Shown: one piece after another, positions 1-64,000 of the stretch
Layout of the letters: each line of letters begins with the position of its first letter
Position numbering within the stretch: position 1 is the first letter of the stretch
DNA from: Bauldia litoralis
GTDB lineage: Bacteria; Pseudomonadota; Alphaproteobacteria; Rhizobiales; Kaistiaceae
Assembly: GCF_900104485.1 (NCBI RefSeq)
Contig: NZ_FMXQ01000008.1
Coordinates: 186,001-250,000 of the forward strand
Direction of reading: 5' to 3'
Length of the DNA stretch: 64,000 nt
Translations under genes and position numbers: made by a program
Notes under the pieces: generated by a model
What the model was told of the DNA's origin: nothing
What the model saw: the letters and a program-made list of their open reading frames with translations, nothing else
Database searches by the model: none

Positions 1-212
1 CGCGGGTGTTGGAACCATATGATTGCGCCGATGGGTAATCGGCACGAACGCGCTGATGATGCGCGGGGCCAAAGTAGGTGAGCCGTATCATCGCGTCAAC
101 TGTGGACCAAAATACAAAGTCCAGTTGAATCAGATACTTACGGACGATCGAAAAGTTGCGCGTGGAAGCGCGCGGGGTTATCCTCGCGCGTCGCGCCACC
201 AGGAGGCTCGGA
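1..212. other. Leader region before the first gene
   Basis: No convincing coding sequence was found here. Short open frames run through it but have no family signature. The last part carries a strong Shine-Dalgarno sequence, AGGAGG at 201-206, seven bases before the ATG at 213. This fixes the start of the YqeY-like gene and argues against the longer in-frame extension beginning at 156. Confidence 0.6.
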
Positions 213-662
213 ATGCGTGAGCAGATCAATGCGGCTCTCAAACAGTCGACGCTCGACAAGAACAAGCGGAAGGTTTCCACCTTACGCCTGATAAATGCGG
301 CGATTCTGGACCGCGACATCGCGGCGCGGGGGGCTGGCAGGGATCCGGTCAGCGACGAGGACATCCTCGAAATCCTGACCAAGATGATTCGCCAGCGCCT
401 TGAATCCGCCAAGACCTACGAGGAGGGCAACCGCCTCGACCTGGCCGAGCAGGAACTCGAGGAAATCGCGATCATCAAGGCCTTCCTGCCCGCACAGCTC
501 GACGAGGACGAGGTTCGCTCGGCCTGCGCCGATCTGGTCAAGGAGACCAACGCCAAGGGCCTGCGCGACATCGGCCGCTGCATGCAGACGCTGAAATCGC
601 GCTACCAGGGCCGCATGGACTTCGGCAAGGCCAGCACCGTGGTGAAGGGCCTGCTGAGCTAA
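213..662 (+). CDS. GatB/YqeY domain protein
   Basis: This 149-residue protein is an all-helical YqeY-type protein, related to the tail domain of the GatB amidotransferase subunit. The start MREQINAALKQ, the segment RLINAAILDRD and the late EIAIIKAFLPAQL block are typical of the family, and the length matches stand-alone YqeY proteins (about 150 residues). Family knowledge suggests binding to tRNA or an amidotransferase-like role, but the function of solo YqeY is not settled. The start at 213 is chosen because of the AGGAGG at 201-206. The gene is convergent with the FAD oxidoreductase that ends 25 bases downstream. Confidence 0.9.
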   Translation: MREQINAALKQSTLDKNKRKVSTLRLINAAILDRDIAARGAGRDPVSDEDILEILTKMIRQRLESAKTYEEGNRLDLAEQELEEIAIIKAFLPAQLDEDEVRSACADLVKETNAKGLRDIGRCMQTLKSRYQGRMDFGKASTVVKGLLS

Positions 663-686
663 GCGGGCCTCGATCGACCGTGAGGC

Positions 687-1955
687 TCAGCCGCGTGGCG
701 GCCTCGCGATCAACGACTTCAGGTCAAAGGATTCGTCCGCGCAGGATTCGGGCGAGGGTGATTGACTCGCGCCGAGCAGGCGTCGCCCGACCATGTGATC
801 GGCCGCGCGGTTGACCGAGTCGATCGCCACCAGGCGATCCCCGTCAAAGTGAAACACCGAAAAGATGCCGCTGTCCGGCGCGCCGCGAGTGACGCTTCGC
901 GTCGCGTTGAACGGGAGGCCGACCATCTGCAGCTTGACGTCGCCCTGATCCGACCAGAACCACGGCACCTCGCGGAACGGCTCGGGCTTGCCGAGAATTG
1001 CCCGGGCGGCGCATTTGGCCTGGTCGACGGCGTTCTGGACCGATTCCAGCCGGATGCGGCGGCCGAGGCTCCAATGGTCGAAGGTCGCGCAATCGCCGAG
1101 GGCGAAGATTTCCGGCACGCTGGTCGCCATCACATCGTCGACGAGGATGCCGTTGTCGATGGTCAAGCCGGCGCTCTTGCCGAGTTCGACATTCGGTATG
1201 ACGCCGATGCCGATGATCGCGAGGTCCGCCGGGATCGGGTCTCCGGCGGCGGTCTCGACCGAGACGACATGGCCTGAATCGCCAACGATGCGGCCGACCG
1301 GCGTGGCGAGCCGGATGTCGCTTCCCCAGCCGCGGTGAAGAGCGAGGAAGTGGGCGGAGATTTCCGGCGCGACGACCCGCCCCATCAGACGCTCCGCCGC
1401 CTCGAGGACCGTCACGGTCTTGCCGAGCAGGCGGGCGGTTGCGGCGATCTCGAGGCCGATGAAGCCGCCGCCGACCACGACAACATCGTTTGCCGCGTAG
1501 AGCCGGTCGCGGATGGCGCGGGCGTCCTTGGCGTTGCGCAGCGCCAGCACGCCGTCGAGGTCAATGCCTTCGATCCCCGGCATGCGCGCCCGCGATCCCG
1601 GCGCCAGCACCAGCCGGTCGAAGGGCAGGGCGCTGCCATCGGATAGGCCGAGTGTCTGCGCCTGGCGGTCGATGCCGGTCGCCTCGGTCTCCAGCATCAG
1701 GGTGATGTCGTTCTTCTCGTAGAAGGCTTCTGGCCGGAGCGGGAGAAGGTTGTGATCGGCCTCCTTGAGAAAGGCCTTGGAAAGCGGCGGGCGCTGGTAG
1801 GGAATGTCAGGCTCGGCCGTCACCAGTGTCAGCCCGCCCTCGTAGCCTTCCGCCCGAAGACTGGCCGCGGCCTGTGATCCGCCATGACCGCCGCCGACGA
1901 CGATGATTCCCTTCTCGAACACGGGTCGACCTGCTCCCTCTTCCATCAAAGCCAT
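687..1955 (-). CDS. FAD-dependent ferredoxin/rubredoxin reductase-like oxidoreductase
   Basis: This 422-residue two-dinucleotide-binding flavoprotein belongs to the ferredoxin reductase-like class (rubredoxin, putidaredoxin or rhodocoxin reductases). The FAD-binding GGGHGGSQAAASL lies at about residues 21-33. A second Rossmann motif for NAD(P)H, VVGGGFIGLEIAATARLLG, lies near residue 160. The FAD-binding segment IFALGDCA and a C-terminal reductase domain follow. It should pass electrons from NAD(P)H to a small iron-sulfur protein or rubredoxin, but no ferredoxin or P450 gene is adjacent, so the partner is unknown. MEEG, three codons downstream, is an alternative start. It is transcribed away from the polysaccharide genes. 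Confidence 0.88.
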   Translation of the reverse strand: MALMEEGAGRPVFEKGIIVVGGGHGGSQAAASLRAEGYEGGLTLVTAEPDIPYQRPPLSKAFLKEADHNLLPLRPEAFYEKNDITLMLETEATGIDRQAQTLGLSDGSALPFDRLVLAPGSRARMPGIEGIDLDGVLALRNAKDARAIRDRLYAANDVVVVGGGFIGLEIAATARLLGKTVTVLEAAERLMGRVVAPEISAHFLALHRGWGSDIRLATPVGRIVGDSGHVVSVETAAGDPIPADLAIIGIGVIPNVELGKSAGLTIDNGILVDDVMATSVPEIFALGDCATFDHWSLGRRIRLESVQNAVDQAKCAARAILGKPEPFREVPWFWSDQGDVKLQMVGLPFNATRSVTRGAPDSGIFSVFHFDGDRLVAIDSVNRAADHMVGRRLLGASQSPSPESCADESFDLKSLIARPPRG

Positions 1956-2127
1956 CGCGCCAGGGCGCTTCGAATGCGCGGTTTGCTAACAGGTGGCAGG
2001 CGAAAGGTCTTGGAAAATTATTCTACGCATTTGCGCGTCCGGCCGTGGCGCCGGGGCGACCCTGCTTTACCGCTCGTTAACCATAGTTGCCGATAGTCGT
2101 GCCACCGATTTGGGGCCGAAAACCGAA

Positions 2128-2688
2128 ATGCGATTCGCAATCATCACCAAGGTCGTCGCGGCATTGGCGCTGCTCGCCGGATGCGCGACCTACGACCCCG
2201 CGATGCTGGTGAATCACGGGGATCTCGTCGCTCCCTATCGCCTCGACAGTGGCGATCAGCTGCGGATGGTGGTCTTCGGCCAGGACAATCTCTCGAACAC
2301 CTATATCGTCGATCAGGCGGGTGCGATCTCGGTGCCGCTGATCGGCAACGTGTCGGTGCGCAACCGCTCGACGGCCGAGGTCGCGAACCTGGTCAAGGCG
2401 AAGCTGCAAAAGGGCTTTGTCCGCGATCCCAATGTCTCGATCGAGGTCGTGCGCTACCGGCCCTTCTTCGCCATGGGCGAGGTCGCCGCCGCGGGGCAGT
2501 ACAGCTTCGCACCGGGGATGACCGTGCAGAGCGCAATCGCCACGGCCGGCGGGTTCACGCCGCGGGCCGACAAGCGCTTCGTCAAAGTCAGCCGGCGCAC
2601 CGGCGGCGAGGTCGAGACGATCAGCCTCGACATGACCGATCCGATCAAGCCAGGCGATACGCTCTACGTGCAGGAACGCATCTTCTGA
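2128..2688 (+). CDS. Polysaccharide export lipoprotein, short OPX (Wza/GumB) family
   Basis: This is a 186-residue outer-membrane polysaccharide export protein. The N-terminus is a lipoprotein signal with lipobox LAGC, so the mature protein begins at a lipidated Cys near residue 18. A Poly_export domain starts at LDSGDQLRMVVFG, and one SLBB-like beta-grasp domain runs from about RPFFAMGEVAAAG to the end. It is about half the length of E. coli Wza (about 380 residues) and lacks the extra SLBB repeat and the C-terminal membrane helix. It is thus a short OPX like those of many alphaproteobacteria. ATG 2128 is chosen because the signal peptide starts there. It opens the exopolysaccharide locus. 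Confidence 0.9.
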   Translation: MRFAIITKVVAALALLAGCATYDPAMLVNHGDLVAPYRLDSGDQLRMVVFGQDNLSNTYIVDQAGAISVPLIGNVSVRNRSTAEVANLVKAKLQKGFVRDPNVSIEVVRYRPFFAMGEVAAAGQYSFAPGMTVQSAIATAGGFTPRADKRFVKVSRRTGGEVETISLDMTDPIKPGDTLYVQERIF

Positions 2689-2783
2689 GCAGCGCGAAAC
2701 ACCGTCGCGCACCTGAATCTTAACGTCTCCTGACGCATCTTCCCGGCCCATCGGCAGGCAACAGCCACGCAGAGGGAGCGACG

Positions 2784-4733
2784 ATGAAACGCGCGGTGAC
2801 GACCGGTCCCGGTTCGCTCGGCTGGTACGTCCGGCGCCTGCGCAACATGCCGCTCCGGGAAGTCGCCTTCCGGGTTTCCGAACACGCCAGGAAAGCCTAT
2901 TCCCGCCGCCACCATCGGGGCTGGGAGCGGTTCGCCGACTCCGCCGCCAGGCCGCCGATGCTGCCCGGCATCCGCGAAGCGGTGGCGGCCGCCCCGGTCG
3001 CAGCGCGTCAGGCGATCGACGCGGCCGCGGCAGACGTCCTCGCCGGGCGTTTCAAGGCGCTGGGCGTCGCCTGGCCGCAGCGCTCGCCGGAAGCCCTTTT
3101 CCCGGCCGGGATCTGGCGTCTCGATCCGACGACGGGCGGACTGTGGCCGGGCAGCGAAGCCTATACCTTCGACATCGCCTATCGGCGCCAGCAGGGCCTC
3201 GGCGACGTCAAGCAGGTCTGGGAATTCAACCGCCTGCAATTCCTGCAGCCGCTGGCGGCAAAGGCGCTGCTCGACGATGACGCGGCGGCGACGGCCGCGA
3301 TCGATGCGGCGATCGCCAGTTGGTACGACGCCAATCCGCCCTTCATGGGCATCGGCTGGAGTTCGGGAATCGAACTGGCGCTCCGATCGATCAGCCTGCT
3401 GGTGGTCGCCTCGCTCTGCGGGGACCGTCTCAAGCCGGAGACGCTGACCCGGATGCGCACCATGCTGAAGGCGCACGCCTTCTGGCTCGCGCGCTTTCCG
3501 TCGCGCTTCTCCTCGGCGAACAACCACCTGATTGCCGAGGTGGCGGGCGAATTCCTCATCGCGGTGGCGATGCCGGAGCTGACCGGGGCGGGCGCGATGG
3601 TCGCTCGGGCGCAGGCAGTACTGGCGCGCGAAGCGCTCCTCCAGATCCTGCCCGACGGCGTCCCGGCCGAACAGTCGCCGACCTATGGCGCCTTCAGCGT
3701 CGAGTTCCTGCTGCTTTGCATCGTGGTCGCGCGAACCGCCGGGCATCCGTTTCCCACAGAGGTCGAGGATCGACTTGGCCGCTTTGCCGACTTCGTCATC
3801 TGGATCGCGACGGCCAACGGTTCGGTGCCGGCGATCGGCGACGACGACGAGGGGCGCGTGCTGACGTTGGGGGGCGACGAGCCGCGCTACGTCGCCTCCG
3901 TCGCTTCCGCCGCCGCTGCCTGGGTCCGCGGGAAAGGGCCGGCCTTTGCGGGCGAGACGCTCCGCAATGTCATCTTCGACAAGGCCGGCACGTCGCCAGC
4001 ACCGGTCGGGCAGCGGACCTTCGAAACCGGCGGCTACTCGGTATTCCGTGACCGGGCAGGGGGGCGGGATATCCTGCTCGTCCTCGACCACGGACCGCTC
4101 GGCTATCTCTCCATCGCCGCTCATGGCCACGCCGACGCGCTCTCCATCTTCCTGGCGGTCGATGGCACGCCGGTGCTGGTCGATCCCGGGACCTGCGCCT
4201 ACAACGCGGACAGCGCCTTGCGCGACTGGTTCCGAGGTACCCGCGCCCACAACACCCTGTCGATCGACGACACGGACCAGAGCGTCATGGCGGGCGCGTT
4301 CAACTGGTCGCACAAGGCCACGGCCCGTCTCGACGAGCGGGTGGATGGACCGCAGTGGCGGCTACGCGCGTCACACGATGGATATGTGAAGCGCAATGGC
4401 CTGCGCCACGAGCGTACGCTCGCCGCCGGTGCCGACCGGATTCACATCACCGACAGGCTGCTGGGCGGCGGCGAGGCGGATGCCGAGGTCTGCTTCCAGC
4501 TTGCCCCGGCGCTCGACGCGACACGCGACGGCGACGCGGTCGTCGTCTCACGCGGCGGCGACATGGTGGTCCGTATCGTCCTGCCGCAAGGCGCCATCGC
4601 GATCGCGCGAGGCGAGGAGGGTCTCGCCGGCGGGTGGGTGTCGCCGTCCTTCGGGATCAGGGTACCGGCCAGCCGCATCGCGTGGCGCGGGCGCGTCGGC
4701 GCTGGCGGGGTGCAGTTCCGGATCGAGGTCTGA
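2784..4733 (+). CDS. Heparinase II/III family protein (polysaccharide lyase-like)
   Basis: This 649-residue protein has an N-terminal alpha/alpha-toroid heparinase region and a C-terminal beta-sandwich heparinase II/III domain. The hallmark segment is HGPLGYLSIAAHGHADALSI, followed by VDPGTCAYN and RGTRAHNTLSIDD at about residues 430-500. The pattern of His, Tyr and Asn residues fits beta-elimination lyases acting on uronic-acid polymers. No signal peptide is obvious; the N-terminus (WYVRRLRNMPLREV) resembles cytoplasmic heparinase-like proteins that commonly sit in alphaproteobacterial exopolysaccharide loci. AGGGAGCGACG directly before the ATG is a good ribosome site. It probably trims or releases the locus polymer; this is inferred from context. 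Confidence 0.87.
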   Translation: MKRAVTTGPGSLGWYVRRLRNMPLREVAFRVSEHARKAYSRRHHRGWERFADSAARPPMLPGIREAVAAAPVAARQAIDAAAADVLAGRFKALGVAWPQRSPEALFPAGIWRLDPTTGGLWPGSEAYTFDIAYRRQQGLGDVKQVWEFNRLQFLQPLAAKALLDDDAAATAAIDAAIASWYDANPPFMGIGWSSGIELALRSISLLVVASLCGDRLKPETLTRMRTMLKAHAFWLARFPSRFSSANNHLIAEVAGEFLIAVAMPELTGAGAMVARAQAVLAREALLQILPDGVPAEQSPTYGAFSVEFLLLCIVVARTAGHPFPTEVEDRLGRFADFVIWIATANGSVPAIGDDDEGRVLTLGGDEPRYVASVASAAAAWVRGKGPAFAGETLRNVIFDKAGTSPAPVGQRTFETGGYSVFRDRAGGRDILLVLDHGPLGYLSIAAHGHADALSIFLAVDGTPVLVDPGTCAYNADSALRDWFRGTRAHNTLSIDDTDQSVMAGAFNWSHKATARLDERVDGPQWRLRASHDGYVKRNGLRHERTLAAGADRIHITDRLLGGGEADAEVCFQLAPALDATRDGDAVVVSRGGDMVVRIVLPQGAIAIARGEEGLAGGWVSPSFGIRVPASRIAWRGRVGAGGVQFRIEV

Positions 4734-4751
4734 AGGCGACAGGCCTGTCGG

Positions 4752-6233
4752 CTAGACCGCGTTCTTCCGCGCCGAGGCGGAAAAGACGGTCAGGATCATG
4801 ATCCAGACATCGAGAAAAACCGACCAATTGTCGATGTAGTAGAGGTCGTGGGAGGTGCGGCCTTCGAGCATCTCCATCGTCAGCGTCGCACCGCGAAAGC
4901 CGTGGACCTGTGCCCAGCCGGTGATGCCGGGCTTGATCCGCTGGCGGTTGGCGTAGGTCGCCAGCTGGCTGCTCAGCTCGTTGTCGTGCGACACCGCATG
5001 CGGCCGGGGACCGACGAGGCTCATCTCGCCGAAGAAGACGTTGATCAGCTGCGGCAGCTCGTCGATGCTCAGCGCGCGGAGGATGCGCCCGACCTTCGTC
5101 ACCCGGATGTCGCCGCGCACCGCCTGGCGAATGTCGCCATTTTCCATGACCGTCATCGTGCGGAACTTCCAGATCATGAAGACTTCGCCGTTGAAGCCGC
5201 GCCGGGCCTGGCGGAAGAAGGCCGGGCCGGGGCTGTCCAGATGGATGATCGCGGCGATGATCAGGAAGGACGGGGCGAGCACGACCAGGCCGATGGCGGA
5301 CAGCACGATATCCATCGCCCGCTTGACGAAGACCCCGGCGTCGCTCAGCGGCTTGCGCATGAAGCGCAGGGCGTTGTTCGGGCCGATCGCGACGACGTCG
5401 ACAAGGTTGAGCGGCGCGGTCTTGGTCACCGGCGCATAGGCGAAATTGAGGGCGAAACGCTGGAGCGCCGAGACAATCGGCTGAAGCTTCTTCAGGCTGA
5501 ATCCGTCGCCGACGAAGATGACGTAGCTGGCGCCGAGCTGGACGCTGTCGGCGGCAAATGTGCTGAGCCGTTCCTCGTCGGGCATGCCGTCCCGGTCGGC
5601 GATGTCGTCAATGTAGAGGACGTTGGTCAGCCGGTATCCGAAGCGCGACAGATGGCCATTGAGCAGAAAGCCGACGACGTCGATTCGCTTGCCGATCACG
5701 GCCACCTTCTGCAGGGCCAGTTCGCCGCTGCGGATGCGGTTGGTCGAGATCGAGCGGACGAGGTTTCGGGTCCCGATCAGGACCGGGATGCCAAGCAAGT
5801 AGGCCGACGTCAGGGAGACGCGTGAGAATTCCGCGACGCTGCCGCTGAGGAAGGCAAGAAAGAGCACCGTGGCGAAAGCGCCTGTCCACTGCACGACGCT
5901 ACTGGGCAAGGCGGTGTTGGTCCGACGACCGTAATCGAGGAACCGACTACATGCCGCGGCCGCCGATCCGCCGTAGATCGTTCCGGTCAGGGCAGCGAAG
6001 GTCAGGTAGATCGTCCAGCGGAAAGTCTGTGGCTCAACATCAAGGATAAAAGCGTGGTAGCAAAACGAAACGATCAAAACGCAAAGAGCTGCCACTGTTC
6101 CTTCAATTAAGGATACAATTAAGCAAAATATCAGCCGGTGCGCGCCAATGAATTGCAGAAAAACGTCTGCAATTGTCTGGTGTTCGCTTGTCTTGCTATC
6201 CGGCGTTGCCGACATGGTTCGCGTTCCGAGCAT
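4752..6233 (-). CDS. Exopolysaccharide polyprenyl glycosylphosphotransferase (initiating sugar-phosphate transferase)
   Basis: This 493-residue membrane enzyme transfers a hexose-1-phosphate to undecaprenyl phosphate, the first step of repeat-unit assembly. The N-terminal half has several hydrophobic helices (FCLIVSLIEGTVAALCVLIV onward), followed by a Rossmann-like CoA_binding_3 region. The C-terminal bacterial sugar transferase domain starts near DIVLSAIGLVVLAP and contains the conserved KFRTM, SIDELPQLINVFFGEMSLVG and GPRP, and KPGITGWAQV motifs. The size agrees with WbaP/PssY/WcaJ-type proteins (about 460-510). The sugar cannot be told from sequence. It is transcribed divergently from the WecG-like gene across a 316-base region. 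MSATPD, six codons downstream, is an alternative start. Confidence 0.92.
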   Translation of the reverse strand: MLGTRTMSATPDSKTSEHQTIADVFLQFIGAHRLIFCLIVSLIEGTVAALCVLIVSFCYHAFILDVEPQTFRWTIYLTFAALTGTIYGGSAAAACSRFLDYGRRTNTALPSSVVQWTGAFATVLFLAFLSGSVAEFSRVSLTSAYLLGIPVLIGTRNLVRSISTNRIRSGELALQKVAVIGKRIDVVGFLLNGHLSRFGYRLTNVLYIDDIADRDGMPDEERLSTFAADSVQLGASYVIFVGDGFSLKKLQPIVSALQRFALNFAYAPVTKTAPLNLVDVVAIGPNNALRFMRKPLSDAGVFVKRAMDIVLSAIGLVVLAPSFLIIAAIIHLDSPGPAFFRQARRGFNGEVFMIWKFRTMTVMENGDIRQAVRGDIRVTKVGRILRALSIDELPQLINVFFGEMSLVGPRPHAVSHDNELSSQLATYANRQRIKPGITGWAQVHGFRGATLTMEMLEGRTSHDLYYIDNWSVFLDVWIMILTVFSASARKNAV

Positions 6234-6549
6234 GCGTTCACGACCAATAGGCAGTTTAAATCAAATCTTAAAGAATTTTTCTGGATATGGGTTAATCCCC
6301 GACGCCGGTTTTGCCACCGGGCGCTGCCAGAAGCGCCAGCGCCGCGCGCTCGCTGTCCGCCGCAGAGCCGCGTGGCACCGCGACAGTGGATGAAATCGCC
6401 CCTCCGTCGTCCTTCGCGCGTCTCGTGCAGCGATCTCGTCATTAATATTAACAGATAAAACGCATTGAAAGTTATCCGTTGTTATTTATCTAATTCTCTG
6501 CAGAGAGCAAAATTAAGAATATCCTCTGCGGCGTGAGGTATTACTGACG
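6234..6549. promoter_or_regulatory. AT-rich divergent intergenic region between the glycosylphosphotransferase and wec-type genes
   Basis: This 316-base stretch holds no supported gene. It is much richer in A+T than its flanks, as expected for two back-to-back promoters. It contains the palindrome TTAATATTAA near 6442-6451, the palindrome CTCTGCAGAG near 6497-6506, and the AT tract TTAAATCAAATCTTAAAG near 6255-6272. These could be regulator or sigma-factor contacts, but no promoter box is clear enough to call. No good ribosome site was seen for the downstream ATG at 6550; GTGAGG lies about 12 bases upstream. Confidence 0.45.
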
Positions 6550-7302
6550 ATGCGTGTGTCGTTTCTCGACCTTCCCATAGACATCCTGACGATGGACGAA
6601 ACCGTCGATCGCGCCCTTGAGGGCATGCGATCGCGGACCCGAGTCCAGCATGTCGCGGTGAATGTCGCGAAGGTCGTGAAGGCGCAGTCGGACGCGGAGC
6701 TTCGCGAGGATATTGTCGGTAGCGACCTGATCGGCGTCGATGGCATGGGCCTCGTGCTCGGCCTTCGGATGGCCGGCATCCGCGTCCCCGAACGGGCGGC
6801 CGGCATCGACCTGATGAACCGGCTGCTCGAGCAGTGCGCCGCCAAAGGGTATCGGCCGTATTTTCTCGGCGCCACCGACAGTGTCGTCCATCGCGCCGCC
6901 GAGGAAGCCTGCCGCCGGTACCCGGGACTGGTCATGGCCGGGGTCCAGGACGGCTATTTCACGCCGGAGGAGGAACCGAGGATCGTCGACCGGGTCCGGG
7001 CGAGCAATGCCGACTGCCTGTTCATCGGCCTGCCGACGCCAGCCAAGGAGCGTCTCCTCGGCAAGTATCGCGACCGGTTCGGTGTCCCCTTCGTCATGGG
7101 TGTCGGAGGCTCCTTCGACGTCCTGTCGGGCATGGTCGCGCGGGCTCCGGTGTGGGTGCAGAAAAGCGGTTTCGAATGGCTCTACCGCGTCCTGCAGGAG
7201 CCGCGACGTCTCTGGTGGCGCTACGCCAGCACCAACGCGGTCTTCCTGCGGCTGATGTGCAGTGTCCTGGCCCAGCGCGTCACGACCGGAAAGGTTCACT
7301 GA
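6550..7302 (+). CDS. WecG/TagA/CpsF family glycosyltransferase
   Basis: This 250-residue GT26-family enzyme has its members' conserved blocks: VNVAKVVKAQSDAELRE, the active-site strip SDLIGVDGMGLVLGLR, ERAAGIDLM, and GYRPYFLGATDSVV. The later FIGLPTPAKERLL and VGGSFDVLSG are the segments where these enzymes bind the nucleotide sugar. Members transfer ManNAc or ManNAcA onto a lipid-linked GlcNAc, and here the next two genes make exactly those donors. The gene stops one base before wecB, so the three genes form an operon. Substrate assignment rests on context. Confidence 0.9.
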   Translation: MRVSFLDLPIDILTMDETVDRALEGMRSRTRVQHVAVNVAKVVKAQSDAELREDIVGSDLIGVDGMGLVLGLRMAGIRVPERAAGIDLMNRLLEQCAAKGYRPYFLGATDSVVHRAAEEACRRYPGLVMAGVQDGYFTPEEEPRIVDRVRASNADCLFIGLPTPAKERLLGKYRDRFGVPFVMGVGGSFDVLSGMVARAPVWVQKSGFEWLYRVLQEPRRLWWRYASTNAVFLRLMCSVLAQRVTTGKVH

Positions 7303-7303
7303 C

Positions 7304-8542
7304 ATGCCGCGCATACTCGTCGTCTTCGGAACGCGGCCGGAAGCGATCAAGCTCTGGCCCGTCATTGTCGAACTCGAGCGGCAGCCGGACACCGAGGTTT
7401 CGGTCTGCGTCACCGCCCAGCATCGCTCGATGCTCGACCAGGTACTGGAAACGGCCGGCCTGGCGCCGGATTACGATCTCGACCTGATGCGCGATGCCCA
7501 GTCGCTCGATGCCTTGACCGCCCGCATCCTTACCGGTCTGGGGCCGGTCCTGGACGAGGTGAAGCCGGACTGCGTCGTGGTCCAGGGCGATACCGCCACG
7601 GCGATGTCGGCGAGCCTTGCCGCATACTACAAGAAAGTTCCGGTCGCCCATATCGAGGCGGGGCTCCGCAGCGGCAACATCTACGAGCCGTGGCCCGAGG
7701 AAGTTGCGCGCCGGGTGATCGGCACGATCGCGCGCTACCACTTTGCTCCGACGCGCCGGGCGGCCGACGCGTTGCGCGCCGAGGGCGTACCGGGCAACGT
7801 CGTCTTCCAGACCGGCAACACCGTGATCGACGCGCTGCTGATGACCAAGGCAAAGCTTGATCGCGACCGCTCGCGGGTCGCGGGCCTTGCGCCGCTTTCC
7901 GAACGCTTCTCGGGCAAGCGGATCCTGCTTGTCACCTGCCACCGGCGGGAAAGCTTCGGCGCCGGCATCGACGAGATCATGGACGCGCTGCTCGATCTCG
8001 CCGAGCGCGGCGATGTCGGAATCATCTTTCCCATCCATCCCAATCCAGCGGTGCGCGGGCCGGTCCAGGCGCGGCTGGCGAAGCATCCGGCTATCGCGCT
8101 GATCGAGCCGCAGGACTACCCGCATTTCGTCCGCCTCCTCGATATCGCCCACCTTGTCCTCACCGACTCCGGGGGAATTCAGGAGGAGGCGCCGGCGCTG
8201 GGCAAGCCGGTGCTGGTCCTGCGCAACACAACCGAACGCGGTGAAGGGGTCGACGCGGGGACAGCGCGCCTGGTCGGCACCGACCGGACGCGCATCGTCT
8301 CGGAAACCAACCGGCTGCTGGACGACGCCGAGGCCTATGCCGCCATGGCGGAGGCGCACAGCCCCTTCGGGGATGGCCATGCCGCCAGCCGGATCGCGGC
8401 GATTCTCGCACGCATGGCCGACACCGCGCCCGCGCCGGTCCAGGTTGTCGGGAATACCGACGCCCACCGCGCCAGGGCCGACGCCTATCGTGTCTTCCGG
8501 GAGCGGCGTGCTGTCGCCCGGGCAGTCGGGGGCCACCGCTGA
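7304..8542 (+). CDS. wecB: UDP-N-acetylglucosamine 2-epimerase (non-hydrolysing)
   Basis: This 412-residue cytoplasmic enzyme interconverts UDP-GlcNAc and UDP-ManNAc. The N-terminal strand ILVVFGTRPEAIKLWPVI, the block VVQGDTATAMSASLAAYY, AHIEAGLRSGNIYEPWPEE and the C-terminal LTDSGGIQEEAPALGKPVLV are diagnostic of the WecB/MnaA family. The length is slightly above the usual 370-380 because of a C-terminal extension after LARMADTA. ATG 7304 follows the previous stop by one base, and the gene overlaps wecC by one base (TGATG), so translation is probably coupled. The extended open frame from 7262 was rejected because it lies within the upstream gene. Confidence 0.93.
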   Translation: MPRILVVFGTRPEAIKLWPVIVELERQPDTEVSVCVTAQHRSMLDQVLETAGLAPDYDLDLMRDAQSLDALTARILTGLGPVLDEVKPDCVVVQGDTATAMSASLAAYYKKVPVAHIEAGLRSGNIYEPWPEEVARRVIGTIARYHFAPTRRAADALRAEGVPGNVVFQTGNTVIDALLMTKAKLDRDRSRVAGLAPLSERFSGKRILLVTCHRRESFGAGIDEIMDALLDLAERGDVGIIFPIHPNPAVRGPVQARLAKHPAIALIEPQDYPHFVRLLDIAHLVLTDSGGIQEEAPALGKPVLVLRNTTERGEGVDAGTARLVGTDRTRIVSETNRLLDDAEAYAAMAEAHSPFGDGHAASRIAAILARMADTAPAPVQVVGNTDAHRARADAYRVFRERRAVARAVGGHR

Positions 8543-9816
8543 TGAAGCGCCCGGATTTCTCCACCGTCATGGTCGTCGGTCTCGGCTATGTCGGGCTGCC
8601 GACCGCCGCGCTCATCGCCAGCCGCGGCTTTCAGGTCATCGGGCTCGACAACAATCCCGACGTTGTCTCGACGATCAACTCCGGTCGTGTCCATATCGTC
8701 GAGGCGGATCTCGACGGACTGGTGCAGAAGGTGGTGGGCAGCGGGCTCCTGCGTGCCGTCGAGGCGCCGGTCCCGGCCGACGTTTACCTGATTGCCGTGC
8801 CGACGCCGATCACCGAGGACAAGCTGCCCAATATCGGCCTCGTGCATGACGCGGCCCGCTCGATTGCTCCGGTGCTCAAGAAGGGCGATCTGGTGATCCT
8901 AGAGTCGACTTCTCAGATCGGGACGACCGAGGCGATCTCCGAACTGCTCGGCGAACTCCGGCCCGACCTGTCGATGCCGACCGCTGTCGGCGAGGCGGCC
9001 GATGTGTCCGTAGCCTATTGCCCGGAGCGGATCCTGCCCGGTCGCGTCCTGGCCGAGCTGGTCTCGAACGACCGGTGCATCGGCGGTATCTCGCGGCGCT
9101 GCGCGCGGCGGGCCCAGCGCTTCTACACCACCTTCGTCCGCGGCACCTGCTTTCGCACCACGGCGCGCACCGCGGAATTCGTCAAGCTGGCCGAGAATTC
9201 CTTCCGCGATACCAATATCGCCCTGGCCAACGAACTGTCCCTGATCTGCGAGCGCTTCGGCATCGACACCTGGGAAGCGGTCGGCCTCGCCAACCGGCAT
9301 CCACGGGTCAATATCCTCAAGCCGGGACCGGGCGTCGGCGGCCACTGCATCGCCGTCGATCCGTGGTTCATGGTCGCCTCCGCGCCGGATCTCGCCAACG
9401 TCATCCGCACCGCCCGCGTCGTCAACGACGGGCGCGTCGCGCATACGGTCGAGCGGTGTATCGAGGTCATCGAGCGCGGCGACGCCGATGCGCCGATCGC
9501 CTGTTTCGGGCTCGCCTACAAGGCCGATATCGACGACCTTCGGGAGAGCCCGGCGCTCGATATCGCCACCGAGCTTTGCCGGCGCTATGGCAGCCGCATC
9601 AGGATCGTCGAGCCCAACATCCAGACGCTGCCGAAGGACCTCGCCGCTCTTGGCGCCGAACTGACGGACACGGACAGCGCGCTGGCGGCTGGCGGCATCC
9701 TGCTGCTCCTCGTCGACCACGAGGAATTCAAGATGATCGCTCCGGAAGAGCGGGCTGGCGCCTTGACCTACGACTCCCGCGGCATTTGGCGGGCGACCGA
9801 AGCGGCCGTCGATTGA
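8542..9816 (+). CDS. wecC: UDP-N-acetyl-D-mannosamine dehydrogenase (WecC-type)
   Basis: This 424-residue member of the UDP-glucose/GDP-mannose dehydrogenase family oxidises UDP-ManNAc to UDP-ManNAcA in two NAD-dependent steps. The N-terminal Rossmann motif is VVGLGYVGLPTAALIAS. The nucleotide-sugar region contains VAYCPERILPGR, the substrate helix FVKLAENSFRDTNIALANEL, and the catalytic Cys in GPGVGGHCIAVDPWF. CFGLAYKADIDDLRESPA near the end is the C-terminal binding signature. HCIAVDP and the CPERILPG variant fit WecC rather than UDP-glucose dehydrogenase. It is coupled to wecB by a one-base overlap. Confidence 0.93.
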   Translation: MKRPDFSTVMVVGLGYVGLPTAALIASRGFQVIGLDNNPDVVSTINSGRVHIVEADLDGLVQKVVGSGLLRAVEAPVPADVYLIAVPTPITEDKLPNIGLVHDAARSIAPVLKKGDLVILESTSQIGTTEAISELLGELRPDLSMPTAVGEAADVSVAYCPERILPGRVLAELVSNDRCIGGISRRCARRAQRFYTTFVRGTCFRTTARTAEFVKLAENSFRDTNIALANELSLICERFGIDTWEAVGLANRHPRVNILKPGPGVGGHCIAVDPWFMVASAPDLANVIRTARVVNDGRVAHTVERCIEVIERGDADAPIACFGLAYKADIDDLRESPALDIATELCRRYGSRIRIVEPNIQTLPKDLAALGAELTDTDSALAAGGILLLLVDHEEFKMIAPEERAGALTYDSRGIWRATEAAVD

Positions 9817-9883
9817 GCGGCATCCCGGCCCGAACCGAATGATGACCGCTCGGTTGGTTCCGCGCTCCGGATGGAGACATCAG

Positions 9884-10606
9884 GTGAAGGCACCCGTCAC
9901 GCTCATGCGCGCGATTGCTATCGCCGCGGCAGGCATGGTTCTGGCGAATCCCACACTCGCGGGCCCCGCCAACGGAACAGTCCTGGTGCTGCCGTCGCCG
10001 AACGGCGATTCGACCTATGCTTTTGGTGTGCAGACCTCCGACAAGCCGTGGAGCATCGAGACGCCCGCGGCCGGCGCGCTTCGGTTCGAGGTGAAGGCCG
10101 GCGACCGCTGGCCGAACGATGCGCCGGGAAGGGAGCGAAGCGAGATCGCCGCGGCGGCCATCTATCCGCCGGGCGAAGACATTGCCGTGTCCTATGATTT
10201 CACGATCGAACCAGGTGTGGCGAGTTCCGCCAAGTGGCTGGTCGCCGGTCAGTTTCACGCCAACGATCGCCAGACGCCGCCGCCTTTTGCCGTCGAGATG
10301 CGCGGCGAGAAGCTGGCGATCGCGATCCGCTACAGGCGAGCCGAGGATGACGCGATCCAGTCGCAATACATCTACAGCGATCCAAAGGACCTGGAGCGCG
10401 GTCGGCCTTACGCGATGCAGATCGAGGCGCGGTTCAGCACAACCGACGGAGCTCTGCGCGTGCTTCGCGACGGCATCGAGATCGTCAGCTATCGCGGACC
10501 GCTTGGCTATGACAACGGCGTCTACTGGAAGCAGGGGGTCTATCGGTCGTCGGCCGATGAACCGATCGCAGCGACATACCGAAACCTGAGGTTCTCGCCC
10601 GGTTGA
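9884..10606 (+). CDS. Heparin lyase I-like secreted polysaccharide lyase
   Basis: This roughly 240-residue protein is predicted secreted, with signal peptide APVTLMRAIAIAAAGMVLA and a likely cut near NPTLAG. It has a concanavalin-like beta-jelly-roll of the heparin lyase I type. Visible blocks are DAPGRERSEIAAA, WLVAGQFHANDRQTPPPFAV, and the C-terminal YDNGVYWKQGVYRSS, which is characteristic of the family. The GTG at 9884 has GGAG seven bases upstream and is preferred; ATG 9839 in the same frame has no ribosome site. Lying directly after wecC, it probably cleaves the polymer made by this locus, perhaps controlling chain length or release. The substrate is not known. Confidence 0.8.
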   Translation: MKAPVTLMRAIAIAAAGMVLANPTLAGPANGTVLVLPSPNGDSTYAFGVQTSDKPWSIETPAAGALRFEVKAGDRWPNDAPGRERSEIAAAAIYPPGEDIAVSYDFTIEPGVASSAKWLVAGQFHANDRQTPPPFAVEMRGEKLAIAIRYRRAEDDAIQSQYIYSDPKDLERGRPYAMQIEARFSTTDGALRVLRDGIEIVSYRGPLGYDNGVYWKQGVYRSSADEPIAATYRNLRFSPG

Positions 10607-10823
10607 GGCAACCAGAAGGGCATGGATGAGGCGGGGCGCTTTCAACCTTGAGCGCGGTCCATAGCCGGCAAATCAGGTCGCGATTCATCCGGTGATTTTG
10701 CCTGCGTTGGGGAGGCTGCCAGTTTCTCTACGATTTTAACCAACTTTTCAGGATTGAGTCCAAGTCGGCGACTTCTCGTACTAACAATCGTCATCGAACC
10801 CGACGACGAAAAAGGGTTTCCCA

Positions 10824-12323
10824 GTGGCACACACACTCGACAATCAAGGAACCGCAGTCGCAGGCCCGGCCTCGCCGAGGGCGCGCAGCTATGCGGAGGC
10901 CCGGGCGGCCAGCGGGTTGGCGGTCGAACGTGGGCGGCTGGTCGATCGTCGTGTCTCGGATGGCACAGTTGCCGTCGATATCGGTCATCTCGGCGGATGG
11001 CTGCGCCGGGGTCTGGTGGTTCTGTTCCTCTTGGCCATTCTCGGAGCGGTTGCCGGCTTTCTCTTCGCGACGATGACCAAGCCGATCTACACGGTGTCGA
11101 CCGACATCCTGGTCGATCCGACCAACCTGCAGGTCGTGCAGGACGACCTCTTTTCGCCGAACGTCCAGAACAATTCCCAGCTTCTAAGCGTCGACAGCAA
11201 GCTCCGCGTCCTGACGTCGCGGAACGTCCTCCAGCGCGTCGTTGCCGGCCTCGGCCTGCAGAACGACCCGGAGTTCGTCGATAACACCCCGTCCTTCTTC
11301 AGTATCGCTCGCCTGCTTGGCCAGGAGCGTCCGGCCGGCCGGCCCGAGGATACGGCGATCATGGCGCTGGCCGAACGGGTCAAGGCATCGCGCGACGAGC
11401 GGTCCTTCGTGGTGACGCTGTCGGTCTCGTCAGAGGATCCGCAGAAAGCCATCCTTATCTCCGAGGCGTTGGCCCAATCCTTCAAGGAAGAACTGGCGCT
11501 CGCCGAATCGACCAGCGCGTCGCGCACCGCGGCATCGCTTAACGGTCGGCTGGCGTCTCTCAGGGAAGAGGTCGATGTGGCCGAACAGGCGGTGGCGCGC
11601 TTCACCAACGAGCACGGACTGCAGTCGAGCGGCGACGAGTTGACCAGTACCCGCGAGATGACCGAGTTCAATGCCCTGAAGGTCGCAGCGCAGGGGCGCC
11701 TGATCGAAGCGCGGACGCGATATGAGGCGCTGGTATCCGATAGCGCCGACCCGACCGGCAACGCCGCGGTCCTGCAATCCGAGACCATTTCGCTGCTCAA
11801 GGCCCAGCAGTCGCTCCTGATGCAGAGGGCCGGTGGGCAAGCGCTCGCCTACGGGCCGCGGCATCCCGAGAGGCTGGCACTGGAGCGGCAGCTGGCGGAT
11901 ATCGACAAGGCAATTGCCGACGAGACGAAGCGGATCGTCGAGGCGGCGCGGATCGAACTGGCGGAGGCCGAGGCGACGGTGGCCGCGCTCTCGGATCGTG
12001 CCGACGAGAGTCGGTCGACCGTCGCGACGGATAACGGGGCCGAGGTCGAACTGCGCGCCCTGCAGCGCGAAGCCGCCGCCAAGGTCTCGGTCTATGAGGC
12101 ATTTCTTTCGCGGGCACGCGAGATCACCGAACGCGAGCAACTCGACACGACGAATATCCGGGTCATCTCGAGCGCGGTGCCGCCGACCACGCGAAGCTGG
12201 CCGCCGAGCACCGCCATTGCGACCGCCGCCGGCGGGCTTCTCGGCCTGGCACTGGGCGTCATGCTGGTCATCGCTTTCGGGCTGGCGCGGGACATGCGTC
12301 GCAGCCAGCAACGTGGCGCCTAG
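10824..12323 (+). CDS. GumC/Wzz-family polysaccharide co-polymerase (no kinase domain)
   Basis: This 499-residue inner-membrane protein sets chain length and couples polymerisation to export. The first transmembrane segment lies near residues 62-82 (LVVLFLLAILGAVAGFLFA), followed by a Wzz domain (TKPIYTVSTDILVDPTNLQV). A long coiled-coil periplasmic region spans roughly 180-440, and a second membrane helix near 464-485 (ATAAGGLLGLALGVMLVIAF) follows a Pro-rich PPTTRSWPPS segment. The sequence ends soon after this helix, so there is no cytoplasmic BY-kinase with Walker motifs, and no separate kinase gene is seen in the locus. The start is GTG 10824 after a 217-base gap. Confidence 0.88.
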   Translation: MAHTLDNQGTAVAGPASPRARSYAEARAASGLAVERGRLVDRRVSDGTVAVDIGHLGGWLRRGLVVLFLLAILGAVAGFLFATMTKPIYTVSTDILVDPTNLQVVQDDLFSPNVQNNSQLLSVDSKLRVLTSRNVLQRVVAGLGLQNDPEFVDNTPSFFSIARLLGQERPAGRPEDTAIMALAERVKASRDERSFVVTLSVSSEDPQKAILISEALAQSFKEELALAESTSASRTAASLNGRLASLREEVDVAEQAVARFTNEHGLQSSGDELTSTREMTEFNALKVAAQGRLIEARTRYEALVSDSADPTGNAAVLQSETISLLKAQQSLLMQRAGGQALAYGPRHPERLALERQLADIDKAIADETKRIVEAARIELAEAEATVAALSDRADESRSTVATDNGAEVELRALQREAAAKVSVYEAFLSRAREITEREQLDTTNIRVISSAVPPTTRSWPPSTAIATAAGGLLGLALGVMLVIAFGLARDMRRSQQRGA

Positions 12324-12428
12324 CCGCTCGAGGACGTACCCCGGTCGCAGGACGAGGCGGCCCGGACCTTCCAACATTGCCCAGGGCGCCAGCCCTGCCG
12401 GTCCCGACATCGAGGTCGCAGATTCGCC

Positions 12429-13754
12429 GTGAAGGCTCTGATCCGATCATCCGTCATCGTCACCGGAATCCGGGGCGTCGGCATCGTGCTGCAGAGCCTG
12501 GTCCTGCTCTTCCTGGCCCGGACTTTGCCGGTCCATGACCTTGGCATCTTTGCTCTATTCTATGCCGGTTTCGGCATCGCGCGCATTCTCGGGCCTCTCG
12601 GCGCCGACCAGGTGACGATGCGGCGGGCGGCGGTCGCCGGCGGCGCGTTCGACGAAGAGCTTCACCGCGTCCTCAACACCTCCTTCGTCCTTGTCGTCGG
12701 CGTCAATGCGGCCGTCGCGGCGCTGCTCGCCGCCGTCGCCTTCCTCGCCTTCCCGTCGCTTCTGGCGAATACGGGCCTCTCAACCCCGCAGCTCCTGATT
12801 GTCGCCGCTTCGCTGCCGGCCTTCGCGATCATCGGGCTGATGACCTATCAACTGCGCGGCTTCAATCTCAACGCTCTGGCGCAGTTTCCCGACAGTATCG
12901 TGCTGCAACTGGCGCTTGGCGGCAGCGTTGCCGTCTTTTCGCTTCTCGGGCATCTCGATCTCGCCACGGCCTTGCTGTCGCTGGTCGGTGCGGCATGGCT
13001 GGTCGTGATCATCTATCTGGCGATCCGCCTCCGGCTTGGAGTCGACCTGAGCATCGGGCCGCGTTGGGCGACCACGAAGTCGCTGTTTCGGGAAAGCCGC
13101 GCGGTTCTCTACGCGCTGAGCGTCACCACCATCTCGGGCCGGGTGCCGCTCCTCCTTTCGGCGCCGCTGCTCGGATCGGCCGCGACGGCCATTTTCGATC
13201 TCGCGGCACGTTTCGGCAGCGTTCCGTCCATCACCACGTCGGCAGTGACAGCGGCCTTCTCGCCCCGATTCGCGGAGCTGGCGCACGCCCGTCAATGCGG
13301 GACGCTCTCCCGAACGCTTTCGGTGTCGTCGCTCGTCGCGGTGGCGCCCGCGCTTCTCTGCTTCGTCGTCATCGCCGTGGCGGCGCCATACCTGATCGAG
13401 GCCGTGCTGCCGCCGGTCTACGGGCACATCTATGTGCCGATGCTGGTGGTCTGCGCGGCGGCGACCGTCAATGCCTGCTTCGGCGTCACCAGCAGCCTCC
13501 TGTTCATGGCCGGGCAAAGCCATGTGGTGCGGAACTTCTCCTTCGCCCAACTGGCGACGGTCTGCATCCTGACTCCGCCGCTTGCGCTGGCTTTCGGACC
13601 GCTCGGTCTGGCCTGCGTGGCGCTGGCCAGTTCGATCGTCCGCGATCTCGGCATGGCGATCTGGGCAAGCCGGACATTCGGGATCGCGCCGCCGCCGTTC
13701 GGGATCCGCCGCACCGGGCAGCCGCAAATTCGAGAATCCGGCGAGCTCGCCTGA
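12429..13754 (+). CDS. Wzx-type oligosaccharide flippase
   Basis: This 441-residue integral membrane protein of the MOP/polysaccharide biosynthesis family has about 12-14 hydrophobic helices. The N-terminus has SSVIVTGIRGVGIVLQSLVL and FLARTLPVHDLGIFALFY, and the conserved LGPLGADQVTMRR follows. It would move undecaprenyl-linked repeat units across the inner membrane. The start is GTG 12429, shortly after the co-polymerase gene. The C-terminal tail is short and cytoplasmic. The gene is convergent with the next glycosyltransferase, with an 18-base gap. Confidence 0.87.
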   Translation: MKALIRSSVIVTGIRGVGIVLQSLVLLFLARTLPVHDLGIFALFYAGFGIARILGPLGADQVTMRRAAVAGGAFDEELHRVLNTSFVLVVGVNAAVAALLAAVAFLAFPSLLANTGLSTPQLLIVAASLPAFAIIGLMTYQLRGFNLNALAQFPDSIVLQLALGGSVAVFSLLGHLDLATALLSLVGAAWLVVIIYLAIRLRLGVDLSIGPRWATTKSLFRESRAVLYALSVTTISGRVPLLLSAPLLGSAATAIFDLAARFGSVPSITTSAVTAAFSPRFAELAHARQCGTLSRTLSVSSLVAVAPALLCFVVIAVAAPYLIEAVLPPVYGHIYVPMLVVCAAATVNACFGVTSSLLFMAGQSHVVRNFSFAQLATVCILTPPLALAFGPLGLACVALASSIVRDLGMAIWASRTFGIAPPPFGIRRTGQPQIRESGELA

Positions 13755-13772
13755 TGGGCCAGGCGCGCCGGG

Positions 13773-14894
13773 TCAGTGCCTGCTGTCGGCCAGGCACGCC
13801 GCGTAGAGCGCCGCCATGCGCGTCGCATAGCCGTTGACGTCAAATCCTTCCAGGAATGCGGTTCGGGCGCCGTTGGACAGCAAGCGCCGGAGGTCGGCAT
13901 CGGAGATCACGCGGCCCAACGCGTCGGCCAGTGCCTCGACATCGCCGGGCGGGACCAGGAGGCCGGAGACACCGTTATCGATCGCCTCGCCGATGGCGCC
14001 GACCGGTGTCGACACTACGGTCAACCCGTAGGCCATGCCTTCCAGCACCGACATCGGCAGCCCTTCGTGATGCGACGGCAGCACCATGATATCCGCGGAC
14101 GAGAGCAGTTCGCGCACTGTGTCGGGGCCAACCCATCCGGGAAATGCGATGCGATCGCCGATGCCGCGCTCGGCGGCCGCAGTGCGGTATGCCTCGATGT
14201 CTCCGTCGCCGGCGAGCACCGCCGTCCAGGACAGGGCTGCGATCCGTGGCGTCGCGAGCGCCTCGATCAGTTCGGGAACGCCCTTGCCCTGGCCGAGCCG
14301 CCCGAGGAAGAGGATCTTCGGCGGTTTGGAGGCGTCCTCTCGGCGCTCGATGATGGCCGGGCCGGGGACCGCGTTGTGCATGACGACGACCCGATCCGGA
14401 TCGATGCCGACCTCGTCGACAACGAAGGCGCGCCATTCGGCGCCGAGGACGACGACGCGGGCGGCACGGGTCAGCATGCTGCGGGTGAAGGCCCGGACCG
14501 GGCGCGGCAGGCCACGATAGAAGTGGTGATAGCGGCCACTGTGGATATGCACGAGATAGGGAGCGCCGACCATCCGGGCGACCAGTGCGATGATCGACTT
14601 GCGCGCCGTGCTGGCGCCGACCGAGACATTGATGTGGAGGATATCGGCCTTGGCCGTAGCGAAAAGCCAGGCAACCACCGCGGCGGCCCGCATGAGAAAG
14701 AATGGCGACCAGACGAGGCTGCCGGTGCCACGCGGATCGACGATCCTCACCTGCGGTGCGTCAGGCCGTTGCTCGAAGGCAGTCGCCAGGTAGTCCATCG
14801 CCCGGCTGATCCCTCCCTCGAAGTGTCGCCCGCCGGGGCAGACGATGACGGCGCGGATCTTTGTCGGACCGGGCGAGGCGGTGTCCTGGACCAT
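13773..14894 (-). CDS. Glycosyltransferase family 4 protein
   Basis: This 373-residue GT-B fold glycosyltransferase has an N-terminal acceptor domain with ILHINVSVGASTARKSII and APYLVHIHSGRYHHFY. The C-terminal donor domain has ILFLGRLGQGKGVPELIEAL, AGDGDIEAYR, and the EX7E-like signature PSHHEGLPMSVLEGMAYGL. It most likely adds one sugar to the lipid-linked repeat unit. The start MVQDTASPG at 14894 is chosen because the upstream in-frame codons to 15239 read as an unlikely, arginine-rich, non-homologous sequence. The gene is convergent with the flippase and divergent from the Wzy gene. Confidence 0.87.
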   Translation of the reverse strand: MVQDTASPGPTKIRAVIVCPGGRHFEGGISRAMDYLATAFEQRPDAPQVRIVDPRGTGSLVWSPFFLMRAAAVVAWLFATAKADILHINVSVGASTARKSIIALVARMVGAPYLVHIHSGRYHHFYRGLPRPVRAFTRSMLTRAARVVVLGAEWRAFVVDEVGIDPDRVVVMHNAVPGPAIIERREDASKPPKILFLGRLGQGKGVPELIEALATPRIAALSWTAVLAGDGDIEAYRTAAAERGIGDRIAFPGWVGPDTVRELLSSADIMVLPSHHEGLPMSVLEGMAYGLTVVSTPVGAIGEAIDNGVSGLLVPPGDVEALADALGRVISDADLRRLLSNGARTAFLEGFDVNGYATRMAALYAACLADSRH

Positions 14895-15231
14895 GTGGGG
14901 CGAGCCGGTATTCCTGTCGGGCCAGAGGCCGGAAATGCCTGGACGCAGACCCGGTCGAAGCGGATCTCCGATGCCTTCCACCGTAGCCGCGAGGTCTGAA
15001 TATTTCCTTTGGTCTCGCGCGAAAAGGCGCAGCGAAGGCCGCTTGCAGTGATCGCGCCATCGGCGTTCGCGGGCCGATTGCCTGGTTAAACATGTTTGCC
15101 GAAAAGCTAACGGGCTCCCTAAAGCAAGCGTAGAATATGAGGGATTTTCATGAGCCGACGGCAGGCGACCAAAGCCGGCATCCACGTTGGCGATCGAGCC
15201 CAGGGCGGCGATGTGAATCGGCGCGGCAGTC
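14895..15231. promoter_or_regulatory. Divergent intergenic region between GT4 and Wzy genes
   Basis: This 337-base region holds no supported gene. The palindrome AAACATGTTT lies at 15088-15097, and an AT-rich segment with TAGAATAT near 15130 could be a -10 element for the Wzy gene. No clear -35 partner was recognised. A 22-codon open frame starting near 15150 has no supporting features. Confidence 0.4.
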
Positions 15232-16446
15232 ATGACCACCTATGACGATACCTTAGCAGGAACGGGCGGGCAGAGGCTGGTTCTCCGCATCTGGGGGCCG
15301 GTGACGCTGCTCTTCGTCGCCAGCGCCGTCCACACGCTCGCCTTTCCCTTCACCTCTGAGGCGATGGGCTATGCCATCGCCGGTGTGGTCGGACTGGCGC
15401 TGGTGCTGACCGCGATCCTGCCGGCCTATGCCGATGGCCGGCTCGAATTCGACGGACGCAAGGTCTGGTACCTGGTCATGCTGGTCGCGACAGCGATCGG
15501 CTTCTTCTTCCGGATCGCCAACGAGGCGACGGTGTTCGAATTCGTTACCAGTCTCATCCGGGTGCAGACGGCGCTCGCCGCGCTCATCTTCTTCACCTCC
15601 ACCAGTGGAACCCTCGCCGTCCGTCCGGCGATCGTGACCTACGCCGCGATCGTGGCCATTGCCGTTGCGATGACGGCCTCTTTCGGTCTGTATGACTATG
15701 CCGGCATCGCGCGTCCCTATCCCTTCACCGGGGTCGGTGGCGTCCACCCCAGTGCCTATGCGGTCGCGGCGGCGCTGGTTGGCACCATCGTCTTCAAGAT
15801 GCGCGGGGCGATCGGCTGGAAGCTGGCCATGCTTCTCGGTGCCCCGCTGCTCGGCTTGCTCCTGGCGTTCCAGGTGCGGACGACATGGATGATGATGCTG
15901 GCCTTCGTCAGCGTTCTCCTCATTGCCGCGATCCGTCGCCGCGTTGATCAACGAGCGTTCTCCGCGATGCTCGGCATTTCGCTAGCGGTGATTGTCATCG
16001 TTGTCGCGCTGCTGATGGTGTTCGGCCTCGGCGGGTTCGACCTCACCAACTTTTCGAGCGGTCGAACCAGCGTCTATGTCGAGCGCCTCCAACTGATCGC
16101 CCAGCGGCCCTGGCCCGAGATACTGTTCGGCACCGGTGTCGGGTCCGACAGCCTGCGCAGCGCGACCTGGTGGTGGGAGGAGAAGGATTCCCACAACGAC
16201 TTCCTGCGGATCGTCGTCGAGCAGGGTGTCATCTGCGTCGTGGCGGTGGCGGCCATCCTGATCGGATCGGCGCGGCGGTTGACGGATACGGTCCAGTTCG
16301 CCGTTTTCGCCGCCCTGGTCTCCGGGTCGCTGCTCAGCAACGGTCTGCTGGATCGGCCATTGCTCGCCGTGCTCTTCGTCAGCACGCTGGCCATTCGGGA
16401 CAGGCGGCCGGACGCCAGGGGTCGGATGCCCGTGGCCGGCGACTGA
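15232..16446 (+). CDS. O-antigen ligase/Wzy-type polysaccharide polymerase
   Basis: This 404-residue polytopic membrane protein has about ten helices. The Wzy_C/O-antigen ligase signature is in the second half: a periplasmic loop with SSGRTSVYVERLQLIAQRPW, then FGTGVGSDSLRS and the DSHNDFLRIVVEQG motif, in which the Arg and His are the functional residues of the family. In a cluster that also has Wzx and a GumC/Wzz protein, this is best read as the repeat-unit polymerase rather than a lipopolysaccharide ligase. No strong ribosome site precedes ATG 15232. Confidence 0.85.
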   Translation: MTTYDDTLAGTGGQRLVLRIWGPVTLLFVASAVHTLAFPFTSEAMGYAIAGVVGLALVLTAILPAYADGRLEFDGRKVWYLVMLVATAIGFFFRIANEATVFEFVTSLIRVQTALAALIFFTSTSGTLAVRPAIVTYAAIVAIAVAMTASFGLYDYAGIARPYPFTGVGGVHPSAYAVAAALVGTIVFKMRGAIGWKLAMLLGAPLLGLLLAFQVRTTWMMMLAFVSVLLIAAIRRRVDQRAFSAMLGISLAVIVIVVALLMVFGLGGFDLTNFSSGRTSVYVERLQLIAQRPWPEILFGTGVGSDSLRSATWWWEEKDSHNDFLRIVVEQGVICVVAVAAILIGSARRLTDTVQFAVFAALVSGSLLSNGLLDRPLLAVLFVSTLAIRDRRPDARGRMPVAGD

Positions 16447-16512
16447 GCCACCCGGACTGGTCGCTGCAAGCCGACGACATTCTCGCAGATCCCGGCGCAG
16501 ATGATGCGGGCG

Positions 16513-18057
16513 TCAGGTCAGAACCGTGCGGGCCGCGGTTGCGGCGACGGCGGGGTCTGGCGCCATCGCGATCCGACAGATCGACCGGCGGCGCGGAACG
16601 CTCTCGTCGATGCCGTCGATTGTCTCGAGCCGGCCGGCACGGTTTAGCGTGTGGATATGCGGATACGGCCAGTCGGAACGGATGTCGATGCCGACCGGCG
16701 GAGCCATCGTCACCATGGCCGCGTCGAGGTGGATGATCTCGGACAGTCCCAGTCCGCCGCCGTAGCACTGCGTACCGTTCTGGACCGGCAGGAAGAACCG
16801 GCCGTCGATCTCGACAACGGCGCCGCCCGGGCGGGCCCGGCTGCGGTCGATCAGGATCGGGTTCATCGGGTGGGGCATCCACGGGCCTTCCAGCGATTCG
16901 GCATGAAAGACGACGAGGGTGTCGGAGGCGCTGCCGCCATGGTCGCGTTGGGTGGCAAAGAGCCAGAGCTTGCCGTCGCGGTCGAGCAGGGTCGCGTCAA
17001 AGAGATCCTCGCCCTCGATCAGAGTGCGATGCCGCGTCCAGCGACGGGGAAAGTCCTCCGCCCGGTAGAGAATGAGGCTGTTGCCGGCGCCGCCTTCCGG
17101 CAACATCCAGATCTCGCCGTCCCGGGCGAAGACCTGCGGATAGGAAAGATGATGCGGTTCCTCGAGAACCGGGCCGGTGCCGATGACATGGCCGTTCGCG
17201 TCGATCTCGGCCACCGAGATCACACCCTTGCCGGTGGTGTAGGGGAGCTCCTCGACGAAGATGAAATGGCGGCCGGCCCAGGCGAAGGGAAAGGGGTCCC
17301 CATAGAAGCGCTGGCCGTCTTCGGGAAGCATCGACCACGCTCCGCCGCCGAGCGTGCCGGTCTCGGCGACCCCCGGGCCGTCGACGAAGCGATAGCCGAC
17401 CCGCCAGTGATGGTCGCGGTAGCACAGCCGGCGCGCCGCCCGTTTCACCAGCCGCGGCAGGGTTGAAGACAGGTATGCGCTGGCCAGGCCCCGCCTTGGC
17501 GGGGCCGCCGGTGCGGCGATGGGTTTCGGGACGATCGCCGCCAGCCGGCCCTCGACGAACCGCTCCGCCGTGGTGACGACGAGGGTGATGGCGCGGGCGA
17601 GGATGTCGTCGAGACCGCGCGATATCAACACGCGGCTGTCGACCATCGGCGCGGCGGTTGCGACGGGTTCGCCGTCGAGGCTGAGCGACAGGTCGGGCAG
17701 GCCGCCATTGGCGAGCACGCGGGCGGCCGTCGATACGCAGCGGCTACCATCGAAGGAGATGGTGAGGGTCGGTGCGACGCGGTTCACGCTGGCCCCGGTG
17801 AGGTCTATGGCCAGCTCGGCGGCGCGCGGAGAGGCGAGCTCGGCGGGACCTTCGACGACGGCGGCGAGGTTGCATCGTCGCGACGAGAGGAGTCGCCCTT
17901 CGAGCGCAAGAATCAGGTCGAGAGTGGGAAGCGATGCCGACCCCGAGCCGGTCCGGATCACCGCGACGTCATGCCCGGTCACGCGAAGCCGGTCGACAAT
18001 TGTCGCCTGCCACCGCCGCAGTCCCTTTTCAGGCAGGATGACGTCAATGCATGCCAC
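16513..18057 (-). CDS. GINT1-like glucosamine transferase homologue
   Basis: This 514-residue protein has two parts. Residues 1 to about 215 resemble a degenerate formyltransferase-like or Rossmann region (MACIDVILPEKGLRRWQATI). Residues 225-514 form a five-bladed beta-propeller-like domain related to plant glucosamine inositolphosphorylceramide transferase 1 and to GH43-type folds. Its marks are GDPFPFAWAGRHFIFVEE, SYPQVFARDGEIWMLPE, LFDATLLDRDGKLWLFATQR, and HPMNPILID with RPGGAV. Position within the locus suggests a sugar transferase for the exopolysaccharide, but bacterial members are poorly characterised. It is convergent with Wzy. Confidence 0.72.
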   Translation of the reverse strand: MACIDVILPEKGLRRWQATIVDRLRVTGHDVAVIRTGSGSASLPTLDLILALEGRLLSSRRCNLAAVVEGPAELASPRAAELAIDLTGASVNRVAPTLTISFDGSRCVSTAARVLANGGLPDLSLSLDGEPVATAAPMVDSRVLISRGLDDILARAITLVVTTAERFVEGRLAAIVPKPIAAPAAPPRRGLASAYLSSTLPRLVKRAARRLCYRDHHWRVGYRFVDGPGVAETGTLGGGAWSMLPEDGQRFYGDPFPFAWAGRHFIFVEELPYTTGKGVISVAEIDANGHVIGTGPVLEEPHHLSYPQVFARDGEIWMLPEGGAGNSLILYRAEDFPRRWTRHRTLIEGEDLFDATLLDRDGKLWLFATQRDHGGSASDTLVVFHAESLEGPWMPHPMNPILIDRSRARPGGAVVEIDGRFFLPVQNGTQCYGGGLGLSEIIHLDAAMVTMAPPVGIDIRSDWPYPHIHTLNRAGRLETIDGIDESVPRRRSICRIAMAPDPAVAATAARTVLT

Positions 18058-18159
18058 GCGTCACAGCCCCACTCTTCATGGCATCGGTCGATGCCGACAA
18101 ATCATGCGTGCAGCGAGATGGCGATTTTCCGGCAGGGCCAGGTGTCGCTGCAGGGAGGC

Positions 18160-18179
18160 CCCGGGGACTCGGCCCCGGG
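18160..18179 (-). terminator. GC-rich hairpin downstream of the cupin gene
   Basis: CCCGGGG at 18160-18166 pairs with CCCCGGG at 18173-18179 around a six-base loop. It lies just past the stop of the minus-strand cupin gene, which suits a transcript end. There is no U-tract, so it may only stabilise the RNA. Confidence 0.25.
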
Positions 18180-18185
18180 ACTAGC

Positions 18186-18767
18186 CTACAGGCCGATGGC
18201 GTTGGCCCCGATCCGCAGCGCCTTGATGACGCGCCCGGGATTCTGGATCCGGAAGGTCTTCCTGATCCGGTCGTTGACCACCCAGGTCGCTGTCGTGCCG
18301 GCAACGAAGCGGGTGCTCTCACCGGCCTTCAGGGTGAACTTGCGACCCATATAGTCGATCTCCGCCGACCCTTCGAGCACGTAGATGTCCTCGTCGACGC
18401 TGTAATGCCAGACGAAGCTGCCGGGGCCGACCGCCTGCCAGATGCCGCTCGACGAAGCCCAGAAGTCGGAGCGTTCGAAGACGGCCATGCTGAATTCCGG
18501 CGATCCGGAAAGGATCCAGGAGGGGTCGATTGGCGACGGCTGCAATTCGTGCGGCTGCGCCAACCCGAGGTCGGCCTTGTAGCCGATCACCGCCGGCATG
18601 CGGGTGGCGAGGCCGATCGCCCCGACCACCGCCAGGGTGACGATCACGGTCGTGGCCACGAGTCCGAAACGCCGTGTCTTCTTCGGTGCGCTGTCCGTTC
18701 CCGCGCCACCGAAGGCGTCGGTGAGCGCCGGGCCGGACGCCGTTGATTGCCGATAGTTGCTCATCAT
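18186..18767 (-). CDS. Membrane-anchored cupin protein
   Basis: This 193-residue protein has a short cytoplasmic N-terminus, one transmembrane helix at about residues 34-55 (FGLVATTVIVTLAVVGAIGL), and a C-terminal cupin beta-barrel of the EutQ/ureidoglycine-aminohydrolase-like type (FVWHYSVDEDIYVLEGSAEI, then FTLKAGESTRFVAG). The cupin should face the periplasm. The His/Glu metal set of enzymatic cupins is incomplete in what I see, so it may bind a ligand rather than catalyse. The start overlaps the stop of the acyl carrier gene (ATGA), and AGGAGG lies just before it, so the two are co-translated. A role in handling a carrier-derived product is inferred. Confidence 0.75.
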   Translation of the reverse strand: MMSNYRQSTASGPALTDAFGGAGTDSAPKKTRRFGLVATTVIVTLAVVGAIGLATRMPAVIGYKADLGLAQPHELQPSPIDPSWILSGSPEFSMAVFERSDFWASSSGIWQAVGPGSFVWHYSVDEDIYVLEGSAEIDYMGRKFTLKAGESTRFVAGTTATWVVNDRIRKTFRIQNPGRVIKALRIGANAIGL

Positions 18768-19060
18768 GCGGCCTCCTGCGGATCCAGTAGTCGGGAGACG
18801 AGGGTGGTGATGCTGTCGACGGAGCGGAAATTCTCCGGCGTGATCTGGACAGGGGGGATGGTCACGTCGAATTCGGCCTCGACCGCCAGCATGAGGTTCA
18901 CCATGTCGACCGAGGTCAGGCCGATTTCGATGAGGTCCTGACCGGTCGAGATCGGAGGGCGGCCGGTTTGCCCGTCGGGGTGATTCCTCGCGAGGATGTC
19001 CTCCACGAGGGCCACGAGCCTGTCTTCCGAAGCGGAAACGAAAGTCTTGAGCGGTTGCAT
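18764..19060 (-). CDS. Acyl/aminoacyl carrier protein (carrier 1)
   Basis: This 98-residue phosphopantetheine-binding carrier protein has the attachment site IGLTSVDMVNL with Ser50, followed by the usual helix (LMLAVEAEFDVTIPP) and a last helix near SVDSITTLVSRLL. The length is typical (75-100). It is not a fatty-acid-synthesis AcpP (no DSLD motif) but resembles stand-alone carriers. It lies divergent from the acyl-CoA-dehydrogenase and amino acid:carrier ligase genes. In Bradyrhizobium and Agrobacterium such a carrier next to the ligase is the acceptor, so this is one of two candidate acceptors here. It overlaps the cupin gene. Confidence 0.88.
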   Translation of the reverse strand: MQPLKTFVSASEDRLVALVEDILARNHPDGQTGRPPISTGQDLIEIGLTSVDMVNLMLAVEAEFDVTIPPVQITPENFRSVDSITTLVSRLLDPQEAA

Positions 19061-19161
19061 GGGCGGATACCTGCGGTCGCGTTTTCTAAAGTCACGGCAT
19101 CCTTTTATCTCCGGCGAATTCTGTCAATTTTTAATCAATATCCACGACCATGTCGCTGAAA

Positions 19162-19210
19162 TTAACCTTACGACTTAAAGTTAAGATCCGCACATAGACA
19201 ATTTGAGTCA
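19162..19210. promoter_or_regulatory. Candidate shared operator upstream of the carrier/dehydrogenase genes
   Basis: Within the AT-rich 287-base divergent region 19061-19347, bases 19162-19187 read TTAACCTTACG then ACTTAAAGTTAAGAT, with a TTAAC...GTTAA dyad. TTTGAGTCA follows at 19202-19210. Very similar elements occur at 30531-30564 ahead of the acyl-CoA synthetase gene. This suggests a common regulator or promoter class. No experimentally known box was recognised. Confidence 0.4.
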
Positions 19211-19347
19211 GATTCGAGAATAGATTTCTTGAATTGCTTCAAAATTTGCACGAGTTTGTTTGCTGCGATCCTTGCTACCTATCGGAGAAGCTGCGGCGCG
19301 ATTGCATCGGAGCAAGATGGCAAGGGACCGAGCAGGAGAGGCACACC

Positions 19348-20589
19348 ATGACCGCGCTCGACATTACCAAGCCCGAATCCCGTCCAACCCGACCGCACGC
19401 CAACGGCAATGCCGTTCCGGCGGATGCCGTGTCTGCAACCCGCAAGGAGCGCGTCGAAGCGGCGGCCGCCATTGCCCGACAATACGCGCCCGAGGTCGAC
19501 ACGGCGGGACGGTTCCCCAAAGAGGCGATCGCGGCGATCCGCGAACAGCGGCTCTTCGGCATCATGATTCCCCGCGAGCTCGGCGGCGAGGGCGCCAGCG
19601 TCTCCGACGTTGTCGATGTCTGCTACCGGCTCGGCCAGACCTGCGCTTCGACCGCAATGATCTTCGCGATGCACCAGACCAAGGTCGCCTGCCTGGTCCG
19701 CCATGGGGCAAGCGATCCCTGGCATCGCAACCTGCTCCACCGCGTCGCGGCTGAACAACTGCTCCTCGCCTCGTCGACGACGGAGGGCAAGGCCGGCGGC
19801 AATGTCCGCTCCAGCGACGCCGCCATCGTTCGCGACGGCGATGCGATCAGTCTCGAGCGCGCCGCCACCGTCATCTCCTACGGCGCCTATGCCGACGGCG
19901 TGGTCACCACGGCCCGGCGTTCGGTCGAGGCCGAGTCCTCGGACCAGGTGCTCGTCGCCTTCCTCAAGGACGACTACACGCTGGAGCCGACTGTCTCCTG
20001 GGACACGCTTGGCATGCGCGGCACATGCAGCTCCGGCTTCGCGCTGAAGGCAACCGGTTCGGCCAGCCAGATCCTGCCGGTCTCCTATGACAAGATCCAC
20101 GCCCAGACCATGACGCCGGTCGCCCATCTTGCCTGGGCCGGGGTGTGGACCGGCATCGCCGCCGCGGCGGTCGAGAAGGCGCGGCTCTTCGTTCGTAACG
20201 CGGCGCGCCATTCGAAGGGTCAGTTGCCGCCGGCGGCGGCGCGCGTCACCGAGGCGAGCGCGTCGCTCCTCAAGCTGCAGAGCCTGATGGACGCGTCGCT
20301 TCGCCGCTTCGAGCAGGCCGCCCATGATGAACGGGTGCTCGGATCCTTCGACTTCCAGACTGCGATCAACCTGGTCAAGGTCGATGCGTCCGAGCTGGCG
20401 GTCGAGACCGTGATGACGGCCATGCGCGCCTGCGGATTGTCCGGCTATCGAAACGACGGCGATTTCACCATCGGCCGTCATCTGCGCGATGTGCTCTCGT
20501 CGCCGATCATGATCAACAACGATCGGATCATGGCGAATGCCGGCGCCTCGTCGTTGATGGTCGCCATCCCCGAATCCCTGCAGGGCTGA
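19348..20589 (+). CDS. Acyl-CoA dehydrogenase-like flavoprotein (possible aminoacyl-carrier oxidase)
   Basis: This 413-residue protein has the acyl-CoA dehydrogenase fold: an N-terminal helical domain (FPKEAIAAIREQRLFGIMIP and RELGGEGASVSDVVDV), a middle beta domain (LASSTTEGKAGGNVRSSDAA, WDTLGMRGTCSSGF), and a C-terminal helical domain ending with HLRDVLSSPIMINNDRI. ATG 19348 has AGGAG nine bases upstream; the longer frame from 19234 has no support. The next gene is the amino acid:carrier ligase, 60 bases away. Known relatives such as PltE oxidise an aminoacyl group while it is bound to a carrier, so a carrier-bound substrate rather than CoA is plausible. That is inference. Confidence 0.85.
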   Translation: MTALDITKPESRPTRPHANGNAVPADAVSATRKERVEAAAAIARQYAPEVDTAGRFPKEAIAAIREQRLFGIMIPRELGGEGASVSDVVDVCYRLGQTCASTAMIFAMHQTKVACLVRHGASDPWHRNLLHRVAAEQLLLASSTTEGKAGGNVRSSDAAIVRDGDAISLERAATVISYGAYADGVVTTARRSVEAESSDQVLVAFLKDDYTLEPTVSWDTLGMRGTCSSGFALKATGSASQILPVSYDKIHAQTMTPVAHLAWAGVWTGIAAAAVEKARLFVRNAARHSKGQLPPAAARVTEASASLLKLQSLMDASLRRFEQAAHDERVLGSFDFQTAINLVKVDASELAVETVMTAMRACGLSGYRNDGDFTIGRHLRDVLSSPIMINNDRIMANAGASSLMVAIPESLQG

Positions 20590-20649
20590 GGCCGACGGCC
20601 GGAGCCCCGAGAAACCGAACCCCTTGTCGAGTTGCGGAGTCCGACGATC

Positions 20650-21576
20650 ATGACCGTAGCCATCAGAACCACTGTTTCCGAATCGCCGGACCGGCAGGAT
20701 GCCCTTGCCGACGCCCTGTTCCATCCCATGGGTGTCGCCGGCGTCTATGCGCGCACCGGCCTCTACGAGGATATCGTCGAGCGCCTGACCGCATGGATTT
20801 CCGCCAAGCGCGAAGAGGGCACCGAGGTTCTTCGCTTTCCCCCGGTGATGAGCCGGCGCGACCTCGAGAAGCACGGCTACCTCAAGAGCTTCCCGAACCT
20901 GCTCGGCTGCGTCTGCGCCCTGCACGGGACGGAGGCCGATATCCGCGCCGCCGCCGATCTTCAGGCGACCGGCGGCGACTGGACCGCATCGCTGTCGCCG
21001 GCCGACATGGTGCTCAGCCCGGCCGCTTGCTACCCGGTCTATCCGCTGGCCGCCAGCCGCGGTCCGGTCACCCCCGGCGGCTGGCTGTTCGACGTCGCGT
21101 CGGATTGTTTCCGGCATGAGCCGTCCAGCGATCTCGATCGCTTCCAGTCCTTCCGGATGCGCGAATATGTCTGCATCGGCAGCGAGGACGAGGTCCTTGC
21201 CTTCCGCGACCGCTGGATGGCGAAGGCCGAGGAGCTGGCCGGCGAACTGGGGCTCCCCTGCGCCGTCAAGCCGGCAAGCGATCCCTTCTTCGGTCGCACG
21301 GGCCAGGTCATGGCGGTCAGCCAGATCCAGCAGGCGCTGAAGTTCGAGCTGTTGATCCCGCTCCACTCGGCCGAGAAGCCGACCGCCTGCATGAGCTTCA
21401 ACTGTCACCGCGATCACTTCGGAACGACCTGGGACATCAAGGACCAGTCGGGCGCTCCGGCCCATACCGCCTGTGTCGCCTTCGGCATGGACCGGCTGGC
21501 GGTGGCGCTGTTCTGGACCCATGGCCTCGACACGGCCGCATGGCCCCATGCGGTCCGCGATTCCCTGAAGCTCTGA
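20650..21576 (+). CDS. Amino acid--[acyl-carrier-protein] ligase (class II aaRS homologue)
   Basis: This 308-residue protein is a seryl-tRNA-synthetase-like catalytic core without a tRNA-binding arm. Class II motif 2 is seen as CFRHEPSSDLDRFQSFRMRE (residues 153-172) and motif 3 as FGMDRLAVALF (Arg282). Cys127, Glu172 and Cys275 have the same spacing as the zinc ligands Cys131, Glu176 and Cys279 that I recall for the Bradyrhizobium enzyme Bll0957. Members activate a small amino acid (Gly or Ala) with ATP and attach it to the phosphopantetheine arm of a neighbouring carrier protein. Two candidate carriers are encoded nearby. ATG 20650 is taken as the start; TTG 20632 is possible. A strong terminator follows. 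Confidence 0.92.
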   Translation: MTVAIRTTVSESPDRQDALADALFHPMGVAGVYARTGLYEDIVERLTAWISAKREEGTEVLRFPPVMSRRDLEKHGYLKSFPNLLGCVCALHGTEADIRAAADLQATGGDWTASLSPADMVLSPAACYPVYPLAASRGPVTPGGWLFDVASDCFRHEPSSDLDRFQSFRMREYVCIGSEDEVLAFRDRWMAKAEELAGELGLPCAVKPASDPFFGRTGQVMAVSQIQQALKFELLIPLHSAEKPTACMSFNCHRDHFGTTWDIKDQSGAPAHTACVAFGMDRLAVALFWTHGLDTAAWPHAVRDSLKL

Positions 21577-21583
21577 ACACGAC

Positions 21584-21604
21584 GGCTCGCGGCGACCGCG
21601 AGCC
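21584..21604 (+). terminator. Perfect 9-bp hairpin after the ligase gene
   Basis: GGCTCGCGG at 21584-21592 pairs exactly with CCGCGAGCC at 21596-21604 around CGA. It has no T-run of its own, but lies just before the T-tailed hairpin at 21631-21661, so the two probably act as a tandem end of transcript. Confidence 0.4.
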
Positions 21605-21630
21605 GATCACCTCGACCACGACAATGCCGG

Positions 21631-21661
21631 GCCTCGCGACCTCGTCGCGGGGCTTTTCGTT
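21631..21661 (+). terminator. Rho-independent terminator of the dehydrogenase-ligase operon
   Basis: GCCTCGCGAC (21631-21640) pairs with GTCGCGGGGC (21644-21653), with one G-T pair and a CTC loop. TTTTCGTT follows. The 10-bp GC-rich stem and T-run are the classic intrinsic terminator form. It separates the plus-strand operon from the minus-strand SDR gene ending at 21679. Confidence 0.8.
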
Positions 21662-21678
21662 GCAAATACCGGTGGGTT

Positions 21679-22413
21679 TCAGGCCGTGCTGCCGGCGTCG
21701 ACCGTCAGCACCGTACCGGTGATGCTGCGCCCGCCTTCGCCGAGCAGGAACTCTATGCTGCGGGCGACGTCGTCGACTTCCGTCAAGCGTCGCAGGGGGC
21801 TGCGGCGGACCAGGCGCGCGTGATGATCCTCGTCCATGCCGTTGGTCATGTCGGTGTCGATGAATCCCGGCGCGATCGCGTTGACCGTCACGCCGACCTT
21901 GCCCATCTCGCGGGCAAGCGAGCGGGTGAAGCCGACAAGGCTCGCCTTGGTCGCGCTGTAGACCGACAAGCCGCTATAGCCGTTCGAGGCGACGATCGAG
22001 GCGATGTTGATCACCCGCCCGGCGCCCTCGATCATCATCGAGCGCGTCACGTATTTGGTCAGGACGATCGGCGCCAGGGTGTTGAGCCGGATCAGGCCCT
22101 CGATCTGGGAATTGTGCATGTTGGCGAGCAGGCCCGACGTGCCGATGCCGGCATTGTTGACGAGGCCGTAGATAGCGCCCGACGACTTGCGGATATCGGT
22201 GACAAATGCCGGGATCGCGTCGGTGTCGGTCAAATCGAAGGACGCGAAGCGCAGCGCGCCGGTTCCCGCCTCGCCGACCGCGTCGATCGCGGCGGAGAGT
22301 TCGTCGGACTGCGACCTCGCAACGGCAATGACGCCGTAGCCGGCCGCGGCCAGCCGCGTTGCGATGCCGAGGCCCAGTCCCCGACTGCCGCCGGTCACGA
22401 TGACGTTATGCAT
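21679..22413 (-). CDS. FabG-like short-chain dehydrogenase/reductase
   Basis: This 244-residue classical SDR has the NAD(P) site VTGGSRGLGLGIA, the structural NNAG in LVNNAGIG, catalytic Ser in INIASIVAS and Tyr/Lys in YSATK, and the C-terminal GTVLTVDAGSTA. It is closest in form to 3-oxoacyl-carrier-protein reductases. Its start overlaps the end of the adenylating-enzyme gene by eight bases, and that gene overlaps carrier 2, so the three are one minus-strand operon. A keto-reduction on a carrier-bound intermediate is the natural inference. Confidence 0.88.
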   Translation of the reverse strand: MHNVIVTGGSRGLGLGIATRLAAAGYGVIAVARSQSDELSAAIDAVGEAGTGALRFASFDLTDTDAIPAFVTDIRKSSGAIYGLVNNAGIGTSGLLANMHNSQIEGLIRLNTLAPIVLTKYVTRSMMIEGAGRVINIASIVASNGYSGLSVYSATKASLVGFTRSLAREMGKVGVTVNAIAPGFIDTDMTNGMDEDHHARLVRRSPLRRLTEVDDVARSIEFLLGEGGRSITGTVLTVDAGSTA

Positions 22414-23803
22414 GGTCGCGGGCCAGCTTGCCGGCGGCCGTCACCGTCAGCGCCGGGACGAAGCGGATCGTTGCCGGCACCTTGTGCTGGGGCAGGGTGC
22501 CGCGGCAGAGATGGATGATCTCATCCTTGAGCGCATCGTCCCAGCCTTCGCCGGAAGCTGCCGGTTGGTTGTCGTTCAGGACGACTTCGGCGACGACGAT
22601 CGATCCCATGATCGGGCTCTTCCTTGCCTTGACCAGCGACATGCGAACGCCCTGGTGCCGGTTGATGACCGCCTCGACCTCTTCCGGGTGAACTTTCAGG
22701 CCGCCGACATTGATGATGCCGCCACGCCGGCCAACGAAATAGAAGCGGTCGCCGCGGCGCTCGATCATGTCGCCGGTGTCGATGAAGCCGTCCGCATCGG
22801 TGAGCGGTTCGGCGTTGCGGCCGAGATACCTATCGGCGCCGCGCGGCGAGCGAATGCGAAGCGAGCCGTCCTCGACCTTCATCGAGACATCGCCACCGCC
22901 TTCGATGAGGCTGGCCGGGAAGCCTTCGAGGCCATCGTCGACGGCGAAGCCGACTCCCGCCTCGGTCGATGCATAGGCATGGCCGATCGCCGCGTCGGGA
23001 AAGGTGTCGTGGAGGGCGTTGAGAATCGCCTGGTCCGCGATCTCGCCGGACAGCCGGATATAGTCCGGCGCGATCGCATTGGCCGTCGCGCACATGATCG
23101 TCCGGCGCCAATGCGACGGCGTTCCCGAGATGTGGGTGACGCCGCTGGCCGCCAGTCGATGGAGATGATCGACGATCGTTTCGCCGGCATGGGAGAGGAC
23201 GAGGGAACTGTCGCCCAGCATGGCGCGCAGGAAGATCTGCAGTCCGCCGTAGCGACGGATGTCATAGAAGGTCGCCCAGACCGTCGGCCGTTCGCGCGGT
23301 GGCGGCGTGGTGATCGCGGCGGTCAGGCCGTCCAGGCTGTGGACCACCATCTTGGGGACGCCGGTCGTGCCGGAGGTCAGCAGCACCCATTCGGTCGCGC
23401 ACGGTTCGCTCGGCGCTCCCTCGTATGCGGCGACGGGAAGGCCGCAGCCGACAACCGGCTTGCCGATCGCGGCGAAGGTCCCGGGATCGCGGTCCGAGAC
23501 GATCGCGTCGACCTCGGCGTCGTCGACGATCGCCGCGAGATAGTCGGGACGGAGGTCCGGTGGGGACAGCACCATGCGCCGCGCGACACCGTCGAGTTCG
23601 ATCACGGCGAGGGCAGCGGTCATCTGGTCGTCGGTGGCGATCAGGACAGATCGGCCGGCCAGGGTCTGGCGGTCGACGGCGAGGCTCGTCCCGACGGCGA
23701 TCGCGTCGAGGGAAACGCTCGCGTCGACGCCCAGGATGCGGCGGCCGGTGAGACCGGCGCCGCGCAGGATGCCGCCAAGCGTCCGCGGTCTAGTGTGCGC
23801 CAT
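22406..23803 (-). CDS. Stand-alone adenylating enzyme (ANL superfamily acyl/aryl/aminoacyl ligase)
   Basis: This 465-residue AMP-binding enzyme has the P-loop LLTSGTTGVPKMVV at residues 141-153, the A5-like HAYASTEAGVGF, the DGFIDTGDMIERRGDRFYFV hinge region, and the C-terminal catalytic Lys459 in TAAGKLARDHA. It is shorter than most family members (500-550) because the N-terminal domain is reduced, with no A1/A2-like segment. ATG 23803 overlaps the end of carrier 2 by 14 bases, so that carrier is the likely acceptor. The acyl or amino acid substrate cannot be read from the sequence. Confidence 0.85.
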   Translation of the reverse strand: MAHTRPRTLGGILRGAGLTGRRILGVDASVSLDAIAVGTSLAVDRQTLAGRSVLIATDDQMTAALAVIELDGVARRMVLSPPDLRPDYLAAIVDDAEVDAIVSDRDPGTFAAIGKPVVGCGLPVAAYEGAPSEPCATEWVLLTSGTTGVPKMVVHSLDGLTAAITTPPPRERPTVWATFYDIRRYGGLQIFLRAMLGDSSLVLSHAGETIVDHLHRLAASGVTHISGTPSHWRRTIMCATANAIAPDYIRLSGEIADQAILNALHDTFPDAAIGHAYASTEAGVGFAVDDGLEGFPASLIEGGGDVSMKVEDGSLRIRSPRGADRYLGRNAEPLTDADGFIDTGDMIERRGDRFYFVGRRGGIINVGGLKVHPEEVEAVINRHQGVRMSLVKARKSPIMGSIVVAEVVLNDNQPAASGEGWDDALKDEIIHLCRGTLPQHKVPATIRFVPALTVTAAGKLARDHA

Positions 23804-24044
23804 CCTCGTACAGCCTGACGAAGTCGCCGAAGGTGACGGGGAAGTTGACGTCATCCGACGCGGTGAAGGGGTCGTAGCCCAGCTTGTCTTCGAGATTGGC
23901 AACCAGCAGGGCAAAGCACAGCGAATCCAGACCGGAATCGGTCAGGACCAAGTTATCGTCCAGCGCGGCGATCTGTTTTTCTTGTTGTTTGGCAATGGTC
24001 TCTATCTGAGAGACGATCTTTTCTCTGGTCGTCATTTTAACCAT
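23790..24044 (-). CDS. Acyl carrier protein (carrier 2)
   Basis: This 84-residue phosphopantetheine carrier has its attachment site in LTDSGLDSLCFALLVANLE with Ser41, preceded by a lysine/glutamine-rich first helix and followed by a loop ending in the helix DFVRLYEDG. It differs clearly from carrier 1. It is the first gene of the minus-strand carrier-ligase-SDR operon and is translationally coupled to the adenylating enzyme. Met at codon 4 (MTTREK) is an alternative start. It probably receives the acyl group activated by the next gene. Confidence 0.88.
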   Translation of the reverse strand: MVKMTTREKIVSQIETIAKQQEKQIAALDDNLVLTDSGLDSLCFALLVANLEDKLGYDPFTASDDVNFPVTFGDFVRLYEDGAH

Positions 24045-24131
24045 CTGATCGAATTAAATTGTACTTAGACTGTAATAAAGAGGCGGATACGATACAAGTT
24101 GATTGACTATTCATGGTGAACGACGCCGCCG

Positions 24132-25004
24132 ATGGAATCCGAACCCAGAATCCGCTGCCGAGCGATCACGGAAGACGATCTCGATGGAGTGATCGCCCTG
24201 CTCATGCGCGGCTTCCCGATGCGCGATCGCGCCTACTGGGCGCGTGGTCTCGGCCGGCAGTCCGAGCGCATCGTGCCGGAGGGCGTTCTACGATACGGCT
24301 GCATGCTCGATCGGGGCGGCGAGGCGGTCGGCGTGCTGCTTGTGCTGTCCGGATCGGTGGAGATCGACGGCAGGACCGAGACCCGCTGCAACCTGTCGAG
24401 CTGGTATGTGGAGCCCGCGTTCCGGAGCTTCGCGCCCATGCTCGTGTCGGTGGCGCTGAAGAACAAAAACGTCACCTTCATGAACGTGACCCCGGCGAAA
24501 CACACCTGGCCGGTGGTCGAGGCGCAGGGCTTCGCGCCGTTCTGCCATGGCCAGTTCACCGCCTTTCCGTTTCTCAACCGGAGTCGAGGCGCTGTCCGGG
24601 TGAGCCGCGTCGATGCCGGCCAGACGCCGACGCAGTCCCTCGCATCGCCCGAACGCGACCTGCTGCGGGCCCATGCCGGCTATGGCTGCATCAGCCTTGT
24701 CTGCTCGACGCCGGATGGCGACGTTCCGTTCATCTTCCGGCCGTTCAAACGGTGGAAGGACCGGCTGCCCTGCATGCGGCTGATCTATTGCCGCGACATC
24801 GCGGATTTCGTCCGCTTCGCCGGACCGCTCGGCCGGCATCTGCTGATGCATGGCAGTCCCTGGGTGATCGTCGATTCCGACGGGCCGATCGACGGGCTGG
24901 TCGGCTTCTACCAGACCGAGAGCGGCCGCAAGTATTTCAGGGGGCCCAACAAGCCGCGGCTCGGCGATCTCGCCTATACCGAATTCGCCCTCTTCGGACC
25001 CTGA
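24132..25004 (+). CDS. GNAT-like acyltransferase family protein
   Basis: This 290-residue protein begins with a GNAT-type N-terminus (RCRAITEDDLDGVIALLMRG). A strand and loop follow (VGVLLVLSG, CNLSSWYVEPAFRSFAPML) that resemble the acyl-CoA site and the W-Y-V-x-P-x-x-R pattern of the fold. The C-terminal half (residues 170-290) is less recognisable and could be a second GNAT-like lobe. It is divergent from carrier 2 and 22 bases ahead of the ThDP-enzyme gene. An acyl transfer to or from a carrier-bound product is inferred; I do not recognise a characterised homologue. Confidence 0.6.
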   Translation: MESEPRIRCRAITEDDLDGVIALLMRGFPMRDRAYWARGLGRQSERIVPEGVLRYGCMLDRGGEAVGVLLVLSGSVEIDGRTETRCNLSSWYVEPAFRSFAPMLVSVALKNKNVTFMNVTPAKHTWPVVEAQGFAPFCHGQFTAFPFLNRSRGAVRVSRVDAGQTPTQSLASPERDLLRAHAGYGCISLVCSTPDGDVPFIFRPFKRWKDRLPCMRLIYCRDIADFVRFAGPLGRHLLMHGSPWVIVDSDGPIDGLVGFYQTESGRKYFRGPNKPRLGDLAYTEFALFGP

Positions 25005-25026
25005 CCCCCAGACAGGCACCCCCGCG

Positions 25027-26712
25027 ATGCATACGCCCCTGAAGACCCGGACCGCCGCCGAAGTTCTCGTCGACCAGCTCATCGCCAACGGCGTCGAGCA
25101 TGTCTTCTGCGTTCCCGGCGAGAGCTACCTCGGCGTCCTCGATGCGCTCTACGATCGCGACATCACCGTGACGGTCTGCCGGCAGGAGGGTGGGGCGGCG
25201 ATGATGGCCGATGCGATCGGCAAGGCGACCGGCAAGCCCGGCGTCTGTTTCGTCACCCGCGGGCCGGGCGCCACCAACGCGGCCGCCGGCATTCACATCG
25301 CCGACCAGGATTCGACGCCGATGATCATGTTCGTCGGCCAGGTCGACCGCCATGTCCGGGGACGCGGCGCCTTCCAGGAGATGGACTATCCGGCGGTCTT
25401 CGGCAGCATGACCCGGTGGACGACCGAGATCGACGACGCCACCCGCGTACCCGAACTCGTCTCGCGCGCCTTCCATGCCGCCACCGGCGGACGCCCCGGC
25501 CCGGTGGTGGTCGGACTGCCCGCCGACATGCTGCGCGAGCGCGTCTCCATCGACATCGCGCCGCCGTTCGAGCCGATCGAGGCGTCGCCCGGCAAGGCCG
25601 AGATGGCGCGACTCGAGGACTTGCTGGGCAAGGCCGAACGACCGCTGATGATCCTCGGCGGCACGCGCTGGACCGAGGACGCTTGTGACGCCGTTACGCG
25701 CTTCGCCGAGCGGCTTCATCTTCCGGTCGCCACCAGCTACCGGCGGCTGCCGCTCTTCGACCCGCTGCACCCCTGCTATGCCGGCGACCTCGGGCTCGGG
25801 CCGAACCCGAAGCTGATCGCGCGGGTCAAGGCGGCGGACCTCGTCATCCTCTGCAGTGGCCGGCTCGGCGATATTCCCTCGCAGGGCTACACCCTTCTCG
25901 ACATCCCCGGACCGCGTTGCAAGCTGGTCCATGTCCATCCGGCGTCGGAGGAACTCGGCCGGGTCTACCAGCCCCATCTCGCCATCCAGTCCGGGCCGGT
26001 GCGCTTTGCCGAGGCGCTGGAAACCATCGCCGCGCCCGGCGACATCGCCTGGCGCGCGGTGACCGACGCGACCCATGCCGAGTATCTCGACTGGACCGAA
26101 ACGGCGACTGACCAGCCCGGCGGAGTCAATCTCGGCGCGGTCATGGTCTGGATGCGCGACAACCTTCCGGTCGACACGATCCTTTGCAACGGCGCCGGCA
26201 ACTACGCCGCCTGGATTCATCGCTTCTACCGGTTCCGGCGCTTCGCCACCCACATCGCGCCGACCTCGGCGTCGATGGGCTACGGCATGCCGTCGGCGGT
26301 GGCGATGAAGCGGCTTCATCCGGACCGGACGGTGCTGTCCGTCAACGGCGACGGCGACTTCCTGATGAACGGGCAGGAGTTCGCCACGGCGGTCCAGTAC
26401 GACCTGCCGATCATCACCATCGTCTGCGACAACGGCATGTACGGCACCATCCGCATGCACCAGGAGCGGGAACACCCGGGCCGGGTGTCGGCGACCGACC
26501 TGCGCAATCCGGATTTCAGCGCCTATGCGCGTGCCTTCGGTGGCTTCGGCGTCACGGTCGAGAGGACCGAGGATTTCCCCGCCGCGTTTCGGGCGGCCGA
26601 GGACTCGGGCCAGCCGGCGATCATCCATCTCAGGATCGACCCGCAGGCGATTACCCCGTCGGCGACACTCGACGGCATCCGCGACCGCGCCCTGGCGGCT
26701 CGCCGGGACTGA
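25027..26712 (+). CDS. Thiamine diphosphate-dependent enzyme, acetolactate synthase-like
   Basis: This 561-residue protein has three domains. The N-terminal pyrimidine-binding domain has the catalytic Glu in VFCVPGESYLGVLDAL, then VTRGPGATNAAAGIHIAD. The central domain is around PLMILGGTRWTED. The C-terminal diphosphate domain has the ThDP signature SVNGDGDFLMNGQEFATAVQ, ending at ITIVCDNGMYG. No partner regulatory subunit gene is present, so it may be a dedicated pathway enzyme rather than biosynthetic IlvB. Possible reactions are acyloin formation or 2-oxoacid decarboxylation, which fits the aminotransferase encoded next to it on the other strand. The substrate is unknown. Confidence 0.88.
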   Translation: MHTPLKTRTAAEVLVDQLIANGVEHVFCVPGESYLGVLDALYDRDITVTVCRQEGGAAMMADAIGKATGKPGVCFVTRGPGATNAAAGIHIADQDSTPMIMFVGQVDRHVRGRGAFQEMDYPAVFGSMTRWTTEIDDATRVPELVSRAFHAATGGRPGPVVVGLPADMLRERVSIDIAPPFEPIEASPGKAEMARLEDLLGKAERPLMILGGTRWTEDACDAVTRFAERLHLPVATSYRRLPLFDPLHPCYAGDLGLGPNPKLIARVKAADLVILCSGRLGDIPSQGYTLLDIPGPRCKLVHVHPASEELGRVYQPHLAIQSGPVRFAEALETIAAPGDIAWRAVTDATHAEYLDWTETATDQPGGVNLGAVMVWMRDNLPVDTILCNGAGNYAAWIHRFYRFRRFATHIAPTSASMGYGMPSAVAMKRLHPDRTVLSVNGDGDFLMNGQEFATAVQYDLPIITIVCDNGMYGTIRMHQEREHPGRVSATDLRNPDFSAYARAFGGFGVTVERTEDFPAAFRAAEDSGQPAIIHLRIDPQAITPSATLDGIRDRALAARRD

Positions 26713-26739
26713 GCGGGGCAGGGGACTCCGGGCACCGGT

Positions 26740-27615
26740 TCAGCGGTGGGCGAAGTCCCAGTAGAGCTTGCGGGCCTTGGCGTAGAACGGGCCGGGCTGG
26801 AGTTCCCGGTCGTCGATCCGGGTGACCGGCATCGCCTTCGAGAAATTGCCGGTCGAGAAGATCTCGTCGGCCGCCTGGAAGTCGGCAAAGGTCAGGGTCT
26901 TCTCGATCACCGTGTTGCCGTCCTCGCGGAGCAGGCCGATCATCCGCTGGCGCGTGATGCCGTTCAGGAAGGTGCCGTTGGGAACTGGCGTGTAGACGAC
27001 ACCGTCCCTGGCCATGAAGACATTGGAATTGCCGAGTTCGGCGACGTTGCCCAGCATGTCGCGCATGACGCAGTTGGTGAATCCGCGACCATGGGCTTCG
27101 AGCATGGCGCGCGAGTTGTTGGGATAGAGGCAACCGGCCTTGGCCTTGACCGGCGCGGTCTCGTCGGTCGGGCGGCGGAAGGGCGAGAGCGTGATCGACA
27201 TGCCCTTCGGCTCAGGCATCGGCGCCTCGTACATGCACAGGCACCAGCGGGTCGATTCCGGATCGAAGCGGACACCGCCGCCGGGGCCACCCGCCTCCGC
27301 CCAGTACATCGGCCGGATATAGAGCGCCGCATCCGGATCGAAGCGGCGAAGACCCTCCTTGGCCAGCGCCATCCATTCCACCTCGCTGACCACCGGCTTG
27401 AGGCGGAGGTGGGTCGCGGACTGGTTGACCCGGGCGAAATGCAGGTCGAGGTCGGGGGTGACGCCCTCGAACGCCCGGCCACCGTCGAAGACCGCCGACC
27501 CGAGCCAGGTGCCATGGGTGCGAACGCCCATGATCGCGACGTTGCCCTCGTGCCAGTCTCCGCCGAAAAACGTCCAGGTCTTTGATGGCGCCGCGGTGAG
27601 GTTCTCGCTGGTCAT
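26740..27615 (-). CDS. Class IV aminotransferase, branched-chain aminotransferase-like
   Basis: This 291-residue PLP enzyme of fold type IV has the PLP lysine in APVKAKAGCLYPNNSRAMLE and the cofactor-binding VAELGNSNVFMARDG. FNGIT-type residues appear as GTFLNGITRQRM, and EIFSTGNFSKAMPVTRID closes the site. The length matches BCATs (about 290-310). The start is MTSENL at 27615, with GGAAGG ten bases upstream. It may supply or consume a 2-oxoacid used by the ThDP enzyme; this is inferred from adjacency, as the genes are convergent. Confidence 0.88.
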   Translation of the reverse strand: MTSENLTAAPSKTWTFFGGDWHEGNVAIMGVRTHGTWLGSAVFDGGRAFEGVTPDLDLHFARVNQSATHLRLKPVVSEVEWMALAKEGLRRFDPDAALYIRPMYWAEAGGPGGGVRFDPESTRWCLCMYEAPMPEPKGMSITLSPFRRPTDETAPVKAKAGCLYPNNSRAMLEAHGRGFTNCVMRDMLGNVAELGNSNVFMARDGVVYTPVPNGTFLNGITRQRMIGLLREDGNTVIEKTLTFADFQAADEIFSTGNFSKAMPVTRIDDRELQPGPFYAKARKLYWDFAHR

Positions 27616-27695
27616 CGCTCTTTTCCTTCCCACGCGTTGCGCGCGTTTGGCCTATTATGGGCCGATCGATAGTGTAGAGTCAGGTCGTCTTCCCC

Positions 27696-28625
27696 GTGCC
27701 GATAGATCCCCACGCCCGGCGCTTTCTCGACATGGTGGCGATTGCGCCATCGGCCGATCCGGCCCGCATGACCGTTGAGGAGCGGCGCGAGTCCTTTGTC
27801 AAGCTGATGGCGCTTTCCGGCTCGCAGGTCGCGGTCGGCGGTGTCGAGGATCGCACGATCCCCGGACCCGGCGGCCCGTTGTCGATTCGCCTCTACCGCC
27901 CCGTTTCCGACATGGAAGCCGCGCTGCCGGCCCTGGTCTTCTTTCACGGCGGCGGCCTGGTCGCCGGCAGTCTCGAGACCCATGACGCGCTCTGCCGGAC
28001 GCTCGCCGGAGAGAGCGGCGTCATCGTGATCGCCGTCGACTACCGCCTCGCGCCCGAGCATCCGTTTCCGGCCGCCATCGAGGACGCAAATGCGGCCACC
28101 GCCTGGGTGATGGCCCATGCCGCGTCGCTCGGCATCGACCCCGACCGAATCGCCGTCAGCGGCGATTCCGGTGGCGCCACGCTGGCGACCGTCGTCTGCC
28201 GCGAGGCGCGGGGCGGGGACGGGCCGGCGATAGCCCTGCAACTGCTTCTCTGTCCCGTGCTCGACCTGGTTGCCGAGACGCCGTCGCGGCAGGAATTCGC
28301 CAGCGGCTACCTTCTCGATCGGGCGATGATGCGGCGCGACCTCGAGCACTACGGCCCCTGCGATCCCCTCGACCCCCGGGTGTCGCCGCTGCGCGCGCCG
28401 GATCTCGCCGGCATGCCGCGGACGATCATTCATTCGGCCGAATTCGATCCGCTGCGCGACGAGGACCGGGCCTATGCCGAGCGCCTGATGCAGGCCGGTG
28501 TCGCGGTCGATCACACCTGCCATCCGGGGATGATCCATCATTTCTACGGGCTGACCGGAATCGTCCCCGCCGCCCGGACCAGCCTTGCGGCGATCTGCCG
28601 GGGGCTTGGCGACGCGCTGTCCTAG
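27696..28625 (+). CDS. Alpha/beta hydrolase fold-3 (HSL-type esterase)
   Basis: This 309-residue serine hydrolase of the hormone-sensitive-lipase family has the oxyanion motif VFFHGGGLVAGSLETHD, the nucleophile elbow GDSGGATLA, the acid in EFDPLRDE and the His in HPGMIHHFYG. YRLAPEHPFPAAIEDA is the family signature. The start is GTG 27696. No signal peptide is seen, so it acts in the cytoplasm. In this setting it could act as a thioesterase or esterase on the pathway product, but it may be unrelated. Confidence 0.87.
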   Translation: MPIDPHARRFLDMVAIAPSADPARMTVEERRESFVKLMALSGSQVAVGGVEDRTIPGPGGPLSIRLYRPVSDMEAALPALVFFHGGGLVAGSLETHDALCRTLAGESGVIVIAVDYRLAPEHPFPAAIEDANAATAWVMAHAASLGIDPDRIAVSGDSGGATLATVVCREARGGDGPAIALQLLLCPVLDLVAETPSRQEFASGYLLDRAMMRRDLEHYGPCDPLDPRVSPLRAPDLAGMPRTIIHSAEFDPLRDEDRAYAERLMQAGVAVDHTCHPGMIHHFYGLTGIVPAARTSLAAICRGLGDALS

Positions 28626-28638
28626 GCGCGCGACAGTC

Positions 28639-30453
28639 TCAGAGCCGGACCCGACCCGCGACGATGCGGGCGTAGAGGTCGCTATCGAGCCTTGCATAGG
28701 CTTTCTCGGTTGGATCGTCGAAATACAGCACGTCGGCGATGGCCTCCGGATCGAAGCCCTCGGAGGCCAGATGAAAGGTCTTCGGCTTGAACGTCTCGGT
28801 CACTTCGAGTTCCGCCCGGATACGCAGGAAGAGCGGCCGCGCATAGGCAGGCAGCCGGTCGTCGAGATGGGCGTGGAGGGTGGCGAGGTCGAAGTCGTCG
28901 GCAATCTCCAGCGCCGCCATGCCGGCGCGACCGTCGGCGCCGGGCACAGCGACGCCATAGACCTGCGCATCGAGGACGCCGGGGCAGGCGGCAATCGCCG
29001 CATGGACCTCCAGCGTCGAGACATTCTCGCCTTTCCAGCGAAACGAACCGCCGACGCGGTCGACGAAGTAGAAGAAGCCTTTCTCGTCCTGGCGCATCAG
29101 GTCGCCGGTGCGAAACCAGGCGTCGCCGGGGGCGAAGACGTCGCGCAGGACCTTGCCCTCGGTTTCGTCGTCGCTGGTATAGCCCTCGAAACGCGTGCCG
29201 CCATCGCCGATCCGGCCGATCGCCTCGCCGACCTCGTTGCGGGCGCAGCGGATGCAGAGGCCGGCGGTGTCGCGAACCGGGGCGTTGGCGTCGGCGTCGA
29301 AACGGACGATCGCCGCCGGGAAGCGATGGGCGAGATAGGGCGGGATCCGCCCGATCGAGCCCGGCTTGCCCTCGAGGTTGTAGAGCGAGAAGGTGCCTTC
29401 GGTTGCCGCATAGAATTCGAGAATCTGCGGGATGCGGAACCGCTCCTGGAACGCCTCCCACACATCGGCGCGCAGGCCGTTGCCACAGCACAGCCGCAGC
29501 CTGTGCCGCCGCTCGGCCGGGGAGGGGAGTGCTGCGTTCAGGTAGCGGCACAACTCGCCGATATACTGGAACAGCGTGCAGTCCCAGCGGACGATGTCGT
29601 TCCAGAATTCGCCGACCGAGAAGCGCTCGCGCAGGACCACGGAGCCACCGCCGACCAGCACGCTTGCCGGCGCCACGATGCCGCCGATGCTGTGATACAT
29701 CGGCAGGCAATCATACATGCGGTCGTCCGGCCCGACATCGGTCATCCCGGCGAACCAGTACGCCCAGGCCATGATCCGCCGATGGCTGATATTGGCGGCT
29801 TTCGGCAGGCCCGTCGTCCCCGAGGTGTAGATGCACAAGGCGCGGTCGGAGAGCGTCACCGGCCGTGTCTCGTCAGCCACCAGCGGCGCGCCGTCATAGG
29901 CGCCGGCGACCAGCGGCGTCAGGGTGCTGTCGCCCGCATCCGGCCCGCCGCCGATCGTCCAGGTTTTCGGGGCAGCATGGGTCAGTTCCGGCGACGCGAT
30001 GGCGGCGCGGTAGTCGTCGGCGACGACGAGATGCTTCGGCGCGACCACGCCGATGCAGTGGGCCAGAGATGCCGCCGTCAGGTTGGTGTTGAGCAGCGCG
30101 ACGACGCCACCGACCCGGCTGACGCCGAGCCAGAAGGCCATGTAGTCGGGGCAGTTCGGCATCAGCAGGCAGACGACGTCGCCGGGCGCGATCCCCTGGT
30201 CAAGCGCCCAGCGCGCATAGCGGCGCGACCGTTCGGCAAGTGCCGAGAAGCTGAGGCATTCGCGATCCGACAGGAGGGCAGGGGCATCGCCGAAACGCTC
30301 GGCCAGTTCGTCGATCACCACCGGCAGGGTGCGCAGCGGCGCGTCGTCGAGGCGAGCGGTCATTTCGAGCGCCCGCAGCCAGCCCTTCGACGATCCGCCC
30401 GGACTGGCGTCACGCGCCGGGCTGGGCGCGTCGCGGCTCATCGGAGTAGCCAT
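28639..30453 (-). CDS. Long-/very-long-chain acyl-CoA synthetase (FATP/FadD6-like)
   Basis: This 604-residue AMP-forming synthetase has the P-loop CIYTSGTTGLPKAANIS, EFYAATEGTFSLYNLEGKPG (the FATP-type A5 region), GDLMRQDEKGFFYFVDRVG, and a C-terminal FKPKTFHLASEGFDP. These mark the FATP/very-long-chain synthetase branch, not the aryl-CoA ligases. The start MATPMS at 30453 is preferred; upstream in-frame codons to 30540 are arginine-rich and unlike the family. It would supply acyl-CoA, perhaps for an acylated product. Its upstream region shares a motif with the carrier 1/dehydrogenase region. Confidence 0.88.
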   Translation of the reverse strand: MATPMSRDAPSPARDASPGGSSKGWLRALEMTARLDDAPLRTLPVVIDELAERFGDAPALLSDRECLSFSALAERSRRYARWALDQGIAPGDVVCLLMPNCPDYMAFWLGVSRVGGVVALLNTNLTAASLAHCIGVVAPKHLVVADDYRAAIASPELTHAAPKTWTIGGGPDAGDSTLTPLVAGAYDGAPLVADETRPVTLSDRALCIYTSGTTGLPKAANISHRRIMAWAYWFAGMTDVGPDDRMYDCLPMYHSIGGIVAPASVLVGGGSVVLRERFSVGEFWNDIVRWDCTLFQYIGELCRYLNAALPSPAERRHRLRLCCGNGLRADVWEAFQERFRIPQILEFYAATEGTFSLYNLEGKPGSIGRIPPYLAHRFPAAIVRFDADANAPVRDTAGLCIRCARNEVGEAIGRIGDGGTRFEGYTSDDETEGKVLRDVFAPGDAWFRTGDLMRQDEKGFFYFVDRVGGSFRWKGENVSTLEVHAAIAACPGVLDAQVYGVAVPGADGRAGMAALEIADDFDLATLHAHLDDRLPAYARPLFLRIRAELEVTETFKPKTFHLASEGFDPEAIADVLYFDDPTEKAYARLDSDLYARIVAGRVRL

Positions 30454-30530
30454 CGTGTCGACCTTGCTGAGCGTTTCGCGAACCGCTCGACAATGAGCCC
30501 GCCGGCGACGTGATTCAATAAGATCGCCGG

Positions 30531-30564
30531 TTTGAGTCAAATCTAAACTTAAACGTTAAGGTTA
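30531..30564. promoter_or_regulatory. Candidate shared operator upstream of the acyl-CoA synthetase
   Basis: The palindrome TTTGAGTCAAA lies at 30531-30541 and is followed by ATCTAAACTTAAACGTTAAG and GTTA to 30564. Read on the minus strand, the second part is TAACCTTAACG then TTTAAGTTTAGAT, a near match to 19162-19187, and TTTGAGTCA recurs at 19202-19210. The region to 30706 is AT-rich and holds no gene. Confidence 0.4.
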
Positions 30565-30706
30565 CCAGCAGCGAAAATCATATAAATATTGATTGAAATA
30601 GTAGTTCTCGCCACTGTCTGGCTGCGGGCATCGCCCTTGGCAAGTATCGCCGGGCCGATATCCGATGGCTCCGAAAGGCCGCCGCTTGCGGCCGGGAAGT
30701 GGCAGG

Positions 30707-32011
30707 ATGCGAAGCGAAACGATCGCAATTCACGGTGGCTATGACACCGATCCGGTCACCAAGGCGGTGACCGCCCCGATTTACCAGACCGTCGCCTATG
30801 AGTTCGACAGCGCCGATCACGGCGCATCGCTGTTCAACCTTGAGGTCGAGGGCTATCGCTACAGCCGGATCAGCAACCCGACCACCGAGGTGCTGGAGCG
30901 TCGCGTCGCGCTGATGGAGGGCGGTCTCGCAGCCCTTGCGGTCAGCACCGGCCAGGCGGCGCTGCACTATGCGCTGGTCAATCTCGCCGACCATGGCGGC
31001 AACATCATTTCCGTGCCGCAGCTCTACGGCACCACCCACACGCTTCTCGCCCATGTCCTGCCGCGGCAGGGGATCTCGGTCCGCTTCGCCGCGACCGACC
31101 GAGCGGAGGACATTGCCCCGCTCATCGACGACGACACCCGCGCCGTCTTCTGCGAAACCGTCGGCAATCCGGCCGGCAATATCTGCGACATCGAGAAGAT
31201 CGCCGCCGTGGCGCACAGCGCCGGCGTACCGCTGATCGTCGACAACACGGTGGCGACGCCGATCCTGCTGCGGCCGATCGAGCATGGCGCGGACATCGTC
31301 GTTCATTCGCTGACCAAGTTCATGGGCGGCCACGGCACGACGATGGGCGGCATCATCGTCGACAGCGGCAAGTTCCCCTGGACGGAGCATGGCCGGCGAT
31401 TCCCGATGTTCAGCGCGCCCGACGCCTCCTATCACGACATGGTCTATTCCGACGCCTTCGGCCCCGGCGCCTATATCGCCCGCGCCCGCAGCGTCTACCA
31501 GCGCACCACCGGCGCGGTGCTGCCGCCGATGAGCGCCTTCCAGCTTATGCAGGGCATCGAGACCGTGGCGCTGCGTGTCGAGCGGCATGTCGAGAATGCC
31601 AGACGGGTGGCGGAGTTCCTGCGCGACGATCCGCGCACGGCCTGGGTCTCCTATGCCGGTTTTCCCGAGAGCCCGTATCACGGGCTGGTCGACAAGTATC
31701 TCGGCGGCCGCGTTCCCTCGCTCCTGACCTTCGGCGCGCGCGGCGGCTTCGAGGGCGGCAAGGCCTTCTATGACGCGCTGACGCTGGTCAAGCGTCTGGT
31801 CAATATCGGCGACGCCAAGTCGCTTGCCTGTCATCCCGCCTCGACGACCCATCGCCAGATGACCGTCGAGGAGCAGCGGGGCGCTGGCATCACCCCGGAC
31901 ACCATCCGTCTCAGCATCGGCATCGAGCATATCGACGACATCCTCGCCGATATCGACCAGGCGCTGGACGCATCGATGGCGACTGACGAGACGGCACAGG
32001 CGGCCGAGTAA
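30707..32011 (+). CDS. metY: O-acetylhomoserine aminocarboxypropyltransferase (sulfhydrylase)
   Basis: This 434-residue PLP enzyme of the Cys/Met metabolism family has SETIAIHGGYDTDPVTKAV at the start, YSRISNPTTEVLERRVALME, and the PLP lysine in HSLTKFMGGHGTTMGG. The insert GKFPWTEHGRRFPMFSAPDA is typical of MetY rather than MetB or MetC, as is the length. It makes homocysteine from an O-acylhomoserine and sulfide. ATG 30707 has GGGAAG upstream and starts where homology begins; an in-frame ATG at 30665 adds an unlikely basic leader. The acyltransferase gene follows 16 bases later. Confidence 0.88.
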   Translation: MRSETIAIHGGYDTDPVTKAVTAPIYQTVAYEFDSADHGASLFNLEVEGYRYSRISNPTTEVLERRVALMEGGLAALAVSTGQAALHYALVNLADHGGNIISVPQLYGTTHTLLAHVLPRQGISVRFAATDRAEDIAPLIDDDTRAVFCETVGNPAGNICDIEKIAAVAHSAGVPLIVDNTVATPILLRPIEHGADIVVHSLTKFMGGHGTTMGGIIVDSGKFPWTEHGRRFPMFSAPDASYHDMVYSDAFGPGAYIARARSVYQRTTGAVLPPMSAFQLMQGIETVALRVERHVENARRVAEFLRDDPRTAWVSYAGFPESPYHGLVDKYLGGRVPSLLTFGARGGFEGGKAFYDALTLVKRLVNIGDAKSLACHPASTTHRQMTVEEQRGAGITPDTIRLSIGIEHIDDILADIDQALDASMATDETAQAAE

Positions 32012-32027
32012 CGGAGGCGAGAGACTG

Positions 32028-33050
32028 TTGTTTGTCGTGCTCAATCAGGATCTGCAAGGACATCCGATCAGCGGCGACGGGCAACTGGGCGACGCCGGTC
32101 GCCGGACGCTTGGCGCATCGGATACCGGCTGTCTTGAGATCGGGCTGGTCAACAACATGCCGGATGCCGCGCTACGGCCGACGGAACGCCAGTTCTCGCG
32201 ACTTCTCGCGGCGGCGGCCGGCAGGCATACGGTTCGGCTCCATTTCTACTCGCTCGACAGCATCCGCCGTGGCGACGAGGCCCGTGCCTATCTGCGGACG
32301 ACATATGGCGACCTCGCCGAACTCCGGTCGGCCGGGCTCGATGCCCTGATCGTGACCGGCTGCGAGCCGTGCGCGCCGCACCTGAGCGACGAGCCTTACT
32401 GGCAGGATCTTGCGGGCATTGTCGACTGGGCGGAGGACAACACGACCACCACCCTGTGGTCCTGCCTCGCCGCCCATGCCGCGGTGCTGCACATGGACGG
32501 CGTCGAGCGGCATCGCCTGGCGGACAAGCGCTTCGGGGTCCTGGATTGCGACGTGGTCTCGGACAGCCCGCTGGTCGCCGGCATCCGCTCGCCGTTCCGC
32601 GTATCCCATTCGCGCTGGAACGAATTGCGGGCGGACGAACTGACGGCCGCCGGCTACCGCATCCTGACGCGGTCCACCGCCGGCGACGTCGACATGTTCG
32701 CCCGGGAGCGGAAGAGCCTGTTCCTGTTCTTCCAGGGGCACCCGGAATACACCGCCTATTCGCTGATGGGCGAGTACCGCCGGGACGTCGGCCGCTACCT
32801 GCGCGGTGAAATGGCCCGCTATCCGGCCACGCCGCTCGGCTATTTCGACAGCAAGACCGAGCAGCGACTGGCCGCTTTCGGCGAGAAGGCGGCGGGGGCC
32901 CGCGATCCGGCTCTGCTGGAGGAGTTTCCGGGAAGCGGCATGCTGCGTCCCAGGTCCGTCCGCAGGCTGACAACGTCCGGTGTCGCCGTCATCCGCAACT
33001 GGCTGTCATCGATCGCCACGCGCAAGGGAGAAGGCGCATGGGCGTCATGA
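32028..33050 (+). CDS. Homoserine O-acyltransferase, MetA-type
   Basis: This 340-residue glutamine-amidotransferase-fold enzyme has LEIGLVNNMPDAALRPTERQF, characteristic of MetA proteins. The catalytic Cys146 is in TTLWSCLAAHAA, and His238 and Glu240 are in FFQGHPEYTAYSLMGE, matching the Cys/His/Glu of E. coli MetA. The acyl-specificity region reads TGCEPCAPHLSDEPYW, different from E. coli, so acetyl or succinyl use is not decided. The TTG start at 32028 has GGAGG ten bases upstream. It is co-transcribed with metY and overlaps the flavin reductase gene by 13 bases. Confidence 0.85.
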   Translation: MFVVLNQDLQGHPISGDGQLGDAGRRTLGASDTGCLEIGLVNNMPDAALRPTERQFSRLLAAAAGRHTVRLHFYSLDSIRRGDEARAYLRTTYGDLAELRSAGLDALIVTGCEPCAPHLSDEPYWQDLAGIVDWAEDNTTTTLWSCLAAHAAVLHMDGVERHRLADKRFGVLDCDVVSDSPLVAGIRSPFRVSHSRWNELRADELTAAGYRILTRSTAGDVDMFARERKSLFLFFQGHPEYTAYSLMGEYRRDVGRYLRGEMARYPATPLGYFDSKTEQRLAAFGEKAAGARDPALLEEFPGSGMLRPRSVRRLTTSGVAVIRNWLSSIATRKGEGAWAS

Positions 33051-33571
33051 GTACCGCGCTTGCCGCCGTCGATCTCGATGATATGCCGCATGACTTCCGG
33101 CTTGCGATGCGCAATCTCGCCGCCGGCGTGTCGATCGTCACCACGGGAGAAGGCCGGGGCCGCGCCGGTCTCACCGCGACGTCGGTCAACTCGCTGTCGA
33201 TCGATCCGCCGTGCCTGCTGGTGTGCATCGGCCGCGCTTCGGGCACCCTGGCAGCGCTCCAGAAGAACCGGTCCTTCGGCGTCAGCGTCCTTGACGCAGG
33301 GCAGCAGGCGATCGCCGAACGCTTCGCCGGCAATGGCGGGCAGCATGGTGCTGCGCGGTTCAACGGCTTCGACTGGACGACCGGAGTGACCGGCGCGCCG
33401 CTTGCCGAAGGCGCGCTGTCGGCGTTCGACTGCACACTCGAAACGCTGGTCGAATGGCATTCCCACGCGATCGTCGTCGGCCGGGTCCGGTCGGTGCACA
33501 CGAATGAAGGTGCCGCGCCGCTGACCTACTGGCGTGGCGGCTATGGCAGCTTCGATCCCCAGGCCGGATAA
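33038..33571 (+). CDS. Flavin reductase family protein
   Basis: This 177-residue FMN-binding split-barrel protein has the opening MPHDFRLAMRNLAAGVSIVT, FMN contacts in GLTATSVNSLSIDPPCLLVC, the segment NRSFGVSVLD, and HAIVVGRVRSV. It would reduce FMN with NAD(P)H for a partner monooxygenase, none of which is adjacent. The ATG lies within the end of the acyltransferase gene. A second Met is at codon 4 (MSTALA). Confidence 0.88.
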   Translation: MGVMSTALAAVDLDDMPHDFRLAMRNLAAGVSIVTTGEGRGRAGLTATSVNSLSIDPPCLLVCIGRASGTLAALQKNRSFGVSVLDAGQQAIAERFAGNGGQHGAARFNGFDWTTGVTGAPLAEGALSAFDCTLETLVEWHSHAIVVGRVRSVHTNEGAAPLTYWRGGYGSFDPQAG

Positions 33572-33582
33572 GCAGCGCCGGC

Positions 33583-33599
33583 TGGCGGCCTAGCCGCCG
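33583..33599. terminator. Small convergent hairpin
   Basis: GGCGGC at 33584-33589 pairs with GCCGCC at 33593-33598 around CTA, between the converging flavin reductase and TRAP large-permease genes. It could end both transcripts but lacks a T-run. Confidence 0.25.
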
Positions 33600-34882
33600 T
33601 ATCCGGCCGACCTCGGGATGAACAGCACCAGGTCCGGCAGCAGGACGATTGCCAGCAGGGCGATCACCAGGGTGAGAATGAACGCCCAGGATTCCCGGAT
33701 CAGTTCGGCCAGTGGAATGCGCGACACGCCGCTGATCAGGAACAGCAACTCGCCATAGGGCGGGGTGATCAGCCCGATCATCATGTCGACGACCACCACC
33801 ACGCCGAAATGCACCGGATCGACGCCCAGCGCGTGGACCGAGGGCATCAGGATCGGCACCATGATCAGCAGCATCAGCAGCGTGTCGAGCACGGCGCCGA
33901 GGACCAGGAAGAGCACCGAGACCAGCAGCAGAAAGGCGACCGGGCTCAGGCCCAGGCTGGTGATCCAGTTGCCGAGGGCATAGGGGATCTGCTCGCTCGC
34001 CACGACATAGTTGATGAACAGCGCGCCGACGACGGTGATGGCGACGATCGCGGTCGCCCGGGCCGAGCCGAGCAGCGACTGGTAAAGCGACCGGAGGTTC
34101 ATCTCGCGGTAGATGAAAGCGAGCAGCATCGCATAGGCGGCGGCGACCGCGGCTGCCTCCGTCGGCGTCACCGCGCCTGAATAGATGCCGCCGAGGAGAA
34201 TGACCGGCAGCATCAGCGCTGGCGCCGCGCGCAGGGTGGTGCGGCGCACCGCGGTGAACGGCACCGGGTCCTCGACCGGGAACCCGCGCCGCCGCGCGAC
34301 GATGAACACCTGGATGCAGAGCGCCAGCCCCATCAACAGGCCGGGAACGACGCCGGCGAGGAAGAGGGCGCCGATCGAGGTGCCGGAGATCGCGCCATAG
34401 ATGACCATCGGGATCGATGGCGGGATGATCGGTCCGATCGTCGCCGAGGCGGCGGTCAGCGCGCCGGCGAAGCCGCGCGGATAGCGACCGTTCTTGGTCA
34501 TCATGTCGATCATCAGCTTGCCGGGCCCGGCGGCGTCGGCCAGCGCGCTGCCGCTCATGCCGGCGAAGATGATGCTGACGGCGATGTTCACGTAGGCGAG
34601 GCCGCCGCGCAGGCGGCCGATGACCATCATCACGAATTTCAGCAGGCGGTCGGAGATGTTGCTGGCGGTCATCACCTCGGCGGCAAAGATGAATAGCGGC
34701 ACGGCCAGCAGGATGAAGGAGGAGAACAGCCCGTTGATGCCCTGCGCGGCGACCAGGCCGATATCGCCGCCGATCAGCAGCAGGTAGACCAGCCCGGCGA
34801 CGATCATCGAGAAACCGATCGGAACACCGATCGCGCAGGCTGCGATGAACAGCGCGAACATGATGGCGGCGGCGAGGCTCAT
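33590..34882 (-). CDS. TRAP transporter large permease (DctM), cassette 1
   Basis: This 430-residue membrane protein has about 12 helices. Typical DctM blocks are LLAVPLFIFAAEVMTASNIS, MSGSALADAAGPGKLMIDMM, and SATIGPIIPPSIPMVIYGAI. The late DPVHFGVVVVVDMMIGLITP closes the family pattern. It forms the ion-coupled translocation channel of a periplasmic-binding-protein-dependent importer for an organic acid. It starts one base after the small permease gene and ends the operon GntR-dctP-dctQ-dctM. Confidence 0.93.
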   Translation of the reverse strand: MSLAAAIMFALFIAACAIGVPIGFSMIVAGLVYLLLIGGDIGLVAAQGINGLFSSFILLAVPLFIFAAEVMTASNISDRLLKFVMMVIGRLRGGLAYVNIAVSIIFAGMSGSALADAAGPGKLMIDMMTKNGRYPRGFAGALTAASATIGPIIPPSIPMVIYGAISGTSIGALFLAGVVPGLLMGLALCIQVFIVARRRGFPVEDPVPFTAVRRTTLRAAPALMLPVILLGGIYSGAVTPTEAAAVAAAYAMLLAFIYREMNLRSLYQSLLGSARATAIVAITVVGALFINYVVASEQIPYALGNWITSLGLSPVAFLLLVSVLFLVLGAVLDTLLMLLIMVPILMPSVHALGVDPVHFGVVVVVDMMIGLITPPYGELLFLISGVSRIPLAELIRESWAFILTLVIALLAIVLLPDLVLFIPRSAGYGG

Positions 34883-34883
34883 G

Positions 34884-35363
34884 TCAGGGCTGCTTTTCCC
34901 AATCCGACCGTGAGAGCCGGTAAAGCCGTATCACGCCGTTGATGATGATCAGCACCATGAAGACGCCGAAGGCGCTGAAGACGACGCTCATCGGCAGGCG
35001 CAGCGTCGGGGTCTTCTGGCGGAAGGTGAAGAGGATGTAGTCAAGATTGCCGGGCAGCGTGACCAGCATGACGAGGGTGACCAGCCCGGTGCCGGCGATG
35101 GCGAAGATCCGGCGCAGCTTCGGCTTGACGCTGACATAGACGAGGCTGAACGTCACATGCTCGCGTTCCGCGACGATCGTCGCCGCGCCGACGCAGACGA
35201 TCCAGACATAGAGGATCTCCGCGATCTCCTGGGTCCAGGACAGCGGGTGGTTGAGGACGTAGCGGTAGAAGATCTGCAGCATGAAGACGCCGAAGAGGAC
35301 CGCGAAGGCGGTGGCGTTCAAGGCCTCGAAGGTCTTCGAGATCAGGCGTGGGATGCGTGTCAG
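34884..35363 (-). CDS. TRAP transporter small permease (DctQ), cassette 1, with apparent CTG start
   Basis: This 159-residue four-helix membrane protein of the DctQ family has FAVLFGVFMLQIFYRYVLNH, LSWTQEIAEILYVWIVCVGA and a last helix FSAFGVFMVLIIINGVI. The first ATG/GTG/TTG in frame is TTG 35321, which would cut the usual N-terminal segment. A CTG at 35363 has GGAGGT (35369-35374) five bases upstream and adds TRIPRLISKTFEAL, which resembles normal DctQ N-termini. The frame is open there and no other start codon occurs between. I therefore prefer CTG, though this needs proof. Confidence 0.8.
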   Translation of the reverse strand: MTRIPRLISKTFEALNATAFAVLFGVFMLQIFYRYVLNHPLSWTQEIAEILYVWIVCVGAATIVAEREHVTFSLVYVSVKPKLRRIFAIAGTGLVTLVMLVTLPGNLDYILFTFRQKTPTLRLPMSVVFSAFGVFMVLIIINGVIRLYRLSRSDWEKQP

Positions 35364-35467
35364 TTCCGACCTCCAGGACGAGAGCGCGGCCCGACGGCTG
35401 CCCGCCCGGCCGCGCTCGCTTTATCAGGCCCGGGCGGCAGCCGCCCGAGCCGGGACGCGTCGACGCC

Positions 35468-36490
35468 TCAGAGGGCGTTGATCTTGTCGATCAGACCCGC
35501 CGGCCATTCCTTGGCGTAGTCGCTGTTGAGGTATTCCTGCTGCACGTGGCTGCGGAAGGCATCGAGGTCGGGCGTGGTGACCGTCATGCCGTGGCTTTCG
35601 AGCAGCGCAACGCCGTCGGCCTCGGTGGCGAGCGTGCCTTCGTCGACCAGGGCCGACTGGGCGGCGACCGCGTCGGCGACAACCTTCTTCTCTTCGTCGG
35701 TCAGGCTGTCCCAGAAGGAGGACGACATGGCGAAGAACAGCGGCGCCACCATGTGGCCGGTCAGCACGAGCTGTTCGCTGACCTCGTCGAACTTGGCGGC
35801 GATCATGTCGGCGATCGGGTTCTCAAGGCCGTCGACGGTGCCGGTCGACAGGGCGAGATAGACCTCGTCGAAGGCGATCGGCGTCGGGTTAGCGCCCAGC
35901 GCCTTGCCGAGGAACTGCCAGGTGTCGGAGCCGGGAACGCGGAGCTTCAGGCCAGCGAGATCGGCCGGAGTCTTGACGTCCTTCAACTCGCGCAGGATGA
36001 CGTGGCGGGTGCCGAGATACTGCGAGCCGAGGATCTCGACCTCGATGTCGTCCCGCACGCGCTGGCGGTATTCCTTGCCGACTTCGCTGTCGCCATAGAC
36101 CTTGTGCATGTGCTCGGCGTCGCGGAGCAGGTAGCCGGCGGTGAAGACCGAATATTCGGGGATGTAGCTGGCGACGTCCTGCGGCGAGATCATGCCGACC
36201 TCGAGGTTGCCGCGCTGCATCGCCGGGATCTCGGTGCCCTGGTCGAAGAGGGTGGCATTGAGGTGGATCTGGACTTCCAGGGTTGGCGAATTGGCCTCGA
36301 CCATTTCCTTGAACTTGGCGAGACCCTTGGCCTGCCACTCGGCGTCGTTGGCCGGGGTCGAGATGCGAATGACCTTCTTGTCCTGGGCGAAGCCGCTGCC
36401 GATCAGCGCGGGCATCATCAGGGCGGCGGCGGTCACGGCAAGCACGTTGCGGCGGGTCAGTCTGGAAAGTATCGGCTTCCTGTCAGTCAT
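35468..36490 (-). CDS. TRAP transporter substrate-binding protein (DctP), cassette 1
   Basis: This 340-residue periplasmic binding protein has a signal peptide with a twin-arginine-like start (SRLTRRNVLAVTAAALMM) and likely cleavage near GSGFAQ. The family core is seen in GTEIPAMQRGNLEVGMISPQ, then LAGLKLRVPGS and AFDEVYLALSTGTVDGLENP, which carries the ligand-carboxylate Arg and the hinge. The bound acid is not predictable. The start is two bases after the stop of the GntR gene, so they share a transcript. A 104-base gap precedes dctQ. Confidence 0.92.
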   Translation of the reverse strand: MTDRKPILSRLTRRNVLAVTAAALMMPALIGSGFAQDKKVIRISTPANDAEWQAKGLAKFKEMVEANSPTLEVQIHLNATLFDQGTEIPAMQRGNLEVGMISPQDVASYIPEYSVFTAGYLLRDAEHMHKVYGDSEVGKEYRQRVRDDIEVEILGSQYLGTRHVILRELKDVKTPADLAGLKLRVPGSDTWQFLGKALGANPTPIAFDEVYLALSTGTVDGLENPIADMIAAKFDEVSEQLVLTGHMVAPLFFAMSSSFWDSLTDEEKKVVADAVAAQSALVDEGTLATEADGVALLESHGMTVTTPDLDAFRSHVQQEYLNSDYAKEWPAGLIDKINAL

Positions 36491-36492
36491 GT

Positions 36493-37203
36493 TCAGTCTC
36501 CCTTTTTTGTATTCGCGCCGGGGGTTCCCGACGATGGCTGTCTGGCATTGGCGTCCAACAGGCGCTTCACCTCGGCGCTGTTATGGGTGCGGGCGAGTTG
36601 TTCCGCCCGCGCCGCGTCGCCCTTCAACACCGCTTCGGTCAGGTCGCGGTGGTCGTCGATGAGGTCCCTGGTTTCGCGTGGCGCGAACCCGATATGCGTC
36701 ATCTGGAACCGGACCTGGAGGATGATGCGTTCATGGTCGCGGATCAGGCGCTTGTGCCCGGACATCGCGACGATCGTCTTGTGCAGCTTGAAGTCGGCGT
36801 CGGCCGCCGCCTCGCGCTGGTCGGCATTGGCGGCCGCTTCCAGTTCGGCGAAGACCCGGCTGAGCCCGTCGCGCTCGGCCGGGGAGGCGTATTGCGCCGC
36901 GAGGCTGGCGGCGAGGCCCTCGAGGGCGGAGCGAAGCGTGTAGAGCTCCCAGGCTTCCTCGACCGAGGCCGGCGCCACTTCCCACTTAGTGAAGGCGACC
37001 TGGCGAACCAGCCCCTCGTTGGAAAGCTGCATCAGCGCCGAGCGGATGGTGCCGCGGCTGACTTCGAGTTCGCGGGCGAGCACGGCCTCGAGCAGGCGGT
37101 GGCCGGGCGGCATGGTCCGGTTGACGATCTGCTGGCGAATGCTGTTGGCGGCCTGGCGGTCGAGCAGGCGTTCCTGGGTCTTGAGGCTGGTCAGCGTACT
37201 CAT
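36493..37203 (-). CDS. GntR/FadR-type (FCD) transcriptional regulator, cassette 1
   Basis: This 236-residue repressor has an N-terminal winged helix with the recognition region LARELEVSRGTIRSALMQLS and an all-helical FCD ligand domain (about residues 95-220), with conserved Asp/His in ADADFKLHKTIVAMSGHKRL and DDHRDLTEAVLKGD. FCD members usually bind an organic acid, often with a metal. It is the first gene of the TRAP operon and is divergent from hyuA across 417 bases that hold strong candidate operators. The start at 37203 is chosen because upstream codons lack homology. The MSTLTSLKT start fits. Confidence 0.92.
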   Translation of the reverse strand: MSTLTSLKTQERLLDRQAANSIRQQIVNRTMPPGHRLLEAVLARELEVSRGTIRSALMQLSNEGLVRQVAFTKWEVAPASVEEAWELYTLRSALEGLAASLAAQYASPAERDGLSRVFAELEAAANADQREAAADADFKLHKTIVAMSGHKRLIRDHERIILQVRFQMTHIGFAPRETRDLIDDHRDLTEAVLKGDAARAEQLARTHNSAEVKRLLDANARQPSSGTPGANTKKGD

Positions 37204-37620
37204 CGCGCGCCGCTCCCGAAGCCGGCAGCCGAGGCGTCGCCCAGTCCACACGGTGCGAAGGGCGAACGGATCGCTGGCATGTCGCAGGCCCGTCTCATCA
37301 AGTCGACCACTCCCCCGGGGCGTATGCGGCAGGCTGGCGGATGACCCGACGAAGCGTCATCGCAGGCCAGAAAACCTCTCGACACGGCCATCGCCGCAGC
37401 CGATCCGACAGCCGGAAGGGAAACGATAGAAAGATAGTCGACAATCGTCAATAGACTATCGTCAATCGACCGATCCGGGCTAAGTCTCTGTATGCACGAG
37501 GTTTTGTCGTTTCGCTCCGAGCCGGACCGCCACGCGGTCGATTGACAGCTTTGTCGATTGCTGACAATAAACTCACATCGAGAGGCGTCGGTCTCTGCGG
37601 GATTCTGTGAAGGAACGGGC
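37204..37620. promoter_or_regulatory. Divergent control region between the GntR-TRAP operon and hyuAB
   Basis: This 417-base region has no supported gene. The central part is AT-rich and holds the operator pair listed at 37433-37466, and a second cluster near 37538-37568 (ATTGACAG, TTGTCGATTG, CTGACAAT) with related words. GAAGGAACGGGC precedes the hyuA ATG. The layout suggests that the FCD regulator controls both directions. Confidence 0.55.
37433..37466. promoter_or_regulatory. Candidate GntR operator with inverted and direct repeats
   Basis: GATAGTC (37433-37439) and GACTATC (37454-37460) form an inverted repeat. ATCGTCAAT occurs twice as a direct repeat (37444-37452 and 37458-37466). The word GTCGACAATCGTCAAT at 37437-37452 matches 14 of 16 bases of GTTGACAATCGGCAAT at 44072-44087, upstream of the DapA-family gene. 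This is a good candidate for the binding site of the adjacent FCD regulator. Confidence 0.55.
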
Positions 37621-39708
37621 ATGCGCGAGACCGGCCGGATTGGCGTCGATATCGGCGGGACATTCACCGACATCGTCCTGTTCACCGATCGCGGTCGCAC
37701 GGTCTCGAAGAAGACCCCGTCGACGCCGGACCATCCCGACCGGGCGGTGATCACCGGCATCCGCCTGGCGCTCGACGAGGCGGGCCTCCAGCCCGGCGAC
37801 ATCGTCGGCGTCCTGCATGGCACCACCGTCGGCTCCAACGCCATCCTGCAGAAGCGCGGCGGGCGGACCGGCCTCGTCACCACCAGGGGATTCCGCGACG
37901 TCCTGGAGATCGGCCGGCTGCGGACGCCGGGGATGTTCGACCTGTCCTGGGACAAGCCGGAGCCGCTGGTGCCGCGCCACTGGCGCTGCGAGGTCACCGA
38001 ACGCATCGCCGCCGACGGCTCGGTGGTCGCGCCGCTCGATCGCGACGAACTCCGCGCCGTCGGCGCTTTCTTCCGCGACGAGGGCATCGAGTCGATCGCC
38101 GTCTGCTTCCTCAATTCTTATCGCAACCCGGCTCACGAGCGCGAAGCCGAGGCGATTCTCCGCGAGGGCTTCCCGGAGATCGCGGTGACGACCTCGGTCG
38201 CCGTCCTGCCGGAGCAGCGCGAATACGAACGCACCTCGACCACGGTGGTCAACGCTTACGTCCTGCCGGTGCTGCGCGACTACCTCGCCTCGCTCGCCGA
38301 CGGCCTCGCGGCGATGGGCGTCACCGCGCCGCTCTATGTCAGCAACTCGAATGGCGGGTTGGCGCCGGCGGCTCTGGCGCAGGAGAAGCCGGTCTTCTTC
38401 ATCTCCTCCGGTCGCGCCGCGGGCGTCGCTGGCGCCGGCGATCTCGGCCGGCGGACCGGCGTGCGAAACCTCGTCGCCTTCGACATGGGCGGCACCACCG
38501 CCTCGGCGTCGCTGGTCAAGGACGGCGAACTCAGCCGCACCACCGAATACGAATTCCGCGCCGGCATCTCGACGCCGAGCCGCTTCATCAAGGCCGGCGG
38601 CTACATGATGCGGGTCCCCACCGTCGACGTGGCGGAGATCGGCAACGGCTCCGGCTCGATCGCCTATGTCGATGCCGGCGGGCTGACCTGTGTCGGGCCG
38701 ATCTCGGCCGGCGCGGCGCCCGGTCCGGCCTGCTACGGGGCGGGCGGCGACAAGCCGACGGTGACCGACGCCAACCTCGTCATGGGCTTCCTGCCGGAGC
38801 GGCTGGCCGGCGGCTCGCTGACCCTCGACATCGGCAGGGCGCGGGCGGCGATCGACCGCCATGTCGCGACGCCGCTCGGTCTCTCGGTCGAGGAGGCGGC
38901 CTTCGGCATCCGCGCCATCGCCAACGCCAACATGGCCCGCGCCATCCGCGCGGTGACGGTCGAACGCGGCCTCGATCCACGCGATTTCAAGCTGCTCGCC
39001 TATGGCGGTTCCGGCCCCAACCACGCCTGCGACCTGGCCCGGATCCTCAATGTTCCGGAGGTGATCTTTCCCCCGGCGCCCGGCGTGTTCACAGCGATGG
39101 GCATGCTGGCGGGGGCGATCGAGCACTTCCTCATCCGCAGCGTTCACCGCCCGCTCGACCGGATCGCCGCCGCCGAGCTCAAGGCCGTCACCGACGCGCT
39201 GGCCGGCGAGGCGCATCGCGAACTGGCGGCCCGTGGCCATGGCCGTGAAGCGGTGGGCCTGCGCTTCGAGATCGACCTCCGCTTCACCGGGCAGGATTCC
39301 GAATTGCAGGTCGGCTTCGATCCCGACCGGCTGGACGACGAGATCGGCGCCATGCGCCCGCGCTTCCTCGCGCTTTACCGCGAGCTCTACGGCTATGTCT
39401 CGGACGGTGGCGTCGAGGCGGTCAACATCCGGCTGACCGCAACGGTGGCGGCAACCGGGGAGGGCGCCGCCGACATCTGGACACGCACCGACGGCGATTC
39501 GCCCGACACGCCAGCGGTAACCCGGCCGATCTACTTCATCCGTGGCGGCGACTGGCAGGAGACCCCGGTGGTCGAGCGCAGCGCCTTCGCCGGGACGATG
39601 GCCGGTCCGCTGGCGATCGAGAGCGCCGACACGACGATCATCGTACCGCCGGGCGCCGAGGCCCGCGCCGACCTGACCGGTAACATCGTGGTGACGATCG
39701 ATGACTGA
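37621..39708 (+). CDS. Hydantoinase/oxoprolinase family protein, subunit A
   Basis: This 695-residue ATP-dependent enzyme subunit has the ASKHA-type nucleotide motif RIGVDIGGTFTDIVLF and the N-terminal domain block HGTTVGSNAILQKRGGRTGL. The central domain has LVAFDMGGTTASASLVKDG and DAGGLTCVGPISAGAAPGPA, and the C-terminal part has LAYGGSGPNHACDLARIL. HyuA-type subunits pair with a B subunit to open cyclic amides such as hydantoins or 5-oxoproline, or carboxylate ketones (acetone carboxylase relatives). The B subunit overlaps by eight bases. The substrate is unknown. It is controlled from the divergent region upstream. Confidence 0.92.
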   Translation: MRETGRIGVDIGGTFTDIVLFTDRGRTVSKKTPSTPDHPDRAVITGIRLALDEAGLQPGDIVGVLHGTTVGSNAILQKRGGRTGLVTTRGFRDVLEIGRLRTPGMFDLSWDKPEPLVPRHWRCEVTERIAADGSVVAPLDRDELRAVGAFFRDEGIESIAVCFLNSYRNPAHEREAEAILREGFPEIAVTTSVAVLPEQREYERTSTTVVNAYVLPVLRDYLASLADGLAAMGVTAPLYVSNSNGGLAPAALAQEKPVFFISSGRAAGVAGAGDLGRRTGVRNLVAFDMGGTTASASLVKDGELSRTTEYEFRAGISTPSRFIKAGGYMMRVPTVDVAEIGNGSGSIAYVDAGGLTCVGPISAGAAPGPACYGAGGDKPTVTDANLVMGFLPERLAGGSLTLDIGRARAAIDRHVATPLGLSVEEAAFGIRAIANANMARAIRAVTVERGLDPRDFKLLAYGGSGPNHACDLARILNVPEVIFPPAPGVFTAMGMLAGAIEHFLIRSVHRPLDRIAAAELKAVTDALAGEAHRELAARGHGREAVGLRFEIDLRFTGQDSELQVGFDPDRLDDEIGAMRPRFLALYRELYGYVSDGGVEAVNIRLTATVAATGEGAADIWTRTDGDSPDTPAVTRPIYFIRGGDWQETPVVERSAFAGTMAGPLAIESADTTIIVPPGAEARADLTGNIVVTIDD

Positions 39709-41476
39709 CATCAAAGCCAGCCCCCCGGCCGACGCCGTGACCATCGACCCGATCACCTTCGCGGTGCTCAAGAGCGCCCTCGACACCATCGTCGACGAGA
39801 TGGCCGGGACGGTGATGCGAACCGCGCGTTCGCCGATCGTCCGCGACGTGCTCGACTATTCGGCGACGCTCTGCGACCGCAACGGCCTGATCCTCAGCCA
39901 GGCCAAGACCGTCGCCCTGCATCTCGGCGCGGTGCCCGACGCGATGGATGTCATCGTCGACCGCTTTGCCGACAGCGTCCGCCCCGGCGACGTCTTCATC
40001 CTCAACGATCCCTATGCCGGCGGCATGCACCTGCCCGACATCTTCATGGTCAAGCCGATCTTCGCCGGCGAGACCCTTGAGGGCTATGCCGTCGTTGTCG
40101 CCCATCACTGCGACATGGGCGGCCGGGTGCCGGGCTCCAACGCGGCCGACTCGACCGAGATCTACCAGGAGGGCCTGCGGATTCCGCCGTCGCGGCTCTA
40201 CACCGCCGGCGAGCCGAACACGACGCTCTACGACATCATCAGGACCAACGTCCGCGTCCCCGATCTGGTGATGGGCGACCTCGACGCGCAGCTCGCCGCC
40301 TGCACGATCGGCGAGCGCGAGATCCTCCGCCTGCTCGCCCGGCACGGCGCGCGCGACCTCCACGCCTATTTCGACGCGCTGCTCGACTATGGCGAGGAAC
40401 TGACCCGGACCGGCATCGCCGCCTGGCCGGACGGCACCTACCGTTTCACCGATCATATCGACGGCGACGGCTTCACCGCCGATCCGATCCCGATCTGCTG
40501 CGCGATCACCGTCGCCGGCGACAGCCTCGTCGTCGACTTCGAAGGGTCGTCGCCACAGGTGCGCGGCGCGATCAACGCCACCTTTTCCTTCACCAAGTCG
40601 TCGGCCTATCTCTCGATCCGCTGCGCACTGTCCCAGGACGTGCCGAACAACGCCGGCGTCTACCGCGCCATCACCGTCAGGGCGCCGTCGCATTCGATCC
40701 TCAATCCGGACATGCCGGCGCCGGTCGCGGCGCGGGCGCTGACCGGCTACCGCGTCGTCGATGCGGTGCTCGGCGCGCTCGCCCAGATCGCGCCGGAGCG
40801 GATCATGGCGGCGGGCGAGGGCGGCAACACCGTCATCGCCATCGGCGGCTACGACCGCGAGACAGCCGAGCCCTTCATCCTCGTCGACATGATCAACGGC
40901 GCCTGGGGCGGGCGCTGGAACAAGGATGGCGTCGAGGGCATCACCAACCCGGCACAGAACATGTCGAACCTGCCGATCGAAACCCTCGAGGCGCGCTATC
41001 CGCTGCGCATGGAGGAATACGCGCTGCGGCCGGACTCCTGCGGCGCGGGCAAGTTCCGCGGCGGCATCGGCCTGACCCGCCAGTATCGCATCCTCGCCGA
41101 CGACACGGTCCTGCAGGTCCGCGCCGACCGGACCGCGACGCTGCCCTATGGCCTGTTCGGCGGCGGGCCGGGCGCGCCATCGCGCAACGTCCTCAATCCG
41201 GACACGGCGCGAGAGGCGCTTCCGGGGAAAGTCACCCGCATCGTCGGGCGCGATACGGTGATCCGCCACGAGCAGGCGGGCGCCGGAGGCTATGGCGATC
41301 CGCTCGACCGCGACCTCGCTGCGATCGCCAGCGACTTGCGCAACGGCAAGGTCAGCCGCGACTATGCGGCGGCGCGCCACGGCGTGGTCTTCGCCGATGA
41401 CACCGCGTTGGCCATCGATGCAACCGCGACCGACAAACGCCGGGCCGGGCTGAAGGCCGAGCGATCGAAGGGGTGA
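39701..41476 (+). CDS. Hydantoinase/oxoprolinase family protein, subunit B
   Basis: This 591-residue HyuB-family protein begins DPITFAVLKSALDTIVDEMA, then has SPIVRDVLDYSATLCDRNGL, the metal-region FILNDPYAGGMHLPDIFMVK and HHCDMGGRVPGSNAAD, and YPLRMEEYALRPDSCGAGKF near the end. The order and overlaps with subunit A (eight bases) and the following SDR (four bases) show one operon. It supplies the other half of the ATP-dependent cyclic-amide hydrolase or carboxylase. Confidence 0.92.
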   Translation: MTDIKASPPADAVTIDPITFAVLKSALDTIVDEMAGTVMRTARSPIVRDVLDYSATLCDRNGLILSQAKTVALHLGAVPDAMDVIVDRFADSVRPGDVFILNDPYAGGMHLPDIFMVKPIFAGETLEGYAVVVAHHCDMGGRVPGSNAADSTEIYQEGLRIPPSRLYTAGEPNTTLYDIIRTNVRVPDLVMGDLDAQLAACTIGEREILRLLARHGARDLHAYFDALLDYGEELTRTGIAAWPDGTYRFTDHIDGDGFTADPIPICCAITVAGDSLVVDFEGSSPQVRGAINATFSFTKSSAYLSIRCALSQDVPNNAGVYRAITVRAPSHSILNPDMPAPVAARALTGYRVVDAVLGALAQIAPERIMAAGEGGNTVIAIGGYDRETAEPFILVDMINGAWGGRWNKDGVEGITNPAQNMSNLPIETLEARYPLRMEEYALRPDSCGAGKFRGGIGLTRQYRILADDTVLQVRADRTATLPYGLFGGGPGAPSRNVLNPDTAREALPGKVTRIVGRDTVIRHEQAGAGGYGDPLDRDLAAIASDLRNGKVSRDYAAARHGVVFADDTALAIDATATDKRRAGLKAERSKG

Positions 41477-42264
41477 CAGACGTGAGCGACATCAGGACAG
41501 TGGTTGTGACCGGCGGCGCCAGCGGCATCGGCGAAGCCTGCGCCGAACGTTTCGCGGCCGGCGGCTGGCGGGTGATCATCGGCGATATCAACACCGGGCG
41601 CGGCGAAGCCGTCGCCGAGCGCCTTCGCAACGCGGGCGGCGACTGCCGGTTTCTCGACGTCGATGTTGCGGACGATGACGCGGTCGCTTCGTTCACCGCC
41701 GCCGTCCATGCGGACGGCGCCCGGGTCGATGCGCTGGTCAATTCCGGCGGCATCCTGCAGAACGCGGTCCGCGTCACCGACCTCGACATGGCCGAGTTCG
41801 ACCGTCTCTGGGCGGTCAACGTTCGCGGCACGATGGTCGTCAACCAGGCCTTCGGCCGGCGGATGGTCGCCGCCGGGCAGGGGAGCATCGTCAACATGTG
41901 CTCGCTGACCAGCTTTCGCGCCTCGCCGCAGGTTGGCTACGCCCCAGGCAAGGCGGCGCTCAAGTCGATGACCGAGTCGCTGGCGGCGGAGCTCGGCCCG
42001 AGCGGCGTCCGGGTCAACGCCGTCGCGCCCGGCTACACGCTGACCCCGGCGATGCAGGCCCGCATCGACAGCGGCGACCGCGACCCGAAGGCGGTGATCG
42101 ACCAGACGGCGCTTCGCCGGTTTGTCGAGCCGCGCGAAGTCGGCGAGGTCGTCTTCTTCCTCTGCTCCGACGCGGCCAGCGCCGTCAGCGGCACGACGAT
42201 CCCGATCGATTGCGGCTGGCTCGCCTATTCGGGCTACGCCGCCTACGCGTCGCAGCCCGAATAG
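41473..42264 (+). CDS. Short-chain dehydrogenase/reductase (hyu operon)
   Basis: This 263-residue classical SDR has the cofactor motif VTGGASGIGEACAERFAAGG, LVNSGGILQNAV (the NNAG position reads NSGG), active-site VNMCSLTSFRA, and the YxxxK pair in VGYAPGKAALKSM. The end, GTTIPIDCGWLAYSGY, has the usual dinucleotide contact. It starts with GTG inside the stop of hyuB (GTGA overlap). It probably oxidises an alcohol in the same catabolic route. Confidence 0.88.
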   Translation: MTDVSDIRTVVVTGGASGIGEACAERFAAGGWRVIIGDINTGRGEAVAERLRNAGGDCRFLDVDVADDDAVASFTAAVHADGARVDALVNSGGILQNAVRVTDLDMAEFDRLWAVNVRGTMVVNQAFGRRMVAAGQGSIVNMCSLTSFRASPQVGYAPGKAALKSMTESLAAELGPSGVRVNAVAPGYTLTPAMQARIDSGDRDPKAVIDQTALRRFVEPREVGEVVFFLCSDAASAVSGTTIPIDCGWLAYSGYAAYASQPE

Positions 42265-42279
42265 GACGCCCGTCGGTCG

Positions 42280-43749
42280 TCAGGCGTAGTTGACGTAGAT
42301 CGTCTTCTTCTGGAAGTAGCCGTCGAGGCCATACTTGCCGTCCTCGCCGCCGAGGCCGCTGTCGCGCATGCCGGCGTGGTGGGCGTGGACGACGTCGCCG
42401 CCGCCGCGATTGACGTAGATCTCGCCGAATTTCAGCTCGCGGACGAGGCGCATCATTCGCCTGAGGTCCTTGGTGAAGACATAGGCCGACAGCCCGTAGC
42501 GGCTCTCGTTGGCGAGCCGCAGGCCCTCGTCGAAATCGGTGACGGTCATCACCGGCACGACCGGGCCAAAGACCTCGTCCTGCATGATCGCCATGGCGTT
42601 GTCGTTGACCCGGAGCACCGTCGGGTCGAACCAGTGACCCTTGGCGAACTCGCCTTCGGTCAGCCGTCCGCCACCGGTCAAAACTTCAGCCCCCGCGGCG
42701 GTTGCCGCATCGACCATTGCCTCGACCTTGTCGACTTCCGGACCGCTGAATTTCGGCCCGACATCGACCAGCTTGGTCGGGTCGCCGACCTTCAGCGCCT
42801 TCACCGAGCGGACGAACTTGTCGAGGAACTCGTCGGCGATCTTCTCGTGCAGATACATGCGCTCGTTGCAGATGCAGATCTGGCCGCAATTCTCGAAGCG
42901 CGACACGACGGCGGCGCGGACTGCGGCGCCGACATCGGCATCCTCGCCGACGATGAAGGGCGCCTTGCCGCCGAGTTCCAGCCGCAGCACCTTCAGGTCG
43001 TCGGCCCCGGCACGGAACACCGCCTTGCCGGCGCGGACGCTGCCGGTCAGCGTGACGAGGCGCGCCAGCGGGTGCTTGACCAGGGCCTGGCCGACGCCTT
43101 CGCCGGTGCCGGAAATGACGTTGATGACGCCGGCCGGGAAGCCGGCCTGGTCGGCGAGCTGGGCGATCTCCAGGGCCGAGATCGGCGTCCCCTCATGCGA
43201 CTTGACCACCACCGTGTTGCCGGCGATTAGCGCCGGTCCGATCTTGCGGGTCATCAGCGCCGCCGGGTAGTTCCAGGCGGTCAGCGCGATGACGACGCCA
43301 TGGGCGACGCGCTGGATCCAGATCTGCTCGTCGGGATTGTCGGAGGGGATGATGTCGCCGGTGATGCGGCGGGCTTCCTCGGCCGCGTAGGAGAGGTAGA
43401 GCGCGGCCCCCTCGATCTCGCCTCGCGCCTCCTGCAGCGGCTTGCCCTGTTCGGCGATCACCACCTGGGCGAGGCGCTCGCGATTCTCGAGGATCAGCCG
43501 CGCCAGCTTCTTCAGGAGCTCCGCCCGCTCGATCGGTGGTGTCGCCTCCCAGGCCGGCTGGGCGCGATAGGCGGCGACCACGGCGCGGTCGGCGTCGTCC
43601 TCGCTGCCGCGCGGGACCGAGGCGATGATCGCGCCGGTCGCCGGATTCTCGACCTCCAGCCACTCCTTGACCGTCGACGGCTCCCAGCCGCCGTCGATGT
43701 AGTTGGTGTAGCGGTCGGTGCCTTTGACCAGTTCTTTCATCGCGGACAT
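42280..43749 (-). CDS. Aldehyde dehydrogenase family protein (lactaldehyde/AldA-like)
   Basis: This 489-residue NAD(P)-dependent aldehyde dehydrogenase has GVVIALTAWNYPAALMTRKI, cofactor-site LVTLTGSVRAGK, the catalytic Glu in LRLELGGKAPF and the catalytic Cys in RFENCGQICICNERMY. QDEVFGPVVPVMTV lies in the substrate pocket. The length is standard. The start MSAMKELVK at 43749 has AAGGAAAG about nine bases upstream; the longer frame to 43881 is unsupported. The gene is convergent with the hyu-SDR operon and divergent from the DapA-family gene. Confidence 0.92.
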   Translation of the reverse strand: MSAMKELVKGTDRYTNYIDGGWEPSTVKEWLEVENPATGAIIASVPRGSEDDADRAVVAAYRAQPAWEATPPIERAELLKKLARLILENRERLAQVVIAEQGKPLQEARGEIEGAALYLSYAAEEARRITGDIIPSDNPDEQIWIQRVAHGVVIALTAWNYPAALMTRKIGPALIAGNTVVVKSHEGTPISALEIAQLADQAGFPAGVINVISGTGEGVGQALVKHPLARLVTLTGSVRAGKAVFRAGADDLKVLRLELGGKAPFIVGEDADVGAAVRAAVVSRFENCGQICICNERMYLHEKIADEFLDKFVRSVKALKVGDPTKLVDVGPKFSGPEVDKVEAMVDAATAAGAEVLTGGGRLTEGEFAKGHWFDPTVLRVNDNAMAIMQDEVFGPVVPVMTVTDFDEGLRLANESRYGLSAYVFTKDLRRMMRLVRELKFGEIYVNRGGGDVVHAHHAGMRDSGLGGEDGKYGLDGYFQKKTIYVNYA

Positions 43750-44152
43750 TGGGGTTCTTTCCTTGCGGGCAGGGTTCTGACGTGGGGCGGCGTCCGATAA
43801 CGGGGCCTTGGTCTTGATCTGGGTGTCGCCGGGGCGTTGCGAACCACGTCCACGGGCGCGACAAACCCGCCTCGGGTCCACGGTCGCCTACTCATGGTTG
43901 TGTTGCGTCGGCGTGCGCCAGCCGTCTGGCGCTCTGGCGGATGGAGTCGATGTCGCCGCCGGTCGTGTGTTTCCTCTTGAATTTCAGTGTTTTCTACCGA
44001 CGCCGCTTTGCGACGGATGCCAGTGATCCGGCGCTAGGTCACAGCAGCGGACGGAGTCCGTCAAGCAAAATGTTGACAATCGGCAATCAATCTTGCCTTC
44101 TCATCCGCGCCTGCGGAATCCCCTCGCGCACGGCCAGACGAGACGGAACTCC
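43750..44152. promoter_or_regulatory. Divergent region between aldehyde dehydrogenase and DapA-family genes
   Basis: This 403-base region has no supported gene. It includes GTTGACAATCGGCAAT at 44072-44087, a near copy of the operator word at 37437-37452, and is followed by CAATC repeats. The FCD regulator of cassette 1 may therefore also act here. A weak ribosome site (GACGGA) precedes the ATG at 44153. Confidence 0.5.
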
Positions 44153-45133
44153 ATGCCCGGATTGCCGACCCATGCCTGCCTGATGGTCGCCATCGCCACG
44201 CCCGTCGGGCGCGATCTGCGCCCCGACCAGCCGCGCCTGATCGCGCGGATCCGCCAGCTTCTCGACATGGGCTGCGATGGCATCGCCCTGTTCGGCACGA
44301 CCGGCGAGGGCCCGGCGCTGACGGTGGCCGACCGGGTCGAGACCCTCGACGCGGTCGTCGCGGCCGGGATCGATCCGGCGCGGATCGTCGTCTCGGTCGG
44401 CGCGCTGCCGGTCGCCGACATCGCCCGTCTCGCCCGGCATGCGACCGATGCCGGGGTCGAAGGCGTGCTGCTGATGCCGCCCTGCGCCTATCGCGACGGC
44501 ATCACCGAGGACGGCACCTTCCGTTTCTTCGAGGCGGTCATCGACCGCGTCGAGCGGTCGGCGCTCCGCCTCTATCTCTATCATTTCCCCGGCATCTCCG
44601 GCGTGCCGATCACCGCCGGCGTCGTCCGCCGTCTCGACGAGCGCTATCCCGGCACCATCGCCGGCATCAAGGATAGTGGCGGCGATGCCGACTACACCGA
44701 GATGCTGGTCCGCCGCTTCTCGCATCTGTCGATCTTCACCGGCTCCGAGGTCGACGTCCCCGACCTGATGGCGACGGGCTTGCGTGGCACGATCTGCGGC
44801 CTCGGCAATGTCATGCCGCGGCTGATGCGGGTGATGATGGACCAACCGACCGCCTTCGACCGTCGGGCCTTCCTGCCGCTGATCCTTTCCGGCGACGTCA
44901 TCCTGTCGCGCGGGCCCTTCATCCCGTCGGCCAAGTCGGTGGTCGCCGCGTCCCTAAACGATCCGGAGTGGCGCCGCGTACTGCCGCCGCTGGCCGAGAT
45001 CCCGATCCTTGAGCGCGACCGGCTGGTCGCCGACTTCGACCGCTGGGACGCGAGCCTGCCGGCCGAATGCCAGAGCCTCGACCACGACGCCCCGCCGACA
45101 TCCGGGAAAGTCGTGTCCCTCCGCCGCGCCTGA
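44153..45133 (+). CDS. DapA-family (dihydrodipicolinate synthase/N-acetylneuraminate lyase-like) aldolase 1
   Basis: This 326-residue class I aldolase or lyase of the DHDPS superfamily has GIALFGTTGEGPALTVADRV (substrate-carboxylate loop), the catalytic Tyr143 in LYLYHFPGISG, and the Schiff-base Lys173 in TIAGIKDSGGD. It is not the biosynthetic DapA, as sequence and setting are catabolic. It probably cleaves or dehydrates a 2-oxo acid. A class II aldolase and a second DapA-like gene follow. The start at 44153 is where homology begins. Confidence 0.9.
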   Translation: MPGLPTHACLMVAIATPVGRDLRPDQPRLIARIRQLLDMGCDGIALFGTTGEGPALTVADRVETLDAVVAAGIDPARIVVSVGALPVADIARLARHATDAGVEGVLLMPPCAYRDGITEDGTFRFFEAVIDRVERSALRLYLYHFPGISGVPITAGVVRRLDERYPGTIAGIKDSGGDADYTEMLVRRFSHLSIFTGSEVDVPDLMATGLRGTICGLGNVMPRLMRVMMDQPTAFDRRAFLPLILSGDVILSRGPFIPSAKSVVAASLNDPEWRRVLPPLAEIPILERDRLVADFDRWDASLPAECQSLDHDAPPTSGKVVSLRRA

Positions 45134-45163
45134 CGCGTAGCCCCGATTTTCAGGGAGAACTCC

Positions 45164-45970
45164 ATGGCCCAGTCCCTCGACAAGCAATCCACGACACCGT
45201 CGGTGCCGGCATCCGCGCGCTCCAACGCGCCGTCGCTCGACAGCGCGGCCGTGCAGCAGGCGCGCGTCGATCTCGCCGCCTGTTTCCGGATGGCGGCGCG
45301 GCTCGGCCTGCAGGAAGGGATCTGCAACCACTTCTCGGCGGTGGTGCCGGAGTATGACGACCTCTTCCTCGTCAACCCCTACGGTCGCGCCTTCAGCGAG
45401 GTGACCGCCTCGAGCCTGCTGGTCTGCGACTATCACGGCGCGGTGGTCGCCGGCGACGGCGTGCCGGAGGCGACCGCCTTCTACATTCACGCCCGGCTGC
45501 ATCTCAAGGTGCCGCGGGCCCGCGCCGCCTTCCACACCCACATGCCCTATGCCACGGCGCTGACGATGACCGAGGGCGACCCGCTGATCTTCGCCGGCCA
45601 GAGCGCACTGAAGTTCTACGGCCGTACGGCGGTCGACAACGACTATAACGGCCTCGCCCTCGACGAGCGGGAGGGCGACCGCATCGCCGCCGCCGTCGGC
45701 GACGCCGACATCGTCTTCATGAAGCATCACGGCGTGACGGTGCTCTCCGACACCATCGCCGGCGCCTGGGACGACCTTTACTATCTCGAGCGCGCCTGCC
45801 AGGTGCAGGTACTTGCCCAGTCGACCGGTCGTCCCATCGTTCCGGTCGATCCGGATATCGCCGCGGCGGCGAGCCGGCAGATGCGCGAGGAAGACGGCGA
45901 GTCGTCCCGCCTCCATCTCGAAAGCGTCAAGCGCCAGCTCGACGCACAGGAACCCGACTACCGCCACTAG
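45164..45970 (+). CDS. Class II aldolase/adducin family protein
   Basis: This 268-residue zinc-dependent aldolase-like protein has GLQEGICNHFSAVVPEYDDL (substrate loop), metal-binding histidines in AFHTHMPYATAL and a late His in MKHHGVTVLSD, and DDLYYLERACQVQV. The length is typical for fuculose-1-phosphate-aldolase-like or adducin-head proteins. It lies 30 bases after DapA-like gene 1 and 55 bases before DapA-like gene 2. Aldol cleavage or decarboxylation in the same pathway is inferred. Confidence 0.9.
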   Translation: MAQSLDKQSTTPSVPASARSNAPSLDSAAVQQARVDLAACFRMAARLGLQEGICNHFSAVVPEYDDLFLVNPYGRAFSEVTASSLLVCDYHGAVVAGDGVPEATAFYIHARLHLKVPRARAAFHTHMPYATALTMTEGDPLIFAGQSALKFYGRTAVDNDYNGLALDEREGDRIAAAVGDADIVFMKHHGVTVLSDTIAGAWDDLYYLERACQVQVLAQSTGRPIVPVDPDIAAAASRQMREEDGESSRLHLESVKRQLDAQEPDYRH

Positions 45971-46025
45971 CGGCGAAGCTTGTGGTTGCGGTAAGCAACA
46001 CGCTCATTTCCAAAGGATGCGACTG

Positions 46026-46961
46026 ATGACCTGGACAGGCGTGTTTCCCGCGATCACCACCAAGCTCAAGGCAGACGGCGCCCTCGACGTCGCGGCGACC
46101 CAGGCGAGCATCGACCGGGTCATCGCCAACGGCGTCTCCGGCGTCATCGTGCTGCCGATGCTCGGCGAGAATGCCTCGCTGACCCAGGCCGAACGCGACA
46201 CGGTGGTGACGGCGGCGAAGGAGGTGGTCGCCGGCCGCGTGCCGCTGCTCTGCGGTCTCGCCGAAGGCTCCACCGACAACGCGGCGGCGGCGGCGCGCAA
46301 CTACAAGGCGCTCGGCGCCGAGGGGCTGATGGTCTTCCCGAGCCTCGTCTACCGCACCGACCGGCGCGAGACCGTTGCCTGGTATCGCGGCGTCGGCACG
46401 GCGTCCGACCTGCCGATCATGATCTACAACAACCCGATCGCCTACAGTGTCGATGTTGACGTGCCGACTCTCGAACAGCTCGCCGATGTCGACAGCATCG
46501 TCTGCATCAAGGAGGAGAGCGGCGACATTCGCCGGGTGACCGACCTCTACAATGCCTTCGGCGACCGCTTCTCCGTCTTCTGCGGCGTCGACGACCTGAT
46601 CCTCGAAAGCGTCGCCCTCGGCGTCACCGGCTGGGTCTCCGGCATGACCAACGCCTGGCCGGCGGAATGCGTGAAGATCTTCAACGGGGCGCGGGCCGGT
46701 GACTTCGACGGCGTGCGGCCGCTCTACCGGCTGATGACCCCGGCCTTCCATCTCGATACCGACGTCAAGCTCGTCCAGTATATCAAGCTGGCCGAGCACA
46801 TGGCCTATGGCGCGCCCGAGGGCGTGCGCGCGCCGCGCCTGCCGCTCGAGGGAGAGGAGCGGGCGCGGGTCGAGGCGGTGATCGCCAGGACCATCGACGA
46901 CCTCGCGCGCCTCCCGGCTGACCGGCTGACAGTCGGCGGCCCTCACGCCTTCCCGGTGTAG
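46026..46961 (+). CDS. DapA-family aldolase/lyase 2
   Basis: This 311-residue DHDPS-superfamily protein has the carboxylate loop VLPMLGENASLTQAER, Tyr134 in IMIYNNPIAYSVDV, and the Schiff-base Lys162 in IVCIKEESGDIRRV. Only moderate similarity to DapA-like 1 is visible, so it is not a recent duplicate. The start has AAGGA eight bases upstream. The longer frame beginning at 45813 lies inside the class II aldolase gene and was rejected. Its end overlaps the end of recQ by 19 bases, tail to tail. Confidence 0.9.
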   Translation: MTWTGVFPAITTKLKADGALDVAATQASIDRVIANGVSGVIVLPMLGENASLTQAERDTVVTAAKEVVAGRVPLLCGLAEGSTDNAAAAARNYKALGAEGLMVFPSLVYRTDRRETVAWYRGVGTASDLPIMIYNNPIAYSVDVDVPTLEQLADVDSIVCIKEESGDIRRVTDLYNAFGDRFSVFCGVDDLILESVALGVTGWVSGMTNAWPAECVKIFNGARAGDFDGVRPLYRLMTPAFHLDTDVKLVQYIKLAEHMAYGAPEGVRAPRLPLEGEERARVEAVIARTIDDLARLPADRLTVGGPHAFPV

Positions 46962-48757
46962 CTGCGGATCGCGTCGAGGAAGGTCTCGCCGAAATTCGCC
47001 AGCTTCTTCGGGCCGACGCCGCTGATCCCGGCCAGCGCCTCGGTCGAAGTCGGCTGTGCCCGGCACATGTCCTGCAGCGTCGCGTCCGAGAAGATCACGT
47101 AGGCCGGAACGTTGGCCGCGTCGGCGAGGTCGCGCCGCAGCGCCTTCAGTTTGGCGAAGAGGTCGGCGTCGAAATCGGCGGCGACGCCGGCGTCGACCGG
47201 GTCCCGCCGCCGCGACCGGCCGCTCTTGGTCTCGCGGATCTCGCGCGAGAAGAAACGCTCCGCGCCATCGTCAACCGCCTGGCCCTTGTCGGTCAGCTTC
47301 AGGCTGCCGTAATTCTCGATGTCGATCCACAGATAGCCGCCGGCCACCGCCTGGCGGATCAGGCCCTGCCAATAACTCTTGCCGCGATCCTTGCCGGTGG
47401 CGAAGCTCGGCAACTGGTCATGCTGGCGCTGCCCGACCTTGTCGGAGGCGGTGCCGCGCAACACGTCGATGACATGGCCGGCGCCGAACCGCGCGCCGGT
47501 CTCGCGGATCGCCGCGAACAGCTTCCGCGCCTCGGTCGTGCCGTCGACGACCTCCGGTGGGTCGAGGCAGATGTCGCAGTTGCCGCAGGGCGCGGTCTGC
47601 TCGCCGAAATAGGCAAGCAGCGACACCCGGCGGCACTGGGTCGTCTCGCAATAGGCGAGCAGCGAGTCGAGTCGCTTGTGCTCGCGGTTCTTGTGATCCT
47701 CGGCGCCGCCGTCCTGGTCGATGAACTGGCGTCGCATTCGGATGTCGCTGAGGCCGTAAAGCAATTGCACTTCGGCCGGATTGCCGTCGCGCCCGGCGCG
47801 GCCGATCTCCTGGTAATAGGCTTCCATGCTGGCCGGCAGGTTGAGGTGGAAGACGAAGCGGACGTCCGGCTTGTCGATGCCCATGCCGAAGGCAATCGTC
47901 GCGACCATGACGACGCCGTCCTCGGCCATGAAGGTTTCCTGGTTCTCGCGGCGCGTCTCCGGACTCAGCCCGGCGTGATAGGGCAGGGCGCGAAAGCCGC
48001 GCTCGGCGAGAAAGGTGGCGACCTCCTCGGTCAGCCGCCGCGACAGGCAATAGACGATGCCGGCCCGGTTGCGGCGCGGCTCGAGGAAATCGACGAGCTG
48101 CCGCCGCCAGTCGGCCTTGGGTTCGACCTCCAGCCGCAGGTTGGGCCGGTCGAAGCCATGGACGACGATGTCGCCCCGGCCGCGAAACAGCTTGGCTGCG
48201 ATATCCTGGCGGGTCGCCATGTCGGCGGTCGCGGTAAAGGCGGCGAGCGTCGCGTTGGGAAAGCGGTCGTGCAGCGCCGACAGCGACTCGTATTCCGGCC
48301 GGAAGCTCGCCCCCCATTTCGAGATGCAATGCGCCTCGTCGACAACGAACATCGCCGGGTCGAGCCGGTCGAGCTGGGCGAGCATCCGCTCGGTCATCAG
48401 CCGCTCCGGCGACAGGTAGAGGAGCTTCGCCCGGCCGTCCCGCACCCGCATCCAGTCATCGACATTGGTGGCCCGGTCGCGGCCGGAATGGATGCAGGCG
48501 GCGTCGATGCCGTTGGCGAGCAGCCCCGCCACCTGGTCGTCCATCAGCGCCACCAGCGGCGAGACGACCACCGTCAGTCCGTCGGCCATCAGGGCGGGAA
48601 GCTGGTAGCAGAGCGATTTGCCGAAGCCGGTCGGCATGACGCACAGCGTGTTGGTGCGATTGATCAGGCGTTCGACGATTTCCTGCTGTCCCGGCCGGAA
48701 GGCGGGAAAGCCGAAGGCCGATTGCAGCAGGGCCTGGGGGGCTTGGTTGATGGTCAA
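46943..48757 (-). CDS. recQ: ATP-dependent DNA helicase RecQ
   Basis: This roughly 604-residue superfamily 2 helicase starts LQSAFGFPAFRPGQQEIVER. Motif I is MPTGFGKSLCYQLPAL and motif II is VVDEAHCISKWG. Motif VI is QEIGRAGRDGN. The RQC zinc site has four Cys within CETTQC...TAPCGNCDIC, and an HRDC domain ends the protein (LAGISGVGPKKLANFGETFL). It unwinds DNA in recombination and repair. The TTG at 48757 fits the homology start; an ATG at 48832 would add a basic, non-homologous leader. It is a housekeeping gene inside a catabolic region. Confidence 0.93.
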   Translation of the reverse strand: MTINQAPQALLQSAFGFPAFRPGQQEIVERLINRTNTLCVMPTGFGKSLCYQLPALMADGLTVVVSPLVALMDDQVAGLLANGIDAACIHSGRDRATNVDDWMRVRDGRAKLLYLSPERLMTERMLAQLDRLDPAMFVVDEAHCISKWGASFRPEYESLSALHDRFPNATLAAFTATADMATRQDIAAKLFRGRGDIVVHGFDRPNLRLEVEPKADWRRQLVDFLEPRRNRAGIVYCLSRRLTEEVATFLAERGFRALPYHAGLSPETRRENQETFMAEDGVVMVATIAFGMGIDKPDVRFVFHLNLPASMEAYYQEIGRAGRDGNPAEVQLLYGLSDIRMRRQFIDQDGGAEDHKNREHKRLDSLLAYCETTQCRRVSLLAYFGEQTAPCGNCDICLDPPEVVDGTTEARKLFAAIRETGARFGAGHVIDVLRGTASDKVGQRQHDQLPSFATGKDRGKSYWQGLIRQAVAGGYLWIDIENYGSLKLTDKGQAVDDGAERFFSREIRETKSGRSRRRDPVDAGVAADFDADLFAKLKALRRDLADAANVPAYVIFSDATLQDMCRAQPTSTEALAGISGVGPKKLANFGETFLDAIRSYTGKA

Positions 48758-48943
48758 GGCGGAACGGCCCCTGGAACGGCGATGGCGGCAAGGATGGCTG
48801 GCGCGGTCCGTGACGCGCGCCTCCCGGTGCATAACAGGGAAAGGGCGGCCCGTTCCAACCCTGTTTTGGCCGTCCGCCGCCGATCCCCCGGAATTGCGCC
48901 TTTAGCCGCCGCGATCAGTCGTCGCGCTTCGGTGCCGCCACGA

Positions 48944-49249
48944 CTATCGGAGGTCGAGCCCGTCCAGGCAGGCGAATCGCTTCACCGTCTTGGTGACCAC
49001 CATGTCGCTGGTCGCCTTGTCGAAAGACAGGAAATGCGTTGCTTCGCGATGGGCGTCGAAGGCGGCCTCGTCGGTGTAGATCTCGTAGAGGAAGACGCTG
49101 TCGTCATCGCCTTCCGGAAGCAGGACATCGAAATGCAGGCAGCCCGGCTCGTCGCGCAGCGACAGGGCGGCATTTTCCCGCATCAGACCGAGAAAGCCCT
49201 CGCGATGGCGCGGCTTGAGCTCAAAGAGTACGGTGATGGCGAAGGTCAT
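48944..49249 (-). CDS. Antibiotic biosynthesis monooxygenase (ABM)-domain protein
   Basis: This 101-residue ferredoxin-like alpha-beta protein of the quinol monooxygenase/YgiN type has FAITVLFELKPRHREGFLGL, NAALSLRDEPGCLHFDVLL and FLYEIYTDEAAFDAHREATH. The length is typical (95-105). Family members oxidise quinols or act as dimeric small enzymes. It is divergent from the second GntR gene, with a candidate operator between them, so it may belong to that regulon. The frame's extension to 49975 was rejected. Confidence 0.87.
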   Translation of the reverse strand: MTFAITVLFELKPRHREGFLGLMRENAALSLRDEPGCLHFDVLLPEGDDDSVFLYEIYTDEAAFDAHREATHFLSFDKATSDMVVTKTVKRFACLDGLDLR

Positions 49250-49300
49250 TGGGGCGTCGGTCTCCGTGGACGGATGAACAGATGGCACTTGCGTATACCG

Positions 49301-49313
49301 TAATGCATGCATA
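49301..49313. promoter_or_regulatory. Candidate GntR operator, cassette 2
   Basis: TAATGCATGCATA contains the perfect palindrome ATGCATGCAT (49303-49312). It lies in the 117-base region between the ABM gene and the GntR gene. TAATGCAT recurs in inverted orientation at 51238-51245, upstream of the TRAP binding-protein gene, which suggests one regulator for both. Confidence 0.45.
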
Positions 49314-49366
49314 GGTTCGCGTGTAAACAGGCATGCGAACCTTTCGCTGACCGACGAGCGAGTGAA

Positions 49367-50038
49367 ATGAAGCAGGGCGCCACAGTCACCCGCGTCGATG
49401 ACGCGTATGAACGGCTGAAGGACGAAATCCTCCAGAACCGGATGCCGCCGGGATTTCAGGCGCCGGAGCCGGAGATCGCGCTGAGGCTCGGGATGAGCCG
49501 CACGCCGGTGCGCGAGGCGCTGATCCGGCTCGAGGCGAGCGGGTTGATCGAACTGATCCCGCGCCGCGGCGCGCGCGTCCTGCCGGTGTCGCCGACCGAC
49601 ATGCGCGAGATCTACGAGATCCTGACCGCGCTGGAGCCCGAGGCCGCCGCCGGTCTGGCCCGATCGCGACCGACGGCCGAAATGCTCGCCGGTCTGGCCG
49701 AGGCGACCGACGAGATGGAGGCCGCGCTCGAACGCAACGACCTCGAGGCATGGGCGGTCGCCGACGATGCCTATCATCGCCGCCTGCTGGCGCTGAACGA
49801 GAACAGGCGGCTCAGCGCCATTGTCGGCTCGCTCTTCGATCAGGCCCATCGGGTGCGGATGATCACGCTGCGGCTGCGCGCGCCGCCGACCGAGTCGACC
49901 CGCGAGCACCGCGAGATTCTCCACCACATCCAGGCCGGCAACGTCGAGGTGACGCGGACGGTTTTCCGTCACCACCGCGAACGGGCGGCCAGGGAACTCC
50001 TTTCGATTCTCGAAAACTACCGGTTGCCCGGGCTCTAG
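49367..50038 (+). CDS. GntR/FCD transcriptional regulator, cassette 2
   Basis: This 223-residue FadR-subfamily regulator has the winged helix EPEIALRLGMSRTPVREALI and a wing RRGARVLPV. The FCD domain has DDAYHRRLLALNENRRLSAI and STREHREILHHIQAGNVEV, which carry the ligand/metal residues. The start at 49367 is where homology starts. It precedes the isopropylmalate-dehydrogenase-like gene by 27 bases and heads a seven-gene catabolic operon or operon pair. Confidence 0.92.
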   Translation: MKQGATVTRVDDAYERLKDEILQNRMPPGFQAPEPEIALRLGMSRTPVREALIRLEASGLIELIPRRGARVLPVSPTDMREIYEILTALEPEAAAGLARSRPTAEMLAGLAEATDEMEAALERNDLEAWAVADDAYHRRLLALNENRRLSAIVGSLFDQAHRVRMITLRLRAPPTESTREHREILHHIQAGNVEVTRTVFRHHRERAARELLSILENYRLPGL

Positions 50039-50065
50039 GCACCATCAGGAAAAGGGACTGCGCAT

Positions 50066-51196
50066 ATGTCATCGGCGTCGATCACCGTTGCTGTCATCAA
50101 GGGGGACGGCATCGGGCCGGACGTAACCGACGCCGCGACGGCGGCGATCGACGCGGCCGTCGCTGCGCTCGGACTGGGCGCCGTCACCTATCGGGAGATC
50201 AAGGCCGGGGCAGGGGTCTTCAAGGAAACCGGCCGTGATATCGAGCCCGGCGGCGACGAGCGGGCCGGCCAGGCGGATGCGATCCTGCTTGGCGCCATCG
50301 GTCTTCCGAGCGTGCGCCAGAAGGACGGGACCGAGATCACGCCGCATCTCCGGCTTCGCGAAATCTACCAGCTCTATGCCGGCGTCCGGCCGGTCCGCGC
50401 CTACCCGAACGGGCCGCAAAGGCTGGCCGATCCCCGCGCCCGCGACATCGACCTCATCATCCTGCGGGAATCGACCGAGGGGCTGTTCTATTCCGCCGCC
50501 ATCCATGGCCGGGCCGAGGTGATCGGCGATACCGAGGTGCGGGAAACCCTGCGGATCACCCGCGCCACCACCGAGAAGCTCCATACCTTCGCCTTCAACC
50601 TTGCCCGCAAGCGCAAGGCACGGCGCGGCAAGGCGCTGGTGACCTGCGTCGACAAGGCGAATGTCTTCGAATCCATGGCGTTCTTCCGCCGGATCTTCGA
50701 CGAGGTGGCGGAAGGCTTTCCCGACATCGAGACCGGCCGCAACTACGTCGACGCCCAGGCGCTCGATCTCATCCGCCAGCCCTGGGCCTTCGACATCCTG
50801 GTGATGGAAAACATGTTCGGCGACATCATCAGCGACCTCGGCGGCGGCCTCGTCGGTGGCATGGGCATGGCGTCCTGCGCCGAGATCGGCGACGACGCCG
50901 GCCTGTTCCAGCCCGCCCACGGCTCAGCCCCGGATATCGCTGGCCAGGACAAGGCCAATCCGTTGGCCGCCATCCTCAGCGGCGGGCTGCTCCTCGACTA
51001 TCTGGCGGAGAAGCTCGACCGGCCGGAACTCGCCGATGCCGGGCTGCTGATCGACGATGCCGTCTATCGCGGCTTCTACGAGCGCCTGATCGATCCGATG
51101 GAGTTCGGCGGCACGATGGGCACCCGCGACGTGGCGGCCACCGTCTGCCGTCTGATCGGCGAGCCGGAGACCCGTGACTTCCAGCGCAACCACTGA
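50066..51196 (+). CDS. Isocitrate/isopropylmalate dehydrogenase family protein (tartrate dehydrogenase-like)
   Basis: This 376-residue NAD(P)- and metal-dependent beta-decarboxylating dehydrogenase has VAVIKGDGIGPDVTDAAT, the substrate Arg set in GVRPVRAYPNGPQRL, ILRESTEGLFY, metal aspartates in VMENMFGDIISDLGGGLVGG, and the cofactor loop QPAHGSAPDIAG. It is not LeuB by context. It is likely to oxidise a 2-hydroxy acid such as malate or tartrate analogues imported by the TRAP system that follows. Confidence 0.9.
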   Translation: MSSASITVAVIKGDGIGPDVTDAATAAIDAAVAALGLGAVTYREIKAGAGVFKETGRDIEPGGDERAGQADAILLGAIGLPSVRQKDGTEITPHLRLREIYQLYAGVRPVRAYPNGPQRLADPRARDIDLIILRESTEGLFYSAAIHGRAEVIGDTEVRETLRITRATTEKLHTFAFNLARKRKARRGKALVTCVDKANVFESMAFFRRIFDEVAEGFPDIETGRNYVDAQALDLIRQPWAFDILVMENMFGDIISDLGGGLVGGMGMASCAEIGDDAGLFQPAHGSAPDIAGQDKANPLAAILSGGLLLDYLAEKLDRPELADAGLLIDDAVYRGFYERLIDPMEFGGTMGTRDVAATVCRLIGEPETRDFQRNH

Positions 51197-51236
51197 ATCC
51201 GGCGGTCTAATGAATTGATCGTTGCATAAATCAAAG

Positions 51237-51245
51237 TATGCATTA
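51237..51245. promoter_or_regulatory. Second TAATGCAT-type site ahead of TRAP cassette 2
   Basis: TATGCATTA is the inverted form of the TAATGCATA word seen at 49301-49313. It lies in an AT-rich segment 67 bases before the binding-protein start, and TTGCATAAA near 51222 may be a partner half-site. It supports control by the same GntR protein and a second promoter within the cluster. Confidence 0.35.
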
Positions 51246-51312
51246 TTCTCCAGCCAAGGCTTTTGAGCCTTCGGCCGCTTTGGCCGGGGAATACAAAATT
51301 GGGAGGGAGGAC

Positions 51313-52326
51313 ATGCAGAAACGAAACGCCCATCGCGGGCTCCTGGCCGCCGCCATTGCCGCGGGACTGGCCTTTGGCGTCACGCCGTCGCTCGCCGCGA
51401 CGGTCCTGAAATTCAGCCATACCGACAATCCCGGCGGGTCCCGCCAGGCTGCGGCCGAGCTGTTTGCGGAGAAGGTGGCCGAGTATACCGACGGCCGCTA
51501 CGAGGTCCGCATCTACCCGGCGAGCCAGCTGGCCAACGATCCGAAGGCGGTCGAGCAGCTCCAGCTTGGCGGTGTCGATTTCACGGTGACGGCGCCGGGA
51601 ACCTACGCCACCCACCTGCCGTCGCTGAACCTCATGGCCCTGCCGTTTCTCGTCGATACCTTCGAGCAGGGCTGGGAGCTTTATGACAATTCGGCCTGGG
51701 TGAAGGGCGAGTTCGACAAGCTTCCCGAAAAGGGCATCCATATCCTCGCCACCTGGGAAGCGGGCTTCCGCAGCTTCACCACGACGATGCCGCTCAACTC
51801 GCCCGAGGATGCGGTCGGCGAGAAGATCCGCGTCTACCCCAACGACATGATCCGCTGGACGATGGAGGCGATCGGCTTCCAGACCGTCGTCATGCCGATC
51901 CCGGATGTCTATCTCGGCATCCAGCAGGGCACCGTGTCCGGCCAGGAGAACCCGGTCGACACGATCAAGTCGCTCCGCTTCTACGAGGTCGCGCCGTACA
52001 TCACCCTGACCCGCCACGTCTACAGCCCGCTGCCGCTGGCGGTAGCCGAGTCGACCTGGGAGACCTTCTCCGACGAGGACAAGGCGGCCTTCACCAAGGC
52101 GGCCCAGGAGGCGGCGGCCTTCAGTCGCGAGCTTGTGCGCGGGTCGGTCGACAAGCAACTGGCCGAAATGGAAGAAGCCGGCGCCACGGTCACCGTGCCG
52201 GATGTCGGTCCGTTCCGCGAGGCCGTCGAGACGGTCTACGAGCAGGCGCGCGGCGTCTATGGCGATGACGTCGACAAGATTCTCGCCGACGCCAAGGCGA
52301 TCCGGGACAAGATGCCGGCTGAGTAG
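51313..52326 (+). CDS. TRAP transporter substrate-binding protein (DctP), cassette 2
   Basis: This 337-residue periplasmic binding protein has a Sec signal peptide (HRGLLAAAIAAGLAFGVTPS, cut near LAA). The core is seen in VLKFSHTDNPGGSRQAAAEL, EKIRVYPNDMIRWTMEAIGF (with the ligand Arg) and YLGIQQGTVSGQENP. It is a separate branch from the cassette 1 protein, so the two transporters should bind different acids. ATG 51313 has GGGAGGGAGG upstream. An 81-base gap precedes dctQ. Confidence 0.93.
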   Translation: MQKRNAHRGLLAAAIAAGLAFGVTPSLAATVLKFSHTDNPGGSRQAAAELFAEKVAEYTDGRYEVRIYPASQLANDPKAVEQLQLGGVDFTVTAPGTYATHLPSLNLMALPFLVDTFEQGWELYDNSAWVKGEFDKLPEKGIHILATWEAGFRSFTTTMPLNSPEDAVGEKIRVYPNDMIRWTMEAIGFQTVVMPIPDVYLGIQQGTVSGQENPVDTIKSLRFYEVAPYITLTRHVYSPLPLAVAESTWETFSDEDKAAFTKAAQEAAAFSRELVRGSVDKQLAEMEEAGATVTVPDVGPFREAVETVYEQARGVYGDDVDKILADAKAIRDKMPAE

Positions 52327-52407
52327 CCGCCTTCGCGCTTCCGACGCTGCAATCGAAACGGTCCGGCGGACTTCGGTCTGCCGGACCCCCAATCCGGCGC
52401 AGACTCG

Positions 52408-52944
52408 ATGGATTACCGGGAAAAGTATCCGCTCCCCTTGCGACTGGTCAGCCTGTTGATCGACACGGCGCTGGCCGTCGGCGGACTGGCGATCATCGTC
52501 ATCGTCTTCGTCAACGCCATGCTGCGTGGCGCCGCCGGCTTCGACTTTTCATGGTCGCTCGAGGTCGTCGCCTTTCTTCTGCTCTGGGTGACGTTCCTCG
52601 GCTGCGCGGCCGCCACCGCCCGCGGCGCTCATATGCGGGTGACCGAGATCGCGGCCAGCGTCGTGCCGCTGCGGCTGAGACGACCCCTGGCCATCGTCAT
52701 CGACATCGCCATCACGGTGCTCCTGATCAGCCTCGTCTATTTCGGCGCCGTCATCTCCATGCGCACCTGGGCGCAGGAGACCTCGGTGCTCTATTGGCCG
52801 GTCGGCCTTCTCTACGCTTCGATGCCGGTGGGCATGGCGCTGACGCTGCTGTTCCACCTGGCCAATTTCTACATCGATGCCTCGGAGGGCCCGCCGGACG
52901 GCGTCTCGCTCGCCGACGACGATACGCGTGAGGCGCACGGGTGA
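52408..52944 (+). CDS. TRAP transporter small permease (DctQ), cassette 2
   Basis: This 178-residue four-helix membrane protein has ALAVGGLAIIVIVFVNAMLR, FSWSLEVVAFLLLWVTFLGC, and RGAHMRVTEIAASVVPLRLR, which is the DctQ pattern. It bridges the binding protein and the large permease. It overlaps dctM by four bases, so the two are translated together. Confidence 0.92.
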   Translation: MDYREKYPLPLRLVSLLIDTALAVGGLAIIVIVFVNAMLRGAAGFDFSWSLEVVAFLLLWVTFLGCAAATARGAHMRVTEIAASVVPLRLRRPLAIVIDIAITVLLISLVYFGAVISMRTWAQETSVLYWPVGLLYASMPVGMALTLLFHLANFYIDASEGPPDGVSLADDDTREAHG

Positions 52945-54224
52945 TCCTTCTCTTCGTCTGCGCCCTGTTCCTCGCCACCGTCTTCCTCGGCGTCCCGCTG
53001 GTCTGGGCGATCCTGATCACCGCGGTGGTGCCGATCTTCGTCTTCGATCTCGGCTACCCGCTGCAGGCGCTCTATCTCAATTTCATCGGCGGGGTCGAGC
53101 CGAACCATTTCATCGCCATCCCGCTATTCATCATCGCCGGCGAGTTGATGAGCCGCGGCGGCGTCGGCGTCCGCATCATCGAGTTCGCCAAGGCGGCCTT
53201 CGGCTTCCTGCCGGGCGGCCTCGGCTTCGTCGTGGTCGGCGCATCGATGCTGTTCGGCGGCATCTCGGGATCGGCCATCGCCGATTCCGCCGCGATCGGC
53301 TCGGTGATGATCCCCAACATGGTCAAGCAGGGCTACAAGCCGGCCTTCGCCGGCGGGCTGGTCGCCGCCGCCGGCACCATCGGCATCATCATCCCGCCGT
53401 CGATCCCGATGCTGATCTACGGCTTCGTCGGCAATGTCTCGGTCGCCGACCTGTTTCTCGCCGGCATGATCCCCGGCGTCATCTTCGGCATCTTCTTCAT
53501 GGGCGTCTGCTACTGGGTCGGCAAGAGCACCGGCTGCGATCCCGGCGGCCGCACCACCTCGGCGTCGGAACTCTGGCGCGCCTTCGTCCGCTCGGCGCCG
53601 GCGCTGTTCATGCCGGTCCTCATCCTCGGCGGCATCTTCAGCGGCTGGACGACGCCGACCGAGGCGGCCGCGGTCGCGGCGGTCTACGGGCTGTTCGTCA
53701 CCACGGTTGTCTATCGCGACTTCCGGTTCGCCAGCCTGCCGAAGCTCCTGGTCGATTCCTTCGTCACCAGCGCCATCGTCATGGTCGTCATCGGCGCGAC
53801 GACGGTGCTCGCCTGGCTGATCACGCTGGAGCAGATGCCGCAGATCCTGGTCGAGTTCGTCCAGGACATGTCGTCGAGCCAGTTCACCTTCCTGCTCTTC
53901 GTCAATGTCGTGCTGCTGATCCTCGGCCTCGTCCTCGACCCGGTGCCGGCGATCCTCCTGACCGCACCGCTGTTCATCCCGACCGCCGCCACCTTCGGCG
54001 TCGACCCTGTGCATCTCGGGGTGATCATGACCTGCAACGTCGCGGTCGGCCTGTTCACGCCGCCGGTCGGGGCGACGCTCTATGTCGCGTCGCGCATATC
54101 GGGAGTCGGCGTGTTGTCGATCGCCCGCGCCATGGCGCCGCTCTATCTCGTCGCCATCGCCGCGCTCGCCGTCGTCACCTATGTTCCGGCCGTGTCGATG
54201 ACGATCCCGGAGTGGTTCCGATGA
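52941..54224 (+). CDS. TRAP transporter large permease (DctM), cassette 2
   Basis: This 427-residue polytopic permease contains FIAIPLFIIAGELMSRGGVG, FGGISGSAIADSAAIGSVMI and IGIIIPPSIPMLIYGFVGNV. The DctM ending is present at DPVHLGVIMTCNVAVGLFTP. It starts at GTG 52941 within the end of dctQ and overlaps the next gene by four bases. It forms the sodium-coupled channel of transporter 2. Confidence 0.93.
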   Translation: MILLFVCALFLATVFLGVPLVWAILITAVVPIFVFDLGYPLQALYLNFIGGVEPNHFIAIPLFIIAGELMSRGGVGVRIIEFAKAAFGFLPGGLGFVVVGASMLFGGISGSAIADSAAIGSVMIPNMVKQGYKPAFAGGLVAAAGTIGIIIPPSIPMLIYGFVGNVSVADLFLAGMIPGVIFGIFFMGVCYWVGKSTGCDPGGRTTSASELWRAFVRSAPALFMPVLILGGIFSGWTTPTEAAAVAAVYGLFVTTVVYRDFRFASLPKLLVDSFVTSAIVMVVIGATTVLAWLITLEQMPQILVEFVQDMSSSQFTFLLFVNVVLLILGLVLDPVPAILLTAPLFIPTAATFGVDPVHLGVIMTCNVAVGLFTPPVGATLYVASRISGVGVLSIARAMAPLYLVAIAALAVVTYVPAVSMTIPEWFR

Positions 54225-55258
54225 CAGCCGCGCCACTCAAGGTCGCCGTGGTGGGGGCCGGGTATTTCAGCCAGTTCCATCTCGCCGCCTGGGCAGGCAT
54301 CGCCGAGGCGAAACTCGTCGCGGTCTGCGATCTCGACGCGGCCCGGGCGAAGACGGTTGCGGACGCCTTCGGCGCCGTCGCCTACAGCGACTGCAAGGCG
54401 ATGGCGCGCACCGAGACGCCGGACATCGTCGACATCGTCGCGCCACCGCCGGCCCATGTCGCGCTGGTGCGCGCGGTGCTCGCGCCCGGCCGGACGATCA
54501 TCTGCCAGAAGCCCTTCTGCCTCTCCACCGGGGAAGCGACGGCGCTGACCGGGGAGGCGCACCGCGCCGGTGCGCTGCTGGTCGTCCACGAGAATTTCCG
54601 CTTCCAGCCCTGGCACCGCGAGATCCGGCGTTTCCTCGACGAGGACCGCCTCGGCCAGGTCTACCAATGCGCCTTTCGCCTCCGCCCCGGCGACGGACGC
54701 GGACCCGACGCCTACCTCGCCCGCCAGCCGTCCTTCCAGACGATGCCGAAATTCCTGATCCAGGAAACCGGCGTCCATTTCATCGACCTCTTCCGCTGGC
54801 TCCTTGGTCCGGTCGAGACGGTGTTCGCCGACCTGCGCCAGCTCAACCCGGCGATCGCCGGCGAGGATGCCGGCCTGATGATCCTCGGCCACCGCGACGG
54901 CGCCCGGTCGGTCTTCGACGGCAACCGCCTGTCCGATCATGTCGCGGAGAACCCGCGCACCACCATGGGCGAGATGACCATCGAGGGCGAGGCGGGGATC
55001 CTGCAACTCGACGGCGAGGGCCGCATCTTCTTCCGCCGTTTCGGCGAGGCGACGGAGCGCGAGATCCCGGTCACCGCGCCGATCGACCGAACGGTCTTCG
55101 GCGGCGGCTGCGTCGCGGCGCTCAACCGCCACGTCATCGCCGCCATGACCGCCGGGCGTGAGCCGGAGAACACCGCCGCGGACTATCTCACGGTAATGGC
55201 CGCCGTCGATGCCGCCTACCGGTCGGCGACGACCGGCGCGATGCAGCGTCTGGCCTGA
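54221..55258 (+). CDS. Gfo/Idh/MocA family oxidoreductase
   Basis: This 345-residue NAD(P)-dependent sugar or polyol dehydrogenase-like protein has an N-terminal Rossmann fold (VAVVGAGYFSQFHLAAWAGI). The conserved EKP motif reads QKPFCLS here. The C-terminal substrate domain has VVHENFRFQPWHREI and QETGVHFIDLFRWLLG, where the Asp and His sit at the active site. It is joined by overlaps to the TRAP genes and to the lactonase-like gene, which suggests oxidation of a sugar or sugar acid to a lactone followed by hydrolysis. Confidence 0.9.
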   Translation: MTAAPLKVAVVGAGYFSQFHLAAWAGIAEAKLVAVCDLDAARAKTVADAFGAVAYSDCKAMARTETPDIVDIVAPPPAHVALVRAVLAPGRTIICQKPFCLSTGEATALTGEAHRAGALLVVHENFRFQPWHREIRRFLDEDRLGQVYQCAFRLRPGDGRGPDAYLARQPSFQTMPKFLIQETGVHFIDLFRWLLGPVETVFADLRQLNPAIAGEDAGLMILGHRDGARSVFDGNRLSDHVAENPRTTMGEMTIEGEAGILQLDGEGRIFFRRFGEATEREIPVTAPIDRTVFGGGCVAALNRHVIAAMTAGREPENTAADYLTVMAAVDAAYRSATTGAMQRLA

Positions 55259-56244
55259 TGATCGATCTCGACGCCGATCTCGCCTTCCTCGGGCAGGGCC
55301 TGAAGCGGCCGGAATGCGTCCTCGCCCATCGCTCGGGCCTGCTCCTTACCTCCGACTGGACCGGGCAGGGCGGTGTCGCACTGACCGACCCCGATGGCGT
55401 CGTGCGGCGGATCGAGGCGCGCGACCCGCCGAGGGAAATGCGGCCGAACGGCATCGCGCTTGAACCCGGCGGCAGCGTCCTGATGGCGGATCTCGGCGCG
55501 GAGGAGGGCGGTGTCTTCCGGTTGCTTGCCGATGGCGGGGTCGAGCCGGTGCTGGTGACGGTCGACGGTCACCCGTTGCCGCCGACCAACTTCGTGCATC
55601 TCGACGCGGCCGGCCGCACCTGGATCACGGTCAGCACCCGGAAGCGGCCGCGCGACCTCGGCTACCGTGCCGATGTCGCCGATGGCTTCGTCGTCCTGCT
55701 CGACCGGTCCGGCGCCCGCATCGTCGCCGACGGCCTCGGCTACACCAACGAGTGCTGCGTCAGCCCGGACGGCGCGTGGCTCTACGTCAACGAGACCTTT
55801 GCCCGACGGGTATCGCGGTTCCCGATCGGAGCCGGCAACGCGCTCGGCGCGCGCGAGGTCGTCACGACCTTCGGCGCCGGCACCTATCCGGACGGCCTCG
55901 TCTTCGACGGCGAGGGCGCGATCTGGATCACCAGCATCGTCAGCAACCGGGTCATCCGGGTCTTCCCCGACGGCCGCCAGCAGGTCGTCCTCGAAGACGC
56001 CGACGCCGGACACCTCGCCTGGACCGAGGCAGCCTTTGTCGCCGGCGAACTCGGCCGCCCGCATCTCGACAAGGCCGCCGGCCGCCGCCTCCGCAACATC
56101 TCCAGCCTCGCCTTCGGCGGACCCGACCTCAGGACCATCTACCTCGGCTGCCTGCTCGGCGAGTCCATCGCGACCTTCGCCAACCCGGTTGCCGGCTGGC
56201 AGCCGCCGCACTGGGATGTGCCGCTCGGCGATCTCGCGCCCTAG
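55258..56244 (+). CDS. SMP-30/gluconolactonase family protein
   Basis: This 328-residue six-bladed beta-propeller protein has KRPECVLAHRSGLLLTSDWT, EMRPNGIALEPGGSVLMADL, GYTNECCVSPDGAWLYVNET and FGAGTYPDGLVFDGEGAIWI. The conserved Glu, Asn and Asp of metal-dependent lactonases have plausible counterparts (Asn in RPNGIA and TNECC, Asp in YPDGLVFD). It overlaps the Gfo/Idh gene by one base. Hydrolysis of an aldonolactone product of that enzyme is the natural inference. Confidence 0.87.
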   Translation: MIDLDADLAFLGQGLKRPECVLAHRSGLLLTSDWTGQGGVALTDPDGVVRRIEARDPPREMRPNGIALEPGGSVLMADLGAEEGGVFRLLADGGVEPVLVTVDGHPLPPTNFVHLDAAGRTWITVSTRKRPRDLGYRADVADGFVVLLDRSGARIVADGLGYTNECCVSPDGAWLYVNETFARRVSRFPIGAGNALGAREVVTTFGAGTYPDGLVFDGEGAIWITSIVSNRVIRVFPDGRQQVVLEDADAGHLAWTEAAFVAGELGRPHLDKAAGRRLRNISSLAFGGPDLRTIYLGCLLGESIATFANPVAGWQPPHWDVPLGDLAP

Positions 56245-56479
56245 TCGAACTGGATCGATGGACGTCACTGGCGGCGCCGATGCGCCGTACCGTGATCCTG
56301 ACCGGCGTCCATTTACTGCGAAGAGCCGGGGCTGATGCCGGACCGATCGCGCGCCCCGCTCACAAAGTCTCCCCAGGCCGCGCTGCTCGGCTATAAGGCG
56401 TGGCTCGGGACCGGTCCGCAGATCGGGCTCGAGCGTTGGCGAACCATCGATACACCACCTGGAATCGGGAGATAGCGAC

Positions 56480-57268
56480 GTGCGATATGCAAACAAGGCG
56501 GTTCTTGTGACCGGCGCTGGCCACGGGATCGGGCGGGCGATTGCGCGTCATCTTGCGCGTGAAGGCGCGCGTGTCGCCATCGTGGAAATCGACGACGATC
56601 GGGGCCTTGAGACGGCGAAGCTGATCGCCGAAGACGGAGGCGGGGCCCATTTCGTCCATGCCGACATCACCAATGTGGACGCGGTTGAAGCCGCCTTCGC
56701 CGAGGTCATCGCCCGTTTTGGCGGGCTCGACATGCTGGTCAACAACGCCGCCTACAGCGGACCGGGCGACTATGCGCAGATGCGCGCGGACAAGTGGGTC
56801 CACGAGATCGACATCAACCTGAACGGGACCTATCACTGCACGGCCGCGGCCGTGGCCCACATGCAGGAAAAGCGGGCTGGCGTCATTGTCAACCTGAGCT
56901 CGGTCAACGGTTTGCGCTATTTCGGCAATCCCGCATACAGCGCTGCCAAGGCCGCGATCATCAACCTGACGCAGTCGATCGCATCGGAGTATGGCAAGTA
57001 TGGGATCCGCTGCAATGCCGTCTGCCCGGGATCGGTTCGCACCGACGCAGTGTCCTGGCAGCAACGTCTCAAGCGCGATCCGAAAGTGTTTGAGAAACTT
57101 GCCCGCTGGTACCCCCTGGGGCGGGTTGCCGATCCGGAAGATGTCGCCAGGGCGGTTGCGTTCCTCGGCTCGGATGACGCCAGCTACATCACCGGCGTTG
57201 CGTTGCCGGTCGATGGCGGCCTGACCGCCGGCATGAATGTCATGATCGAGGAACTGGTCCTCGAATAG
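56480..57268 (+). CDS. Short-chain dehydrogenase/reductase (downstream of cassette 2)
   Basis: This 262-residue classical SDR has VTGAGHGIGRAIARHLAREG, the structural LVNNAAYSG, NLSSVNG with the catalytic Ser, and YSAAKAAIINLTQSIASEYG with Tyr and Lys. SYITGVALPVDGGLTAGMNV ends the fold. The start is GTG 56480 with GGGAG ten bases upstream. It follows the lactonase gene after a 235-base gap in which no gene or clear promoter was seen. Confidence 0.88.
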   Translation: MRYANKAVLVTGAGHGIGRAIARHLAREGARVAIVEIDDDRGLETAKLIAEDGGGAHFVHADITNVDAVEAAFAEVIARFGGLDMLVNNAAYSGPGDYAQMRADKWVHEIDINLNGTYHCTAAAVAHMQEKRAGVIVNLSSVNGLRYFGNPAYSAAKAAIINLTQSIASEYGKYGIRCNAVCPGSVRTDAVSWQQRLKRDPKVFEKLARWYPLGRVADPEDVARAVAFLGSDDASYITGVALPVDGGLTAGMNVMIEELVLE

Positions 57269-57468
57269 GCGAGTCAGCCGGTATCGGCCGGGAATCCTGA
57301 CCGCTTCATTCCGATTGGCGACGTGATGTGCGGTGATCGATGCCGGGTCGAACCGGACGGCCGGCGGGTGACGGCGGCCGTCTTGTTGGCAGGGCTGGTT
57401 GCTTGGGGAACCTCGGTCGGGATGGTAGGGGTTCATTCAAATCATCGAGCTTCAGGGGCCAAAGGGAC

Positions 57469-58542
57469 ATGGGGCCGGATCGCAGGCTGATCGAACGCTT
57501 CGGGATCGACCTCCCGATCATCCAGGCGCCGATGGCCGGGGCCTGTGGCTCAGGGATGGCGATCGCTGTCAGTGAGGCCGGTGGACTGGGGTCGCTGCCG
57601 TGCGCGCTGCTTGATCCGGCGAAAGCGCGGGCCGAGGTCGCTGCGATTCGTCAACGCACCGGCAAGCCGTTCAACCTCAACTTCTTCACGCATACGCCCG
57701 CGAGGCCGGACCCAGCGCGCGAGGCTGAATGGAAGAAGGCGCTTGCGCCATATTATGCCGCGTTTGATATCGATCCCGACGCGGCGGGAACAGCCAACCT
57801 CCGGCCGTTCGCCGACGAAATGTGCGCGGTCGTCGAGGATCTCCGACCTCGGGTGGCCAGTTTCCATTTCGGCCTTCCGGCCGCGGACCTGGTCGACCGG
57901 GTCAAGGCTGCCGGCAGCCTCGTGGTCAGTTCGGCGACGACGGTTGCCGAGGCCCGCTGGCTGGAGGACCACGGCTGCGACGCGATCATCGCCCAAGGCT
58001 ATGAAGCCGGCGGCCATCGCGGCCTCTTCCTGACCGATGAACTGGCCGGACAGGTGGGGACGATGGCGCTGGTGCCACAGATTGTCGATGCGGTGAAGGT
58101 CCCCGTGATCGCCGCCGGCGGGATCGGCGACGGTCGTGGCATCGTTGCGGCAATGGCGCTCGGCGCCGCGGCCGTGCAGGTCGGTACGGCCTATCTGTTC
58201 ACGCCGGAGGCGCTGATCACCGATCTGCATCGCACGGCGCTCGGCGAGGCGGGCGACCGGCTGACCGCTTTGACGAACGTCTTTTCAGGCCGGCCGGCGC
58301 GGAGCCTTGTCAATCGCGTGATGCGAGAACTCGGACCGATGTCCGACCGGGCGCCGGCATTTCCCACCGCCGGTGGGGCGCTGGCCCCACTCAAGGCAAG
58401 AGCGGAGGCGGAGGGCTCAAGCGACTTCTCGTCGTTATGGTCCGGACAGGCAGCGAGCCTTGGCCGTACCGCAGGCGCTGGCGAACTGACCTTGCGCCTG
58501 GCCGAGGAGGCGCGCGAGACCCTTGCTCGCCTGTCGCGCTGA
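57469..58542 (+). CDS. Nitronate monooxygenase-like FMN protein
   Basis: This 357-residue TIM-barrel flavoprotein of the 2-nitropropane dioxygenase family has PIIQAPMAGACGSGMAIAVS, LNFFTHTPARPD, and FHFGLPAADLVD. The catalytic-region His appears in QGYEAGGHRGLF, and the phosphate site is AAGGIGDGRGIVAAMALGAA. It would oxidise alkyl nitronates or a related carbanion. The start at 57469 (AAAGGG upstream) fits the homology; the frame extension from 57340 is unsupported. It is not clearly linked to the upstream operon. Confidence 0.88.
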   Translation: MGPDRRLIERFGIDLPIIQAPMAGACGSGMAIAVSEAGGLGSLPCALLDPAKARAEVAAIRQRTGKPFNLNFFTHTPARPDPAREAEWKKALAPYYAAFDIDPDAAGTANLRPFADEMCAVVEDLRPRVASFHFGLPAADLVDRVKAAGSLVVSSATTVAEARWLEDHGCDAIIAQGYEAGGHRGLFLTDELAGQVGTMALVPQIVDAVKVPVIAAGGIGDGRGIVAAMALGAAAVQVGTAYLFTPEALITDLHRTALGEAGDRLTALTNVFSGRPARSLVNRVMRELGPMSDRAPAFPTAGGALAPLKARAEAEGSSDFSSLWSGQAASLGRTAGAGELTLRLAEEARETLARLSR

Positions 58543-58710
58543 CGCCGCGCCTATTGAGTCCGTCTTCGGCGGATTGAGGACGCCGGTGCCTGGAAGCAGT
58601 CCTCCGGCGACGTTCGGTCGGCCCCGTCGACCTGGAACACAAAGCCCGAACTCCGGAAATGACGGATCTGTTCTGCTCGGGGGGAGGGACCCGAGGACTG
58701 CGAAACTGGA

Positions 58711-58787
58711 TGGTGGGCCCGGCAGGACTCGAACCTGCAACCAGACCGTTATGAGCGGTCGGCTCTAACCAATTGAGCTACAGGCCC
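58711..58787 (-). tRNA. tRNA-Ile (CAU anticodon, lysidine-type)
   Basis: On the minus strand the 77-nt gene starts GGGCCTG and ends CGGGCCC-A-CCA, giving a seven-pair acceptor stem with one T-G pair and an encoded CCA. The anticodon stem GACCG/CGGTC encloses the loop CTCATAA, so the anticodon is CAT. The T-arm is GCAGGTTCGAGTCCTGC. The sequence resembles bacterial tRNA-Ile2, in which TilS changes C34 to lysidine, and not initiator or elongator Met tRNAs. Both neighbouring genes are on the plus strand. Confidence 0.93.
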
Positions 58788-58901
58788 TGATTGAGCGACG
58801 ACGGATATAGGAGGAATCGCGGCATCCGGCAAATGCGCTGCCGCAATGCGGCCGGAATGGGTTGGCAGCTTGCCGCCCGACGACCCACAGGAGATCCATC
58901 C

Positions 58902-59615
58902 GTGCGCTATCCCGCCGCCGCCTTCGCCGTCTTGCTCGCCCTCTCCGTGCCGGCTCTCGCCCAGCAGGAGCCGCGCATCGCCACCCTCAACGCCAATGGC
59001 TCCGGGGCGGTTTCAGTCGTGCCAGATATCGCCATCGTCACCATCGGCGTCGTCTCCCGCGCCAAGACGGCGCGCGAGGCGCTCGATGCCAACAATGCCG
59101 ATCTTGCCAGCGTCATCGCCTCGATCCAGGGCGAGGGCGTCAAGGACGCCGACATCGGCACCAGCGGCTTCTCCGTCAGCCCGATCTACGAGCAGAAGCC
59201 GACGCGTTCGACCGGCGACGAGCCGGAGGAACTGGCCCGTATCACCGGCTACCAGGTGTCCAACAACGTCACGGTTACGATCCGCGACGTCGTCCAGTCC
59301 GGCGCCATCCTCGACAAGGTGGTGTCGGCCGGCGCCAACCAGATCAATTCCGTCCAGTTCGACGTTTCCGATCCGCAGAAGTCGACGGACGAGGCGTTGG
59401 CCGCCGCGATCGCCGACGCCAGGCGGATGGCCGAACTCATGGCCGATGCCGCGGGCGTTCGGCTGGTCCGCATCCTCGACATCAATGCCTCCGGCGGTCG
59501 GCCGATGTTCGCCCGGGCCGAGATGGCCGACGCCTCGCGGATGGTGCCGATCATGCCCGGCGAGCGCGACGTCACCGCCAACGCCAACATCACCTGGGAG
59601 ATCGCGCCCAGATAG
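58902..59615 (+). CDS. SIMPL (DUF541) domain secreted protein
   Basis: This 237-residue protein has a signal peptide (YPAAAFAVLLALSVPALAQQ) followed by a SIMPL domain: TLNANGSGAVSVVPDIAIVT, IGTSGFSVSPIYEQKP, GYQVSNNVTVTIRDVVQSGA and VTANANITWEI. Family members are periplasmic or outer-membrane beta-rich proteins (the E. coli homologue is YggE) linked to stress tolerance; the biochemical function is unknown. The GTG start at 58902 has AGGAG eight bases upstream. It lies 96 bases before the caspase-fold gene. Confidence 0.88.
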   Translation: MRYPAAAFAVLLALSVPALAQQEPRIATLNANGSGAVSVVPDIAIVTIGVVSRAKTAREALDANNADLASVIASIQGEGVKDADIGTSGFSVSPIYEQKPTRSTGDEPEELARITGYQVSNNVTVTIRDVVQSGAILDKVVSAGANQINSVQFDVSDPQKSTDEALAAAIADARRMAELMADAAGVRLVRILDINASGGRPMFARAEMADASRMVPIMPGERDVTANANITWEIAPR

Positions 59616-59711
59616 GGCGCCGGCACCGGTCGAGGAGACTTGGCAAGTAGCAAGGCGGGGCTTCATAATCCTTCATCCAGCGCTCGACGCTGTTCTCGAG
59701 GATCGTTGCGA

Positions 59712-62483
59712 ATGACCCTGTTGAAGCCCCTTCATCGCGCTGCTGCCCTGGCTCTCGGCTTCGCCGTTTTCGCCCATGCCCCTGCCGCCTTGGCGGTCGG
59801 CGAGCGGATCGCGCTGATCATCGGCAACGGCGACTACGCTGCCGCACCGGTTCTCGCGCAGCCGGCCAATGACGCCGAGGACCTTGCCGCGGCCTTTGCC
59901 GAGATCGGTTTCGACGTCATCCAGTTGACGAATGTCGAGGGCCGCGCCATGCGGCGCGCCGTCCGCGACTTCGACGAGCGGGCCGACGACGCCTCGGTGG
60001 CGGTGATCTACTTCGCCGGCCATTCCCTGGCGGTCGACGGCGTCAACTACCTGGTGCCGGTCGACGCGCAGCTCCGCCGCGATACCTATGTCGATGACGA
60101 GGCCGTCCCGCTGTCGCAGCTGATCGCCGCCGTCGACGGGGCCAAGAACATCCGGCTGGTGATGCTGGCAACGACCCGGGACGACCCGCTGACCGGGACG
60201 ATGAAGCGGTCGATCCGCAAGCGGATCGTCGTGCCGGGCCTCGCCGCCATCGACCCGACCCGGTCGGCGGTCGTCGCCTATGCGATCGACCAGGGGGTGA
60301 ATGGCGGCAGCCGCAACAGCGCCTATGCCGCCGCGGTCCTCGCCCACCTCAAGACGCCTGCCATCGGACTGGCCGACTTCCTCGAGGCGGTGGGCGGCGA
60401 TGTCGAGGCGACCAGCCGCTCGGCGCCCGTCGTCATCGGCTCGGCCAGCGCCACGGTGCCGATCGTTCCGGACGCTGCGACGATGCAGCAGTTGCGCGAC
60501 CGGCAGGCGGAATCGCGCGAGACCGAGATCGCCGACGCCTTCCGCCGCGCCGAGAAGCTCAGCACGGTCGAGGCCTGGGACGCCTTCCTGCAATTCTGCC
60601 CGGCCGAGGGGACCGCCGACACCTTCTGTGCCGCGGCCAGTGCCAGCCGGCTGCGGCTGGTCGCCAGCGGCCGGGGATCCGGCGACGGCCCCGCGGCGGT
60701 CGGCGACGGCTCCGGCATCGGCGCGCCGATGCGGGCCGATCGCGCGGCCGTTCCGGCCTACGAAGACGCCGGCGCGACGTGCGATCGCCTGGCGGCGCAT
60801 TCCTATGACCAGGACAAGCCCGCGACAGTGGCCGGCACGGCGCTGTCGCTGCTTGGCGCAACCGCCGAGGAGGCGATACAGGCCTGTCTCAAGGCGTCCG
60901 AGCAGGCGTCCGGCGAGCGCCGCTACGTCTTCCAGCTCGGCCGCGCCTACCACGCCGCCGGCCGCTTCGACGAGGCGCTTGCCCGCTACACCGAGGCCGC
61001 AGAGGCCGGCAGCGCCATCGCCATGAACAACCGCGGCCTCCTCCACGCCACCGGCGCCGGCACCCCCAAGAACCCCGAAGCCGCCCTCCACTGGTATCGC
61101 AAGGGGGCGGAGGCCGGGAACGTCACGGCGATGGGCAACCTCGCCGGGCTCTACTACAACGGCGCCGGTGTCGAGCGCGACTTTGCGCAGGCGCGCGAGT
61201 GGTACGCCAGGGCTGCCGAGGGCGGCAACGTGCTGGCGATGAACGCGCTGGCGCTGCTCTACCAGGACGGCGCGGGCGGGCCGCAGGATATCGACGCGGC
61301 GCGGGCGCTGTTCGAGACCGCGGCCGAGGCCGGCTACGCCTCGGCGATCAACAACCTCGCCCGGCTCTACAATTTCGGCCGCGGCGTGCCGGTGGACTAT
61401 GTCCGGGCGCGGCAGCTCTACGAACAGGCGGCGGATCTCGGCGAGAGCGCTGCGATGGTCAACCTCGGGCTGATGTACGAGAACGGCGAGGGCGTGCGCC
61501 GCGACTACCGGACGGCGCGCGGCTGGTACGAGCAGGCGGCCGCGCTCGACAATGCCGGGGCGATGACCAACCTCGGCATCCTCTACCAGTATGGCCGCGG
61601 GGTCACCGAGAGCTTCGACGAGGCGCGGGCCTGGTACGAGCGCGCGGCCGAACTCGGCGACGCGGCGGCGATGGCCAACCTCGCCTACATGTATGACGGC
61701 GGGCGCGGCGTGCCGGTCGACAAGTTCAAGGCGCGCTACTGGTACCTCAAGGGCGCGGAAGCCGGCAACGGTCCGGCCATGGCCTCGGTCGGCTACCTCT
61801 TCGCCAACGGCCAGGGCGGGCCGCAGGATTTTGGCAAGGCGATGGAGTGGTATCGCAAGGGCGCCGACATCGGCAATGCCGGGGCGATGACCAATGTCGG
61901 CTTCATGTATGAGAGCGGCTGGGGCGTCGAGCAGGACTATGGCGAGGCGATCGAGTGGTACATGCGGGGTGCCGCCGCTGGCAACGCCATCGCCATGGCC
62001 AATATCGGCCTGATGTACGAACAAGGCCGCGGCGTCGAGACCGATATCGGCCTCGCCTTCGACTGGTACCGCAAGGGCGCGGAAGCCGGCAACGCCCAGG
62101 CGATGGCCTCGCTCGCCTATTTCTACTCCAACGGCACCGGCACCGAGGCCGACCCGGCGATCGCGCTCGACTGGTACACCAAGGCGGCGAATCTCGGCAA
62201 CATCACCGCCATGCACAACCTCGGCGTCGCCTATAAGGACGGGCTCGGCACCGAGCGGAACCTGCGCCGCGCCGCCGACCTCTTCATCCAGTCGATGCAG
62301 GCGCGCAATGCCTGGACTTTCGACCAGTTCCGCGACCATCCGGAAAACTACCCGGTCGAGGTGCTGGCCGAGATCGAGCGCTACCTTGTCAGTCACGGCC
62401 TGATGCGCGGCGAGCCCGACGGCGAGGTCGACGACGAAACCCGCGCCGGCCTCACCGCCCTGCAGCAGCAGGTCGGCGGGTAG
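59712..62483 (+). CDS. Secreted caspase-fold (C14) pseudo-enzyme with 12 Sel1 repeats
   Basis: This 923-residue protein has a signal peptide (AAALALGFAVFAHAPAALA, residues 10-28), a caspase-like domain (about 31-245), a linker, one TPR-like unit near 404-432, 12 Sel1 repeats (about 434-866) and a short C-terminal domain. The caspase fold is clear from RIALIIGNGDYAAAPVL, PANDAEDLAAAFAEIGFDV and GVNYLVPVDAQLRRD. The catalytic His is kept (His104, FAGHSLAVD). The family's DACRDNP is replaced by ATTRDDP, so the Cys is Thr155 and the preceding Asp is also lost. Cysteine protease activity is therefore unlikely. It may be a periplasmic binding scaffold; this is inferred. Confidence 0.88.
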   Translation: MTLLKPLHRAAALALGFAVFAHAPAALAVGERIALIIGNGDYAAAPVLAQPANDAEDLAAAFAEIGFDVIQLTNVEGRAMRRAVRDFDERADDASVAVIYFAGHSLAVDGVNYLVPVDAQLRRDTYVDDEAVPLSQLIAAVDGAKNIRLVMLATTRDDPLTGTMKRSIRKRIVVPGLAAIDPTRSAVVAYAIDQGVNGGSRNSAYAAAVLAHLKTPAIGLADFLEAVGGDVEATSRSAPVVIGSASATVPIVPDAATMQQLRDRQAESRETEIADAFRRAEKLSTVEAWDAFLQFCPAEGTADTFCAAASASRLRLVASGRGSGDGPAAVGDGSGIGAPMRADRAAVPAYEDAGATCDRLAAHSYDQDKPATVAGTALSLLGATAEEAIQACLKASEQASGERRYVFQLGRAYHAAGRFDEALARYTEAAEAGSAIAMNNRGLLHATGAGTPKNPEAALHWYRKGAEAGNVTAMGNLAGLYYNGAGVERDFAQAREWYARAAEGGNVLAMNALALLYQDGAGGPQDIDAARALFETAAEAGYASAINNLARLYNFGRGVPVDYVRARQLYEQAADLGESAAMVNLGLMYENGEGVRRDYRTARGWYEQAAALDNAGAMTNLGILYQYGRGVTESFDEARAWYERAAELGDAAAMANLAYMYDGGRGVPVDKFKARYWYLKGAEAGNGPAMASVGYLFANGQGGPQDFGKAMEWYRKGADIGNAGAMTNVGFMYESGWGVEQDYGEAIEWYMRGAAAGNAIAMANIGLMYEQGRGVETDIGLAFDWYRKGAEAGNAQAMASLAYFYSNGTGTEADPAIALDWYTKAANLGNITAMHNLGVAYKDGLGTERNLRRAADLFIQSMQARNAWTFDQFRDHPENYPVEVLAEIERYLVSHGLMRGEPDGEVDDETRAGLTALQQQVGG
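61011..62309 (+). repeat. Twelve tandem Sel1-repeat coding units (about 108 bp each)
   Basis: The repeats within the caspase-fold gene each encode 36 residues with the pattern A-M-x-N-L-x-x-x-Y-x-x-G-x-G and A-x-x-W-Y-x-x-A-A-x-x-G. Units begin at SAIAMNN, NVTAMGN, NVLAMNA, YASAINN, ESAAMVN, NAGAMTN, DAAAMAN, NGPAMAS, NAGAMTN, NAIAMAN, NAQAMAS and NITAMHN. They should form a superhelical protein-binding solenoid. DNA-level similarity could allow copy-number change by slippage. Confidence 0.85.
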
Positions 62484-62521
62484 GGGCGGGGGCTGCGCCT
62501 CCGACGATACGATACACACAA

Positions 62522-62652
62522 CCTGTCATCCCCGGCGCGGGCGAAGCCCGCGGGAAGGGGAACCAGTAACCGATGTCGGTGCAGAACGAAGCGCGGCATC
62601 GTTTACTGGATCCCCTTCCCTCGCGCCTTCGGCGCTCGCCGGGGATGACAGG
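62522..62652. repeat. Long imperfect palindrome with side hairpins
   Basis: The outer arms are an exact match: CCTGTCATCCCCGGCG (62522-62537) and CGCCGGGGATGACAGG (62637-62652). Next to the left arm is a hairpin GCGGGC-GAA-GCCCGC (62537-62551). Inside the right arm is GCGCC-TTC-GGCGC (62623-62635). The inner arms GGGAAGGGGAACCAGTAAC (62552-62570) and GTTTACTGGATCCCCTTCCC (62601-62620) pair with a few mismatches. It resembles the TGTCATCCCCGGCG palindromic elements dispersed in alphaproteobacterial genomes. It starts 38 bases after the caspase-fold gene and may also act as its terminator. Confidence 0.75.
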
Positions 62653-63305
62653 CGAGGGGGCGATCCGGTTCGCGCCATCGCTTCCGGCACGCATCACCGT
62701 TCCCGCGACGCGTCTCGCGCCCGGGGCATGAAGGAAGAGAGGTGGCGGGCGCTGGGAAAACGCCAGGCCAGTTCAATCTGTGGGGCGCTTCCCCAGCACC
62801 CGCCGCGGCGATTTCGGGCTCTCCGCCCCACCCCGGATGCGGATACCGGCCGACCGTCTCTCGGGTCCCGGCTTCCGAAGGCTCGTTATCGAGCCATCAC
62901 GCGCGGGGCGCATTGCAGCGTCCCCGGATGATCCTGCCGTCTGGCCGGGCATGACACCCGACAAGTGGCCGTCCGCTATGCGACCACCGGAGACCGGCGG
63001 GATCCGGCGGACGGATCAGCGCGCGCACCCTTCACCAATGGCCTGTCTCGGCCGCAGGCAGCCGGTCATAGTGCCGGCCGGTGGGTTACGGGCCTCCCGG
63101 CAGTCCGGCTGCGAACCGGACCAGCGGGCGCCGCACCCCGCCCCACGCAGATGACGCCTCATGAGCGCGCCCCTCGACGGGCAGGGATGGATAGGAATAT
63201 ATTCCAGTTTGGGTGGGGTGTCAAGCGACACCGAGCCCTTTGTGGAAATCCCTCGAGACTCGGCCCCGAATCTGGTACTTGGAGTCAGAAAAGGAAGGAA
63301 GCCAG
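62653..63305. other. Gene-poor stretch before the methyltransferase
   Basis: I see no supported gene in this stretch. Several short open frames exist on both strands but show no family pattern or ribosome site. TGGCCGGGCATGAC near 62942 may be a decayed fragment of the palindromic element. From about 63180 the composition becomes richer in A+T, and GGAAGGAAG at 63291-63300 is the ribosome site of the next gene. This marks the likely left edge of an acquired segment. Confidence 0.5.
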
Positions 63306-64000
63306 TTGAGAATTTGCAGCCTATTCAGCGGAATTGGAGGCTTTGAAGTCGGGTTGCGCAAGGTCGGCTTCGAGGTAGCGTCGTTTTGCGAGAATGATGC
63401 CGCCGCCCAAGCCGTACTGGAGGATCGTTTCGTAGACGCCTCGATATTCAAGGACGTCGCCAAGATGAATGTCCTGCCCAATTGCGATGTCGTAACCGCT
63501 GGATGGCCATGCCAGGACTTAAGTCAGGCGGGCAAAGTCGCCGGTATGAAAGGTTCTCAGTCCAATATTATCAGCCATCTATTTCGCCTTTTAGACAGCA
63601 CTCGCACAAAGCCAAAATATCTAATTCTTGAGAACGTCGCGTTCGCTTTGCATCTCAGAGGTGGAGAAGCGATCAAAGACGTTACGGTTGAGTTATCAAA
63701 GCGGGGTTATTACTGGGCATACAGAGTATTGGACAGCCGAGAATTTGGTCTTCCTCAAAGACGGCGTCGAATTTTTATCGTAGCATCTAGGGTCGACGAC
63801 GCAATGAGCGTCATTTTTGATGGTGATTCGCAGCCATTAATAGAAGAATTTCCAAGTTTTTTCGGATTTTACTGGACTGAGGGCAACCGAGGAATTGGAT
63901 GGACTGTTGAGGCAGTACCGCCATTGAAAGGAGGGTCAGGTTTTTCTATCCCTTCTCCCCCCGCTGTTTGGGATCAGCGAAACGCTACTTTCTTCATTCC
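63306..64000 (+). CDS. DNA (cytosine-5-)-methyltransferase, 3' end outside the window
   Basis: This partial CDS has 231 complete codons here with no stop. The frame opens with TTG 63306 after AAGGAAGGAAG. C5-methyltransferase motifs appear in order: motif I ICSLFSGIGGFEVGL (SAM binding), motif IV AGWPCQDLSQAGK with catalytic Cys69, motif VI ILENVAF (Glu109) and motif VIII FGLPQRRRRIFIVA (residues 148-160). PPLKGGSG near residue 210 is likely the start of the recognition region. The gene is clearly AT-richer than the rest of the window, which suggests transfer. It may be half of a restriction-modification system, an orphan or a phage gene; the neighbour lies beyond the window. Confidence 0.9.
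   Translation, partial: MRICSLFSGIGGFEVGLRKVGFEVASFCENDAAAQAVLEDRFVDASIFKDVAKMNVLPNCDVVTAGWPCQDLSQAGKVAGMKGSQSNIISHLFRLLDSTRTKPKYLILENVAFALHLRGGEAIKDVTVELSKRGYYWAYRVLDSREFGLPQRRRRIFIVASRVDDAMSVIFDGDSQPLIEEFPSFFGFYWTEGNRGIGWTVEAVPPLKGGSGFSIPSPPAVWDQRNATFFI

Follow-up and report, generated by a model that had tools for sequence, protein, structure and literature searches.

The closest described relative of the ligase considered here is the crystallised Bradyrhizobium amino acid:carrier-protein ligase Bll0957 (PDB 3mey, 3mf1, 4h2s and others), the amino-acid substrate of which we take to be glycine. Work on Bll0957 in the accessible literature concerns the charging of carrier proteins and gives no account of downstream genes or of a product, and a 2022 review, in its accessible text, describes as still unknown what amino acids do on such carriers (PMC9437257). 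The adjacent locus number, bll0958, is given as an acyl-CoA dehydrogenase gene in the accessible part of another report (PMC10888616). A literature search, made mostly without subscription journals, listed no publication on a downstream pathway of these ligases or their neighbours. The prolyl-carrier dehydrogenases RedW and PigA are acyl-CoA dehydrogenase (ACAD)-like enzymes that act on an aminoacyl carrier. In the triacsin and azaserine routes (Tri29-31/Tri22 and AzsP/Q/S/F), as far as the source is accessible, the ACAD-family enzymes AzsF and Tri22 dehydrogenate a hydrazinoacetyl group on its carrier, and the route also has a GNAT, a carrier protein and an AMP ligase (PMC10445470). Triads of a carrier, an adenylase and a short-chain dehydrogenase (SDR) are found in pseudaminic-acid and other glycan clusters. 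We compared these systems with a region of the window, by which we mean the whole 64,000-nucleotide stretch of Bauldia litoralis DNA that was analysed.

The ligase and its two lineages

The ligase gene (20650..21576, + strand) encodes 308 residues and scores 462.3 bits against NCBIfam NF005479 (cut-off 357). Residues 9-307 align without gaps to residues 33-331 of 3mey/Bll0957 (E 4.8e-141), with 209 of 299 residues identical (70%), and the protein is a class II core alone, without tRNA-binding domain, of the same family and core length as Bll0957. C127, E172 and C275 align with the Cys, Glu and Cys of 3mey that we take to be zinc ligands, and this triad is kept in all 54 ligases of the two lineages described below, as well as in two outliers (L037 and L078 of 56 loci) that were set aside from the lineage counts. 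The aaRS-like ligase with a zinc set proposed by the first-pass annotation is therefore confirmed.

In the tree, the ligases split into lineage A (24 loci) and lineage B (30 loci, window included); genome G280 was assigned to lineage B by tblastn identity (62%) and not by the tree. At position 277 the window ligase shares Ala with Bll0957, where lineage A has Gly. From the 70% identity to Bll0957 and from Ala277, glycine is the most likely substrate of the window enzyme, and genome context divides the glycine-type ligases of lineage B from those of lineage A, which are probably alanine-type. Lineage A loci comprise a carrier, an ACAD-like flavoprotein, the ligase, DUF1839 and GH2-like genes, an operon that has its three-gene core in common with the window and differs from it by Gly277 and by the DUF1839 and GH2-like partners; DUF1839 is not mentioned among the literature matches listed for these ligases or their neighbours. 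More distant ligase-like proteins of 401-444 residues were also seen (L164, L166-L169), beside which no carrier or ACAD match was found; a tandem GNAT adjoins them in L164 and L169.

Carriers, flavoprotein and neighbouring genes

Both of the carriers announced near the ligase are open frames. CP1 (18764..19060, - strand) exceeds the PP-binding cut-off (31.6 bits; cut-off 20.8) and reaches 57.4 bits against NF005480, under its cut-off of 72; CP2 (23790..24044, - strand) lies just below the same PP-binding cut-off (20.7 bits) and has a D-S-L site. In 45 of 56 loci a carrier was called at most four genes away from the ligase, and synteny points to CP1 as the putative partner of the ligase, CP2 belonging rather to a triad with a short ANL adenylating enzyme (AMPb; 22406..23803, - strand; family profiles, alignment and genome search) and a FabG-like SDR (21679..22413, - strand; family profiles and gene order). 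The order CP2>AMPb>SDR is kept in 22 of 23 loci.

Triads of glycan clusters have the gene order and homologous proteins of the window triad, and differ from it in that their adenylases are 29-43% identical, sugar genes adjoin, and no ligase core is present within the flanking stretches compared. Four of the seven distant triads examined lie within sugar clusters (L143, L161-L163), so that the triads of glycan clusters probably supply a short acyl group, which links this module of several glycan clusters to acyl supply. A hexapeptide-repeat transferase follows the triad in L142, and the single flanking gene scanned for each of L147 and L148 belongs to no sugar family. Genomes G146, G321, G475 and G113, in which no ligase was matched and the AMPb matches are weaker (E 1e-107 to 8e-64), were counted as distant triads and not as set members. 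A reading of AMPb as amino-acid-activating, with the invariant D181 as amine-binding Asp, was dropped because its relative in L143, which aligns gaplessly on MenE, has Arg in place of the MenE His.

The ACAD-like flavoprotein (19348..20589, + strand), recognised by domains, alignments and fold comparison, has its gene immediately upstream of the ligase gene in 54 of 56 loci, a regularity that, like the order of the triad, exceeds chance. The protein matches PF02771 (46.9 bits; cut-off 22.9) and PF00441 (28.4; 22.4), its middle domain scoring 16.9, under 33.3. When aligned to 8i4p, it has no Glu at the positions of MCAD Glu376 or IVD Glu254, columns that we take to hold the catalytic Glu in these enzymes, but I389 and A259, and I389 is invariant across 34 flavoprotein rows. 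In a comparison with the group D flavin monooxygenases (DszC/KijD3), Foldseek placed TdsC, KijD3 and ACADs level, monooxygenases matching as well as dehydrogenases. With no Glu base at either site and mixed fold matches, dehydrogenation and oxygenation are both possible. RedW and PigA offer a likeness in the reaction proposed here, although the flavoprotein scores far under their family cut-offs (32 of 650 and 41 of 500, respectively). The triacsin and azaserine routes, in the accessible part of the source, resemble the window by their ligase, free carrier and GNAT, and their ACAD-family enzyme, which makes a C=N bond on a carrier-bound glycine-like group, is a precedent for the window flavoprotein; their ligase, however, is of the AMP-binding class and uses hydrazinoacetate, whereas that of the window is aaRS-like. 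No hydrazine-forming enzyme was found by family among the window genes scanned. A flavin reductase gene that overlaps MetX (33038..33571, + strand; family profile) is a doubtful set member; the window, L036, L146 and L157 were the only places with such a gene close to the set, and we did not take it for the flavoprotein's dedicated partner.

The GNAT-like gene (24132..25004, + strand; start 24132 or 24189) stays below the Pfam cut-offs (best E 0.19, Acetyltransf_9 with 12.2 of 25 bits), though its structure model (pLDDT 86.3) agrees with the earlier naming and specifies a tandem GNAT fold. The best VIA match is 4zm6, a tandem glucosamine N-acetyltransferase (Z 14.1, rmsd 5.2, 256 aligned), which is tied with many GNATs; Eis 6p3v gives Z 13.6, rmsd 4.6 and 238 aligned.

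The remaining neighbours named earlier also proved to be real genes, open frames of the families given, with homologues in other genomes; a codon model calls them too, but this is no independent proof as it was trained on those same genes. They encode a ThDP enzyme of subfamily PRK08199 (25027..26712, + strand; 869.7 bits, cut-off 539), a class IV aminotransferase (PRK13356; 26740..27615, - strand; 469.9 bits, cut-off 262), an HSL-type, LipP1-like alpha/beta hydrolase (27696..28625, + strand; 332.7 bits, under the cut-off of 350; Abhydrolase_3 237 bits) and a FATP-like acyl-CoA synthetase (PRK08279; 28639..30441, - strand, start at 30441 or up to 30540; 730.1 bits, cut-off 625). The right border at 30453 was set too short, for two further genes belong to the set: a MetY-like gamma-replacement PLP enzyme (30707..32011, + strand; start 30665 or 30707), over the cut-off of the O-acylhomoserine sulfhydrylase model TIGR01326 (574.2 bits; 495.1) and under that of the equivalog PRK06084 (632.6 of 790), and, adjoining it, a MetA-type homoserine O-acyltransferase, here called MetX (32028..33050, + strand; NF003776 412.9 bits, cut-off 358). 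In the accessible part of one report, bll1105 metZ appears beside bll0957 and bll0958 among the genes raised in a phaR mutant (PMC10888616), which is only suggestive of a counterpart of MetY.

Co-occurrence of the set across genomes

About ten genes including the ligase occur together across several bacterial families. We surveyed a single draw from the phylum, comprising 398 genomes (28 ligase-positive, 370 others), and, for some genes, a panel of 49 genomes made of all 28 ligase-positive genomes and 21 of the 370 others. Fourteen of the 398 genomes have AMPb at E<1e-160; these same genomes, each of them ligase-positive, are the ones with the GNAT at E<1e-50. In the panel, a MetY orthologue of 815-887 bits is present in exactly the 13 lineage-B genomes (next 663 and 658, then at most 524), and FATP scores 884-1036 bits in these 13 and in G284 (next 843). 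Hypergeometric values for co-occurrence, which ignore relatedness, are 1.8e-18 for AMPb and 3.8e-12 for MetY. The comparison shows a co-occurring set made up of the ligase, the ACAD-like flavoprotein, CP1, GNAT, CP2, adenylase, SDR, FATP and MetY, which the aminotransferase accompanies more weakly; relatives of FATP and of the aminotransferase are present in ligase-free genomes too.

The panel offers few contrasts within a genus (six against three genomes in genus g43, three against two in g74). In the six g43 genomes (probably Bradyrhizobium), the set is spread over separate loci, six of which keep FATP-CP2-AMPb-SDR together, and three listed g43 genomes without ligase have no close AMPb, GNAT, MetY or FATP match either. 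Linkage alone therefore does not explain the co-occurrence, and the idea that the neighbours serve one pathway is strengthened to this extent; it is weakened for the ThDP enzyme, an accessory gene with close orthologues in 7 of the 13 lineage-B genomes, and for the hydrolase (10 of 13). In 14 of the 15 lineage-A genomes of the draw, AMPb, GNAT and FATP are all without a strong match, and none of the 15 has a close MetY, absences that hold at the sensitivity of searches in which the top candidates per genome were scored (four for AMPb, up to six for GNAT). G284 has a lineage-A ligase with the triad, GNAT and FATP, and no close MetY. Ligase homologues without these neighbours, the case that the first-pass annotation named as refuting its reading, are found in lineage A (24 of 54 loci), so that the neighbour set characterises a single ligase lineage, lineage B, and not the whole family.

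The gene caller was trained on 13 window genes and overlooked some genes. These include the ligase and ACAD genes in L100 (both found by tblastn), the CP2 gene of L076 and, in L142, L143 and L148, where GC is lower, most if not all genes. Alignments used 34 of 54 ACAD, 14 of 16 GNAT, 12 of 18 FATP and 8 of 9 MetY rows.

A possible pathway and its alternatives

We propose, with a probability of about 0.5, that an undescribed pathway of the lineage-B ligases is encoded in the region in its clustered form, and we infer its steps as follows. The ligase would adenylate glycine and load it onto CP1, and the flavoprotein would oxidise the CP1-bound glycyl thioester at the C-N bond or oxygenate its nitrogen. 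The adenylase would charge CP2 with a short oxo or hydroxy acid, whose hydroxyl the SDR would set to give an acyl donor, and the tandem GNAT would make an amide from an acyl thioester and an amine. MetX and MetY would turn homoserine into a gamma-substituted amino acid, and the aminotransferase, FATP, ThDP enzyme and hydrolase could supply or trim further parts; the product would be a small N-acylated metabolite derived from an amino acid, or a glycan substituent. Against this proposal speak the lack of a Glu base and the mixed fold matches of the flavoprotein, a possible role of MetX and MetY in methionine synthesis, the case of G284, the relatives of FATP and of the aminotransferase in ligase-free genomes, the lineage-B genomes without hydrolase or ThDP enzyme, and the triads of L147 and L148. 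A bolder and distinctly tentative extension would be a new class of natural products in free-living and symbiotic alphaproteobacteria, built on two separately loaded carriers, in which an aaRS-derived ligase loads glycine, the base-less flavoprotein makes a tethered reactive imine or oxime, and the tandem GNAT joins this to a carrier-bound hydroxyacyl group and an amino acid from MetY-type gamma-substitution.

Upstream of the set lie Wzz, Wzx-like, GT4, UDP-sugar dehydrogenase and GINT1-domain genes, and it is conceivable, if rather doubtful, that both carriers give acyl or aminoacyl groups which the GNAT or the hydrolase puts on an amino sugar of the surface polysaccharide specified by the genes at 8542-18057. 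The distant triads within pseudaminic-acid, flagellin-glycan or glycosyltransferase clusters fit this, as does the GNAT match to 4zm6, tied as it is. The polysaccharide genes, however, are not conserved with the ligase: GINT1 occurs in four loci, orf404 is confined to the window and a single locus of the same genus, and one deacetylase is the only sugar gene among the few flanking genes scanned at g43 loci; MetY, the aminotransferase and FATP are also left without account. An amino-acid lipid, for which FATP would provide long-chain acyl-CoA and the tandem GNAT would N-acylate glycine or glycyl-CP1, agrees with the tie of FATP to the triad in g43 and with the presence of N-myristoyltransferases, enzymes that acylate glycine, among the Foldseek matches of the GNAT; we hold it unlikely, given that these matches rank under Eis and other tandem GNATs, that the triad relatives point toward sugar acylation and that the role of MetY is again left aside.

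MetX is the sole HTS-type gene of the genome, the ligase directly precedes MetY-MetX in L077 and L101, and genes for PAPS reductase and APS kinase (sulfate assimilation) lie near the set in L077. From the single copy of MetX and the genes near the set in L077, MetX and MetY may serve methionine synthesis. On a last reading there would be no single pathway, and the ligase core would hitchhike next to methionine-synthesis and lipid genes. Such hitchhiking is already disfavoured and very improbable, as the co-occurrence holds without linkage in g43, where the three ligase-free congeners have no close MetY (513 bits at best, or nothing at 1e-150) though they are presumably methionine makers. For a pathway of ligase lineage B, the co-occurring set gives a concrete route to what the loaded carrier is for and, being scattered in certain genomes and clustered elsewhere, a short list of genes to probe.

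At the left end of the region, within its range and unnamed in the earlier reading, is an accessory Cupin_3 (EutQ-like) protein with a hydrophobic N-terminal stretch (18186..18767, - strand; family profile), the gene of which overlaps CP1 by 4 bases; its relatives adjoin the aminotransferase in L030, L100, L146 and L157 and also occur in L075 and L076.

Gene order around the ligase

The first-pass annotation had placed one probable pathway at 18186-30453, and the enzyme families that it named beside the ligase were all found there. Its right border fell short, as MetY (30707-32011), MetX (a homoserine O-acyltransferase, 32028-33050) and a flavin reductase (33038-33571) lie just past it, and a cupin with a hydrophobic N-terminal stretch (18186-18767) was absent from that annotation.

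We compared 56 loci in which the gene caller found a ligase (17 named contigs, 38 of 40 regions of further genomes and the window); in the remaining two regions, L100 and L102, the ligase was shown by tblastn. The acyl-CoA-dehydrogenase-like flavoprotein (ACAD, 19348-20589) lies immediately 5' of the ligase at 54 of the 56 loci, and the carrier protein CP1 (18764-19060) was called at most four genes from the ligase at 45; among the remainder are contigs that are cut and short genes that the caller missed. A quick ligase tree gave lineage A (24 rows, all adjoining DUF1839) and lineage B (30, including the window), with SH-aLRT values of 94 and 99 on their respective branches and the DUF1839 trait changing just once. 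The lineage A order is CP1-ACAD-ligase-DUF1839-GH2-like, with named examples on Rhizobium, Azospirillum and Mycetohabitans plasmids; of these, only the Mycetohabitans plasmid has its GH2 gene annotated.

Around lineage B ligases the neighbours are shuffled yet recurrent. A second carrier (CP2, 23790-24044), a short adenylase (AMPb) and an SDR follow one another in this order in 22 of 23 loci, the exception being L076, where CP2 was missed by the gene caller and seen by tblastn at 83%. Other recurrent neighbours are the tandem GNAT protein (24132-25004), the hydrolase ABH (27696-28625), the ThDP enzyme (25027-26712) with an aminotransferase and the cupin, and the acyl-CoA synthetase FATP (28639-30441) adjoining MetY-MetX; at 14 of the 16 fetched lineage B MetY loci MetX is no more than 3 kb away, and the other two end at MetY. 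Seven Bradyrhizobium-type loci (L023, L073, L092-L096) have MtnA-/MtnP-like genes (IF-2B and PNP_UDP_1 families) upstream of CP1. Polysaccharide genes occupy 8542-18057 of the window (UDP-sugar dehydrogenase, polysaccharide lyase, Wzz, Wzx-like, GT4). This stretch also holds an orphan ORF at 15232-16446 and a gene for a GINT1-domain protein; L098 and L099 likewise have a GINT1 relative flanking the set.

Co-occurrence of the set across genomes

Membership of the set is shown by comparison across genomes. Of 398 genomes drawn from the window's phylum, 28 had a ligase above the cut-off; AMPb (E<1e-160) was found in 14 genomes and GNAT (E<1e-50) in the identical 14, all of which have the ligase. 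Thirteen of these belong to lineage B (the tree places 12, including the window, and tblastn identity places G280), and the fourteenth, G284, combines a lineage A ligase with the triad, FATP and GNAT. Of 16 genomes whose ligase falls below the cut-off, 12 also have a weak GNAT match, but so have 13 others that lack such a ligase.

Five more families were searched in a panel of 49 genomes, the 28 ligase-positive ones and 21 ligase-free ones of the same order. MetY scored 815-887 bits in precisely the 13 lineage B genomes, followed by 663 and 658 in two lineage A genomes of family f109 and then at most 524. FATP scored 884-1036 bits in 14 genomes, the next scores (843 and 812) both being from ligase-free genomes, and ABH scored 411-513 bits in 10 of the 13 lineage B genomes, followed by 312. 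For the aminotransferase the top 13 scores (487-600) are those of the lineage B genomes, but this signal is weak since ligase-free and lineage A genomes come close behind (up to 471). ThDP exceeded 1020 bits in only seven of the 13, the six genomes of genus g43 not being among them.

This genus is probably Bradyrhizobium, by synteny with L023, a contig named as Bradyrhizobium. In its six ligase-positive genomes the set is split into separate loci: the ligase and GNAT at one, FATP-CP2-AMPb-SDR at another, and MetY, ABH and the aminotransferase elsewhere. These last three lie within some 11-14 kb in five of the genomes; the draft G204 has them on different contigs. In G061 and G426 all loci are on a single contig, hundreds of kilobases apart. 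The listed ligase-free g43 genomes (G293, G310 and G378) gave no close matches to AMPb, GNAT, FATP, MetY, ABH or the aminotransferase. That the set is merely co-located with methionine synthesis is therefore disfavoured, as a close MetY is missing from these g43 genomes without the ligase.

Ligase identity and predicted substrate

The gene at 20650-21576, already taken for a carrier-charging ligase, scores 462.3 bits as an amino acid:[carrier protein] ligase, for which the cut-off is 357, and is the one such gene that the genome yielded. Residues 9-307 align without gaps to PDB 3mey (Bll0957), with 209 of 299 identical, and the suggested zinc triad (Cys127, Glu172, Cys275) falls on identical 3mey residues and is kept in 54/54 lineage A and B relatives. 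Twelve positions tell the two lineages apart; at position 277, two residues off Cys275, lineage B and Bll0957 have Ala and lineage A has Gly. The substrate of Bll0957 is glycine, and that of an Agrobacterium enzyme is alanine. On this basis the window ligase, with Ala277 as in Bll0957, should load glycine. One lineage A ligase match (G290:C23:92354-93265) has a single in-frame TAA, from decay or error.

A Priestia plasmid homologue has Gly at 277. The Priestia aryabhattai plasmid p-LAD4 (L149, 8085-16644) carries AcpS, carrier, ACAD and ligase genes with those for an ATP-grasp enzyme and for a permease and a racemase of alanine, which looks like a cluster for an alanine-derived metabolite, possibly with self-resistance.

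Proposed chemistry and alternatives

We infer that CP1 would be loaded with glycine by the ligase and that the bound glycine would be oxidised in place. The ACAD model, a confident one (pLDDT 88.5), matches DszC/TdsC/KijD3 monooxygenases just as well as acyl-CoA dehydrogenases, and the protein has no Glu base at either usual place; AzsF/Tri22, in an excerpt of PMC10445470, are an ACAD-family precedent for oxidising a carrier-bound glycine-like group. An excerpt of PMC10888616 gives bll0958, the locus number next to bll0957, as an acyl-CoA dehydrogenase gene, and reports B. diazoefficiens bll0957 (ligase), bll0958 (ACAD) and bll1105 (metZ) as raised in a phaR mutant at low oxygen.

The GNAT would then join the oxidised glycyl group both with an acyl group that CP2 or CoA provides and with a homoserine-derived amino acid, the hydrolase and aminotransferase trimming or supplying parts. 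MetY-MetX pair a gamma-replacement enzyme with a homoserine O-acyltransferase. Some fungal relatives use carbon or nitrogen nucleophiles; a literature search on these returned no match. The tandem GNAT fold matches glucosamine N-acetyltransferase, Eis and many other proteins equally well, so the acceptor is not fixed by these matches. Distant ligase-like proteins (401-414 aa) adjoin tandem GNATs in L164 (8941-11543) and L169 (8782-11434).

Rival readings of the product are decoration of a glycan and an amino-acid lipid. Four of seven distant CP2-AMPb-SDR-type triads looked at lie in sugar clusters. That of L143 is in a pseudaminic-acid cluster containing an Antibiotic_NAT-family gene; that of L162 (Azospirillum brasilense Sp7 p3, 8450-13937), followed by a ketoacyl-ACP synthase III, is in a pseudaminic-acid/flagellin island with pseI and flagellin nearby; two on Paracoccaceae plasmids adjoin glycosyltransferase and acyltransferase genes. 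In L142, one of the seven, a hexapeptide-repeat transferase comes next, and in the last two, L147 and L148, the single flanking gene scanned was of no sugar family. These settings suggest that the triad supplies a short acyl group.

Ligases of this family and their carriers are already known (PDB entries; an excerpt of PMC9437257), and literature searches on these ligases, covering open-licence papers, did not turn up the extended set; we rate it as a known enzyme family within a conserved, so far undescribed pathway. On a plasmid of Streptomyces sp. NBC_00557 (L151, 5992-23825), a 33% ligase relative adjoins a carrier, ACAD, 3-hydroxyacyl-CoA dehydrogenase, acyltransferase and ketosynthase. 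We take this locus to resemble an aminomalonyl-carrier cassette, as if the usual adenylase had been swapped for an aaRS-like ligase.
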